The notes below the pieces were generated by a model. That model saw only the letters and a list, made by a program, of their open reading frames with translations. It was not told where the DNA came from and did no database searches. Positions 1 through 64,000 of a DNA stretch of 64,000 nucleotides are shown here, one piece after another. Numbering within the stretch: the stretch's first letter is position 1; the number at the start of each line of letters is the position of its first letter. Made by a program: the position numbers and the translations under genes. This DNA comes from Physcomitrium patens (taxonomy: Eukaryota > Streptophyta > Bryopsida > Funariales > Funariaceae): positions 4,877,477 to 4,941,476 of the forward strand of contig NC_037255.1 of NCBI RefSeq assembly GCF_000002425.4, in the 5' to 3' direction.

Positions 1-365
1 ATTATAGAGGTACTATTTCTATGGCCATAAAAAAAGCCTATAATGAAGTTCAAAGTTTGCACCAAGAAGTTACATAGTTAAGAGAAGCAAGTAGATTAAA
101 TTTACAGCTAAATTTGAAGAATCTTACTACTATAAGTATAAAGGAAGCAATGATAAGTATGTCAAAGAAGTTTAATGGAATAAGAATTTTAACAATATGT
201 GAAGCTATATCTAAGGTTGCCTCATTTTTAATACCTTGATGGATTTATTTAAGTTGGATATTTAAGGAGGCAACCTTAGATATCTTTCTAAGTTAGAAAG
301 GTATAAGTCAAGCCATAGACACACTTTCTAAGTTTTTGGAAGCTTATTTGTCTGGGCCAAAGTTT
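1..365. other. Unassigned left-edge sequence
   Basis: I see no homology to the other elements here. Chromovirus copy E becomes recognisable only from about position 366, so this stretch may be an insertion into E's gag gene whose left end lies outside the window. It is AT-rich, has no long ORF, and contains a perfect 17-bp inverted repeat described separately. Confidence 0.3.
207..283. repeat. 17-bp perfect inverted repeat with 43-nt loop
   Basis: The arm ATATCTAAGGTTGCCTC (207-223) is exactly reverse-complementary to 267-283. Pairing stops at 206/284. The arms are less AT-rich than the flanks. It could be the core of a small foldback element or a transcribed hairpin; nothing else supports either reading. 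Confidence 0.6.
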
Positions 366-884
366 ATGCAAATTGACACAATATGTTTTAAATTTCTTAT
401 TGAACAAAAAAAGACTTCTTGTTTTTAAAAATATTTATGCCTATATTTTAAAAAATCCAAGGACATTGCTCAATATTATCTAAAGAAGTAATGTAATCAC
501 AAAATGAAGAACATGGATACTAAAGAAGATGATATGTCCAAAAATAAGTTTTTTCAACTATAATAGAGATTATGCAGCTGCAATCTTATATGACATCTAA
601 TAAAGATTATATTTTTTCCTCAGATCTCTTATCTTATTTCATAATAGAAGTGTTTTTAGAATAAAAAATTATAAGATATTAGCCTTATTAGATTTAAGAG
701 CCTCAATTTATTTAATAGAAAAAAATAAAAATTATCCTTCATTAAGAAAATCAAATTTATCTATATAAAAGTAATAGATAGTTGTTTATTGTCTTTTAAA
801 GATATTATACATAAAATTATTTCTTTAGATGTAGTAATTAGTGGTCATAATAGTATAGTAATATTTAATGTGATTAGACTTCTT
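366..884 (+). mobile_element. Chromovirus copy E, left segment (gag end to protease)
   Basis: This is a heavily decayed Ty3/gypsy fragment in plus orientation. From about 366 it lines up with intact copy A around 5365-5890, which is the end of gag with its zinc knuckle, the gag/pol junction and the aspartic protease. Most differences are C-to-T or G-to-A. The segment stops at 884, where copy C begins, and resumes at 18140 exactly where the protease sequence would continue. TTCTT at 880-884 and 18140-18144 is the likely target duplication. The 5' LTR and most of gag lie outside the window or were replaced. No usable ORF remains. Confidence 0.75.
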
Positions 885-1440
885 TGTGAATAACAAGAAT
901 CTGATAAAAGCAAATAATTAAATAAGACCTTTTTCAAAGAAGTATGATAAAATAAAAATAAAGAAATATGTATATTAACAGGAAACTAGAATGGCTATTG
1001 CCAAAAGATAAGAAAATTAAAGACTCTTGAATCTAGATTAAAGCAAGAAAGGAGTTGACAAGAATAAAAAAGGCTTTATTCTTGCCTCTATATATACTAT
1101 CCACCTATAAGCTACGTGGTGACATTCTATAGGACCTCCAACATGTGTTGACTTTGCAAGCAACATGTCTTAACTTGCAAGGCAAGTTTTCTATGTGTGT
1201 ACTATATAGTTAGCTTGTTCCATAAGTTATTCATATGTATGACACATAGTTAACTTGTTGATGAAATTTCTAATCTAAAAGTCAATTATAAACATGTATA
1301 AAGTTAAAAATCGTATCTATAAAGCTTCTAAAAAACTTTTTTAGAAGATATTATAAAATTAATCTATTTTTATTTATTTTTTATTTACTTCTATCTAATC
1401 CTATAGATAATTATTAACATAAATATGTATATCTATGATA
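885..1440 (-). repeat. 3' LTR of chromovirus copy C
   Basis: It lines up along its length with the LTRs of A and B in reverse orientation. It begins TGTGAATAACAAG where B has TGTCAAGGACAAG, and ends at CTATGATA where B has CCGTGACA. The TATA-containing stretch and the primer motif, ATTCTTGTCAA on the minus strand (1055-1065), are kept. Confidence 0.8.
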
Positions 1441-1481
1441 TTATCCCTCTTTTTAGGGACGAGTTCTATAAGATAGACTCA

Positions 1482-1904
1482 TTATATATTGAAGAAATTT
1501 AAGATGTGACAAATTATATTTGTTATATACTTTGATCTTTATTCTCTTTAAGAATAGTTGATAGGTCTTCTGAACCATTGATAATGTTCCATATTAAGGT
1601 GAAAAGATCACCCTTTTATTTGATTGTTGTTGAGGCCTTTATAACTTTCTTCAAATAAAACATTTAGAATACTATTAGAAGTTGTTCCTACTTCTAATAA
1701 GATCACCAAACATTGGGAGTCTCTTCTAAGGCCGTGATACCAAACACATTGTATCTCACCATCTATTCAAAGAAGAACATGTTGTTTTTAAAGATCTTTA
1801 TTTCAATTACATTGTCTTGAAGGTTAAAACTATATTAGTGTCTCATTTGGCAAGTCAATAAACAACAGCTCTTGAGTTGAATCCAATGGTTGTTGGTTCT
1901 CTAT
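1482..1904 (-). pseudogene. Extra 3' ORF of copy C (decayed)
   Basis: This corresponds to the 141-codon ORF that follows pol in A and B. The ATG position reads ATA here and the stop position reads TAA, giving 423 nt, exactly the length in A and B, so there is no net indel despite many substitutions. I do not recognise the protein family. It lies between the end of pol and the 3' LTR, the place where some LTR elements carry an env-like or accessory gene. Confidence 0.6.
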
Positions 1905-1984
1905 CTCTTTAATATTACAATATATAGAAAAGCTACAAACAAAGATAAAAGATAGAATATTATCTTTTCTCGATCTTATTTTTT

Positions 1985-3687
1985 TTATTACAAAGATTTT
2001 TTATTCTTTATTTAGATTTTGATGGATATCATTGATGAAAAGCTTCAATTTTCTTTGCTATATTTACAAGATTTTTTTTTTGGCTCCCTTGTATGTTCAT
2101 TAATATTATATTTGTATCAATTAATAAGAAATTTTAATCTATTTTGGTACCTTTTTGAGTCTAAGATCTCTTCTATATCAAATTTTTCATTATTATCCAC
2201 TTCTATAGGAAGAAGTAGCACTTGTTTTCTCCTTAGTATGTTCATTGTTTTGTATGATTCAAGAAACAATACATAGAACATAAGGTGGAACTTCAATGAC
2301 TTCAGTAGATATAATTAGTAAGCAATTGAATTGATTTTTTTACAAATAATAAAAGATTCAAATTTATAATAGTTTAGCTTATTTTAATAATAAATAGTCT
2401 TGATATTACAACAAAGTAATCATATCTTGTTACCAATGTTGAAAAAATCTACTATTATAAATTTAAAATCATACAAACTTTAGATTGAAAGATTTATAAT
2501 AAGATCAATAGAAATAAAAGACCATAGTTGTTTGAGTATGAATAATGGTTGGAAAAATTTATAAGATCAATGATGAGGAATTTTTGACCTTAAACAAATG
2601 TCACATGACTAGACAAAGTCTTTCACTACTTTTTGTATTTGCAGCCACCAAAAATCTTTGGATATAAGCTCTAAAGTCTTATGGTATCTAAAATGTCCAG
2701 CCTCTAGAAAGTCATGATATTCGTAAAGAACACATAGACATATTCATTCTTTTGGAATATATAGATATCTTTTGAAATTGAATAGATTATTTTTAAACTT
2801 AAATTTGGAAGCATCATGAGATTTAAAAGAAATTCTTTTGATATCATAAATAAGAAGATTAAAGGACATATTTGATTGAATTTGTTTAATAAAAGTTGAA
2901 TCAACAATCAATGTTGATTTTATTGCTTGAAGATGAAAATACTTTGGCTTTAAGAAAATTTGTCTTTGTTGATCAAAAAATATGTTTCTTTCTTTTGATG
3001 TCAGAGAAGAATGTATAAAAAAGACATCTGACAAATCTTGTTGTTTTTTGGATCAATAAGCAATCTTAAAATCAAATTTTGACAAAGAAATATTCTAACT
3101 AGTTTTGTAAAAATTTAAAACATGTATTAAAATAAAATTTTAAAAATTCTTAAGGTTTATATAAATAATGATTGGATTAGAAGTACCTTTTAGATAATGA
3201 AGTAAAATTTATCAAAGGTAGCATAAGAAATTTATTATTTTTTTCTATTTATGATAATACAACACTCAAAGCAAACTCTAATGCATTTTTTCTATAAAGA
3301 ATCACTTAGAAAAGTGAATGCAATACAAGATTGGTGCAAAAATAAAGTTTGTCTTTAAAACTTCAATTTTTGATTCTATATCTTGATTTTATTGAAGTTT
3401 GTCTTTATAAATCAAATGTATAAGTGGAGCTACAACTTGAAATTAGTCCTTCATGAAGATTCAATAATAATTGGCAAATCTCAAAAAGCATTGGACATCT
3501 CTAACTATTTTTGAAATCTTCTAATGCATAATAGTTTGAATTTTCTTAGGATCTATTATAAATCCATCATTTGAAATGATGTATCTTAGAAATTTGACTC
3601 AACTAGTGTGAAATATACACTTTTCTATCTTAATATAGAGTCCTTCATTTCTTAGTTTTTGAAACTGTAGAATAAATAAATAAACTT
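1985..3687 (-). pseudogene. pol of copy C, C-terminal part (chromodomain, integrase, RNase H, part of RT)
   Basis: Read on the minus strand, this follows pol of B from the pol stop back through the chromodomain (about 2000-2290), a shortened integrase (about 2340-3060) and RNase H into the reverse transcriptase thumb, ending near 3687 where X is inserted. Integrase sequence is missing at about 2455, joining the end of the integrase tail to its catalytic core. Stops and indels are frequent. Confidence 0.7.
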
Positions 3688-3785
3688 TGTGATAAGTTAC
3701 TGGTTGGTTATTGATAACCTTGAAAATTAGACTGATGGTTAGGCATTTTAGTTGGTAACAGTAGGTTGTTAGTGGAATAAATGGT
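3688..3785 (+). repeat. Solo-LTR-like element X, left part
   Basis: This is the 98-nt piece between copy C and element A. It starts TGTGATAAG at the point where C's reverse transcriptase breaks off. Its last five bases, ATGGT, are the target duplication of A. With 10186-10767 it forms one unit of about 680 nt once A is removed. Confidence 0.5.
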
Positions 3786-4348
3786 TGTCTCGGACATAAT
3801 CATGTAAGCTAATAATTACATATACAAATAGGTAGAAGTAAGTAAAAGTAGATAAAAGTAAGTAAATTCTATAGTATTTAATATGGAAGCTTCCTAGAAG
3901 CTTTATAGATACTGCTTTGACTTCATAAGTGTCTTTAATTGACTTTTTGGATTAGAAACGTGGTCAACAAGTTGGCCGTGTGTCACACATGTTGTTAACT
4001 TGAAGATCAAGCTAATTATGTGGCCCACACGTAGAAGAACTTGCCTTGTAAGTCAAGGCATGTGTCCTACAAAGTCAACACATATTGGAAGTCCTATAGA
4101 ACGTTGCCACGTAGCCCCTAGTTAGATAGTATATATAGAGATAAGAGTGAAGGCTTCTTCACTCTTATCAACTCCTTTCTTGTTTCTAGTCTAGTTTCAA
4201 GGGTCTCTAGTTTTCTTGTCTTTTGGCAATAGCCATTCCAGTTTCTCTTTCAATATATATACTTGTTTATATATATATTTTGTTACCTCTCTTTGAGTGA
4301 AGGCTCACTTATCTGAATTGTTTTTTCATTGAATTCTTGTCCTTGACA
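3786..4348 (+). repeat. 5' LTR of copy A
   Basis: It matches 9620-10180 closely along its whole length. It starts TGTCTCGG (mutated from TGTCATGG) and ends CCTTGACA. It carries the TATA box and predicted RNA start. It is rich in short palindromes. Confidence 0.92.
4130..4171 (+). promoter_or_regulatory. LTR promoter: TATA box, palindrome and predicted RNA 5' end
   Basis: TATATATA lies at 4130-4137. A 13-bp perfect palindrome (4140-4152 and 4157-4169, 4-nt loop) follows. The usual spacing of about 30 nt puts the RNA start near 4161, where ACTCTTATCAA begins. In the 3' LTR the same place reads ACTCTTGTCAA (9995-10005), the exact complement of the sequence just after the 5' LTR. The start site is inferred, not measured. 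Confidence 0.6.
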
Positions 4349-4350
4349 GA

Positions 4351-4361
4351 TTGACAAGAGT
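4351..4361 (+). other. Primer-binding site of copy A, self-complementary type
   Basis: TTGACAAGAGT starts 2 nt after the LTR end. It is the reverse complement of ACTCTTGTCAA at the predicted RNA start of the family (3' LTR 9995-10005; one mismatch in the 5' LTR). Eleven-nucleotide self-complementarity right after the LTR is the Tf1-type self-priming layout. No TGG of a normal tRNA-primed site is found here. Copy B has the same arrangement. Confidence 0.65.
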
Positions 4362-4560
4362 ACACCTACAATATCAGAGCTTTGTCTAATCTTGATTAAG
4401 AGTGGATTACCCCTTTCTCTTGATAAGATATAAGCATATTAGAAGTTGCAGATTACCCTCTTCTAAACTGATATTATGCTTAGTATTTTCTTTGTTCTCA
4501 AGTCCTCTCTTCTATTTGTCTTGAGCGATATTAGACATCTTCTCTCTTCTAAGTGTTATC

Positions 4561-5493
4561 ATGGCAGAACTTGTTGAAATGAAGAGTGCAATAGCACAAA
4601 TACAAGAGCAATTGAGGGAGTTAATGCTTGCGATGCATCAACTCAATTTACCACCACAAGGAGCAACAAGATGGACAGGAAGTGAAGATATAGAAATGGT
4701 TGGAGCTGCTTCAACATCTGCACCAAACCATGTCCTTTCTCCTATGGTGGAACGTCCTTCAAATGTTAGAGAACCAAGAATTGTCCTACCCGAGAAGTTT
4801 GATGGTACCAGATCCAAGTTTCGAGGATTTATCAATCAAATACAACTTGTGATTGAACTTCAACCCCAAAGCTATCCAACTCCAGTATCGTAAGTTAGAT
4901 TCATTGATACGCTTCTTTCAAGTTCAGCACTATCATGGTTTTTATCTTTTCTTGAATGACGAGATCCAATATTGGATAATCTAGAGGCTTTTTTGGCAGA
5001 GTTTCGATCCATGTATGGAGAACATGATGTAATTCATGTTGCAACCAATAAGATCCATATTTTACGACAAGGCAATCGATCAGTAACGTTATATGCTTCA
5101 CAATTTTGACAACTTGTAACTGATATCAAGTGGGATGATGTTGCACTTATTAGCCAATTTCTCTATGGATTACAATATGAGGTAAAAAAATTAATGCTCA
5201 ACTTACCTGATCCTCAAACATTAAGTCAAGCAATTGACTTTGCTGTGAAGTGCGACAATCACCTTTTTGAATTCTGATCTAAGAACCGTACAAGTGGACC
5301 TCAACGTTACTATAATTCAATGGCAATACCAACACCTCTTCAACACATACATTCGGAAGTAGAAGATATGCAAATTGATGCAGTACGTTTCAAACCTCTT
5401 ACTGAGCAAGAAAAGACTCGTCGTCATCAAGAAGGATTATGTTTATATTGTGGAGAACTAAAGCACACTGCTCAACATTGTCCAAAGAAATGA
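4561..5493 (+). pseudogene. gag: gag of copy A (capsid and nucleocapsid), in-frame stops
   Basis: It is 311 codons in one frame, the same length as in B. The N-terminal helical region is followed by a retrotransposon gag core (about codons 90-230) and one zinc knuckle, CLYCGELKHTAQHC (C-x2-C-x4-H-x4-C), near the C-terminus. Stops lie at 4891 (TAA), 4957 (TGA), 5107 (TGA) and 5275 (TGA). The first three are at the same codons in B and C; the last is CGA in B. The terminal TGA (5491-5493) overlaps the pol ATG as ATGA. The ATG at 4561 is chosen because it starts a reading frame conserved in A, B and C, 210 nt downstream of the LTR. Confidence 0.85.
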
Positions 5494-8400
5494 CGCAATC
5501 ACAAAATGAGGAGTATGGCTATGAAAGAAGACAATATGTCAGAAAACGAGTTTGTCCAGCTACAATAGGGACCGTGCGGTTGGAACCTTGTACAACTTCT
5601 AGTAAAGATCCTATTCTTTCCTAAGAGCCCTCTCCTTGTTTTATATTAAATGTTATTTTAGGACCTAAATATTACAAAGTCTCTACCTAGTTAGATTCAG
5701 GAGCCTCAGCGTGTTTTTTAGATGAAGAATTTACTAAAAGACATAGCATATCTTTAGTAAAGAAAACTAAACCTGTTCATGTAGAAGTCATAGATGGTTG
5801 TCCATTATCTTCTGGAGATATTACTTACGAAATTCTTCCTATAGAAGTAATAATTAATAGTCATAATAGTTTTGTAGTATTTAATATGATTAGATCTCCC
5901 TCTAATCCAGTCATTTTAGGTTTATCGTGGTTAGAAAAATACAACCCTCAAATAGATTGGATTTTCCGAACTCTTACTTTCTCTAAAAGTATAACTAATA
6001 GTATAGTTAATCAAGTAGAGAGTCATAAGTCCAATTCAATTAAACCCGTATTTATAGGTGTAAAAGCTTTCTTACATGCTGCTATGAAAGAATCACCATA
6101 TATTATTTATGCCACACCCATTTCTACTGGTGAAAAGACTTCAAGTGGTATTCCAAGCAATTATCAAGAATTTTAAGATGTATTTGAAAAAAAGAATGCG
6201 GATACACTCCCGGAACATCATCCCTATGATTGCTCAATTGACCTTCAAGAAGGAGCACAACCGCCATTCGGACCAATCTACAGTTTATCGCAAAATGAAT
6301 TGGCTGAACTCAAGGAGTATATTGAAGAAAATCTAGCCAAGAATTTCATATGCCATTCTAAATCTCCGGCAGGAGCTCCAATTCTATTTGTGAAGAAAAA
6401 AGATGGATCATTGCGGATGTGTGTTGATTATCGAGGACTCAACAAGATTACCATCAAGAACAGGTATCTACTATCTTTAATATCTGAACTTCTTGATCAG
6501 CTGAATCTAGCTAAGATCTATACAAAAATAGATCTTCGGGGAGCATACAATCTAGTACACATCAAAGAAGGAGATGAATGGAAGATTGCGTTTCGAACTA
6601 GGTATGAACATTTTGAATACAATGTCATACCTTTTGGACTTACAAATGCACCAGCAGCTTTTCAACATTTAATGAATGATATTTTTCGAGAGTTTTTGGA
6701 CGATTTTGTTGTCTGTTATCTAGACGACATCTTGATCTATTGTAAGAATCCAGAAGAACATGAACTTCTTGTTCGTCGTGTATTACAAAAATTAAGAGAT
6801 ACAGGACTCTATGCCAAGATAGAAAAGTGTGTATTCCACACTACTCAAGTCAATTTCTTAGGTTACATCATTTCAAATGATAGACTTATAATGGATCCTA
6901 AGAAAGTTCAAACTATTATAGATTGGAAGATCCCAAAAATGGTAAGAGATGTCGAATTTTTTTTAGGATTTGCCAACTACTATCGGATCTTCATCAAAGA
7001 CTTCTCTCGAGTTGCAGCTCCACTTACACGTTTGACTTGTAAAGACAAACTCCAATGGAATCAAGAAACGGAAGTTGCTTTTGAATCTTTGAAGACAGCG
7101 TTTGTTTCTGCACCAATCGTGTATCGTGTTGATTTTTCCAAAGCATTATTTATGGAAACACATGCATTAGACTTTGCTCTGGGTGTGGTTTTATCACAAT
7201 TGGGAACAGATGACAAACTTCATCTAGTAGCCTTTCATTCAAGAAAATTCTCAGCAGCAGAAATTAATTATGAGATCCACGACAAAGAACTTCTTGCAAT
7301 TGTGGATTCTTTTCAAGAATGGCATCATTATCTAGAAGGCGCTTCTAAACTAGTCACTGTGTATACGAATCACAAGAACCTCGAATATTTTATATTAGCA
7401 TGCATATTAAATCATTGCCAAGCTCGTTAGAACATGTCTTTATCAAGATTCGTGTTCATCATCACTTATTGGCTACGAAAACAACAAGGTTTGTCTGATG
7501 CCTTATCTAGACATTCTTATCTTGCACCAAAAGAAGGAGATGCAGCTTTTGAACAATAAAGAATAGTTCTCTTGAAGTTAGAGCAATTTCATCTTCGAGC
7601 AATAACATCAACATTGATTGTTGATTTAACTTTTCTTAAGCAAGTTCAATTAAGTATGTCTTCAGACCCTCTTGTTGATGATATCAAGAATAATTTTTCT
7701 AAATCTCATGATCTCTCTAAATTTGAATTCAAGAACAACCTACTCTATTTCGAAAGAGGCCTATATGTTCCAGAAGGAGAAGCACGTTTACGTGTTCTTT
7801 AAGCTTGTCACGACTTTCCAGCAGCAGGACATTTTGGATATAATAAGACTTTAGAGCTGATATCTAGGGATTTTTGGTGGCCTCAAATGTGGAAGGCAGT
7901 TAAAGATTTTGTACAATCATGTGATGTTTGCTCAAGATCGAAAACTCCTCGTCATCGATTTTTTAGACTTCTTCAGCCATTACCCATTCTAGAACAACCA
8001 TGGTCTTCTGTTTTTATGGACTTCATCATGGATCTTCCAATCTCAGGTTCTTATGACTCTATATTCATGATAGTAGATTGTTTTACCAAGATGGCACATT
8101 TTGTACCATGTACAAAATCTATCACATGTGAAGAAAAAATTAAGCTCTTTCTTGACAATATCTATCGCTATTATGGATTATCCAAGGATATTATATCAGA
8201 TAGGAGAACTCAATTTGTATCAAGATTTTGGTGGAGTCTTTTCAAGATTCTTAAAGTGGATATAAAACTATCTTCGGCATTCCATCCTCAAATTGATGGA
8301 CAAATGGAGCGTGTTAATTAAGTTTTGGAGCAATATTTAAGATGTACTATTAATTACCAACAAGATGATTAGACAACTCTTTTGCCATTGGCAGAGTTTG

Positions 8401-9050
8401 CTTACAATAACACGGTACATTCTTCTACAAAATAAACACCTTTCTTTGCTAATTATGGTTATCATCCACGACTTGATACTTTTGACTTTTCAAAAGTTGA
8501 TAATCTTGTTGTGAAAGATTTGGCAATTCATTTATTAGAGCTACATGCAACAATGAAGGCGCAGTTAAAAGAGACTTAAGAACAACAAAAGGTCAATGCG
8601 GATGTCTATCGAATAGAACAACCATCATTCATCTTGGGTGATAAGGTATGGCTACTTTGTCGCAATATCAAGACCACTCGTCCTTGTGACAAGTTGCACT
8701 ATCGAAGGTTGGGACCATTTTCTATTTCTGCACAAATCAATCCAGTTGCATATCATTTATATCTACCGGAGTCAATGAAAATCCATCTAGTATTCCACGT
8801 GTCTCTTCTTGAACCATACAAGACAGTGGACATACCAAGAAGACGACAAGCTCCACCTCCTCCTATAGAAGTGGACAATAATGAAGAGTTTGAAGTAGAA
8901 GAAGTCTTAGATTCAAGGCGGTGCCGAAATAAATTAGAATATCTTGTCCATTGGTGCGGATATGGTATTAGTGAACGCACATGGGAGCCAATAAAGAAAC
9001 TTACAAATGTAGCAAAGGCGGTGGAGGCTTTTCATCGACGACATCCATGA
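5490..9050 (+). pseudogene. pol: pol of copy A: protease, RT, RNase H, integrase, chromodomain
   Basis: One frame runs from the ATG at 5490 to 9050 without any frameshift. Protease DSG is at 5694-5702, reverse transcriptase YLDD at 6717-6728, RNase H about 7150-7420, integrase zinc-binding Cys pair near 7920, and integrase core with its D, D and E around 8017, 8198 and 8305. A chromodomain follows (about 8883-9047, ending with the typical Y-L-V-H-W and R-T-W-E-P blocks). Ten in-frame stops break it: 5622, 5688, 6174, 7428, 7557, 7800, 8319, 8370, 8433 and 8577. Those at 8319, 8433 and 8577 are also in B. Several others are CAA or CAG codons in B, so they arose by C-to-T. A 1-nt loss near 9047 truncates the normal end, which B keeps. 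Confidence 0.88.
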
Positions 9051-9155
9051 AATCAAGATGAAAACCTTCTTTATAAAAGAAACAACATCTAGGCAATATA
9101 ACATTCTACTTTCAATTCTTGTTTGTAGCTTCTTTGTAGTAGTGATGCTGAGGAG

Positions 9156-9578
9156 ATGGAGAACCAACAACCAGTGGATTCGACTCAAGAGCCTTCATTT
9201 GCTGACCTACCGAATGAGATATTATGATTGTCACAACCTTCATTATGATGCAATCGAGATAAAGATCTTCAAGAACGACATGTTCTTCCTTGAATAGATG
9301 GCGAGATACAATACGTTTGGTATCACGATTTGGGAAGGGACTCTCAATGTTTGGTGATTATGCTAGAGATAAGAACAACTCTTGATCGTGTTCCAAATAT
9401 TCTATTCGAAGGAAGTTACGAAGGCCTCAACAATGATCAAATAACTGGGTGGTCTTTCCGCCCTGGTATGGGACACTACCGATGGTTGAGAGGCCCTATC
9501 AATCATCTTCAAAGAGAGCAAAGATCAGAGTATGTGGCCAATACAATTTGTCACATCATAGATTTCCTCGACATATGA
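9156..9578 (+). pseudogene. Extra 3' ORF of copy A, function unknown
   Basis: It is 141 codons from ATG 9156 to TGA 9576-9578, lying between pol and the polypurine tract. Three in-frame stops interrupt it here. B has the same ORF with a single stop near the start. C keeps the same 423-nt length and J has a decayed version. Old copy E lacks it. The better conserved half has motifs such as F-E-G-S-Y-E-G-L and a repeated Trp-Arg pattern. No membrane segment, signal peptide or known domain is evident. It could be an accessory protein of the element or captured sequence. Confidence 0.65.
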
Positions 9579-9605
9579 TGACCGCTCCTCATAGAACTCG
9601 TCCCT

Positions 9606-9619
9606 AGAAGGGGGGGTAA
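9606..9619 (+). other. Polypurine tract of copy A
   Basis: AGAAGGGGGGGTAA lies directly before the 3' LTR, as expected for plus-strand priming. E has AGAAGGGAAGTAA and B, on the minus strand, AGAAGGGGAGGTAA at the same place. Confidence 0.85.
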
Positions 9620-10180
9620 TGTCATGGACATAATCATATAAGCTAGTAATTACATATACAAATAGATAGAAGTAAGTAAAAATAGATAAAAGTAAGTAAA
9701 TTCTATAGTATTTAATATGGAAGCTTCCTAGAAGCTGTATAGATGCTGCTTTGACTTCATAGGTGTCTTTAATTGATTTTTTGGATTAGAAACGTGGTCA
9801 AGAAGTTGGCCATGTACCACACATGTTGTTAGCTTGAAGATCAAGCTAACTATGTGGCCCACACATAGAAGAACTTACCTTGTAAGTCAAGGCATGTGTC
9901 CTACAAAGTCAACACATATTAGAAGTCCTATAGAACGTCGCCATGTAGCCCCTAGTTAGATAGTATATATAGAGACAAGAGTGAAGGCTTCTTCACTCTT
10001 GTCAACTCCTTTCTTGCTTCTAGTCTAGTTTCAAGGGTCTCTAGTTTTCTTGTCTTTTGGCAATAGCCATTCCAGTTTCTCTTTTAATATATATACTTGT
10101 TTATATATATTTTGTTACCTCTCTTTGAGTGAAGGCTCACTTGTCTGAATTGTTTTTTCATCGAGTTCTTGTCCTTGACA
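9620..10180 (+). repeat. 3' LTR of copy A
   Basis: It runs from TGTCATGGACA to TCCTTGACA, an 8-of-9 inverted terminal match. It keeps the consensus primer motif ACTCTTGTCAA at 9995-10005 and a second palindrome, a 10-bp arm pair with a 3-nt loop at 9828-9850. Confidence 0.92.
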
Positions 10181-10185
10181 ATGGT

Positions 10186-10767
10186 TAAGAATTCAAAAGA
10201 TCATATCCTTTGGAATCCATTGGCCGATGGATCATCTTTTTGGTAAGATAAAGAGGTTGAGAAAAGAGAGATTGGAGTGCCAGACTGTGATAGTCATAAG
10301 CCGGGGCAAGCTTGGTATTACCTCTTTTTGTTTCTTTGTTGTTGATGAGTAATCAATAGTTTTTGAATACTGAGGAGTTAGTCTGGAGTACCACACTATG
10401 AGAACCGTAAGCCGAGATATTGAATTCTGTGTGATGAATTGAGAAATTGAATACAATAGATAAGCTGGAGATCAATAATTGAATATATATAAACCACAAA
10501 GAGAGTAAGTGAGAGATGAATGGATAAGAATATGGAAGTATTGTTGAATTGATAGTCGTAGAATGGATTATGGGTTGAATTAAGACGAAAGTAGTAAGCC
10601 TTGGTATTTTATAGTTTGATAATTGATTTCAGATAGCCAGAGTACAATCAATTGTGATACTAACAGACCCAATTGATATAACCAGTCTTTCTCCATGTTC
10701 AAACGCATCTCTATTAGTTCAATTGCTTTGATATATTGAAGCTTGAATACAAGGAGAACAACAGTAG
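10186..10767 (+). repeat. Solo-LTR-like element X, right part (D-family related)
   Basis: The stretch around 10280-10340, reading GATAGTCATAAGCCGGGG and on into a CCTCTTTTTG run, matches the reverse complement of the D-family LTRs (near 33040, 38350 and 60210), so X is related to D1/D2 in opposite orientation. It ends near 10767, where copy C's reverse transcriptase resumes. There is no internal coding sequence, so it is probably a solo LTR. Its exact ends are uncertain. Confidence 0.5.
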
Positions 10768-12384
10768 CATACAAAGAATATGAAGTTCATATTTTTCTCT
10801 ATTCTTATAATAGATTAAGATATTATTTAGATTATAGATAATAAAGCCATTTAAAAATACTTAAAAAAACCATTAATTATATGTTGGAAAGTTGTTGGTA
10901 TATTTTTAAGTCCAAAATACATGATATTAAATTTGAAATTTCCATACGTAATTCAAAATGCAGTCTTTCATTCATCTCTTTTTTTGATGTGTACTAGATT
11001 ATATATTCCTTGTAGATCTATTTTTGTGTAGATTTTAGCTTAATTTAACTAATCATAAAGTTTAGATATTAATGATAGCAGATATATTTTTTTTATGGTG
11101 ATTTTGTTAGATCCTTGATAATTGACATATATCTCTAATAATTAATCTTTTTTCTTTACAAATAAAATTGGAACTCTTGCTAGAGATTTGAAATGGTGTA
11201 TGAAGTTCTTGGCTAAATTTTCTTCAATATATTCCTTGAATTCAACCAACTCATTTTATAATAAATTATAGATTGGTCTAAATGGTGGTTGAGTTCTTTC
11301 TCGAGGATCAATTGAGTAGTCATAGGAATAATATTTCAGAAGAGTATGCACATTCTTCTTTTCAAATATATTTTAAAAATCTTGATATTGGCTTGAAGTT
11401 TCACTTGAAGTCTTTTCACTATTAGAAACAAATGTGATTTAAATGATACAAGATAATCCTATTTTTGTAGTATGAAAGAAAGCACTTACACCTATAAATA
11501 CAAGTTTAATTGTAGTAGACTTATAACTTTCTACTTGATTAACTACACTCTTAGTTATACTTTCAAAAAAATCAAGACTATAAAAAATTCAATCTATTTA
11601 AGGATTATATTTTTTTAGCCATGATAAATCTAAAATAACTGGATTAAAAAGAAATCTAATGATATTAAAGATTATAAAGCTACTATGACCATTAGTTGTT
11701 ACATCTATATAAAAGATTTCATGAGTAATATCTTGTGAAGACAATGGACGACCATCTATGACTTCTATATGAACAAGTTTAATTTTCTTTACTAAAAGTA
11801 TGCTAAGTCTTTTAACAAATTCTTTATCTAAAAAATATGTTAAGGCTCTTGAATCTAATAAGGTAGAAGCTTTGTAATGTTTAGGTCCTAAAATAAGACT
11901 TATTCTAAAACAAAGAGAGGATTTTGAGGAAAAAATATGACCTTCACTCGGTATTATACAAGGTTCTAGCCACATGGTTCTTATTATAGGTAGATAAACT
12001 TATTTTTTGACATATTATCTTCTTTAACAACCATACTTTTTATTTTTTAATTATATTAATTTTTTAGATAATATTAAATAATCTATTTAGATTCTCTATA
12101 ATACAAGTATAATCCTTCTTAATGATGGCAAGTCTTTTCTTATTCAATAAGAGATTTGAAACATATTACATCAATTTACATATCTTATATTTTTAAATAT
12201 ATGTGTTGAAGAGATGTTGGTGTTGTTATTGAATTATAGTAATGTTGAGGCATATTTGTGTGACTCTTAGATGAAAATTCAAAAAGAAAATTATCATTCT
12301 TTATAGCAAAGTCAATTGCTTGAATCAATATTTGAGGATCAAGTAAGTTGAGCATCAATTTTTTTAACTCATATTGTAATCTAT
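10768..12384 (-). pseudogene. RT, protease and gag C-terminus of copy C
   Basis: Read on the minus strand, this follows B from the reverse transcriptase palm (about 10780-11300) through the linker to the protease (about 11598-11975, with the D-S-G motif reduced to D-S-R) and the gag zinc-knuckle region, stopping inside gag at 12384. N1 is inserted there. The longest open stretch is the protease. Confidence 0.75.
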
Positions 12385-13262
12385 TGTTAAGAAGGCAAGC
12401 CTCCTTAAAAAAACATGGTGTCCTTGATCACAAGTAGGTTATAAGAAGGTACAATATTATTTCAAATGAAATCAAATATAAAAGGCAGTTCAAAAGCTAG
12501 ATACAATTTTTAGATTAATTTCTTCCTTATACTATGATGCACCCAATTCTTAATCCTAATCTCAAATCTAAATTCTTTTTCACTAAAATATCTATAATTC
12601 ATTTATTATTAATTCAATTTATGTAAAATTTAGTTCATTAAGAATAGAAAAAAAGAAGAAGAAAATCCAATAAATGGCATAGAAAAGCCCAAATCAGTCT
12701 TGAAATTCACTGCTCAAAAATTCCAACAACTTCCTTCTATAAATTTGTTTAAATCTCTTTCTTCATAGTTCTATTTCCTGCAAACTAAGGCTTCTTGAAA
12801 AGCTCACAATCAGATCTAGGTTTCTTCCAAATATTAATAAAAAAAGATAAAAATGCAAGAAGTGGCATAAAAAACTCCAAATTAGGATTGAAGCTCTTCC
12901 CTCAAAAATTCAAACAACTCCCTTTCTACAAATTTGCTTAGATCTTTTTCTTTATAATTTTATTTTTTACATACTATAGCTTGTTGAAAAGGTTACAATC
13001 AGATCTAGCTTCTCTTTAAATATCAATTCAAAAAGATAAAAATATAAGAAATAGCATAAAAAAATCCAAACTAATGTTCAATCTCTCGTTCTAAAAACTC
13101 CAACAAAAATAAAAAAATCCTACTTATTCCAAAATCTCTATCCTAAAAGTCTTTCATTACTTACCTTAGACCACTATATAATTGAGTATTTATCTTAAAA
13201 GAAAATATCTTCAAGCTCAAATAATCTATTCAAGCCAACAACCTCTTATTCTAAAATCTACA
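12385..13262 (-). repeat. N1 left (3') LTR with internal tandem duplication
   Basis: It aligns with the right LTR base by base over the first 44 positions from TGTTAAGAAG. It contains two tandem units of 188-189 bp starting at 12676 and 12864, whereas the right LTR has one unit (16235-16421). This accounts for nearly all of the length difference. Confidence 0.6.
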
Positions 13263-13432
13263 CTCACAACTATCTAAATTAAAGAGTGTATGGATAAAAG
13301 ACTCACTTGCATCTTTGTACTTATGTGCTATATAGGTGCTTTTTAAAAATCTAAAAACTCCTCATTGGCCTTCAAAAGAGCTTCTTTCAATTGGTCTCTA
13401 TTTTATTTATAATTTAATCATATTATAAAAAA

Positions 13433-13790
13433 TTATATTGACTTTTTTCTATCATAGTTTTTAATCTTTGTATAGTAATTATTTAAAACCTTCATTTCTA
13501 TTCTTGTAGCCATGATATAAGATTTTTCTAAAATAAGTAGATAAGTAGTAAATTTTTTTATAAAGAAATTTTGCTCTATCTTCTTTATCTCCAGTCCTTG
13601 TCCTAACTCTTGGACATGTCCTATACAAATTACTTCGTTCATTGTTGGCAACCTTTAATACATATCCATGGTTAACATCAATGAACCACTTATCCATCTC
13701 ATAAATCCTTTTTGATATGATATTGATTTCCGACCTATGATTAATAAGTGCCAAAATGTGCTCCTTGATGTCTCGCAATCTCAATTGAGC
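13433..13790 (-). pseudogene. N1 protease-like region
   Basis: The minus-strand reading matches the W1 protease (51540-51840): the block I-x-A-L-I-N-H-R-S-E-I-N-I-I-S-K here corresponds to I-V-A-L-V-D-H-G-F-E-I-N-L-M-S-K in W1, followed by a conserved H-G-Y/W segment and further matching residues. The catalytic Asp is Asn here and the following Gly is Arg. It ends close to the LTR with no reverse transcriptase after it. Confidence 0.65.
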
Positions 13791-14499
13791 TTTTGTGGTA
13801 GTTTTAGCTTAAAAAAGATGTAAAAATTGAGTATTCATCTTTTCACCCTCAAATCTCTAATAAAAAGTATAATTATACATATTTACGTCACTTATATCTA
13901 TACTATGCTCTATCTCTTTATTGCTTCTTACTTTTCTTTGATTTTTGTCTCTACTATGGCCTTGAGTAGTCACCTCCTTCCTTTTAAGTAGCATCTCTTT
14001 AAACATAGGTGCTTAAAGTTGAGAGAAGACTTTCTCTATCTCTTCATCATCTTTTTTTATCAAATAAAAATTCAATATTTTTACCATATATGCATCTATT
14101 TTTATTTACTTCTTTTTTTTGATGATATCAATGATTAGCTCATATAAGTCTTTTTTGCAATACTAAGTTCTTTCCTCAAGGTGAATTCAATTTTTGCATC
14201 AAAAATCTTCTTCTCCAAAATTTTCTTCATATCAATAGAACTTCCAATGTCTAATTGAAGCTTATAAGAAGAATCTTTATCTTTAAGCTTATATAAGTAT
14301 TTTTTTTTTTTTTTTTTTGTATTTTATTCTACCCTTTTGAGCTCCAGTACTGCTTCTTATTTAAGATGAAGGCACTACTTAAGCTTTTGGATAGAAAGGC
14401 CTTTTTCTTCATTGAGTAGACTGCTTAATCTTTGGTGGCCTCTTCTTATTGGAGAGCTCTGCTACATCTTGAGAGGATCTAGTCTTCTTTTCGTCCACA

Positions 14500-15945
14500 A
14501 TGGCATCTTAATTTTTGAAATCTTTATTAACAATTAAAAAGACTTTGATATTAATAGCATCAACTAGGTCATTCCAACTTGTTGCTCTTCTAGTAACTTC
14601 TATTCTTCTAATCAAAGCTTCTCTCAATGGCCTCAAAGTAGCCACCATGCCTCTGATGTCTATCTCAATGAGATAAGATTTGGCCTCTCTTACATGTAAT
14701 CTACTTGCTCTCTTAACAAAGTCTTCTATAAGCTTTTTTATACATCCTCTTCCAAAATTGAGTTCTAAAAATTGCCTCATAGTGGTGAGCCTAACTCTAT
14801 CTTCTTTGAAGAAGATAATAATTTTTTTTTTTTCAAGTTATTATAATTAGAGCATTGTTTTTTTTCTTTTATTTATGCTTAGGACTATCATAATATATGC
14901 ACTTTTTTACAAATCCCTTTGATCTTTTTAATTCATGCAAAAAAATAGTCTTTTGGCTTTTTTTCAACTCTTTCATCTCTACTTTCAATTTTTTCATGCC
15001 TTAAACCAATTCTTCTAGAATATCTTTGGAAAGAGTCTTACATATCTTTTGGATTGAAATAGATGTCACTGGACTTGATGGAATGATTGACATTATAGGT
15101 AGTAAAGCTTCACAACTCAAAGTCACTCATCTTGTATTCATGCACTATTACTTGGTCACTAATAATACTACATCTTCTACTCTCTTCCAATTATTAATTA
15201 AACCTCTCTTAGTGGACTTATTAACTAAAAGAAAAAAAATCATATTGTCTAGTGCTTCATCTACTACTTATAAAAAGAACTCAGTTTTCCTCGTATTCAA
15301 TAAAAGTCTCTCTAACAATGAGAGTTGAAAGAAATTTCTTTTAAATTTCCTAAGCAACTTGTTGAAGGCCATAGACTTCTCTGGTTGTTGCTCAATTCAT
15401 TCCAAAAATATCTTCTTTGTGACTCTATCTAAATCTTTATAAAAAAATCATCTTTTAACATCTCTTCAAAGTCACTCTTTGCTTCTAAATTATCTCTATG
15501 CGAATCCTTCATCATTTTTTTTTAATTTCAAAAATACATATCAATTCAAAATTAGAAATATAGTATGACTCCAAGACTTGATGTACCTCTATTTCTTTGA
15601 CATATGCTCAAAGAAACTTATTGATGTTTCTTCCATTGAATCTTTTATGCTTATTGACCACCTCTTGTAATATTCTCTTTTTATTTGATTGTACCTTTTA
15701 CAATCCCTTTATAAACATACTCAAAGCCAAATAAAAATCATTGATACTTGATTCTTTAGTACCACTTCTACCAGCCTCTCCAAAATCATCTATTATCTTC
15801 AAATATAAAAAATCTCTCACTTTTTTTCTTATAATTCTTGAATTCTTTTTTATACTCTAAGCTTGCATTTTAGTTCTATAATTCTATTGTGCTCTACTTG
15901 TATTGCCAATGGCTCTAAGGATGCTCTTGGTAGAAGCACCAAATT
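14500..15945 (-). pseudogene. N1 gag-like region
   Basis: Minus-strand sequence around 15300-15440 matches the W1/W2 gag block that reads K-K-L-F-L-E-W-I-E in W1. An open stretch at 14508-14780 is Arg-rich and unrecognised. Many stops and frameshifts are present. The 5' end faces the right LTR, as expected for a minus-strand element. Confidence 0.5.
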
Positions 15946-15957
15946 TTTGTCAAAAGA

Positions 15958-16630
15958 ACAAACTTTCTCAAAAGAATATTAGAACTTTGATCACAAGTAG
16001 GTCACATGAAAGCAGAATGTTATTCCAAATGAAATCAAATGTAAAAGATAGTCCAAAGACTAGGTACAATATATAGATTAATTTCTTTCTTGTATTAGAA
16101 TGCATCCAATTCATAATTCTAATTTCAAATCTAAATTTTTTTCATTAAAATATCTATAATTTATTTATTACTAATTCAATTTAGTAAAATATTAGATCAT
16201 TGAGAATAGAAAAAAAGAAGAAAATTCAATAAATGGCATAAAAAATTCCAAATTAGTTTTGAAATTCACTGCTTGAAAATTCTAACAACTTCCTTCCACA
16301 AATTTTTTTAAATCTTTTTTTTTATAGTTCTATTTCTTACAAACTATAGCTTATTGAAAAGCTCACTATCAAATCTAGTTTTCTTCTAAATATCAATACA
16401 AAAAGATAAAAATAAAAAAATGGCATAGAAAAATTCAAATTAGTGTTGCATCTCTTTTTCTAAAAATTGTAGCAAAAAAAAAAATCTTATTTGATTTCAA
16501 AACCCCCATCCAAATCTTCTCTCAATATCTACCTTGAACCATTATATAATTAGATATCTATCTTAAAAAAAAATATCCTCAAGCTCAAATGATCCATTCA
16601 AGCTAACAACCTCTTATTCCAAATTCTATT
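15958..16630 (-). repeat. N1 right (5') LTR
   Basis: It starts TGTCAAAAGA and aligns with the left LTR from end to end, with only one copy of the 188-bp unit. On the minus strand it is followed after a few bases by TGGTGCTTCTACC, a possible tRNA primer-binding site that I cannot assign to a tRNA. Confidence 0.55.
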
Positions 16631-16734
16631 CAAATTTGTAAATAGATTAGTATTATGTTCTTTCTCTCTTATCAATAAAATAAATTATCCTTCAAATAAC
16701 TTTGATGTATTTAAATTAAATGCATCACAATATT

Positions 16735-17343
16735 GTAGAAAAATTGGCTTATAAGAGTAGTATCATTTTACTTGATATCATTTATAAGTTGTTAAAATTA
16801 TGAAGTATATGATGTTACTAATTAATTGTGTTATTACAAAATATGGATCTTATTGGTTTCAATACAAATTACATCACGTTCTCTATATGTAGATAAAAAA
16901 TCCACCAAAAAAGCCTTCAAATTATTTAATATTGAATCTTATCATTGAAAAAAAAAAAAAAAAAATCATGATAATGCTAAACTTGAAAGAAATATATCAA
17001 TGAATCTAACTTATAATCCTAGAATTAGATAGCTTTGAAGTTAAAGTTCAATCAAAAGTTGTACTTAACTGATAAATCTTCAAAATTTGGCTCTTGTACT
17101 ATCAAAATTTTCAGATAATACAATCCTTGGTTTTCCAACAATGTAAGAATATTCTATAATAAGAAAAGAAACATGATTTGTTATAGAGGTTGAAGCAACT
17201 TCAATCATTTCTATATCTTTGTTTCCTACCATTCTTATTGTATTTTGTAATAGTAAATTGAATTGATGCATTGCAAGTATTAACTTCTTCAATTGTTCTT
17301 GTATTTGTACCATTGCACTCTTTATTTCAAGAAGCTATGCCAT
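16735..17343 (-). pseudogene. gag: gag N-terminal half of copy C
   Basis: It starts at ATG 17343 (minus strand), the position equivalent to the gag start of A and B, and follows the same frame. The three nonsense positions of A and B are also stops here: TAA at 17011-17013, TGA at 16942-16944 and TAA at 16792-16794. A run of A residues near 16951-16967 adds an indel. Confidence 0.75.
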
Positions 17344-17555
17344 AATAATACTTAGAAAAGCAAAGATGTCTAATATCACTCAAAACAAATAGAAAAAAAG
17401 ACTTAAGAATAAAAAAATACTAAAGATAATATCAATTTAGAAAAAGATAATCTACAACTTCTAAATATGCTTATGTCTTATGAAGAAAAAGAAATAATCT
17501 ACTTTTAATCAAAAAAAGATAAAGCTCTAATATTATAAATATATTCTTATTAATT

Positions 17556-18139
17556 TATCAAGAATAAGAATTTGATAGAATCAAATAATCAAGTGAGACT
17601 TTTTTCAAAGAAGTATGATAAAATAGAAGTAAGAAAATATATATATTAAAAATAAATTAAAATGGCTATTGTCAAAAAATAAGAAAACTAAAGACTCTTG
17701 AATCTAGACTAAAACAACTATAGGATTGATATAAGTAAAAATAACTTCATTCTTACCTTTATATATACTATCTACCTAAGAGCTATGTTGCAATGTTATA
17801 TAGGATATTTAATATGTGTTGATTTTACAAGCCACATGTTTTAACTTTCAAAGAAAGTTTTCTAAAAGTATACCATATAGTTAGCTTATTCCACAAACTA
17901 TCCACACGAATGATATGTGACTAATTTATTGATCAAGTTTTTAACGTGAAAGTTAAGTAAAGTATAAATACATATAAAATCAAAATTGTGTATATGAAGC
18001 ATTTGAAAAACTTTTCTAAAAGATATTATGAAATTAATCTATTTTTATCTATTTTTATCTATTTTTATCTATTTCTACTTAATTATATAAGTAATTATTA
18101 GAGTAATTATATATGTCTATGATAATATATCTATGACAT
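17556..18139 (-). repeat. 5' LTR of copy C
   Basis: It starts TATCAAGAATAAG (TGTCAAGGACAAG in B) and ends at CTATGACA. It is slightly longer than the left LTR because of a small repeated stretch near 18100-18138. The TATA region is recognisable. Confidence 0.7.
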
Positions 18140-21100
18140 TTCTTCTAATTTAACTATTTTAAAATTATCAAGGTTAAAAAATTATAATTTTAAAAATAGA
18201 TTTAATTTTTCATAACCATATTTTTTTTCATAATTTTTTAAAAGTTTTTGCCAAGTAAATAGATCAGATAAGATCAATACATCTAAACTATTATTGATAG
18301 GTGCAAGAGCTTTCATGCATGTAGCAAAAGAATGGTCAATTTTTGCTATATATTCCACACCTATTATTGATAGAAAAAATATTTTAAATGGTAATCCAAG
18401 CCAACATCAAGATTATTAAGATACTTTTAAAAAAAATATAGGTATTCTTTCAAAGCATCATCCTTTTAATAGGTTCAATGAACTTTTAGAATGAGCTCAA
18501 CCACTATCTAGATAAATCTATAGTCCTATCATTAAACAAGTTGCATGCATTCAAGAAAGATATTAATAAAAATTTGGCTGAGAAATTTGTGTACCATTCA
18601 AAATCTTTAATACGGGCTTGTATCTTATTTGTAAAGAAAAAAGATTAGTTTTTGGTAATATATATGAACTGTTGAGGTATCAATAAGATTGCCATTAAAA
18701 ATAGGTATCTTCTATCTCTAATTTCAGGACTTTTTGATCAATTCAATCAAACAAAGATCTATACAAAAATAGATCTATTAGGAGCATACAACATGGAATA
18801 CATTAAAGAAAGAGATTAATAAAAAAACTATATTTTAAATTAGATATAGGCATATTGAATATAATATCATGTCTTTTAGACTTATAAATGTATTAGTTGC
18901 TTTTTAACATCTAATTAATAATTTTTTTTTGTGAATTTTTTAATAATTTTATTGTTTGTTATGTAGATGATATTTTAATTTACTCTAAGAGCATAAAAGA
19001 GTATGAAATTCATGTTTGTCGTATATTACAAAAACTAAGAGATACAAGATTATACACTAAGATAAAAAAGTGTGTATTTCATATTATTCAAGTTGACTTT
19101 TTAAGGTTTATTATGTCAAATGATGGTCTAATGATGGATCCTAAAAAGATTCAAAATATTATAGCTTGAAAGATTCCAAAAATAATCTGAGATGTGTAAT
19201 TTTTTTTGAAATTTGCGAATTATTAGAAGATTTTCATCAAGAACTTTTTTGAAGTTGCTGCTTTTCATATGCATTTGAGATGTAAAGAACAAATTGAATT
19301 AAATAAAGATACTAAAGTATCTTTTGAATCCTTAAAGATAATATTTATTTTTGTACCAATCTTATATTATATTAATTTTTTAAGACTTTTTTTATATAAA
19401 AAAATAAATTTGACTTTGCTATAGGTATTGTTTTATTACAAGTAGGAGCAGATAATAAATTCAATCTAGTAGCATTCTATTTCAAAAACCTTTTAAAAGT
19501 CGAAATTAATTATATAATCTATAATAAAGACTTTTTTATAATTGTGGATTTGTTTAAAGAATGACATCATTATTTAAAAGAAACCTCAAATCTAGTTATC
19601 ATATATACAGATTGTAAGAATTTTAATTACTTCATGTCAGTTTATATTTTAAATAATTGCCATATCCATTAGACCACGTCTTTATTAAGATTTTATTTTA
19701 AAATTATTTATCAATCCAAAAATAAACAAGATTTATCAAAAATCTTTTTTACGTATTCTTATTTTATACTCAAAGAAGAAAATATAACTTTTGATCAATA
19801 AAGAATGATTTTCTTAAAGCTAAAATATTTTCATCTTTGAGCAATAAAATCAATATTGATTGTTGATTCAACCTTTGTCAAACAAGTTCAATAAAGTATA
19901 TCCTCTAATCTTTTTATTCATGATATTAAGAATAATTTTTCTAAGTCTCGATATTTTTAAATTCAACTTAAAAAAAATCTATTCAATCTTAAGGAACAAT
20001 TATATATTTTAAAAGATAAAATATCATTACGTGTTATCAAAACTCATCACAACTTTGTAACAGCTAAATATTTTAAATGCAATAAAACTTTAAAGCTAAT
20101 ATCTAAAGATTTTTAGTAGCTTCAAATGTGAAAGGTAGTTAAAGACTTTGTACAATCATATGACATTTATTTAAGATCAAAAACTCATCATCATCAATCT
20201 TATGGACTTTTTTAACCATTATCTATTTTGAAATAATCATACTCTTTTATTTCTATAGATTTTATTATAGATCTTTTAGTTTTAGGTTTATGTAATTTTA
20301 TATTTGTGATGGTAGATTGTTTTATCAAGATGGCATAATTTATATCATATACAAAATCTATCTCAAGTAAAGAAATGTCTAAGCTTTTTTTGACAACATT
20401 TATCACTATCATAGATTTTTCAAGGATATTATATTGGATAGAAAGATTCAATTTTTATAAAGAACTTAAAAAATTCTTTTTAAGATTCTAAAGATAGATA
20501 TAAAGCTATCTTTTACTTTTTATCTTCAAATTCATAAACAAATAAAGTATGTAAATTAAGTTTTGGAAGAATATTTAAGATATACCATCATTTATCTATA
20601 AAATGATTAGACAACTCTTTTACTATTAACAGAGTATCTTTATAATAATATAATATATTTTTTATGTAACTAATACTTATCTTTATTAATTATGGTTATC
20701 ATCTATGTCTTAATATTTTTGATTTTTCAAAAGTTATTAATCATGTGGCAAAAGATTTGACAAATTATTCATCTAAACTACATACCATAATGAAGGTACA
20801 TTTAAAAAAACTCAAAAACAATAAAAGGCCAATATAAATGTGTACTACAAGGAGCAACCTCAATTCAACTTTGGCAATAATATATGATTATTTTATGACA
20901 ATACTAAGATAAACCACTGTTTTGATAAGTTAGATTATTATAAGCTTTGATCATTTTTTATTTATGAATAAATAAATCTTCTTGCTTATTGATTATATCT
21001 ATCAATGTCTATGAGGATTTATCCTATATTCTATATATTTCATCTTGAGTCATTAAAACAATGAATATCTTAGGAAGAAGACAAACACCACCTCCTTATA

Positions 21101-21300
21101 TAGAAGTAGATAATAATCAAAAGTTTAAGGTAAAATCTTAGATTCAAGGCAATACGAAAATAGATTGAAATATCTTATTCATTAGTAGAGATATGATATT
21201 AATGAATGTACATGAAAGCCAACAAAGAATCTTATAAATGCAGCAATAAGGGTTGAGGTTTTTTTTATTAATGACATCTATCAAAACTAAGATGATAAAT
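18140..21300 (+). pseudogene. pol of copy E: protease end, RT, RNase H, integrase, chromodomain
   Basis: This continues the protease sequence broken at 884. The order matches pol of A: linker (18310-18480), reverse transcriptase (about 18520-19200, with the Y-x-D-D region near 18960), RNase H (about 19390-19640), integrase (about 20040-20700) and chromodomain (about 21110-21280). Stops and indels occur throughout. At the position of A's stop 8577 it still reads CAA, and at A's 8433 it reads CTA, which shows those stops in A and B are derived. Pol ends within about 70 nt of the polypurine tract: the extra 3' ORF is absent. Confidence 0.75.
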
Positions 21301-21361
21301 AGTGAGATCCATAAAAGATGATAACTATTTCTTAAAGAACTCATTTCTAGAAGGGAAGTAA

Positions 21362-21913
21362 TGTAATATATATATCTATATATATATATATATATATATT
21401 CCAATATTTATCTATATGCTTAATAGAAATGAATAAAAAGAGATTAATTTCATATTATCTTTTAGAAAAGCTTTCTAGAAGCTTCATATATGTGGTTTTG
21501 ACTTACATATATTTGTAGTTGATTAATAGGTTAAAAACTTGGTTAACAAGTTAACTACATATCACATGTATTGATAGCTTGTAGAACAAGCTAACTATAT
21601 GGTATACATATAGAATACTTTTCTTACAACTTAAAATATATATTTTGTAAAGTCAATAGGTGTTGGAGGTCCTATAGAATATTACCACATAGTTTTTAGT
21701 TAAATAGTATATATAGAAGAAAGATTAAAGCCTTCTTTATTCTTGTCAATGCTTTTTTAGTCTTTAATCTTATTTTAAGACTTTTTAGTCTTCTTGTCTT
21801 TAAAAATAGTTATTCTAGTTTAATATTAAATCATCTTTAAGTGATTATTTAATCTTTTCAAGTAAGATAAGAATATATTTAGATTTAATTTTTTGAGATA
21901 CATGTCCTTAATA
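21362..21913 (+). repeat. 3' LTR of copy E
   Basis: It follows AGAAGGGAAGTAA and matches the LTR of A over about 550 nt, ending at CCTTAATA where A has CCTTGACA. A TA-dinucleotide run (about 21365-21400) expands its start. The primer motif ATTCTTGTCAA is kept at 21740-21750. Confidence 0.75.
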
Positions 21914-24900
21914 AATGTCCATCTTCTAGATTATAGAAGCAATAAGTTTTAAGACCTCTTTTACTATTACAATTGTATTTCTTTAAAAAAAAAATTAAGT
22001 TATTCTTTTCTTAGGTATTAATGTAACTTCTTTAATTGTATAAAAGTCTTTGATCCTTTATTATTGATATTCACCAAGATTTGGTACTAATAAAAAATAT
22101 TCAAGGTGTCTTTTTTATATCAATCATATTGTTTTATATTCAAAATATTCAAATGAATATCATGGCCAATTACTAGATTTTTTTTCTAATTAAGTTCAAA
22201 GAAAGTTGATTAATTTTTCTTATATCTTAGATCAATGTGATAAATGGATCTTTTGAAGAAATTTTTCACTTGGAGTAAGCAAATCTTTTTTAAAAAAACA
22301 ATTAAAAGATCTAATGGTTAGTTATAATGAATTTTTTAATTTTTTACATATTTTTATTAATTTTAGTGCTAAGATTATTAATTAATAGATCTAAATTATT
22401 TATTTAGTGAATTATGATTTTTTTCATATTTTTAGATTATTAATTAGATAGATATTTTTATATATAAGATTGATTGATTATTAAAATTCTAAGAATAGTA
22501 AATTTAGAAGGTCCATGATTTCTTTCTTGATTTGGTTTAAATTCTCTTTTAATGCCAAAATTAAAATTTTAGTAGAATTTTTCTTTTAATTCTTAGAAAT
22601 TGTATCTTGAATTAATCTAAAATCTTAATTTTCAACTCTAAGACCAATCTCTAATTTGACTATGATTAGAAAACTCCTCAAATCTAATTTCTCTATTTTC
22701 CTAATTAATTTCAAGATTTTGAAGCTTAAAATCCGTTTTATAATTTAAATGGATTAAAATTTATAAAATATAATTATTAAATTAATGATGATCTTTAGAA
22801 GATGGAAATGAGGTATTTTTTATGGTGGAATTTCCTTTTAAAGTGATTTTTATCACTATTTGGAGTTAAAGAATCGTGAAAAAAATAAATAAATCAAAAA
22901 TCAAAAGCATATTAACTCAAGGCCAAATTGAAATTAGGGATTGTGATTTGCCAAGAGTTTATACTTAAGGGAGTTCAAATTGAAGAATGGTAATCATGAA
23001 TGCTTTGATGGCAAGAATCCTTGCTGATCTCTTAATTAAGATAGTTAGAATTAGAATTCTAATTAAAATTTACAACTAGATTAGCAAATTAATTAGTTTT
23101 AATGATTTAGAATTTAGATTCGGACTTGTGAATAGTCGATTCCAAGATTAAAATGTATTTTAGACACATTGGTGGTGTTAGTTTTGCCAAAAAGACATTA
23201 GTTTTTGAGATATAGGCATTTCCAGACTTGAAATTGGATTTAGGTTTAGGATCACTGTAGATCCTTGATCTTGGTTAGGAATTTTTGATTTGGATGGTGG
23301 AGATGTATCCGCCACTTTTGGGCCTCCTTCCACGTGGTTAAGAGGGCTTGAGTGGCTAAGCTCCTTCTATCTTTTTTTTCCTTTTTTAAGGCGAAGCCAT
23401 ACCAAATTACTTCTAGGCTTTTAATTGAAGGAAATTTTCTCCCATCTTAGCAGTGCCTTGGTATTTTTCCTCTCAATCACTCAATTTTTTATAATTTTGA
23501 GCAATATTTTATACTCATCTTTTTCTAATCACCAACTTTTCAATGATGTAAACTACAAGTAATTTGAAGTTCGGACGAATTTTTGGCGAATGTTTAAGTG
23601 GAAGGATCTACTGCCCTTGGCTTCATTGGAGTGTCGACTTTATAAATCCATAACTTGGTAACCTATAATCTAACTTCACTGTGGTTTATTGAAATGAATG
23701 CACTCTGAAGTCTAGTCTTTTAGAAAAATCAATTCAATAACTTTCAAGTGATAAGATTTTTTTGATGAATTTCTAGGTAGTTCAAATCACTTTACTTTAA
23801 AATTTTATATCTTAAATGTCAAACCTTGGATCACTACGAGCTTTGGGTGATAAGAACATGCTTAAATCGAATCCAACTACAAAAAAAATTCAAAATCATA
23901 AGAGTTGTAGAGAATTTTTGGCATTTTTTTGAACAACAAGGATTTGGTGTCCTCAACTCGATTCACTTGACATACTCAAGGTAAGTTTTTTTGTCCTAAT
24001 CACCTCCTAATCACACTTTTTAGTGCATGAATTGCTGGACTAAATCTTCATTCATCTTATTATCTCTAATTAATACTACTTAATTGAACCTTTTACCTTG
24101 TTATGGTAATTATTTGTTAATTTTAACTTCTAATTACCTTTCGATCTTCAATTTTTAATTTTATGTTATTTCAATCTTTACTTAACTTTTAACTTTAAAT
24201 TTACCTTTTTACCTTCAACTTTTGACCTTTATGTTATTTCATTTTAACTTAGCTTTTAATCTTAATTTATAACTTTTATTTTTTATCTCTAATTTTTAAT
24301 CTTATTATTTATTTTATTTTTTATCTTTTAATCCTTATCTTTTATATTAAATTTTTTATCTCCATATTAATACTGAATTTTAATATTTGAAGCTAATTAT
24401 TAAAGGATTTCCAACTCTAGATGAAGTTTTACCATCAAAATTTCATCTATAGATAACTTCTTGAGTGTAATACTAATTTGCATCATTGATACTATTTGAA
24501 AAGTCCTAGACTAGCACTCTAGCGTGGTATCAATTCTTTTTATTTTTATACTAATTCATAAGTTTCAGATTTTAAGCTTAATTGGATTAGTCTTGGAAGG
24601 CATTTACCTAAATGAACTACAATTGCTAAAAAATAAATCAAAAAAAATATAAAATTGACTTCATCATGTTTTTTTGGACCAATTATGATTATTATATTAT
24701 TTTTTTATTTTTTATATTTTTCTTATCTAAATTTTGTATCTCTATATTAATTAATATTAGATTCTAACTAAGGTTATAATTTAATTAAATTCGACTTAAG
24801 TGAGGGGAAAAAAAAACCACATACCTTGCATCAAAATTGCTTTTGTAATTGCTAATGAGATTATTGAGTATATTAAAAAAATTAGATAGTATATAAGGAA

Positions 24901-24960
24901 TAATTTCAAAAAAGCTAAAGAAATTATTATTCTTCATCTTAGAAGTGTGACTACATTATA
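21914..24960. other. Unassigned AT-rich intergenic or decayed-repeat region
   Basis: I find no ORF that looks like a gene and no match to the other elements in the window. The stretch at 23250-23420 is less AT-rich and contains a CCACGTGG palindrome (23330-23337). The region may be older, unrecognisable repeats. Confidence 0.4.
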
Positions 24961-26108
24961 TAGTCATATTGTAATTGCTTATAGTATGTAAAAATTAGTT
25001 CAGATACATAATATGTTCATAAGTCTTGGTATATGTTAGAATGGTTAATAGATTAATTTAAAGAGAGTGGATATAAAAAAATATTATTTTGAGTTTTATC
25101 TATTTGGATTATAGCATTTAAAAAAAATTATAGGATATAAATATTTAGTATGAAGCCTTGAGAGGAGATTAGAGCCTAAAGATAAAAAACTTAATTAGTA
25201 GGAGGCTTATTGGGAGGGATGAAAGCAAGGCATGGTTGGATGAAGGCAAGGAATGGGGATCTTCATTCCTATTAGTCGAAAGTCATACCCAATGGGCTTC
25301 AAGGAGGCTGGTCGAGGCCTTATTAGGAATTAGGGTTTCTCTTTTGAAGTCATTCAAGTTTTGGAGGCTAGGATCAGCAAGTTTAGATTTTTGGATATGG
25401 ATTGGATGCAAATTTTGTATGATTTGGAGTTTTTATGAAGGAGTTATTGGCACCCAAAGTTAAGGTATTAAATTCATACCTATTGTCACTCTTTGGGGCA
25501 CAACATATGTTTATGCAAAGCAACGAATGATCAAAGATTGGAATTGGAGAAAGCACTTTGTTGAATATACTTTTCATATATTATTTGATGAATTTGGACT
25601 TTGGTTGAAGAAGTAATAGAGGGTTAAAGTCAACACATCCAAATCAAAGGTACTAAATAAGTGATTTTATTCATAGTAATGGTTGGAGCCATATCTTGAG
25701 TTTTTGGATGAATTTTTGGTTCCAATCCTATAGAAAAGATAGATTATTGTATTAAGAATCTATATATACAAATTTTGTGGTATTTGAGTGCTTAGTTTGT
25801 GAGACATGAAGAAAATTGCATGTAGGTGTATAAAAACTATGATTTGAGTCCACTATTAGGGTTTTGGTGATATCTTAAGATCCGCAATGAATTTGCAATT
25901 GAAATTTGTTGTAGTAGTTGTTAGAAGTATATCAGTACTTCTTGTAAAATTTGAGTGTGTTTGAACAATCCGATTGGAAGATATGAGTTTTTGAAGTTCA
26001 AGAATAATACCACATAAGGATATTTAAGGATTTAGAGATTTTATCATATTTTGGATGTTTTTGGAAACTTAAGACTTATATATTTAGTATAATAGTATCT
26101 AAAAGTAT

Positions 26109-26142
<34 letters not shown>

Positions 26143-26281
26143 AACTTGGTCTTTCTTATCTCAAGTCTTAATTGAGCAATTAGTGGTAGCCAAGAGCGTA
26201 GTGCTTTCTTGAGGCAAACTCTCTCTACCCTGACAATATATAGAAGGTCAATATTTGGTGCTAAAATCATATATTAAGATA
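24961..26281 (+). repeat. Solo LTR S1 (W-family related)
   Basis: This 1.3-kb sequence lines up with S2 (61701-63033) through most of its length, best at 25230-25560, and starts like the W LTRs with a degraded TGTCGTGTTG. No primer-binding site or gag follows its right end, so it is probably a solo LTR. A TA-repeat run lies at about 26108-26143. An ORF at 25236-25463 is within this LTR and is not a gene. The right boundary is approximate. Confidence 0.55.
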
Positions 26282-26359
26282 TCTATCAAAGATCTTTAAA
26301 ATAAAGAAATTTCACTCTTACTTTTTTAATAATATAATAAATGAGATTAAAGCACATGA

Positions 26360-26891
26360 GAGCTTTGTGTGAAAGACATGAATTTCAAAGAATCAAAAGA
26401 TCAATGCACTCTTGTATCACCTGAAAAGACAAGATAATCATTCAATGATAGTATAATATTAAACTAAAATGGTTGTTTTCATAGATAAGAAAACTAAAGT
26501 TTCTTAAAATAAGGTTAAAAATAAGAAAGGTATGGACAAGAATGAAGAAGGCTTTACTGTTGCTTCCATATGTTCTATCAAACATATGTGACAATGTTCT
26601 ATAGTACCTCCAACACGTGTCTAATTTGCAAGACACATATCTTAACTTGCAAGGCAATTTTTTTATATGCATGCCATATTGTTAGCTTGTACTATAAGCT
26701 ACCTATACATGTAACATATGGCTAATTTTTTGATCAAGTTTTTAACCTATCAAACAATTATAAATATGTAATAAGTAAAATATGCATCTTTAAAGATTCT
26801 AAGAAGCTTTATCATAAGATAATATCAAATCTATTAATATTTATTATTTATTTAATAATTCTTATTTAAATAAATATATATGTCTATAATA
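26360..26891 (-). repeat. 3' LTR of copy J
   Basis: It matches the B LTR clearly from about 26465 to the end at GTCTATAATA. The first 100 nt are weakly conserved, so the start is approximate. The primer motif is present with one change near 26542. Confidence 0.6.
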
Positions 26892-26932
26892 TTATCATCT
26901 TTTTTAGGATTTAATTTATTAAGAAGTGGTCA

Positions 26933-27332
26933 TTATATGTTGAAGAAGTCTAAGGTGTGGCAAATTATATTTGCCACATATTGCTAGTCTTTTTTTATTT
27001 TGAAGGTGATTGATAGGTCCTCTCAACCATCAATAATGTTCAATTTTAAGACAGAAAGATGACTATGTTATTTGATTATTGTTTAGGCTTTCATAACTTC
27101 CTTCAAACAAAATATTTGTAAGACCATTAGGAGTTGTTCCTATCTCCAATATAATTATTAAATATTGGATATCTCTTCTAAGGTTGTGATACCAAACATA
27201 TTATATTTCATCATCTATTTGAGAAAGAACTTATTATTCTTGAAGATCTTTATCTTAATTATGTTATTTTAAAGGCTATAAATTAATAAATAATAGCTCT
27301 TGAATTAAATTTGTTAGTTGTTGAATTTCCAT
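26933..27332 (-). pseudogene. Extra 3' ORF of copy J (decayed)
   Basis: The ATG (27330-27332) and the terminal stop, TAA in place of TGA (26933-26935), sit at the same positions as in A and B. The length is 400 nt instead of 423, so indels have broken the frame. It supports the extra ORF as an old part of the family. Confidence 0.5.
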
Positions 27333-27399
27333 CTCTTTAATCTTATACATAAACTACAAATAAAGACAAAAGATAAAATGTATTTTTTTAAAATTTTTG

Positions 27400-29270
27400 T
27401 TTTTATAATAAAGATTTTTTATTTTTCATCTTGATTTTGATATATGGCATTGATAAAAAGCATCAACTTTTTTTGCTATATTAATAAGATACTTAGTTGG
27501 CTTCCACATGTATTCACTAATATCATGTCTTTGCCAATGAATAAGATATTTTAACCTTTTTTGGCATTGCCTTGAGTCTAAGACATCTTCCATCTCAAAA
27601 TCTTGATTATTATCCATTTTTATACAAGAAAGTAGCATTTATCTTTTTTTTGAGATACTCATTGTCTTATATGACTTAAGAAGAAATACATGGAATATGT
27701 AATAGATCTTTATAGACTTTAATAGATATAGTCAATAAGCAATTGAATTGATTTATTCACAAATAAAAAATGGTCTAAGCCTATATTAATCTAATTTATT
27801 AAAAAAGTGATTAGTCTTAATATTGTAACAAAGTAATCATAACTTGTTACCAATATGGAATTGAATTTTTTTTTTTTGTGATAGGCATCTACATTGGTGT
27901 TTTGAACTTGAATTTCTTTTGGTTGTATCTTTATTATTGCATGTAGCTCAAATAAATGATTTTTTAAATTTTTTTCCATAAAATTATCATCTTTTGAAAA
28001 ATTAAGAATATCAAGACATAAATGATAATTATAATTAATAAAAAAAGTATTTATTATATAAAAAAATATATTATATTATTATAAATAAGCTTTGCCAATG
28101 ATAAAAAAATTATTCAATTATCTTATTGATAGTTGATATATCTCAATTACTACTTCAAAATTTGATTTATTTATTTTTTCTATCCATTGATTAAAGGGTG
28201 AAAAATAAAAGATAGCTTTATATCCACTTTTAGAATTTTGAAAAGGATTCTTCAAAATCTTGATACAAATTGAATCTTCTTATTTGATATAATATCATTG
28301 AATAATCTATAGTAGCAATAGATGTTGTCAAGAAAAAGCTTAGCTATTTTTTTTTTACCAATGATAGATTTTTTACATGATAAAAAATAAACCATCTTAG
28401 TAAAATGATCTATTATCACAGATATACAATCATACAAACTTGAGATTGAAAGATTTATAATAAAATCTATAGAAATAAAAGACTATAATTATTTCAAAAT
28501 AAATAATGATTGAAAAAGTATATAAGATCAATAATAAGGAATTTTTGATCTTGAATATGAATCACATAATTGTATAAAATCCTTAATTACTTTCTTTATT
28601 TGAAGTTACCAAAAATCTTTTATTATTAGCTCCAAAATCTTATTATATCCAAAATATCTAATTGTTAGAAAGTTATGAGAAGCTTAAAGACCAAATATTT
28701 GTGCTTTGCCTTTTAGAATATATAATTGTATTTTGAAATGAAATATATTATCCTTGAATTTTAATATAGAAGTATCATGAAACTTAGAAGAATTATTCTT
28801 TATATCATGAAAAAGAAGATCAAAGGACACATTTGATTGAACTTATTTGAGAAAGGTTGAATCAAAAATCAATATTGATTTTATCATTTGAAGATGAAAA
28901 TACTTTGGCTTCAAAAAAACTATTTTTTGTTAATAAAAAGTTCTATTTTCTTCTTTGGAATGCAAGATAAGAATGTTTAGAAATAGCATCTGATAAACCT
29001 TATTGATTTTTGAGTCAATAAATATTCTTGAAATCACATCTTGATAAAAATATGGTATGATAGACTTGAAAATGATTCAAAACATGTATCAATATGAAGT
29101 AGTTGAGATTCTTGTGATTCATATATATAGTGATTTGATTAGAAGTATCTTCTAGATAATGATATCATTCTTAAAATAAATCTACAATTATAAGAAATTC
29201 TTTATCATAGATCTTGTAATTAATTTTAATAGCTAAAATTTTTATAGAATGAAAGCTATTAAATTGAACT
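27400..29270 (-). pseudogene. pol C-terminal part of copy J
   Basis: The chromodomain is readable at 27426-27638 on the minus strand (M-E-D-V-L-D-S-R-Q then Y-L-I-H-W). Integrase fragments follow (core at 28252-28437 with the I-D-H-F-T-K-M motif, zinc-binding region about 28500-28760), then RNase H (about 29000-29270). At the position of A's stop 8577 this copy has CAA. Confidence 0.7.
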
Positions 29271-29462
29271 TATAATTTATTTATTTATTTATTTATATAA
29301 GTTTTTATTTTTTTATTTTTTATTTAATTATTTTAATTTTTATTATAATTTATTATTTTATTTTATTTTATTTTACTTATTTAATTATTTATTATATACA
29401 ATATTTTAATTAATTAATTATTTATTTAAACTATCTAATAATTAATTTAAATTTTTTTTCAT
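29271..29462. repeat. AT-only low-complexity tract
   Basis: It consists of TTTA, TTTTA and AATT repeats with almost no G or C. It lies between the broken end of copy J and the start of W2. Confidence 0.7.
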
Positions 29463-29522
29463 ATACATCACATTCTTTAGCAAAAAAAAAACCATATTAA
29501 AACATTGATCAAAATACCACTA

Positions 29523-30830
29523 TGTCGTATTGTGACATGATTATATGGTGAAAATATGACTAAAAATGATTTTTTTAATTAATATTCTATTATATTAGTT
29601 TAATAAGAATTCAAAATATTTTAATAAGGCTTTTATGAAAGCTTCTTAGTTTATTTTCTTAACTTGATAACAAGTAGATAAAAGTTAGTATTTTTACATT
29701 CTAGAATATAGAAACTTTTTTACTACCTTAGAAAGGCCATAAATTGTTAAAATCAGAGTAGAAGAGATAAATGGTTAATATGGTTGATACTAGGATCAAG
29801 TTGAAGGTAGGATTGGACTAAAAAATCCTTATGATAGATTAGATTGATATCCAAGGATCGACCATTTGTAAAATGGGGTCGAAATCAGACCTTTGGTGAC
29901 TAAAACGACCGCCTAGGAAAAATTAGGGTTTCATTTGAAGTTCGAAGGTTAAGATTTGAGAGCTAGTCTAAATTTCTTTTTAGAGGCACAAGAATTGTTT
30001 TTGTAGGGTTTTTAAAGACTTAGCAATTGTTGTTCAAAGTGAGGGTTTGTATTGATAATTTGGATTTTATGTAATATAATTATGGCTAGCAATTTTAGTT
30101 AATTTGTGCAATTGGTATAGTATCTATAGTTCAAAATTTGATATTATTTTGATTATTGGGTGTACTAAGTATATGCAAAATTTTGTGGTAATCTAATGGT
30201 GTGGTTTAGAGATATCTAGTTTTTAGCACGAGGATTTCAGAAGTTGGTAATTTGAGGTTTGGTAGGATTTTTGTGATATCTAGAAATCTACTAGTTGGAT
30301 CAAGGTGAAATTTAGCATGGTCTTGAAGGACTTAAAGATCAAGCTACACACCAATTTTGAATTAAAGTTAATAGTTGGAGAAGGAAAAAACATTGGTGGG
30401 ATTTTTGCTTCACTTTTCAAGTTGACAGCCAAGTGACATCAATGCAATTTTTGGAGGTTTTCTCACAATCTATAAGTTGGATTGGATTGAAAATTCTTGA
30501 ACATATAGAAGACTTACATTGACAATTGCATGAAAAATTTTATATCAAGTGAACAATCAGATTAGAAGTTAAAGCTCATTGATTAGGATTGGAGCTTATA
30601 AGAAAAATCTAAATTACTTAAATACAAAAGCAACAAGGTGATTGGGATTTATGTATGATTAAGGTTACTAAAAAGAGTGTTTTTTAGTACTTTTGAATTA
30701 AAATTCAGATTATATTCTTCTCATATGGATGAAACCTATTAAGGTTTCTTTGATACTTAAAAAACACAACCTCACCTACCACACCTATGTGCCTAGTGCA
30801 TTCCTAAAGAAGACAATATGTAATATGATA
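29523..30830 (+). repeat. 5' LTR of W2
   Basis: It starts TGTCGTATTGTGACATGA, like the W1 LTR start TGTCGTGTTGTAACACGA, and ends at ATATGATA (ATACGACA in W1). At 1308 bp it is close to the 1213 bp of W1 and the 1333 bp of S2. Confidence 0.65.
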
Positions 30831-30834
30831 TAAG

Positions 30835-30852
30835 TGGTGAATCCAACATGAA
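30835..30852 (+). other. Primer-binding site of W2 (tRNA-Trp type, decayed)
   Basis: TGGTGAATCCAACATGAA differs from the W1 site at three positions, all transitions of the deamination type. It lies 4 nt after the LTR. Confidence 0.7.
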
Positions 30853-30900
30853 AGTTTGGGGTAGAAGGTATTGGATTATATTTGTGGTTATTTGAAATTG

Positions 30901-32275
30901 ATGGCACAAGAAGGTAAGAAGGTTGAATTTAGACTTTATGATGGAGCTTCAAGTGGATCTTCAAGCGCAGCTTCAAGTCGAATTTCTATTGGTGAATAAG
31001 ATATGTACTTCGATCCAAACACTGCAAAAATGTTTCAAGCATTTACATTATTTATGCAATAGCAACAAGGCAATGATCGCAAAGAGACTTTGACAACCGA
31101 AGCATTATAAGCAATGATTAACAAGGTTGACCAATTTGATGGGAAGAATATTTCTAAATATTTAAGATATTGTGTACAGGAAATAGAATTGAATTACATT
31201 TCTAAGAATGAGATGATTCAATTATTTAAGCTTGCTATGGTACCAGAGATAAGAGAGCATATAAGGTGTATTATGGGACAATTTAGAAGTTTATGGGAGG
31301 TATTTTTATATACATTGAAGGATGAATATTTTTTAGATGGTACTGATTGAGTTATCAGGAAATCATTCTTGGAATGGATTGAATGATCTAAAAAAAATTT
31401 ATAAGCTACAGAATTATTAAAAAAATTTGAAAGATAATTTTCTCGATTATCAAAAATAAAAAAGTTAATATTGGGACCAAACAAGATTGAATTGTTTCTT
31501 CAAGTTGATGATGAAGAATTACAGGAAAAGCTAGAGATTCTTTTAGAAGACAAAGAAGAAGATGAAGGATTGACAACAAAGTAGACAGTTGTTGAAGATG
31601 CTATTAGATTACTTGTGAAAAAAGAAAGGAGAAAGGATAGGGTTGGTGCTCAAAGACTCGTACAAGTATCAAAGACCCTGATGTCTACTATACAATTGAC
31701 TATGCCTATTGTCCAATCTCCATTGGTTACACCAAAGAAAGAAGATATGGAACTTGAAGAGATTATACGAGGGATGCGAGATCTTCAAATCAAACTTACA
31801 AGGCTTGAAGAGAAGACTTCTACAATAATTTCAAAATATACTTTTAAATAAGGATATGTACAAAGATATATTTGGTGTAATGATAATTCTCATTCTCAAA
31901 AAGATTGTGGTGAATTCGATGAGATAGTACAACAAGGCATTGTTTATTGAAAAGATGGAAAGGTTACATTGAAAGATACTGGTGATCTTTTCCAAACCAA
32001 CTTTGGTAAAAGAGGCATAAAAGCATTGGTTAAAGATTATTTGGCAAAGCATGGAATTGTAGCAATGGAAGATGTAAGTTATGGAACTAGGGTGGATAAT
32101 GATGGCTAATAGAATTTTGTTGGAAATGTTCAACCGAGTGGACTTTGATCTTCTGCTATTTTTATAATGTAAAAAGAAAAGATGCTATGAAAAGCTTTAT
32201 TTAGAACTACTATAATAATTTGTGATACTATGGATTGGGAGGATCCTATAGAAGTTTGTCAGTACATGCATATAT
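30901..32275 (+). pseudogene. gag of W2 (truncated)
   Basis: The reading starts at ATG 30901 and follows the W1 gag: an F-D-G-K-N-I block near 31140, the capsid-like region to about 31600, and a zinc knuckle C-x2-C-x4-H-x4-C near 31880. Several in-frame stops are present, mostly from CAA, CAG or TGG codons. It ends where K is inserted. Confidence 0.7.
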
Positions 32276-32493
32276 TGTTGAAATAAAAGTGAAAGTAGAA
32301 TAAATTACCTTGTAAAGGATATTACTTATGATAATTTGCTAATGGTCAAAGAGTTGACTCTTGGTATATAGAAAGAGCATCCTTTGGATATAAGATGAGA
32401 TCAAGGACCAAGAGTCAAAATCAAGAAGATAAAGTATGAACTAGGGAATATTCATAAATAATGTAAGAGTTATTAGTATTTGACATAGGAGAC
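32276..32493 (+). repeat. K 5' LTR, first part
   Basis: It starts TGTTGAAATAAAAGTG and runs to the GAGAC target duplication of D1 (32489-32493). It continues at 44962. The two parts add up to 469 bp, the same as the 3' LTR. Confidence 0.9.
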
Positions 32494-33255
32494 TGTGATT
32501 GCTCGTTTTACTTATTCCGGAAGAAACCTCCTAGAATAAACCCGTATAGGGAGATTCAAACACGAGAAATGACTAGTTGCTTAAGCGTTCACGTTAGGGT
32601 CACACAATCAATTATCTCCTAAATGTATCATCTCTATTTTCAATATCTAAACACACAAAGAAACTATAATCTCCTCCTTCACCTTATCGGTCTCTTCCTT
32701 ACAACAATTCAGTCATATCAATAATTACTATTTCTACCAATATATTCACCTTCATAATCTCCAACTATAATACTGCGCCCTCACAGCTTTCGGTACACAA
32801 TTACCCTCGTTCCAATCATTGGAATTCTTCACACAAAACTGCCATTCACATTACAGTGTTTCACACAAACACAGACTCATTCTCTCTTCTGAACTATAAT
32901 CAAATTTTAGCATTCAATCTTTCTTCTTCTTAAATAATACCAATCACATTTCCATTCCATAATTCAGTTCACAATATTCAGAAACGCTCAATCCTCTTAT
33001 TCAAAGAAAATAACAAACAAAAGAAAAGAGGTAGCTTTAAGCTTACCTCGGCTCACACTATCATAGCGATGGTACCTTAATTAACTTCTACAACTCCTAT
33101 ATATTTTTCCTTGATTCTTTAGATTCTTACTGTAATTTTGTAATTAACCACTTTTAATAACTAAATCACTCATCCATCCTCCTGAATTTCTTATTATATG
33201 GACTATTAATATATTTTACCAATATCTTTCAAAACGAATTAAGATCTATTCTACA
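32494..33255 (-). repeat. D1 3' LTR (left)
   Basis: On the minus strand it starts TGTAGAATAG and ends GCAATCACA. The G-rich AGGAGTGGGGCTA on the minus strand (33256-33268) is the polypurine tract. Confidence 0.88.
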
Positions 33256-33363
33256 TAGCCCCACTCCTATCTATGCAGTATCTTTGCAAACACTCAATTG
33301 ATACCTATCTAAGAATTATCTAACAAAACTCTACAAAAATTACGATCCCTCTAACCTATCTTA

Positions 33364-33770
33364 TTAATCAATTGTCACAGTATCTGTTATTAGTTCCATC
33401 GATTTTGGTTCCAACTGCAAATCTTCATCCTCCTCTAATCCTTCCATCGGCTCCTACTTCAACTGAGCTGAAAGGTCTTCATTGTACTCACCCAGTACAT
33501 AGACTTGAGCATCCAGTTTCAAGATCTGGGCATCTTTCAATTCCAACTGGTGCTGAAAGTGGCTCCTCTCTTCTGGAACTTCTTCAATCGACACTTGTGA
33601 CCGGCTCTTCACTATTAATTTTTATTTGGAACTACTACTCTCAAAAATACAAGGAATATAAGAAAATGGCACTCTAGCCAACCCAAAATAATACCACAGA
33701 ATGACTTTAACTGATGCCCCACTCCTATTTTTTTACTACTTGGTGATAATGACAACATGTTACTCATACT
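33364..33770 (-). pseudogene. D1 3'-terminal ORF remnant (coiled-coil protein)
   Basis: The minus-strand reading Q-V-S-I-E-E-V-P... then L-K-D-A-Q-I-L-K-L and E-Y-N-E-D-L-S-A-Q-L ends at TAA 33364-33366. It matches D2 at about 60525-60790, where a longer heptad-rich protein precedes it. Much of the ORF is deleted in D1. This is an extra gene after pol, of unknown function. Confidence 0.5.
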
Positions 33771-34075
33771 GTCCGTAAAAGGTAATGGAAAGTAATCTTT
33801 CTTGGTGGCCGTATTAAGTTTCAAGAAATCCTAACAAATTCGGATTTTTCCATTCTTTTTTGGCACCATCATGATTAGAGAAACCCACTCACTATGCGAA
33901 AGAGGATAAATAAAATCCATGTCGAGAAGTTTATCCAATTCCTCTTTCACTAAAAAGAAATATTTTGGGTTAAGTCAGTATTGTCTTTGACGAACTAGCA
34001 TAACATCTTCCTCCAAAATAATCTTGTGCTCACACACATCAACTGGAATCCCTTTCAAATCTGCATACGACTATG
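33771..34075 (-). pseudogene. D1 reverse transcriptase stub
   Basis: The minus-strand reading shows a Ty3 reverse transcriptase start: M-M-V-P-K-K-N-G-K-I-R-I-C, then K-L-N-T-A-T-K-K-D-Y-F-P-L-P-F-T-D. It stops abruptly at about 33770. The active-site block and everything downstream to the 3' ORF are gone, so no enzyme can be made. Confidence 0.75.
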
Positions 34076-35570
34076 CAAAGGCAGATTTGTGATGGACAAA
34101 AAATTGTTTCCAAGCATCCAATTCTGTACCTATAATATTGGCATATATTTTAATTAGCTGTGGCATTTCGTTGGTGTCCAGGTTAATAGATTGACACATA
34201 GGGTCTTCAACAACCTCTGATTTAATTATCTTCTCCTGATCTGAATATCTTGTATTATCTGACATATGAGAACCACACAAATCTGGTTCTAATGTGTTGA
34301 CTCTATTGACTACGGAATTATTCATCCATTTGGCAATAGCATGATCCGAGTTAGTTGCATCTTCGTGATGCAGTAAATATTCACCGGAACTTCCATATTG
34401 ATAGACTCCTACCTTTGCTGTTGAAGTATTTTGTCCTACCCCAAATTGCGGTGAACCTATAGCATCATCATCTTCCTCAATCGATTGACTTTCATTGTCC
34501 GATGTAAATTCTGATTCTGGCAATTGAGATTCTCTATGATATTGTACTGGATACATCTGTAGAACAATCTGGTCATGGCCTTTTCCAATTGTCATTGTGC
34601 CTCGATTCCAATCGTTCTTAGCTTTGGCTTGATAAAGCCAAGGTCTACCTAATAAAATGGGATACGATAACATAGAACTCTGTAATCAAAATACAATATA
34701 ATCGATTTTTTATGTCAATCTCGTGATTACAGTGGCAATATTTCATAAGATTCCATTGGCTTTACCCAACTATGATCTGCCATTCGCAAGATCAATGTTG
34801 TAGATAGCAATTGCTTTAGATCCAAGTCTTCCATTGTATCTGCATTCATTAAATTCACACTGGAGCCACCATCGACTTATATCCCTGGAATTAAAACGCC
34901 ATCGATTGATATATTGATTGTTGGTGCTCCCGGATCTGGGTTTAAGCTAACTTCATGAATTTCTTTAATGCGGGATCTTTGTTGTATTAACCCTGAATTC
35001 AATGTAAATCGACATTCCAATGCTACAGCCAAAAGTTGCTTCATTATAATTGAAGGCTGAATAACATCGAAATCCTTCAAAATGTCGTAGGATTCCATAT
35101 TGAGAGTAATTTCCAATGTTTTTTTTGCATTTCATTGGTTTCGATTTTACTCCTTTCGGCAGCAATTCCTTCCTGGCGATTGGGATTGCCGTTGGTAACT
35201 TTACCAACTTTTCTACCACTAAAGGTTCCTTTAATGCATAAGATCTTTTATTGGGTTGTATAGGTATTGGTACTTGGTCAGTTGGGATTGATCTTGATTG
35301 TCCCAGCAAATTGGTACGTGGGACTGAATTGGGTTCTTGAATCTGTTGAGGTCTCAATATTGGAATACGTCCCAATACTGATGTTGATTCGTTTAGCCCG
35401 ATGGATGGCGCTACTTGCTCTCCTGCGATTGATTCATCCAGGTCTTGAATTAGATTCTTGTCTTTTTGTTGGCCTCTGATAAGCATTGCGTTCATTACCT
35501 CGACATGATGTACTGGTGAATCTCGTTGAACAAGGCCTTTGTCCTTTGTCGATTGGCTTGTTTGCATTTA
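34076..35570 (-). pseudogene. D1 protease and linker region
   Basis: The minus-strand linker (about 35110-35567) leads into the protease: the catalytic block reads V-D-G-G-S-S-V-N-L-M near 34836-34881, and L-L-G-R-P-W-L near 34640. A frameshift near 35110 in an A-rich run and another near 34750 separate the open pieces. After the protease comes an acidic spacer of about 150 codons before reverse transcriptase. Confidence 0.7.
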
Positions 35571-37462
35571 TTGGTCCCGGTTATTATAATTAAAGGGCGC
35601 ATTGCACTGCTGATAAGTGTGATCAGACTGCTTATAATTTCCACATATTGGAGCATAGTCATCACTGGCCTTTGGATTAGGACATTCACTCGCATAATGA
35701 TCAATCTGTCTGCAACGGAAACAACGAAGTAGTCTTCTTGCACCTCCTTCAGGGATAATGGGTGTCTCTGCTGGTATATAATGGCTAGGTCTGTTCCATG
35801 TCGAATGAGTAAAGGATCTTGGTTGTCCATTATTACTGTAGAGTCTGGCATTGGCTTCGTCATGGATGAATATTGATGGTATCCTAGTTGATTCATTGCC
35901 AATCTGTGAATATTGGATACACCTTCTTGGTAAAATTCAGAGTTTAGGAAATTGGAATAATTTTTGATTTATTTATTTGCTCGATTTCCATTCCACCCAA
36001 ACTTATTATTCATTTGTACTTGATTTACATCCCACAAAGTTGGTTGAGTCATTATCTAGTTTGAGTTGTTGTTGCTTTCATAAATTCCAATAGTTGGTAG
36101 TAATATGCTTGCCCCCACAAAAGATACATTGTACAGTCATTTAGGGAAGTGAAGGACATTCTGTTACTAAATGACCTTGCCCTTTACAATTAGTGCACCA
36201 AACATTGGGACACATATTAGTTGGTTTATACTTTTTTTCTTTATCCTTGGTCAGATTCATAGCCAATTCATCAATTATTTTCGTCAATATTAATAGAAAT
36301 GACTCATTGGGATCCCTTGATACCAATGCATTTACCAATTCCTTCGTAGGTATTGGTTTTTGATATGTGGAATAAGGCACATACAGGTGTGATGATGATG
36401 GTGTTACAGCTTGCAATGGAACGGCATCCACTATTCCCTATGGAATTGTACCATAATCATTCTTTCCCAGATAACTTTCCGATGCGTCATTCCAATTTGT
36501 CATTTGATAACTTCTTTGAGATGGAATCATCGTGGCTCCAACTGTTAAGTTTTGGTCATAGTGACATTCCTCCCATACTTTTGGTCGCTCAAGAAATGAT
36601 GCAATGGTGGCTGATTGGGCATCCTTTACAAACATCTTCAATTCTGGTGGATGTAGTCCATTAACCAATATGGACAACACAAATGATTCTGGCATTTGGT
36701 TATTTGGCCATTTTCAAAGTATATCCGCTACACGACTATAATATGACTATACCGCTTTCCATGGTACCATCTACTGTTCATTAATTTTTCTTTAAGATGT
36801 TCTTCAAAACCAATTGATCAAAAATGGGCTAAAAATGTATTTTTCAATGCCTCCCAATTGATAAATTGTCCCATAGGTTGGCGGTTACACCACTCAAATG
36901 CTGTATCTTTCAATGTTGTTGGCAGCCATCTCAGCCAAATATCTTCTATTCTTCTATTATTAGCTACACATGCCATCAAGAATTGAGACAAATGTTGATT
37001 TAGATCCGCACCTGGCAAACCTCGAAAAGTAGGTAATGGCGCGATGCTAGTCATTCGATTGCCCACTTCACCCATTTGAACTGCAATCGAAACTGCTGGT
37101 CCTCTAGACGTCATTAAAGATGTCGATGTTCCGCTCAATTTCTTATTAAAATAAAAACTGTCTCCCGTAAAAGTATTTTTCGGACTTCAAGGCCTTCCAG
37201 ATTGACTATTATTATCTCCAAATAATTTTACTGGTTGAATATGAGGAAAAAATGACAAGTTTTGATATACTCTAAATTGATCTTTATTGACAAGTAATTT
37301 ATGCCGATCTTCAGAACCAATCTTATTAAGATCGGATGTATTTCCAATTGACAAAATACCCAGTGGGGTACTTAATTCCTCTGTACCTTCCTTGTTTTTC
37401 GTTAACGACTTTGAGAGGTATGCTGGACTATTAGCAGTACTTCTTGTGAGTGCTCTTGGCAA
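35571..37462 (-). pseudogene. gag: D1 gag with three zinc-knuckle motifs
   Basis: The frame starts at ATG 37462 on the minus strand with a basic N-terminus, has one TGA near 37185, and contains the gag core (36818-37138, with W-L-P-x-T-L and A-F-E-W-C). A further frame holds 36141-36695 with a knuckle C-T-N-C-x4-H-x4-C near 36160. Two more knuckles follow at about 35680-35727 (C-F-R-C...H...C) and 35615-35663, the last with its second Cys changed to Tyr by TGT to TAT. Other stops and a frameshift near 36780 break it. Confidence 0.75.
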
Positions 37463-37773
37463 TTTTTTTTAACGATATGTACTTCTAAAATATTAGAGGT
37501 CGATTGTCTTCTGGGTATGATCGAATATGCCAAGAGGCATGCAACCACAGCTTAATCCAACTTTGTCAATGCTTCTTTTTCAATTTGCGATCTCGCTCAT
37601 TACGCAACAAATTTCTTGCTTGCGATCGCTCTGTTATTTCCTTTGATTGCTTTATTTTCTTTGCTATTAAATTCTTATTCTTAATAACCATACTCTTTGA
37701 TTATTTCTATTAAGTTTGCTTCCTAATCTCCTTTACTACTTCGACAGTTAATTCCTAACACTCAATAATGTTG

Positions 37774-37794
37774 TCAATCCCATCAGCGGCACCA
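37774..37794 (-). other. D1 primer-binding site
   Basis: On the minus strand TGGTGCCGCTGATGGGATT starts 3 nt after the 5' LTR. The leading TGG fits a tRNA CCA end. I cannot name the tRNA from memory. Confidence 0.7.
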
Positions 37795-37797
37795 AAA

Positions 37798-38408
37798 TGT
37801 GATTGCTCATTTTACTTATTCTGGAAGAAACCTCCCAGAATAAACCCGTATAGGGGGATTCAAATACGAGAAATGACTAGTTACTTAAGCGTTCACGTTA
37901 GGATCACACAATCAATTGCCTCCTAAATATATCGTCTCTATTTCTAATATCTGAACACACAAGGAAACTATAATCTCTTCCTTCACCTTATCTGTCTCTT
38001 CCTTACAACAATTCAGTCATACCAATAACTCCTATTTCGACCAATATATTCACTCTCATAATCTCCAACTGTAATATTGTGCCCTCACAGCTTTTGGCAC
38101 ACAATTACCCTCGTTCCAATCACTGGAATTCTTCACAAAAAATTGCCATTCACATTACAGTATTTCACACAAACACAGACTCATTCTCTCTTCTGAACTA
38201 CAATCAGATTTCAGCATTCAATCTTTCTTCTTCTTAAATAATACCAATCACATTTCCATTCCATAATTCAGTTCACAATATTCAGAAACGCTCAATCCTC
38301 TTATTCAAAGAAAATAACAAACAAAAGAAAAGAGGTAGCACCAAGCTTACCCCGGCTCATACTATCACAACGATGGCACTTTAATTAATTTCTACAACTC
38401 CTATATAC
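37798..38408 (-). repeat. D1 5' LTR, first part
   Basis: It matches 32494-33255 closely. It is interrupted by copy B at 38408 (target duplication TATAC) and completed at 44805-44956. Confidence 0.88.
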
Positions 38409-38968
38409 TTTCAAGGACAAGAACTTAATAAAAAGAAATTCAGACAAGTGAGCCTTCATTTGAAGAAAGGTAACAAAATATAAATAAACAAGTATGTATA
38501 TTGAAAGAGAAATTGGAATGGCTATTGCCAAAAGATAAGAAAACTAGAGATCCTTGAAACTAGACTAGAACTAAGAAAGAAGTTGACAAGAGTGAAGACA
38601 GCTTCACTCTTGTCTCTATATATACTATCTAACTAGGGGCTACGTGGTGATGTTCTATAGGACCTCCAATATGTATTGACTTTGTAGGATATATGCCTTG
38701 ACTTACAAGGCAAGTTTTTCTATGTGTGGGCCATATAGTTAGCTTGATCTTCAAGCTAACAACATATGTGGCACATGGCCAACTTGTTGACCACGTTTTT
38801 AATCCAAAAAGTCAATTAAAGACACCTATGAAGTCAAAACAGTGTCTATGAAGCTTCTAAGAAGCTTCCATATTAAATACTATAGAATTTACTTACTTTT
38901 ACCTACTTTTACTTACTTCCACCTATTTATATATGTAATTACTAGCTTACATGAATACGTCCGTGACA
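38409..38968 (-). repeat. 3' LTR of copy B (left)
   Basis: It begins TTTCAAGGACAAG (first G mutated) and ends CCGTGACA. The 13-bp palindrome next to the TATA box is perfect here (38585-38597 and 38602-38614). The primer motif, ACTCTTGTCAA on the minus strand, is at 38583-38593. Confidence 0.92.
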
Positions 38969-39009
38969 TTACCTCCCCTTCTAGGAACGAGTTTTATGAG
39001 GAGCGATCA

Positions 39010-39432
39010 TCATATGTTGAAAAAATCTATGATGCGACGAATTATATTTTCCACATACTCTGAACTTTGTTCTCTTCGAAGATGATTAATAGGGCCTCTC
39101 AACCATCGGTAGTATTTCATACTAGGGCGGGAACACCACCCAGTTATTTGATCATTATTTAGGCCTTCATAACTTCCTTCAAATAGAACATTTGGAACAC
39201 CATCACGAGTTGTTCCTATCTCTAGCAAAATCACCAAACATTGGGAGTCCCTTCCCAAATTGTGATACCAAACGCGTTGTATCTTGCCATCTATTGGAGA
39301 AAGAATATGTCGTTCTTGAAGATTTTCATCTCGATTGTATCGTCTTGCAGATTGTGACAATTGTAATGTCTCATCTGGCAGGTCAGCAAATGAAGGCTCT
39401 TGAGTCGAATCCACTGGTTATTGGTTCTCCAT
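39010..39432 (-). pseudogene. Extra 3' ORF of copy B, nearly open
   Basis: It is 141 codons from ATG 39430-39432 to TGA 39010-39012, with one nonsense codon (TAA for CAA) at codon 5; 134 codons downstream are open. It is a soluble-looking acidic N-terminus followed by a block around F-E-G-S-Y-E-G-L-N-N-D-Q and a Trp/Arg-rich C-terminal third. It begins about 95 nt after the pol stop, in another frame. An overlapping frame with a hydrophobic stretch (39291-39608) is not conserved without stops in A. I do not recognise the family. Confidence 0.7.
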
Positions 39433-39526
39433 CTCCTGAGCGTCACAACTACAAAGAAGCTACAAACAAGGATTGAAAGTAGAATGTTATCTTGCCTAGA
39501 TGTTGTTTCTTTTATAAAGAAGATTT

Positions 39527-42500
39527 TCATCTTGATTTTAATGGATGTCGTCGATATAAAGCCTCCACCACCTTTGCTGCATTTGCAAGATTCTTTATTG
39601 GCTCCCATGTGCGTTCACTAATACCATATCCGCACCAATGGACAAGATATTCTAATTTATTTCGGCACCGCCTTGAATCTAAGACTTCTTCTACTTCAAA
39701 CTCTTCATTATCGTCCACTTCTATAAGAGGAGGTGGAGCTTGTCGTCTTCTTGGTATGTCCACTGTCTTGTATGGTTCAAAAAGAGACACGTGGAATACT
39801 AGATGGATTTTCATTGACTCCGGTAGATGTAAATGATATGCAACTGGATTGATTTGTACAGAAATAGAAAATGGTCCCAACCTTCGATAGTGCAACTTGT
39901 CACAAGGGCGAGTGGTCTTGATATTGCGACAAAGTAGCCATACCTTATCATCCAAGATGAATGATGGTTGTTCCATTCGATAGACATCCGCATTGACCTT
40001 TTGTTGTTCTTAAGTCTCTTTTAACTGCGCCTTCATCGTTGCATGTAGCTCTAATAAATGAATCGCCAAATCTTTCATAGCAAGATTATCAACTTTTGAA
40101 AAGTCAAAAGTATCAAGTCGTGGATGATAACCAAAATTAGTAAAGAAAGGTGTTTATTTTGTAGAAGAATGTATCGTATTATTGTAAGCAAACTCTGCCA
40201 ATGGCAAAAGAGTTGTCCAATCATCTTGTTGGTAATTAATGGTACATCTTAAATATTGCTCCAAAACTTAATTAACACGCTCCGTTTGTCCATCAGTTTG
40301 AAGATGGAATATCAAAGATAGTTTTATATCCACTTTAAGAATCTTGAAAAGAATCTGCAAAAATTTTGATACAAATTGAGTTCCCCTATTTGATATAATA
40401 TCCTTGGATAATCCATGATAGCGATAGATATTGTCAAGAAAGAGCTTAACTGTTTCTTCACCTGTGATAGATTTTGTACATGGTACAAAAAGTGCCATCT
40501 TGATAAAATGATCTACTATCACGAATATAGAGTCATATAAACCTCAGATTGAAAGATCTGTGATGAAGTCCATAGAAACAGAAGACCATGGTTGTTCTGG
40601 AATGATTAATGGCTAAAGAATTCGAAAAGATTGATGACGAGGAGTTTTTGATCTTGAGCAATCATCACATGATTGTACAAAATCTTTGACTGCCTTCTAC
40701 ATTTGTGACCACCAAAAATTCCTAGATATCAGCTACAAAGTCTTATTATATCCAAATTGTCCTATTGCTCGAAAGTCGTGACAAGCTTGAAGAATATGTA
40801 AACATGCTTCTCCTTCTGGAACATATAGGCGTCCTTCAAAATAGAGTAGGTTGTTCTTGAATTCAAATTTAGAGGGATCATGAGATTTAGAAGAATTATT
40901 TTTGATATCATGAACAAAAGGGTCTGAAGACATACTTAATTGAACTTGCTTAAGAAAAGTTAAATCAACAGTCAATGTTGATTTTATTGCTCGAAGATGA
41001 AATTGCTTCAGCTTCAAGAGAACCATTCTTTGTTGCTCAAAAGCTGTATCTCTTTCTTTTGGTGCAAGATAAGAACGTCTAGACAAGGCATCAGACAAAC
41101 CTTGTTATTTCCTGGCCGATAAGTGATGATGAACTTGAATCTTGATAAAGACATGCTTCAATGAGCTTAACGATGATTTAATATGCGTGCTGACATAAAA
41201 TACTCGAGGTTCTTGTGATTCATATACACGGTGACTAGACTGGAAGTGCCTTCTAGATAATGATGCCATTCTTGAAAAGAATCCATAATTGCAAGAAGTT
41301 CTTTGTCGTGGATCTTATAATTAATTTCTGCTATTGAGAATTTTCTTGAATGAAAGGCTACTGGATGAAGTTTGTCATCTGTTCTTGTTTGTGATAAAAC
41401 CGCACCCAGAGCAAAGTCTGATGCATCTGTTTCTATAAAGAATGCTTTGGAAAAATCAACACGATACAAGATTGGTGTAGAAACAAATGCTGTCTTCAAA
41501 GATTCAAAATCAACTTCCGCTTTTTTATTCCATTGGAGTTTGTCTTTACAAGTCAAGCATGTAAGTGGAGCTGCAACTCGAGAGAAGTCCTTGATGAAGA
41601 TTTGATAGTAGTTAGCAAATCCCAAAAAACATTGGACATCTCTTATCATTTTTGGGATCTTCCAATCTATAATAGTTCGAACTTTCTTAGGATCCATCAT
41701 AATTCTATCATTTGAAATGATGCAACTTAAGAAATTGACTTAAGTAGTGTAGAATATACACTTTTCTATATTGTTATAGAGTCTTGCATCTCTTAATTTT
41801 TGTAATACACGACGAATATGAAGTTCATGTTCTTCTAGATTCTTAGAATAGATCAAGATGTCGTCTAGATAACAGACCACAAAATCGTCCAAAAACTCTT
41901 GAAAAACATCATTCATTAGATGTTGAAAAGCTGCAAGTACATTTGTAAGTTTAAAAGGCATGACGTTGTATTCAAAATGTCCATACCTAGTTCGAAACGT
42001 AGTCTTCCATTCATCACCTTCTTTGATGCATACTACATTGTATGCTCTATGGAGATCTATTTTTGTATAGATCTTAGCTTGATTCAGTTGATCAAGAAGT
42101 CCAGATATTAAAGGTAGTGGATACCTGTTCTTGATGGTAATCTTATTGAGTCCTTGATAATCAACACACATCCGCAATGATCCATCTTTTTTCTTCACCA
42201 ATAGAATTGGAGCTCCTGTCGGAGATTTAGAATTGCGTATGAAATTCTTGGCTAGATTTTCTTCAATATACTCCTTGAATTCAGTCAATTCATTTTGTGA
42301 TAAACTGTAGATTGGTCCGAATGGCGGTTGTGCTCCTTCTTGAAGGTCAATTGAGCAATCATAGGAACGATGTTTCGAGAGTGTATCCGCATTCTTTTTT
42401 TCGAATACATCTTGAAATTCTTGATATTGGCTTGGAATGCTACTTGAAGTCTTTCCACCAATAGAAACAGGTGTGGCATAAATAATATATGGTGATTCTT

Positions 42501-43098
42501 TCATAGCAGCATGCAAGAAAGCTTTTATACCTATAAATACGGGTTTAATTGAACTGGACTTATGACTCTCTACTTGATTAACTACACTATTAGTTATACT
42601 TTTAGAAAAAGTAAGAGTTCAGAAAATCCAATCTATTTGAGGGTTGTATTTTTTTAACCATGATAAACCTAAAATGACTGGATTAGAGAGAGATCTAATG
42701 ATATTAAATATTACAAAGCTATTATGACCATTGATTATTACTTCTATAGGAAGGGTTTCATGAGTAATATCCCCAAAAGATAATGGACGACCATCTATAA
42801 CTTCTACATGAACAGATTTAGTTTTCTTTACTAAAGATATGCTATGTCTTTTAGTAAATTCTTCATCTAAGAAATACGCCAAGGCTCCTGAATCTAACAA
42901 GGCAGAGGCTTTATAATATTTAGGTCCTAAAATAACATTTAATGTAAAACAAAGAGACGGCTCTAAGGAGAGAATAGGACCTTTACTAGATGTTGTGTAA
43001 GGTTTCAGCCGCACGATTCCTATTGTAGCTGGACAAACTCGTTTTCTGACATATTGTCTTCTTTCAAAGCCATACTCCTCATTTTGTGATTACGTCAT
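39527..43098 (-). pseudogene. pol: pol of copy B: protease, RT, RNase H, integrase, chromodomain
   Basis: The ATG at 43096-43098 overlaps the gag stop as ATGA. Protease (DSGA motif) lies in 42619-43014, reverse transcriptase with Y-L-D-D in 41740-42516, thumb and RNase H (E-T-D-A-S-D-F-A) in 41167-41700, integrase zinc-binding region around 40660-40730, integrase core around 40268-40600 and chromodomain 39530-39700. Stops include codon 3 (CAA to TAA), 42616, 41740, 40733, 40268, 40154 and 40010; the last three are shared with A. A 1-nt deletion near 41112 shifts the frame. Pol ends at TGA 39527-39529 after H-P-L-K-S-R. Confidence 0.88.
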
Positions 43099-44027
43099 TT
43101 CTTTGGACAATGTTGAGCAGTGTGCTTTAGTTCTCCACAATATAAACATAATCCTTCTTGACGATGATGAGTCTTTTCTTGCTCAGTAAGAGGTTTGAAA
43201 CGTATTGTATCAATTTGCATATCCTCTACTTCCAAATGTATGTGTTGAAGAGGTGTTGGTGTTGCCATTAAATTATAGTAACATTGAGGTCCACTTGTAT
43301 GGTTCTTAGATCGGAATTCAAAAAGGTGATTGTCGCACTTCACAGCAAAGTCAATTGCTTGACTTAATGTTTGAGGATCAGGTAAGTTGAGCATTAATTT
43401 TTTTACCTCATATTGTAATCCATAGAGAAATTGGCTTATAAGTGCAACATCATCCCACTTGATATCAGTTACAAGTTGTCAAAATTGTGAAGCATATAAC
43501 GTTATTGATCGATTGCCTTGTTGTAAAATATGGATCTTATTGGTTGCAACATGAATTGCATCATGTTCTCCATACATGGATCGAAACTCTGCCAAAAAAG
43601 CCTCTAGATTATCCAATATTGGATCTCGTCATTCAAGAAAAGATAAAAACCACGATAGTACTGAACTTGAAAGAAGCGTATCAATGAATCTAACTTACGA
43701 TACTGGAGTTGGATAGCTTTGGGGTTGAAGTTCAATCACAAGTTGCATTTGATTGATAAATCCTCGAAACTTGGATCTGGTGCCATCAAACTTCTCGGGT
43801 AGGACAATTCTTGGTTCTCTAACATTTGAAGGACGTTCCACCATAGGAGAAAGGACATGGTTTGGTGCAGATGTTGAAGCAGCTCCAACCATTTCTATAT
43901 CTTCACTTCCTGCCAATCTTGTTACTTGTTGTAGTGGTAAATTGAGTTGATGCATCACAAGTATTAACTCCCTCAATTGCTCTTGCATTTGTGCCATTGC
44001 ACTCTTCATTTCAACAAGTTCTGCCAT
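43095..44027 (-). pseudogene. gag: gag of copy B, three in-frame stops
   Basis: It is 311 codons in one uninterrupted frame, with only three stops: TAA at 43695-43697, TGA at 43629-43631 and TGA at 43479-43481. All three are at the same codons as in A and C. The zinc knuckle C-L-Y-C-x4-H-x4-C is intact near the C-terminus. Otherwise the sequence looks well kept, so the shared stops were probably already in the copy that gave rise to it. Confidence 0.88.
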
Positions 44028-44226
44028 AATAACACTTAGAAAAGAGAAGATGTCTAATATCGCTCAAGACAAATAGAAGAGAGGACTTGAGAACAAAGAA
44101 AATACGAAGGACAATATCAGTTTAGAAGAGGGTAATCCGCAACTTCTAATATGCTTATATCTTATCAAGAAAAAGGAGTAATCCACTCTTAATCAAGATT
44201 AGACAAAGCTCTGATATTGTAGGTGT

Positions 44227-44237
44227 ACTCTTGTCAA
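44227..44237 (-). other. Primer-binding site of copy B, self-complementary type
   Basis: TTGACAAGAGT on the minus strand lies 2 nt after the 5' LTR, exactly as in A. It pairs over 11 nt with the predicted RNA start (perfect with the left LTR; one G-U pair with the right LTR at 44414-44424). Confidence 0.65.
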
Positions 44238-44239
44238 TT

Positions 44240-44799
44240 TGTCAAGGACAAGAACTCGATAAAAAGAAATTCAGTCAAGTGAGCCTTCATTTGAAGAAAG
44301 GTAACAAAATACAAATAAACAAATATGTATATTGAAAGAGAAATTGGAATGGCTATTGCCAAAAGATAAGAAAACTAGAGACCCTTGAAACTAGACTAGA
44401 AGTAAGAAAGAAGTTGACAAGAATGAAGACAGCTTCACTCTTGTCTCTATATATACTATCTAACTAGGGGCTACGTGGTGATGTTCTATAGGACCTCCAA
44501 TATGTATTGACTTTGTAAGATATATGCCTTGACTTACAAGGCAAGTTTTTCTATGTGTGGGCCATATAGTTAGCTTGATCTTCAAGCTAAAAACATATGT
44601 GGCACATGGCCAACTTGTTGACCACGTTTTTAATCCAAAAAGTCAATTAAAGACACCTATGAAGTCAAAACAGTGTCTATGAAGCTTCTAAAAAGCTTCC
44701 ATATTAAATACTATAGAATTTACTTACTTTTACCTACTTTTACTTACTTCCACCTATTTGTATATGTAATTACTAACTTACATGAGTATGTCCATGACA
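44240..44799 (-). repeat. 5' LTR of copy B (right)
   Basis: It runs from TGTCAAGGACAAG to CCATGACA and is the same length as the left LTR. The palindrome beside the TATA box has one mismatch (44416-44445). Confidence 0.92.
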
Positions 44800-44804
44800 T
44801 ATAC

Positions 44805-44956
44805 TTTTTCCTGATTCTCTAGATTCTAACTGTAATTCTGTAATTAATCACTTTTAATAACTAAATCACTCATCCGTCCTCTTGAATTTTCTATTATATA
44901 GACTATTATTATATTTTATCAATATCTTTCAAAAATATATTAATATCTATTCTATA
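44805..44956 (-). repeat. D1 5' LTR, second part
   Basis: It resumes TTTTTCCTGATTCTCTAGATTC as the continuation of 38403 and ends at TATTCTATA (TATTCTACA in the other LTR). Confidence 0.85.
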
Positions 44957-44961
44957 GAGAC

Positions 44962-45212
44962 CTTTGTGGTTAATAAGATGTCAAAGGATCCAAGGACCAT
45001 AGGATACCCTCGAGGTACATTAGATACCAAAGGATCCTAAGACCAAGGATCATATGTGAAAAAGTCAATAAATGGAAGTTGTCTTGTAGGGCAGCAACCA
45101 CTACCTATAAGTATTGGGTGTTGGAATCGAGAGACATCTGACTCCATACTCTCTTTGTGTACAACCTTGCTGATGCTATATGTTGTCACTTCAAAGTTTT
45201 ATTTCTATAATA
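44962..45212 (+). repeat. K 5' LTR, second part
   Basis: It continues 32493 and matches the end of the K 3' LTR (58413-58663). Confidence 0.88.
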
Positions 45213-45213
45213 T

Positions 45214-45226
45214 GTTATGGGCCCAC
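45214..45226 (+). other. K primer-binding site complementary to the tRNA-iMet anticodon arm
   Basis: GTTATGGGCCCAC begins 1 nt after the LTR. As I recall plant initiator tRNA-Met, this is the exact complement of its anticodon stem-loop (GUGGGCCCAUAAC) and not of its 3' end. Priming from a cut initiator tRNA is known for Drosophila copia. Confidence 0.7.
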
Positions 45227-45769
45227 TTACCTTTAGTTGTGAGTTTTGAAGTTCTTTGAAGTTATATTGTTGTTATGAGGAGTAGATCTTATGGTTGTTG
45301 CTGATGTTACAATTTGGTATCTTCTAAATCTTTTTTTGTATCTTGTTCTTGATGTAGTTATGCACGTACTTGTTGTTAAGTGCATTCATGGCCTTAGAGA
45401 TTGTTATACTTTTCAGAATGTTGTTTTAGAATAGTAGTGGTGTATTTCTTTGCTGACCTACCTCATTGATACATTAATATTGAATTTTCATGTGCTTAAG
45501 TTCCTAATAGATCTTCTTATAGTCATAAGAGGTGTTATGAGACATTAGAGGTGATAAAAGAGTGGTAAAGCTTGTATGAGAGTTTTTGATAGTATGTAAG
45601 ATTTGTGAGAAGTCTTATAAGTGAAGTTGAGAGTGATCAAAGTGTGAAATCACTAGTTTACTCACAAAGAGGGCACTCTAGGATTCTAAGGCAGCAATAC
45701 CTTTTTGTTGATTCTGAGAGTTTTACTTTCTCTTTTCTTGATTTTCTTTGAGACACCCTTTCTTTAGAT

Positions 45770-48354
45770 ATGGTTTCAAGTGAAGGTGAGGGTTTGAGAG
45801 TGATTAAGAAGTTTAGAGGTGATAACTTCTACCATTGGAAGATGAAAATAGAGCTTTTGCTAGCTTCATTGGATCTTTGGGATATTGTTGATGAAAGTGA
45901 AGAGCCTCCTAGTGATGATGTTGATGTCAAGGTGAAGAAAGAGTATAAACAACGTGAAAAGAAGGCTTTTGGCGTGATTGCAACAAATCTTGATGATGCC
46001 AATTTTTCACATGTAATTGCTTGCAATGGACTAGCAGAAGCATGGAAGACTCTTTACAACATCTATGAGAGTAAAAACCTTACCAATATCCTATGGACAA
46101 GGAAGAAGTTCTTAACGGTAAAGATGGAAGAAGGAGATGATCTCATGGCTCATGTCAATAAGGTAAAAGTACTTGTAAACCAACTAGCAGTTGTTGATAC
46201 ACTAGTCGATGATAGAGAAATTATGTTGACATTGCTCATGAGCCTTCTCAAGTCCTACAACTACCTCATTGTGGCATTGGATTCTATCAACATGAAAGAG
46301 CTTACCATAAATTATGTCACATCAAGACTTGCACATGAAGTAACCAAGAGGAAAAAAAAGGAGCTTCAAAGTGATGATTCGGCTCTATTCTCAAGACAAG
46401 GCAAAGATAGCTTTCCATACCAACGTGATAATTCAAAAAGCAACATAAGAAATTACTATATTTATAAAAAACTAGGTTATTTTGCTAGAAATTACTACAA
46501 GGCCAAGAGAGGAGATAGGAAAAATCCAAATAATGCTAGTAATAGTTTTGGTGGAAATGATTATGCTTTCATGACAAGTGAAGGAGCCTCTATGGCTGCC
46601 ATGTCTAAGTGGATTATAGATTCGGATGCCATAAGTACATGACACAATATAAGTATTCATTTGACACTTATGAAGCAATTCCAGCAACAAAAGTATGGTT
46701 GGGAGATAATGGTATGGTGCAAGCCATTGGAATTGGCTCCATTGTGGTGGAGATTGTGGTGAAGGACCAAATCAAGAGAATCGGATTGAAGGAAGTCTTA
46801 CCTGTGCCAAAGATGAAGAAGAACCTTCTTTCGGTGAGTAAACTTGTATCACATGGTTGTAAAGTTCAATTTGACATACATGGATGTTTTGTGAAGACAT
46901 TGAGTGGACAATATGTTGCCAAAGGCCTTAGAGATGGCAATCTCTACTTCATCAATTGTAAGAAGGTGAATGGAGTTGAAGTGGTGGCATATGCTAATTT
47001 TCCACAAAATCATGACAAGTTTGACATTTGGCATCAACGACTTGATTATTTGAATGCCAAAAGCATGAAAGAACTCCAATCTATGGTAAGTGGCTTGGAC
47101 CTTGGTCAATTCAGCCACAATGCTATGATACTTGCTTGTAAAGGTTGTATCCAAGGCAAACAACAAAAGACTTCATTTCCAAGTGGAATTGTAATATGTA
47201 CAAGCAAATTTTTGGAGATGGTTCATTTTGATGTTTGCAGACCAATGAAGACACCATCAATTAGAGGACCAAACTACTTTGTAACATTTATTGATGATTT
47301 TTCAAGAAAGATGTGGATATATATCATTAAAGTCAAGAGTGAGTATTTCTCAAGGTTTAAAGAATTCAAGGCACTTGTGAAAAAGTAATGTGAGTGTAAG
47401 ATAAAAGTATTGTGTTGGGACAATGGAGGTGATTACATGTCAAAGCATTTTGATGAATTTTTGAGAAATCAAGGCATTGCAAGACAAACCTCTACTCCTT
47501 ACACTCGACAACAAAATGAAGTTGCTGAAAGAACAAATTATATTATTGTGAAGATGGCAAGGAGTATGCTTTATATACAAAATCTTGGACATGAATATTG
47601 GGCGGAAGCTGTAGTAAATGCGGTGTACACAAAGAATAGGTGCCGTACAAGTGCACTTACATCAATGACTCCACAAGAAGCTTGGAGTGGAAAGAAACCT
47701 TGTATTTCACACATGAGGATTTTTGGATGCATTGCTTATGCAAAGGTACCAGATTGTATGAGGTCCAAACTTGATGCAAAAGATACAAAATGTGAATTTG
47801 TTGGATATTATGAAGGTATCAAAGCATATAGGCTAATGTATTTAAAAACCAAGAAGATCATCAAAAGTCGTGATGTAGAGATTTTGGAGCATAAAAGTGC
47901 TTGTGAGCGCTTGGAGATGTATCCAAGTGGGAGTAATGGTAAGTTTGTGGATACATCTTTAAATCCAGCAATGAAAGAAAAAGAAGATGATGATGATGAT
48001 ATTGAAGATGGTGGAATTTCAAATCAAGATGAAGAATCAATGAAGGTAGATCATGAGGTACCTATATATGCTAAAATTGGTAATGAAGACAATCAAGATG
48101 TTGAAGATGATGATGGTGATGAGGAGTACCAACCTTTAAGTGTGAAGAGATAAGTTTTAAGAGAAAAGAAGATTGCAAGAGCTATTGGAATGCATGAAGA
48201 TGAATCTTCATTAAGTAAAAGGAGATATCTTTTAAGAGATCAAAAACAACTTGGTGCATGGTGGAAGAACCACATCTTTTTTTAAGTAAGTGAAAAACAT
48301 GCCAATGTTGTACTCCTTGCTGATCCATTGAGTTTGTATAATGCAATGAAGTCC
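45770..48354 (+). pseudogene. K gag, protease and integrase
   Basis: Gag starts at ATG 45770 and is open for about 290 codons. Its zinc knuckle near 46455 has Tyr at all four metal positions. The protease D-S-G is broken by a 1-nt deletion near 46622. Integrase follows: H-Q-R-L and C-K-G-C zinc ligands, catalytic Asp in H-F-D-V near 47230, F-I-D-D-F-S-R near 47290, a stop at 47386, the second Asp in W-D-N-G-G near 47420 and the catalytic Glu in N-E-V-A-E near 47520. An acidic Asp/Glu-rich stretch lies at about 47980-48130. Pol is split by W1 at 48358. Confidence 0.85.
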
Positions 48355-48358
48355 ACGG

Positions 48359-49571
48359 TGTCGTGTTGTAACACGAGTATACCGTGAAAATATAAAGAAA
48401 GGGGACTTTTATTAATATTTAGTTACCTCGAATATTGGGGGCAACAACCAATTCCAGTGCAAATACTTGGAGGCCAAGGTCAGTCACCCCGTTACAATCA
48501 TTCGGGGCATACTGAAATGCTCCGTTTGATTCCAATAACGGGAGTCAGCAGAAAGGGAAAGGACGAATTCAACAACGGGTGAACCTGGTTCGAAGAGCCA
48601 ATTGGATCCAATTTCAAGACATCCAATCCAGATCTTACTACGGGCCTCTTATGTAATATGAGACCTGAATTGGTCGGGCAATCCAATGCGGTCCAATTTC
48701 AAGACATCTAATCCGGGTCCTCTTAGCCAATATGAGACCTGAATTGGTCGGGCGACTCAATGTGGTCCCGATTACGGGGCTCTGATTCCGTTTCAAGCTG
48801 TTCCGTCCTTTGTGTCATTCTGAGAATGTTGTTTTTAGTAAAAGGATCTCTTAAAGGTAAGAACGGAGGAGAGAACTTTGACGGCGGAGCCAATTTCGGA
48901 TCCAAGACGGAAGATTGAAAAAATTGAGAGGCTAGGGTTTGAAAGAGGAGAGAATTAGGGTTAAAGGAGAGGATAGGTTAAGAAATGGAGGGAAGAGAGA
49001 ATAAGTTTTTTGGGGTTTTGAAAGATCGGGGAGCTAGCTTTATACTTCGGAGTTGGAAAAAAAGATAGAGAATTGGGTTTTTTTTTCTTCATAGGATTTT
49101 GGGAAGACTGAGGCAATCGTTGCTGAAGTCAGTGTTGTAATGGTGAATCAAAATTTTTAATGAAGTAAGTTTGATTACTCTTGACTGTTTTGTGAAATCA
49201 AAATTACGTCTGTGATTGAAGAATTAAAAGGGTGTCTATAGGATTGAATATGCAGAGTGAATGAAATTTATTGGATTAATCTAACGAGACAATCAATGGA
49301 TATAAGATCGTGAGTATAAAGTGGTATCGAAGATTAGCAGTTTGGATTGTTCGGGGATCTTTGTAACGTCTAGAGACCTACCGGTTGGGGCAAAAAGGAC
49401 TTCGGCAAGCAGTCGAAGGATATCTGTATAGATTTACGGTGTATTCTTGCAGTCGTTTATATTCCAACAGTCAAAAACTAAAAGACTGCTTGAATATTGG
49501 CGAATCTCCATACTACCTTCTACAGCCAGACGCCTGTCGCGTTCTCGAGCAGGAAAGCACGTAATACGACA
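48359..49571 (+). repeat. W1 5' LTR with unique tandem duplication
   Basis: It is 85 bp longer than the 3' LTR because of a tandem repeat at 48608-48692 (85 bp) and 48693-48766 (74 bp), present once in the 3' LTR. Otherwise the two LTRs match from end to end. Confidence 0.88.
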
Positions 49572-49576
49572 TAAAG

Positions 49577-49594
49577 TGGTGAACCCGACGTGAA
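49577..49594 (+). other. W1 primer-binding site, tRNA-Trp type
   Basis: TGGTGAACCCGACGTGAA is the complement of the 3' end of plant tRNA-Trp as I recall it (ending TTCACGTCGGGTTCACCA). It starts 5 nt after the LTR. Confidence 0.8.
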
Positions 49595-49676
49595 AGCTTG
49601 AGGTGGAAGGTATTGGATTTCGTTTGATTTTAGTTTTATTTTATGGAAAACGAAAATAAAAAATTTTGAAGTATCT

Positions 49677-51331
49677 TTGGGAGGAATTTTTGGTGGGGAT
49701 TCTTCTAAAAGACAAGGTATGTATATGAATCCATCTATTTCTAGTATGTTTCAAGCCTTCTCATTATCAATGCAGCAACAGCAAAGCAATGATCAAAAGG
49801 AAGCTTTGGCAACGAAAGCATTGCAACCAGTGGTCAATAAAATTGATCAATTTGATGGAAGGAATATTTTAAGGTATTTAAGATGTTATGTTTGTGAAAT
49901 GGAATTAAATTAGGTTTTTGAGAAGAAAATGGTTGAATTATTTAGACTTGCCATGATAACAGAGATAAGAGACCATATTACATCGATTACGGATTATTAT
50001 GGGAATTCATGGGAGGTTTTTTTACATGCATTGAAAGACAAATATTTCTGAGAAGATGTTGATCGCGTTACTAAGAAGTTATTTCTGGAATGGATTGAAC
50101 GGCCCGATAAGAATTTGCAAGCAGCAGAGCTACTAAGGGAATTTGAGAGGCAGTACTCTCAATTATCGAAGGTAGAAAAATTGACATTGGAGCCGAACAA
50201 AGTTGATCTATTTCTTCAAGCTACTGATGGAGAATTGCAAGGAAATTGGAACTCCTTCTTGAAGACAAAGAAGAAGATAAAGGATTGACAACAAAGTAGA
50301 AGAACGTTGAAGATGCGGTGGAGTTGCTTACAAAAAGAGAAAGAAAGAAGGATAGGAGCAATATTCCAAAAATAGTATAAGCATCCAAAGTTCCAGTACG
50401 TACAACACCACCAACAATGCCTACAATTCAACCTTCGACATCCTTATCAAAGAAAGCAGATATGGGAATGGAAGAAATTATACGAGGAATACGAGATCTT
50501 CAAATCAAATTAGCAAGACTTGAAGAGAATACTTCTACAAACAATTCAAAGAATGTTTCAAAACAAGAATATGTACAAAGATGCATTTGGTGTGATGATG
50601 CTTCACACACTAGAAAAGATTGCAATGAATTTAATAATATGATACGGCAAGGAATTATTTGCTGAAAAGATGGGAAGATAGCATTAAAAGATAGGGAGGA
50701 TCTTCTTCAAACCAATTTTGGCAAGGGAAGAATGAGAGCATTGGTTCAAGATTACTTGAAAGAGCATGAAATAGCAGCACGAGAAAGTACAAGTTATGGT
50801 GCTAGAGTAGATGATGACCTTGGTGGAAGTACGGAAACTAGTGAGTTTTGGGCTTCTGCCATTTCTACAATGCAAGAAAGGAAATTACCTCGAGAAGCGT
50901 TATTGAGGACTGCAGCTACAATATGAAGTACAACAGGTTGGGAGGATCCTGTTGAGTCTCTTTCAATTCATGCATATATTCCTAAGAGCCAACATGAAGC
51001 TTAGATGGAAGAAAAGAGACGAGGAAATTTGGATGATACGAGAGAAGGAAATTCTTCTAAGAGACAAACTCGAGGAGACAAGGCTCAGGAGGCAGCTTCA
51101 CAAGAATTACTTGTAAAGGATACCTCAGCATCATTGGGAGAAAAAACAAAGGAGACAAAAGATAAGGGCAAATCAATTGCTTATAAGCTACTTTCTGACA
51201 TTGAAGCGGCAACAAATTTGAAAGGGGTGTTGGAAGAACGTATATTAAACGCTAAGGTAGAATTCACATTGAAAGAAGTCTTGAGTTTCATGATGTTATC
51301 ATTGACAGCATTAACCGAAAGAGGCAATTAA
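49677..51331 (+). pseudogene. gag: W1 gag
   Basis: Open pieces lie at 49677-49913, 50417-50665, 50732-50926 and 51005-51331, in two frames. The F-D-G-R-N-I block is near 49850, capsid-like region to about 50280, and zinc knuckle C-I-W-C-x4-H-x4-C near 50583. The last piece ends at TAA 51329-51331, overlapping the ATG of pol. Stops at several sites are of the CAA to TAA or TGG to TGA type. Confidence 0.8.
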
Positions 51332-54300
51332 TGGACGAAACTGGAATGAGTCATGCTATTGATGCAAGAATATATAAAGATGAAGAAGAGGTTGATATTG
51401 GTTACAAGCAACCAACAAATGAAAAGAATGGGTATAATCAACGAGTACGTTTTGAAGATTATAGTGATAAAGAAATGGAAGCTTTGAGCCATTATACTCG
51501 AAAGCATTGGACAAGGGCAACTACTGAGGTATTGGTGAAAGTAGGAGATATAGAAGAACCAATTGTTGCTTTAGTCGACCATGGTTTTGAAATAAATCTC
51601 ATGTCTAAAGATCTTTATAAGAAGCAAAAATGGCCAATTGATATGGAACATGGATGGACAATACGAGCAGCTAATAACACATGGGGCGAATTATATGGAG
51701 CTTGTCCAGATGTCAAAATTCGGATTGAGGATGTTGCAATGAAGCAAAATTTCTTTATTCAAGATACAACATCTTATCCGTTGATTTTAGAACAACCTTA
51801 TATTACGGCAACACGGATGGAAATAAAAGTACTTGATGATGGTTCTGTTTATGCAAGGGTACATAGCAAAGATGGAAAGAAAGCTGTACAATTTCTAACA
51901 GTACCTTCTAACCATGAACGGAATCGAGATAAGTTGAAGGAGAAACCATTGCCAAAGATTGTTGAAGGATTTAAGGATTTTGGGGAGGTACCACTGTAAA
52001 GCGAGATTATGGAGGTACAAAAGAGGAGGTACTCTCGCGAGATGAAGGTGCCTTTGATTCGAGTTTTATTGGTATTTTGGAGAATGGAAATATTATGTAT
52101 AAGAAATTTAATGCTTTTAAAAGAAAAGAAAGAAATAGATTATATAATATTGAAGGAGAATTATGCAAGTTAAGTACATTGCAAGATGATGAGAGGATTT
52201 TAGATGTTTATGAAGAAAATGGACTAGAAGATTCATTGGAATTGATTACATATATTGGGTTAGGAAATAATGATAAGATTGTTGAGATTCATTCAAGAGA
52301 GGTTTATACCATACTTGAATCTTTTCAAGCACCAGAAGTCACTGTAGAGACGAGATATAAAATGGCAGATAAGAAGGTAAAGCCTGTTGCCGAACCATTG
52401 CCAAAAGATTCTAAAGAACAAATGGATGAAGCATCAAAAGAAGCAAGTTTAAGAGATCCAATGAGTATTGGACATTAGTTTACTAAAGAGACTTTTGAAG
52501 AATTGAAGATTGGTTCTGATGGTTCTTTATTGCCGGAGGAAATTACTTGCTTCAAAAAGATATTGGCTAAACAAGGTAGATCGTTTGCCTTCGAATTTTA
52601 TGAAATTGGGTGTGTGGATCCGAATATTATAACACCTATGGTTATCTTCACTGTATCGCATATACCTTGGAATCTAAGACCGATTCTAGTATCGAGGGTA
52701 CATTTATCTAAATTGGTGGAACTATTAAAAGAAAAGATGAAGATGAAAATATAAGAACCCTCTTTTGCACCGTATTCTAGTCGATAATTTATGATACCTA
52801 AGAAGAACGGGTCACTACGGTTTATTCAAGATATGCAACCGATGAATGCAATAACTGTCAGGAATGTAGGAATTGGACCTATTGTGGATGAATTTGCTAA
52901 GGCGTTTGTTGGAAGGGCGATCTATTCAATGAGTGACTTATATTTAGGTTATGATCAATTTCAACTTGCCGAAAAAAGTAGAGATATGACAACAATGAGG
53001 ACACCACTTGGATTGGTTACAATGTGCACTCTTCCTCAAGGCGCAACCAACTCAGTTGTGCATATGATGAATGGGATGAATAAGGTATTGAGAGATTTTA
53101 TTCCGGAAAAGACTATGCTTTTTCTGGATGATGTTCCTATAAAAGGGTGCAGAGAAGGAGACAAGGATGAAACTTTAGATACGAGGGGGTGTCGCAAATA
53201 TGTTGTTGATCATATACAAGATTGTAAAAAGATTTTAACTCGGCTTGGAGAAGTTCATCTTACATTATCAGGTATGAAGTCCATATTTGGAGTACGAGAT
53301 GTTGTGATTGTTGGACATTTATGTGGATCTTACGGAAGAAAACCTGATCCGACTAAAGTTGATGCAATTGGAAGGATGAAAGAAGATTGTGATTCTTTAA
53401 CAGAGATTCGCAGGTTTTTAGGTGCATGTGTATTTTATCGAATCTGGATCCCTCATTATGCTCAAATAGCAGATCCATTATATGAACTGTTACGCAAGGG
53501 CTACTGATTTAAATAGAAAGAAAGGCATATTCATGCAATGCAAAGATTGAAGAAATTATTGTTGTCACCTCCAATATTGAGGAAGGTTGATTATAAGTAC
53601 AATAGACTAGTGATTCTTACTATGGACGCTAGTCCAATTGCCATTGGATGGGCTGTGGATCAAGATGATTCCAATGAGAATAGATTTGCAATTCGATTTG
53701 GAGCTAAATTGTTAAGTATTCGTTAGCGTGCATATTCGTAAGTCAAAAGAGAACTTTGGGGAGTTGTTTCGGCTATGAAAGCTGAAAAGGACTATTTGAT
53801 TGGGGCAATAGTAGTAATTGAAACAGATTGCTTGCCATTGCTTGGAATGATTATTAACTGTTCAACACCAGATATTGCAATGTTGAGATGGGTTGCTTAT
53901 ATCAAGTCACTAAATTTAGAATTTAAGCATGTTACTGGGAAGGATAATTTAGTAGCAGACATGCTATCTCGAGCAAGATACGAGAGGGAGGACGAAATAG
54001 TTGAAGACATTGATGACGTCGGATTGAAATTCTATTCAATATCAAATATCAACAGGGAGGACAAGCTATTTCTTGAAGAATCTTATGAAGGAGAATTATT
54101 GGATATTGGTCATTACTTGAATATCTTGACTAAGCAAGGGAATTGATCTACAGAAAAATTCAAACAAATAAGAAAAAAAGCATATGGATTTTTACTTCAA
54201 GATAGATTCTTATGGAAGAGATCGAAGAAAGGAATTGGGATGCCACAATGAGTGATAGGCAAAAAGGAAGAAAAACTAAAATTATTAAAAGAGTTTCATG

Positions 54301-55458
54301 ATAGTTTATGGGCAAGGCATAGAGGAATCTAGGCTACTTTTGCTAAACTCAAGGAATGATATTGGTGGAAAAATATGTATCGAGATGTGCTCTCATTTGT
54401 AGAGTCATGTGAAATCTGTCAATTGTATTCTAATATCCGACATCGAGATAGTCTTCATCCTACATATCCTCTGGCTATTCATTTTAAATGAGTTGTTGAT
54501 TTGGTTATTATACCAGTTGGGTTATGGCAGATGAGATATTTGGTTTTAGCTCGTGAAGATTTATCAAATCAAGTAGAAGGAAGAGCATTGAGGATAAAAT
54601 CTACAGAGGAGATTTGTAGGTTTTTGCTTGAAGATGTCATTTGCCGCTACGGATGCGTAGGAAAAATCACTGCAGATCGTGGAGAATTAAATGCACAAGA
54701 AGCTCGTAAGTTCTTTGAAAGATGTGGAGTTAAACTATCATTGACTACTGCTTATAATCCTGAAGAGAATGCAAAAAGTGAATGTGGTCACCCACCGATT
54801 ATGAAAGGATTAGTTAAAGCTTGTAATAGAAAAGTTAAAGAGTGGCCACGGCTTTTGTCATTTGCATTATGGGCTGATCGAACAACATATAGTTCAGTGA
54901 CAGGATATATGCCAATAGAACTTATGACATGTCGAAAACCAATTATGTCGATTGAAGAAAAGGTACTTACTTGGAATATGCTACCATGGGAAGATGGATT
55001 GACAAGAGAAGAACTTCTCGCTGTTAGGATTCAACAATTGGAGCAAAGATCGGAAGATGTGCAAATAGCATTGAAAAGGTTAAAAAGAGCAAGGTTACAA
55101 AACAAGGCGCGATTCGATAAGCAACATCGATTGAAACCTAAAGCAATCGAGGAAGGTGACTGGGTACTTGTTTATGACAATAGTCTGGATAATCAACATA
55201 GTTCTTTGCAGAAATTTGGATCATATGTAGTAACAACTGTTCATGATAATATGACTTACTCATTACGGGAGTTAGATGGTACAAAATTGAAAATACCAAT
55301 TGCAGGGAAGCGAGTAAAAATATTTAAATGAAGACACGCGGAGATGAATATGGAAGGCCTTAATGAAGGTATAGAGATTCTGCAACAAGAAGATGAAAGT
55401 GATTTGGATAATGAAGGTGACAAAGACAAACAGGACAAAGACGTAGAGAATATATTCT
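51331..55458 (+). pseudogene. pol: W1 pol: protease, RT, RNase H, integrase
   Basis: It starts at ATG 51331, overlapping the gag TAA. The protease (about 51530-51840) has D-H-G at the catalytic site. A frameshift lies near 52010. Reverse transcriptase is at 52791-53507, with P-K-K-N-G-S-L-R-F, Q-D-M-Q-P-M-N and the F-L-D-D active site near 53128. RNase H is at 53538-54146 with M-D-A-S. Integrase is at about 54290-55320, with zinc ligands around 54300-54420, D-L-V near 54496, the second Asp in A-D-R-G near 54676 and the K-S-E block near 54774. A TGA at 55329 (CGA type) truncates a 40-codon acidic tail. Other stops are at 53505 and 53725. Confidence 0.85.
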
Positions 55459-55510
55459 AAATCAAACAGCAATTGGATAAATTGGTGCATAACATAGGAT
55501 GCACATGTTC

Positions 55511-55522
55511 AGAGGGAGTGGA
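55511..55522 (+). other. W1 polypurine tract
   Basis: AGAGGGAGTGGA directly precedes the 3' LTR. Confidence 0.75.
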
Positions 55523-56650
55523 TGTCATGTTGTAATACGAGTATACTGTGAAAATATAAAGAAAGGGGACTTTTTCTAATGTTCAGTTATCTCGAATATT
55601 GGGAGCAACGACCAATTCCAGTACAAATACTGAGAGGTCAAATTTAGTCACCACGTTAGAGTCAATCGGGGCATACTGAAATGCTTCATTGGATTCCAAT
55701 AATGGGAGTCAGCAGGAAGAGAAAGGACCAATTCAACGATGGGTGAACCTAGTTCGAAGAGCCAATTGGATCCAATTTCAAGACATCCAATCCGGGTCCT
55801 CTTAGCCAATATGAGACCTGAATTGGTCGGGCGACTCAATGTGGTCCCGATTACGGGGATTCCGATTCTGTTTCAGGCTGTTCCGTCCTTTGTGTCATTC
55901 CGGGAACGTTGTTTTTGGTAAAAGGATCTCTTAAAGGTAAGAACGGATGAGAGAACTCTGACGGCGGAGCCAATTTTGGATCCAAGATGGAAGATTGAAG
56001 AAATTGAGAGGCTAGGGTTTAAAAGAAGGGAGAATTAGGGTTAAAGGGGAGGATAGATTAAGAAATGGGGAGGGAGAGAATAAGTTTTTTGGAGTTTTGA
56101 AGGATCGGGGAGCTAGCTTCATGCTTCGGAGCGGGGAAAAAAGACAGAGAATTGGTTTTTTTTTTTCTTCATAGGATTTTGGGAAGACTAAGGCAATCGT
56201 TGCTGAAGTCAATGTTGTAATGGTGAATCGGGATTTTTAATGAAGTGGATTTGATTACTCTTGATTGTTTTGTGAAATCGAAGTTACGTCTATGATTGAA
56301 GAATTAAAAGGGTGTCTATAGGATTGAGTATGCAGAGTGAATGAAATTTATTGGGTTAATCTAACGAGACAGTCAGTGGATACAAGATCGTGAGTATAAA
56401 GCGATATCAAAGATAAGCAGTTTGGGTTGTTCGGGGTTCTCTGTAACATCTAGAGATCACCTGCTGGGGCAAAAAGGACTTCGGCGAGCAGTCGAAGGGC
56501 ATCCGTATAGATTTACAGTGTATTCTTGCAGTCGTTTATATTCCAACAGTCAAAAACCGATAGACTGCTTGAATATTGGCGAATCTCCATACTACCTTCT
56601 ACAGCCAGACGCCCGACGCATTCTCGAGCAGGAAATCACGTAATACGATA
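55523..56650 (+). repeat. W1 3' LTR
   Basis: It starts TGTCATGTTG and ends ACGATA (ACGACA in the 5' LTR). It holds one copy of the unit duplicated in the 5' LTR. Confidence 0.88.
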
Positions 56651-58176
56651 ATGGATGTGTTGAAGTGGGAGAATACCATAGAAGAAGAATACAAATCACT
56701 CATGGACAATAGAACATGGGAATTGACTCAACTTCCACTAAATTGATCTTCAATTGGTTGTAAATGGGTATTTAGAATCAAAAAGGATGCAATGGATAAT
56801 ATTGTGTGATACAAGGCTAGGTTGGTTGCCAAAGGATATTCACAAGTTGCTGGAGTTGATTTCAATGAGACATTTGCTCATGTAGCCAAATTCACCACCA
56901 TTAGAACTATTGTGGCAATTGGGGCAACTATGGACTTAGAGATGCATCAAATGATGTGAAGACGGCTTTCTTGAATGGAAAGTTGAAAAAAGACATTTAC
57001 ATGGATCAATCTCAAGGATTTGGTGAAGATGGCAAACAAGACCTTGTTTGTAAGTTGAAGAAATTCTTGTTTGGACTGAAACAATCTTTAAAGACATGGT
57101 ACCAACATATTGATACATTCTTTCTGAATGAAGGGTTTGTAAGAAGTGAAGTTGTCATTTATTGTATGTGATGCAATCAAATGAGTTTATATTGATTATC
57201 ATCCTCTATGTTGATGATTTGATCATCTCAACTAATGCTTATGAAGATGATGGATTGGTTGAAGATACAGTTAAAAAAAGAATATGAGATGAGTAATTTG
57301 AGAGAGCTTCACTATTGTTTAAGAATGGAGTTTGTGAGAGATCATGCTAAGAAGACCATTACAATGAGTCAAAGTAAGTACATTGAAGAGGTATTGAAAT
57401 GATTCAACATGGAGGAGTGTAAGCCTATTGGAACACCTTTGGAGGCCAATTTGAAGTTGATGAAGCTCATGAAAGAAGAGTTTACTGAAGTTGAAGGACA
57501 AATACAAGGTATTCTATACAATGCAGTAGTGGGCTCACTAATGTATGCAATGGTTGGCACAAGGGCGGATCTTGCATATGCGGTGAGTATTGTGAGTCAA
57601 CACATGTCAAAGGCTGGATCAATCTATTAGGCAACCATCAAAAGGATCATGAGGTACTTAAAAGGTACTTTAAACTTCAAATTATATCTTAGAGGTGATA
57701 ACATTACTATGCATGATTATTGTGATGTGGATTGGGCTGGAGATGTAAATGATAGAAGGTCAACAACGGGATATATATTCTTTGTTGGAGTAGGAGCAAT
57801 TTCATGGAATTATAAAAGACAACTAATAATTATAAGGTCAACAATAGAGGCGGAGTACATGACAGTAAGCCATAGTACAATGGAGGCAATATGGCTAAGA
57901 CAACTTTTAGAAGACATTGGAGATGTACAAATAGAAGTGACTCCAATGAAGTGTGACAACCAAGGATGTCTTGCATGTGTAAAGAATCCAAAGCATCATT
58001 CAAAGACCAAGCACATTGACATTCAACATCACTTCATAAGAGAAAAGATTGAAATGAGAGTGATTGATATGAAGTATTGTGCAACAGAAGACATGCTTAC
58101 TGATTTGTTGACAAAGGCATTAGTAAAGGATAGACATCATATGGTGACAAAGGCATTAGGATTAAAAGTCTTTTGA
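56651..58176 (+). pseudogene. K reverse transcriptase and RNase H
   Basis: This continues K pol after W1. Reverse transcriptase begins with the W-E-N-T-I-E-E-E-Y-K-S-L block, includes [11 protein letters not shown] near 56810 and the Y-V-D-D active site near 57210. A frameshift near 56950 and several stops break it. RNase H is open at 57649-58176, with C-D-V-D-W-A-G-D, the S-T-I-E-A-E-Y block and the H-I-D-I-Q-H-H-F tail typical of copia elements. It ends 18 nt before the 3' LTR. Confidence 0.88.
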
Positions 58177-58183
58177 CCAATAG

Positions 58184-58194
58184 CAAAGTGGGAG
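58184..58194 (+). other. K polypurine tract
   Basis: CAAAGTGGGAG lies directly before the 3' LTR. Confidence 0.8.
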
Positions 58195-58663
58195 TGTTGA
58201 AGTAAAAGTGAAAGTAGAATAAATTATCTTGTGGAGGATATTACCTAAGATAAGTTGCTAATGGTCAAAAGATTAACTCTTGGTGTATAAAAAGAGCATT
58301 CTTTGGATATAAGATGAGGTCAAGGACCAAAAGTCAAAGCCAAGAGGATAAAGTATGAACTAAGAAATATCCATAAATAATATAAGAATATTTAATGTTT
58401 GGCATAGGAGACCTTTGTGGTTAGTAAGATACCAAAGGATCCAAGGACCATAGGATACCCTCGAGATATGTTAGATATCAAAGGATCCTAGGACCAAGGA
58501 TCATGTGTGAAAAAATCTATGAGTGGAAGTTGTCTTATAGGGCAGCAACCACAACCTATAAGTATTGGGTATTGGAAGTGAGAGACATCTGACTCCATAC
58601 TCTCTTTGTGTACAACCTTGTTGATGCTATGTGTTGTCACTTCAAAGTTCTATTCCTTCAATA
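58195..58663 (+). repeat. K 3' LTR
   Basis: It is 469 bp, from TGTTGAAGTAAAAG to TTCAATA (a decayed TTCAACA). It is followed by the TATAT target duplication and then by gag sequence of W2. Confidence 0.88.
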
Positions 58664-58668
58664 TATAT

Positions 58669-58693
58669 AACTAAAAGCCAACATGAAGCTTTT
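58669..58693 (+). mobile_element. W2 gag, small piece after K
   Basis: CTAAAAGCCAACATGAAGCTT matches W1 at 50980-51002 and is the continuation of W2 gag broken at 32275. It is cut off at about 58693. Confidence 0.6.
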
Positions 58694-59665
58694 GTGAGTG
58701 TAAATTTTCACTTCAAACCCAAGTTACAAGATGGCCTCAATAAAGAATTTTTTATAATTGGTGGTGTGAAGTGAAGTAGGTAAATAACAAGAACAAAAGT
58801 AGAACAACCACAAAGCAATTGTAATAAATGACATAAAGCAATTACAACATCAAAACTAAGTTACAATCTTTTTTATATATATTTATCTAGTAAAAAATAA
58901 AATTAAAAAATAAAAATTCTATTTTTAGATATTTAATTTTATTATCTTTCCAATGACATAAGAAACATATAAATCCGAATCACTATGAGTTAGTTAAGAA
59001 GTTTTAAAGATATGAAGTAAAGAGTTGAAAAGTGAAGTAAAAATATTTTATCTCAAACATAACTTGCTTATAGATCAAGGCTTCGAGCCTCACTAAGGCT
59101 CACATGTAATGTATAATGGTCTTTTACAGAAGCCACGAAGCCTTAGACTTATCCTCCTAACTACCTTCAAGGTACTACAACCCATATAGGACTTGTGCAT
59201 TCCCCTTTCTACAAGGACTACACTAGCTGATGGTCCTCTTTTTTTATACTAGAAGGACTAATATTTTTGCAATTTTGACTACACCATGGTATTTAAAAAC
59301 ATCCAATTAGTCTAAAAACCTTGTGTGGCCTTCTAATCTTCCTCCATTTCTTTATAAAGGCTTCCAAAGTGGTAAAACTCATTTTTACTAAGATCTTAAA
59401 AATTACTCTTAAAATTCCTAAAAAATTCTAAATAAATTTTAAATAAATTTTAAATAAATTCTATTATATTTTTATAATACTAATATCTATCTAAGGCTAA
59501 ATTTTCTTACTTTTTTGATTTTTGATAATAATAAAAATTAATTTAAATCCAATATAAATCCTATTTTTTTATACCAATAACTAAAATTATATGAGGTTCT
59601 TTCTCATGCTTCTTCTAATTACTAAAATTTATAGTTTTTATAAGTAGTACATATAGATAGAAGAC
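58694..59665. other. Unassigned repeat-like sequence between W2 and D2
   Basis: It starts TTGTGAGTG. No ORF or match elsewhere in the window was found. It has short GC-richer islands (59085-59230). It could be another solo LTR, but only one copy is visible and no target duplication was found. Confidence 0.35.
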
Positions 59666-60422
59666 TATAGATATCATTTTACTTATTCTACAAATTCCTT
59701 TTAAAATAAACATGTAGAAGAGGATTTGAATGCAGGGAAAGACTAAGCGCATGAGTTCTACTTGTTAGGGTCACACAATTAACCGTAATCCAAACCACTA
59801 AAATATGAAGAAACACTACAATGCTTCCTCCTAATAACAATATTCCTTCATCATTTATTAACAATAATGTGTAACCTTGCACTCTCAAAAGATTGCTCAA
59901 AATACATAAATTCCATCTAACACCAAAAATAACAGACTTCACTCTGACCAATCTAGATTCACACAATTTCTATAATCACAGACTTCCTTTGTCTAAACAC
60001 ACACAACTCTCAATAAATAACAATCATAATCTTCCATCTTTAATCAATCTTCCAATAACTTCTCATATAATTCAATCACACAGTACTCCAATTATATAAT
60101 CAATAACTCATAAATCAATCTCTCATTTATTCCACAAATTTATCTCTCAGTATTCAAAAACTATCTATTATTCTTTGACAACAAAGAAAAAAAGAGGTAG
60201 CACCAAGCTTATCCCGGCTCATGACTATCACAGTCTTGCTCTTAAACTAACTTCTATATACTTTATATACATTCCCCTAATTTTCCAGATTCTAACTGTA
60301 ATTCTGTTATTAATTACTTTTAATAACTAAATTAATCATTTATCCTCCTAAATTGCCTATTCTACAGACTATTAGTATATTTTATGAATATCTTTTAAAA
60401 ACGAATTAATATCTATTCTACA
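59666..60422 (-). repeat. D2 3' LTR
   Basis: It matches the D1 LTRs over its length, best at 60195-60420. On the minus strand it starts TGTAGAATAG. The outer end is degraded (TATAGATATC for TGTGATTGCTC). Confidence 0.7.
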
Positions 60423-60524
60423 CAATCCTATTCCTATTTATGTAGTATCCTCACAAACACACAATTGATACCTATCTAAAAAACTACTTAACAAAACTCT
60501 ACAAAATTACTATCCTCTTTGGCC

Positions 60525-61695
60525 TATCAAATGGATCAATTGCCATATTATCTATTATTAGTTCTACTGATTATTTTTCCAATTACAAATCTTCCTCCTC
60601 TTTCAATCCTTCTATCAACTCTTTCCTCAACTAGGTTGAGAGATCTTCATTATATTCTTTCAATTCATCAACTTGAGCCTTTAGTTTCAAGATCTGGGCA
60701 TTTCAGAGTTCCAATTGATACTATTGCTAACTCATCCATTCTAAGACATCTTCAATTGATACTTGTGACTGGCTCTTCATGATTAATTCTTTCATCAATT
60801 TTGCCACCTCAACTTATAAAACTTTGATTTTGGACCTCAACCTCTTTAATTCGCATCTGGATTGGTCATTCAATACTACTTTCTCTTTTGCTAATAACTC
60901 TGCCTTATTCCTTTCTGCTTGTAACTAGTATTTGAATTTCTTCCATTCCAAATCCCATGTCTTGCAATTCTAGATCAATTCATCTCATTGTCCTTCCACA
61001 ATCCATAAGATGTGTTTTTTTTCTTTCGTCCAAGCCTCATATTGGTGAACCAATTTTTACTCTAATATCAACTTGGATTCCCCAATTTCTTGTATAGTCT
61101 ATTTTTGCTCTTCAATTCTTCAGTTTTGATCTGATATCACCTTTTTGCTATCCTCTAGATCCCATTTGCTACTGCCCTCTATATCCAATGCTTGTACCAT
61201 ACAATGTATTTATGAAATATACTTCAATAAAGTATTCTTAAGAGGTAAACCTTTAGGCAATCAACCCTATAGAAACGCTAATTGATTGATATCCATCGTA
61301 ATTGGGACTTCATTTTCTTCTTCTACTGTAAAATAAATTGGAATCCATTCTGATTTAATAACTGGAACAACCCTTTGTGCCACTATACAACTTGACTCCT
61401 CAATTTTGTATATTACATCTGTTCCATTGACATTCTGTGTCAACAAATTCCATTCTCTCTGTGAAGATACTGACATTGGTATAGGACTTTCCTCTATTGG
61501 CCGCATTGATTCATGATAAGCAATTTGATTGGTGCAAAAATTGGAACAACTGCGCATTTCAAAAGTCTTTTATTCTTTTTGATGTCTAATAGATATTTAA
61601 CTTCATCGGCTCCATATTGGTAACAATTATCACAAAAGGTGGTTTGATGCACCTTTAGCTCGCATATTTTGGCCACTGTCTTCTATGTCTGTAGC
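60525..61695 (-). pseudogene. D2 3'-terminal ORF: Cys-containing N-terminus and coiled coil
   Basis: On the minus strand the frame reads E-S-E-L-Q-T before the S2 insertion and continues K-I-C-E-L-K, then C-D-N-C. A middle segment (61267-61557) follows, then a long Lys/Glu/Leu-rich heptad region (about 60560-61200) ending E-Y-N-E-D-L-S-T. Several stops are present. It lies after integrase, so it is an extra gene of this family. I do not recognise a homologue. Confidence 0.5.
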
Positions 61696-61700
61696 TCGCT

Positions 61701-63033
61701 ATCGTGTTGTGGTTCGGCTACTATATGAAAATAATATAATTATGTACTTAATATATAATTTATTAAGTAACATGGTGAGAGCCATGTTAGTAGATTTTAG
61801 TTGGTTGTAGAATATAATTTGATTATTACTTTGAGAAGAGGTTATTTAAAAAGATTAAAATAGAATTTGTATAACTTTAATTTCTTTTTGATAGTGGCTT
61901 TTAAGATTGGTTTTGGTTGATAGTAACTTCTAAATATTTATAGTCACCTTTGTTAGACATTGGTGACATTTGAAAACTTATTTTGATTCTTTTATTTGGT
62001 GTTTTGAGCATAAATTATGTAAATCTTATAAGAAAAAGGATTGAAGAAGGATTTTGGTAGCAAAAGGAGTAATTAGGGCACCAATATAGATGAATGGAGA
62101 TGAAAAATAAAAATCTCCATTCCTATTGGTCAAAAATCATGACCAATAGGCTTTGAGGAGGCTGCCCGAGGCCATATTAGGGATTAGGGTTAGTTTCTCG
62201 AGGCATTCAAACTTTAAAGGCTAGAGTCAGAAGGTTTAGGTTTTTGGTTAAGGTTTTGGTGCAAGTTTTGTGTCATTTGGGGTTTTTATGAAGAAGTTAT
62301 AAGCACTCAAAGTTAAGGTGTTAGTTTTGGACCTACTGTCACTCTTTTGGGCATAACGCACGTATACGGATAGAAATTGAGGTTCGGCGACTGCGACTAG
62401 AGAGAGCACTTTTGTGGCTATACTTTTCGCATACTGCTTACTGGATTCTAAGTTGGAATAAAGGAGTTATTGGATTTTGAAGTCAGCACATGCAATCTAA
62501 AGGTAGTAAGTAAACCGATTTACTAGTGTTTGTCTCTTGAGCTATATCTTGAGCAATTTGACAAGGTTTTGGCTCAAAATTTCAAGGAATGTGTAATTTC
62601 ATGTTAGTAAAATTTTTGCAGAAGTTTTATGATATTTAGAGTTCGGGTTTTTGAGATATAAGGGAAATAGTTTTTTGGATGCTTGTAAATTAGGGTTTGG
62701 AGTGTCTGCTAGGGTTTCTTAGATGCCAAAATATTGGGAGTGAATTTGCAATTGGTTTTTTTTGTAGTAAGAGTTAAGGGTAAATTCTACCTATCTTTTA
62801 AATTTTAAACAAATTGAATAGATAGATCAATAGTTATGATTTTCTAAAGTTTGGGGTGAGAAAACTCCTTCGCGAGAAAAATATGTTTTGAAGGGATTTT
62901 GTTATATTTGGAGTTTTATACAAAAATAAAGGAGTTTTGGAAGCTAAGAAAAGAATCATATAAAGGTTTAAGGTACACTCTCTATAGCTAGATACCCAGT
63001 GTATTTCCAGATAGCAAATCATGCCATACGACA
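61701..63033 (+). repeat. Solo LTR S2 (W-family related)
   Basis: It has a perfect target duplication TCGCT (61696-61700 and 63034-63038). It starts ATCGTGTTG (a decayed TGTCGTGTTG) and ends CATACGACA, as W1 does. Removing it joins the D2 reading frame exactly. It is close to S1 over most of its length and has no internal region. Confidence 0.75.
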
Positions 63034-64000
63034 TCGCTTTCAAGCTCTTAACTAGAACTACTACTTTTGAATATGCAAGGAACACAAGAAATGGCAATCT
63101 CAAAAAAACATCCCAAAACAACACCTTAGAATGACCTCTAACTGGTGCCCACTCTTATTCTCTTATTACTTGATGATAATGACATATTATCCATACTATC
63201 TATTTTTCACCTCCGTCCCATTTGACACATTAATAATTACTAACTATTCTTTTAGTCGTCTCTACATCCTAACGTACTTATACCATAATTAGGTCTATCT
63301 TGAGTCTATTCAAAGTCACCTCCTCCAAAAAAATAAAAACTTGTTCCGGATTTTATATATTATATAATCGTAATCAGTTCTCGTTAATGCGGGTATTGAA
63401 TTGATGGCCCATAAAATCCTCCAATTGAACAGACCCATTGGAAAAACCTTCAACCACGCAATACGACCCATATCGGCGAACTTAAAATTTGTCCAGAAAA
63501 TGATTAAATCAGCTATCATACAGCAATACCAAATCATTGGGCATAAAACTCTTTGGACGCGGTTTACTATCATATTAACTCTTCCTCCGTTTTTGAGTTG
63601 TTTCTATGTTAAAAAGAACTGTAGCCATATTTCAACTAATTCCTCTAATTTTGCCAATCAAGAGTGTAATGACTCTTTATCACTGAGTCGTTCATCCAAG
63701 GCAATCCGTAAACTTTGAACCTCCAACTCGATGGATAAAATTATCTCTTGTCCGTAAATTAGTTGGAATGGAATTGAGTTAGTAGTTACTTTATATGCGA
63801 TACAATACACCTACAAAGTAGCAAAGAGTTTGGTCTTCCAATTGATACTTCTCCCAAAATTGTCTTAGTTAAGATCTTGCACAAAATTTCATTTGTCTTT
63901 TCTATTTGTCCATTAGTACAAGGATGATATAGAATGGTTTTTTGATACTTCATCTCATATGTGTTCGTCAAAGCTGCTATAGTAGCATTTATGAAATGGA
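63034..64000 (-). pseudogene. D2 integrase C-terminal part
   Basis: On the minus strand the integrase core end is at 63786-63971 (Y-H-P-C-T-N-G-Q-I-E-K-T-N, with the catalytic Glu), followed by the Y-K-V-T-T-N-S block, the Y-G-Q-E block and a tail (about 63316-63573) with the G-R-x-x-x-x-K-V-F-P-M-G-x-F-N pattern. Stops and frameshifts separate the pieces. A region at 63040-63200 matches D1 near 33620-33770. Catalytic Asp residues lie beyond the window. Confidence 0.65.

Follow-up and report, generated by a model that had tools for sequence, protein, structure and literature searches.

Self-priming of reverse transcription was predicted in 2019 for the majority of Tcn1 clade members in moss and clubmoss, and likewise in plants for the TAR lineage of Ty1/copia (Houba, Osr-1), according to the accessible text of PMC6317226. 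Fungal Tcn1 elements have been proposed to self-prime, and the primer of the fission yeast element Tf1 is 11 nt long (PMC7175516, accessible portion). In Selaginella, neither tRNA priming nor self-priming was found for Tcn1 in the part of PMC2864245 available to us. Tcn1 elements are reported in the moss Physcomitrium patens (accessible text of PMC6911290), whose genome of 462.3 Mb carries 5,092 complete copies of the chromodomain gypsy element RLG1, its most abundant transposable element; RLG1 is reported to be expressed in wild-type protonema (PMC7466625, accessible portion).

Here, we analyzed a 64-kb stretch of P. patens DNA (the window) that contains two full-length LTR elements, A and B, with 5-bp target site duplications (TSDs; ATGGT in A and GTATA in B). 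The LTR ends are settled because these duplications flank them, and CA closes the 5′ LTR at 4348 in A and 44240 in B. Reading frames are broken in both. As judged from sequence, A and B are best explained as decayed members of an extremely abundant family of Ty3/gypsy chromoviruses in P. patens, of the Tcn1/Tf1-sushi type, which we infer, in part from its copy number, to be RLG1 of the literature. The LTRs and the sites relevant to priming are as follows.

3786 to 4348, plus strand: 5′ LTR of A (self-comparison, 94.7% identity to 9620-10180; TSD ATGGT on both sides)
4130 to 4137, plus strand: TATA box of the A 5′ LTR, TATATATA (direct reading; its first T is 31 nt away from R1, the predicted RNA start)
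4161 to 4171, plus strand: predicted RNA start and primer R1-11 in the A 5′ LTR, ACTCTTATCAA (one change; A-C mismatch to the PBS)
4351 to 4361, plus strand: primer binding site (PBS) of A, exact TTGACAAGAGT (motif search and direct reading; 2 nt past the LTR)
9606 to 9619, plus strand: region of the A polypurine tract, where AGAAGGGGGGGTAA precedes the LTR (direct reading)
9620 to 10180, plus strand: 3′ LTR of A (self-comparison, TSD; K2P to the 5′ LTR, 0.052)
9995 to 10005, plus strand: exact 11-nt primer sequence in the A 3′ LTR (motif search)
44240 to 44799, minus strand: 5′ LTR of B (self-comparison, TSD; K2P to the 3′ LTR, 0.031)
44414 to 44424, minus strand: primer sequence in the B 5′ LTR, ATTCTTGTCAA (one change; U-G wobble to the PBS)
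44227 to 44237, minus strand: PBS of B, exact TTGACAAGAGT (motif search)
38409 to 38968, minus strand: 3′ LTR of B (self-comparison, TSD)
38583 to 38593, minus strand: exact 11-nt primer sequence in the B 3′ LTR (motif search)
1055 to 1065, minus strand: primer-sequence relic in old LTR copy C (motif search)
21739 to 21749, plus strand: primer-sequence relic in old LTR copy E (motif search)

Consistently with the initial annotation of this DNA, TTGACAAGAGT lies 2 nt past the 5′ LTR of both elements (the gap being GA in A and AA in B), its exact complement occurs in both 3′ LTRs, 31 nt past TATATA and at a CA, and each 5′ LTR primer site carries one changed position. Complementarity between primer and PBS spans exactly 11 nt in A and B, beginning at the predicted RNA start, with the flanking bases unpaired. 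C and E do keep the motif with one change, as had been claimed, but the site in E starts one position earlier than annotated (21740-21750), and both are LTR, i.e., primer-side, copies rather than copies of the PBS. Another old copy, D, on the minus strand at about 17.3-18.1 kb, has neither primer nor PBS in exact form. Within the window, ten sites match the 11-mer pair with at most one mismatch versus 2.18 expected, a number reached in 0 of 100 shuffles, and the complement of TTGACAAGAGT arises in only 3 (A) and 2 (B) of 5,000 shuffled 3′ LTRs, which together make chance at the level of the window unlikely.

Tf1-type self-priming is the best explanation of this pair, and a likely one. Transcription would start 31 nt past TATATA, at the first A of ACTCTTGTCAA, and nucleotides 1 to 11 of the RNA would fold back onto TTGACAAGAGT, 2 nt past the 5′ LTR, with the potential to form an 11-bp duplex. 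By likeness to Tf1, cleavage by RNase H behind nucleotide 11 would release an 11-mer, from which minus-strand DNA synthesis would be primed.

The coding remains of A follow the Ty3/gypsy order PR-RT-RH-IN and continue with SH3_Tf2-1 and Chromo.

5691 to 6173, plus strand: protease piece, frame broken (Pfam RVP_2, 9.3e-07)
6177 to 7427, plus strand: reverse transcriptase and RNase H piece (RVT_1, 1.3e-37; RT_RNaseH_2, 5e-29)
7803 to 8318, plus strand: integrase piece (Integrase_H2C2, 3.8e-19; rve, 1.7e-07, slightly below the curated cutoff at 31.9 vs 32.6 bits)
8580 to 9047, plus strand: integrase end (SH3_Tf2-1, 7.2e-20) and chromodomain (Chromo, 1.5e-14)

In the TAR lineage of Ty1/copia, the integrase lies upstream of the reverse transcriptase. 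The integrase pieces of A are located downstream of RT/RH, unlike in TAR; the A/B family differs from that lineage in its gypsy domain order and its chromodomain. Among solved structures, the best relative to bear a transposon name is Ty3-G (7q5b, E 9.1e-72), and the six organism-named RT homologues among the 120 listed of 7,463 come from two frogs, one fish, and three fungi. In the alignment, F, W, and Y occupy the three cage positions of the A chromodomain, which places it, with an aromatic cage, in group I, as the classical domains are called in PMC3350952. According to the accessible text of that paper, Tcn1 elements of Physcomitrella and Selaginella carry group I chromodomains, which are also found in green algae and in two Galadriel elements of Selaginella; seed plants have group II chromodomains only. 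The nearest named matches and the domain marks, rather than a tree, point to the Tcn1/Tf1-sushi chromoviruses as the lineage of A and B, although the occurrence of group I chromodomains outside Tcn1 in the same source weakens the assignment to Tcn1 itself.

We extended the motif search to 470 Mb of genome. The 11-mer was found at 10,188 + 10,291 places (20,479) versus 64 + 59 (123) for the reversed control, and exact primer and PBS at 165- to 195-nt spacing were found at 3,567 places versus none for the control; this pattern is its own complement, so 3,567 is a single-strand count. The leader that follows the PBS, searched with up to three mismatches, gave 5,807 matches (control, 0). To avoid selection for the motif itself, a sample of copies was picked by exact leader match and not by primer or PBS. 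It was composed of 30 leader loci, 60 of 70 further listed places, and the window, with all sampled places on contigs C1 to C3. These 91 sources held 92 leader matches, from which 82 copies were parsed and 10 were dropped with an unparsed R site, although L011, at least, does carry one. A single row whose R site is false stays in the counts for n = 82 but is excluded from the RNAalifold, U5-stem, second-duplex, and shuffle-fold sets; at least two rows in which R and PBS are unusually spaced are likewise excluded from these sets.

Of the 82 sampled copies, 60 have an exact R and 52 an exact PBS. Full 11/11 Watson-Crick pairing of R with the PBS is possible in 41, with one G-U pair in 7 more and two in 1, whereas the best alternative 11-mer in U5 forms at most 9 Watson-Crick pairs with the PBS. 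The 2-nt gap between LTR and PBS is GA in 73/82 copies, the spacing from TATATA to R1 is 31 nt in 73/82, and R-1/R1 is CA in 77/82. The commonest variants are C-to-T and G-to-A, as would be expected for methylated old copies. Two divergent copies, L150 (C1:2995662-2995851) and L149 (C1:3738599-3738786), have a U5 that is 68 to 71% identical to that of L151; both were selected for exact primer and PBS, and the identity of their 11-mers is not counted as conservation. A leader search for this divergent subfamily gave four matches, one being L150 itself. R is exact in two of the three further copies and was not seen in the third, and the PBS differs at two positions in all three.

The initial annotation had also asked whether the two halves of the pair covary across genomic copies. 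This test was run, and covariation was not shown. In the leader-chosen sample, changes in R and PBS are not associated (Fisher p 0.37). Fixed-context counts over the genome gave 2,846 unchanged partner pairs, 101 with R2 C-to-T alone, 239 with PBS10 G-to-A alone, and 28 with both; as a non-partner control, PBS5 C-to-T occurs alone in 229 and together with the R2 change in 18. The resulting odds ratio is 3.30 (2.13-5.12) for partners versus 2.21 (1.32-3.72) for non-partners (ratio 1.49, z 1.15). Because changes of every kind are likely to be more frequent in older copies, which would raise both odds ratios, we do not call the value of 3.30 covariation. The claim that the family primes itself agrees with most of the sequence tests, the exceptions being covariation and the wider Tf1 RNA structure.

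To the extent that folding can inform on the proposed duplex, RNA starting at R1 favors it. Across 57 copies selected to have both R and PBS exact, the mean R:PBS probability was 0.94, 0.94, 0.67, and 0.90 with leaders of 0, 24, 45, and 75 nt, respectively; the pairing exceeded 0.5 in 55/57 copies with the 75-nt leader and in 41/57 with 45 nt. In another set of 32 copies that included decayed ones (about 45 nt of leader), values ranged from 0 to 0.97. The leader holds a second PBS-like stretch, TTGATTAAGAGT, at 4392-4403, which is found at most 60 nt from the PBS in 51 of the 57 copies; it may compete for the primer, notably with 45 nt of leader. Shuffling U5 and leader lowered the mean R:PBS probability only to 0.85, versus 0.93 for the natural sequences (38 copies), indicating that the duplex itself is decisive and that no special context is needed. 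RNAalifold on 79 copies returned an R:PBS probability of 0.0 in the free run, and forcing the pair lowered the energy, a result that was set aside because the program's threshold on mismatched pairs probably makes both runs incomparable. A candidate for a second Tf1-like duplex joins nucleotides 37 to 44 with PBS positions -12 to -5 (8/8 pairs in 62/79 copies), but an equally good stem arose in 234 of 2,000 shuffles; a search of the 24 nt that follow the PBS revealed no third "pretzel" duplex.

Two other partners for the PBS were weighed. The end of U5, e.g., 4333-4341, reads ATTCTTGTC in A and often GTTCTTGTC in other copies. It is nearly complementary to the PBS, and the PBS might merely form a local hairpin with it, the match to R being secondary. 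This stem reaches at least 7 nt in 60/79 copies and offers a nearer partner; R, however, pairs all 11 PBS bases and prevails in nearly all the exact-pair folds with the 75-nt leader described above, and a cut in the U5 hairpin would, by our reasoning, break the template immediately upstream of the primer, so that we regard this reading as highly improbable. The other candidate is a host tRNA, either whole or as a half-molecule cut in the anticodon loop, that occupies the PBS while the LTR match is coincidental. Plant chromoviruses primed by tRNA (Tekay, CRM, Reina, and Galadriel) carry a TGG-type PBS complementary to the tRNA 3′ end. TGG is absent from the first 25 nt past the LTR in A and B, and the best exact tRNA match to the PBS complement is 6 nt among 47 distinct tRNAs (21 anticodons), short of the 12-nt match at the LTR junction that the initial annotation had set against self-priming. 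The tRNA set is incomplete: ARAGORN was applied to 52 of 63 genome tRNA loci (contigs C1 to C27 and the organelle-sized C100 and C101), the other 11 sharing scores with those used, and it returned 65 tRNAs. On these grounds, an ordinary chromovirus primed by tRNA-iMet was rejected, with nuclear iMet apparently lying outside the set, and a 10-nt match to tRNA-Met was discarded as a PBS since it is placed in the leader. Half-tRNA priming is known in some plant copia lineages (accessible text of PMC6317226) and, given the incomplete set, keeps a small probability. Set against this, the LTR complement is exact, sits at the predicted RNA start, and is repeated thousands of times, which makes a host tRNA highly improbable as the primer.

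Two other LTR elements of the window contrast with A and B in having TGG 3 to 5 nt past the LTR end; their best 3′-anchored tRNA match is 5 nt, as obtained from rough tRNA parsing. In the element at 32494-38408 (minus strand), TGG occurs 3 nt past the LTR end (TGGTGCCGCTG...). B seems to have inserted into an LTR of this element, since matching sequence resumes at 44799-44962. The element at 48683-56648 (plus strand) shows RVT_1, a weak RNase H, and a weak rve match, with TGGTGAACCCGACG 5 nt past the LTR end.

The primer of the proposed self-priming reaction itself overlaps a palindrome at the U3/R border (13 bp with a 4-nt loop).

4140 to 4169, plus strand: U3/R palindrome, A 5′ LTR (fold -19.4 kcal/mol, z -5.25)
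9974 to 10003, plus strand: U3/R palindrome, A 3′ LTR (-21.3 kcal/mol, z -4.87; 0/200 shuffles as stable)
38585 to 38614, minus strand: U3/R palindrome, B 3′ LTR (-20.3 kcal/mol, z -4.69)

Directly upstream of R1 comes GACAAGAGTGAAG, whose reverse complement, CTTCACTCTTGTC, is separated from it by 4 nt. The 3′ arm includes the first 9 nt of the primer, which is thus paired with the end of U3. A pattern with 12 of the 13 pairs fixed and one left free as C/T by G/A occurs at 6,299 places in the genome (reversed control, 0), and 76/82 sampled 5′ LTRs retain 11 or more of the 13 pairs. Adding 24 nt of U3 to the RNA reduced the mean R:PBS probability to at most 0.036 in the 57 exact-pair copies, while R paired the U3 arm at 0.92 to 0.94. 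Since the U3 arm captures R in these folds, the primer is predicted to be hidden unless the RNA begins at R1. Both arms differ between the palindromes of the two A LTRs (4140-4169 vs 9974-10003), with the pair preserved. Reading this as covariation was rejected: both changes are of the C-to-T type, and the arms are unassociated in the sample (p 1.0 and 0.6). The double change was not found among the places listed in the genome pattern search, and it probably represents two decay changes.

We propose that the U3/R stem would hide the primer copy of the 3′ LTR, because genomic RNA carries the U3 arm only at its 3′ end, and that it would also hide the primer in read-through RNAs, so that only the true 5′ end could prime. 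Such a start-site check for self-priming, in which only an RNA starting exactly at R1 has a free primer, is a tentative model that we consider rather doubtful. The palindrome could instead act in DNA, as a promoter or transcription factor site, with primer pairing unaffected. It covers the zone of promoter elements, from the TATA box to +9, and its presence at thousands of places extends to old and divergent copies, partly with mismatches. The location of primer nucleotides 1 to 9 within the 3′ arm and the very stable RNA fold speak for the latch, but neither is direct evidence against a promoter site, to which we give an even chance; a DNA-level role is at least as likely as an RNA latch. A palindrome over the primer was not found in the accessible self-priming literature, a scope that does not include the original Tf1 work, and the primer-hiding hairpin may be a new feature.

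Collectively, the A/B family resembles the Tcn1 clade of moss and clubmoss, as far as the accessible sources describe it, in being a chromodomain gypsy element with predicted self-priming, a group I chromodomain, and a very high copy number. A further Tcn1/Tf1-sushi trait of the family is that its PBS complements the LTR where the RNA is predicted to start, rather than the 3′ end of any tRNA in the incomplete set. The predicted 11-nt primer of A and B matches the primer length of Tf1 (accessible portions of PMC7175516, PMC10085805, and PMC4600332), whereas of the three-duplex pretzel of Tf1 the family offers one candidate extra stem, no better than chance. The initial annotation implied novelty by stating that plant chromoviruses normally use tRNA-iMet; this did not hold, as self-priming was already predicted for moss elements of the Tcn1/Tf1-sushi type (accessible text of PMC6317226). 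The family exemplifies a predicted class well and adds little that is new in mechanism or clade; its exact primer, spacing, and U3 palindrome are not given in the accessible portions of the published descriptions (PMC6317226, PMC2864245, PMC3350952, and PMC7466625). If the self-priming reading is right, an element that ranks among the most abundant in a model plant relies on the priming route originally demonstrated in fission yeast, and thousands of natural variants of a self-priming element would be available for study. The palindrome, in turn, suggests in a concrete and testable form how the second primer copy of a self-primed element is kept from priming; if true, the latch would provide a built-in distinction of the genome 5′ end from the 3′ repeat.
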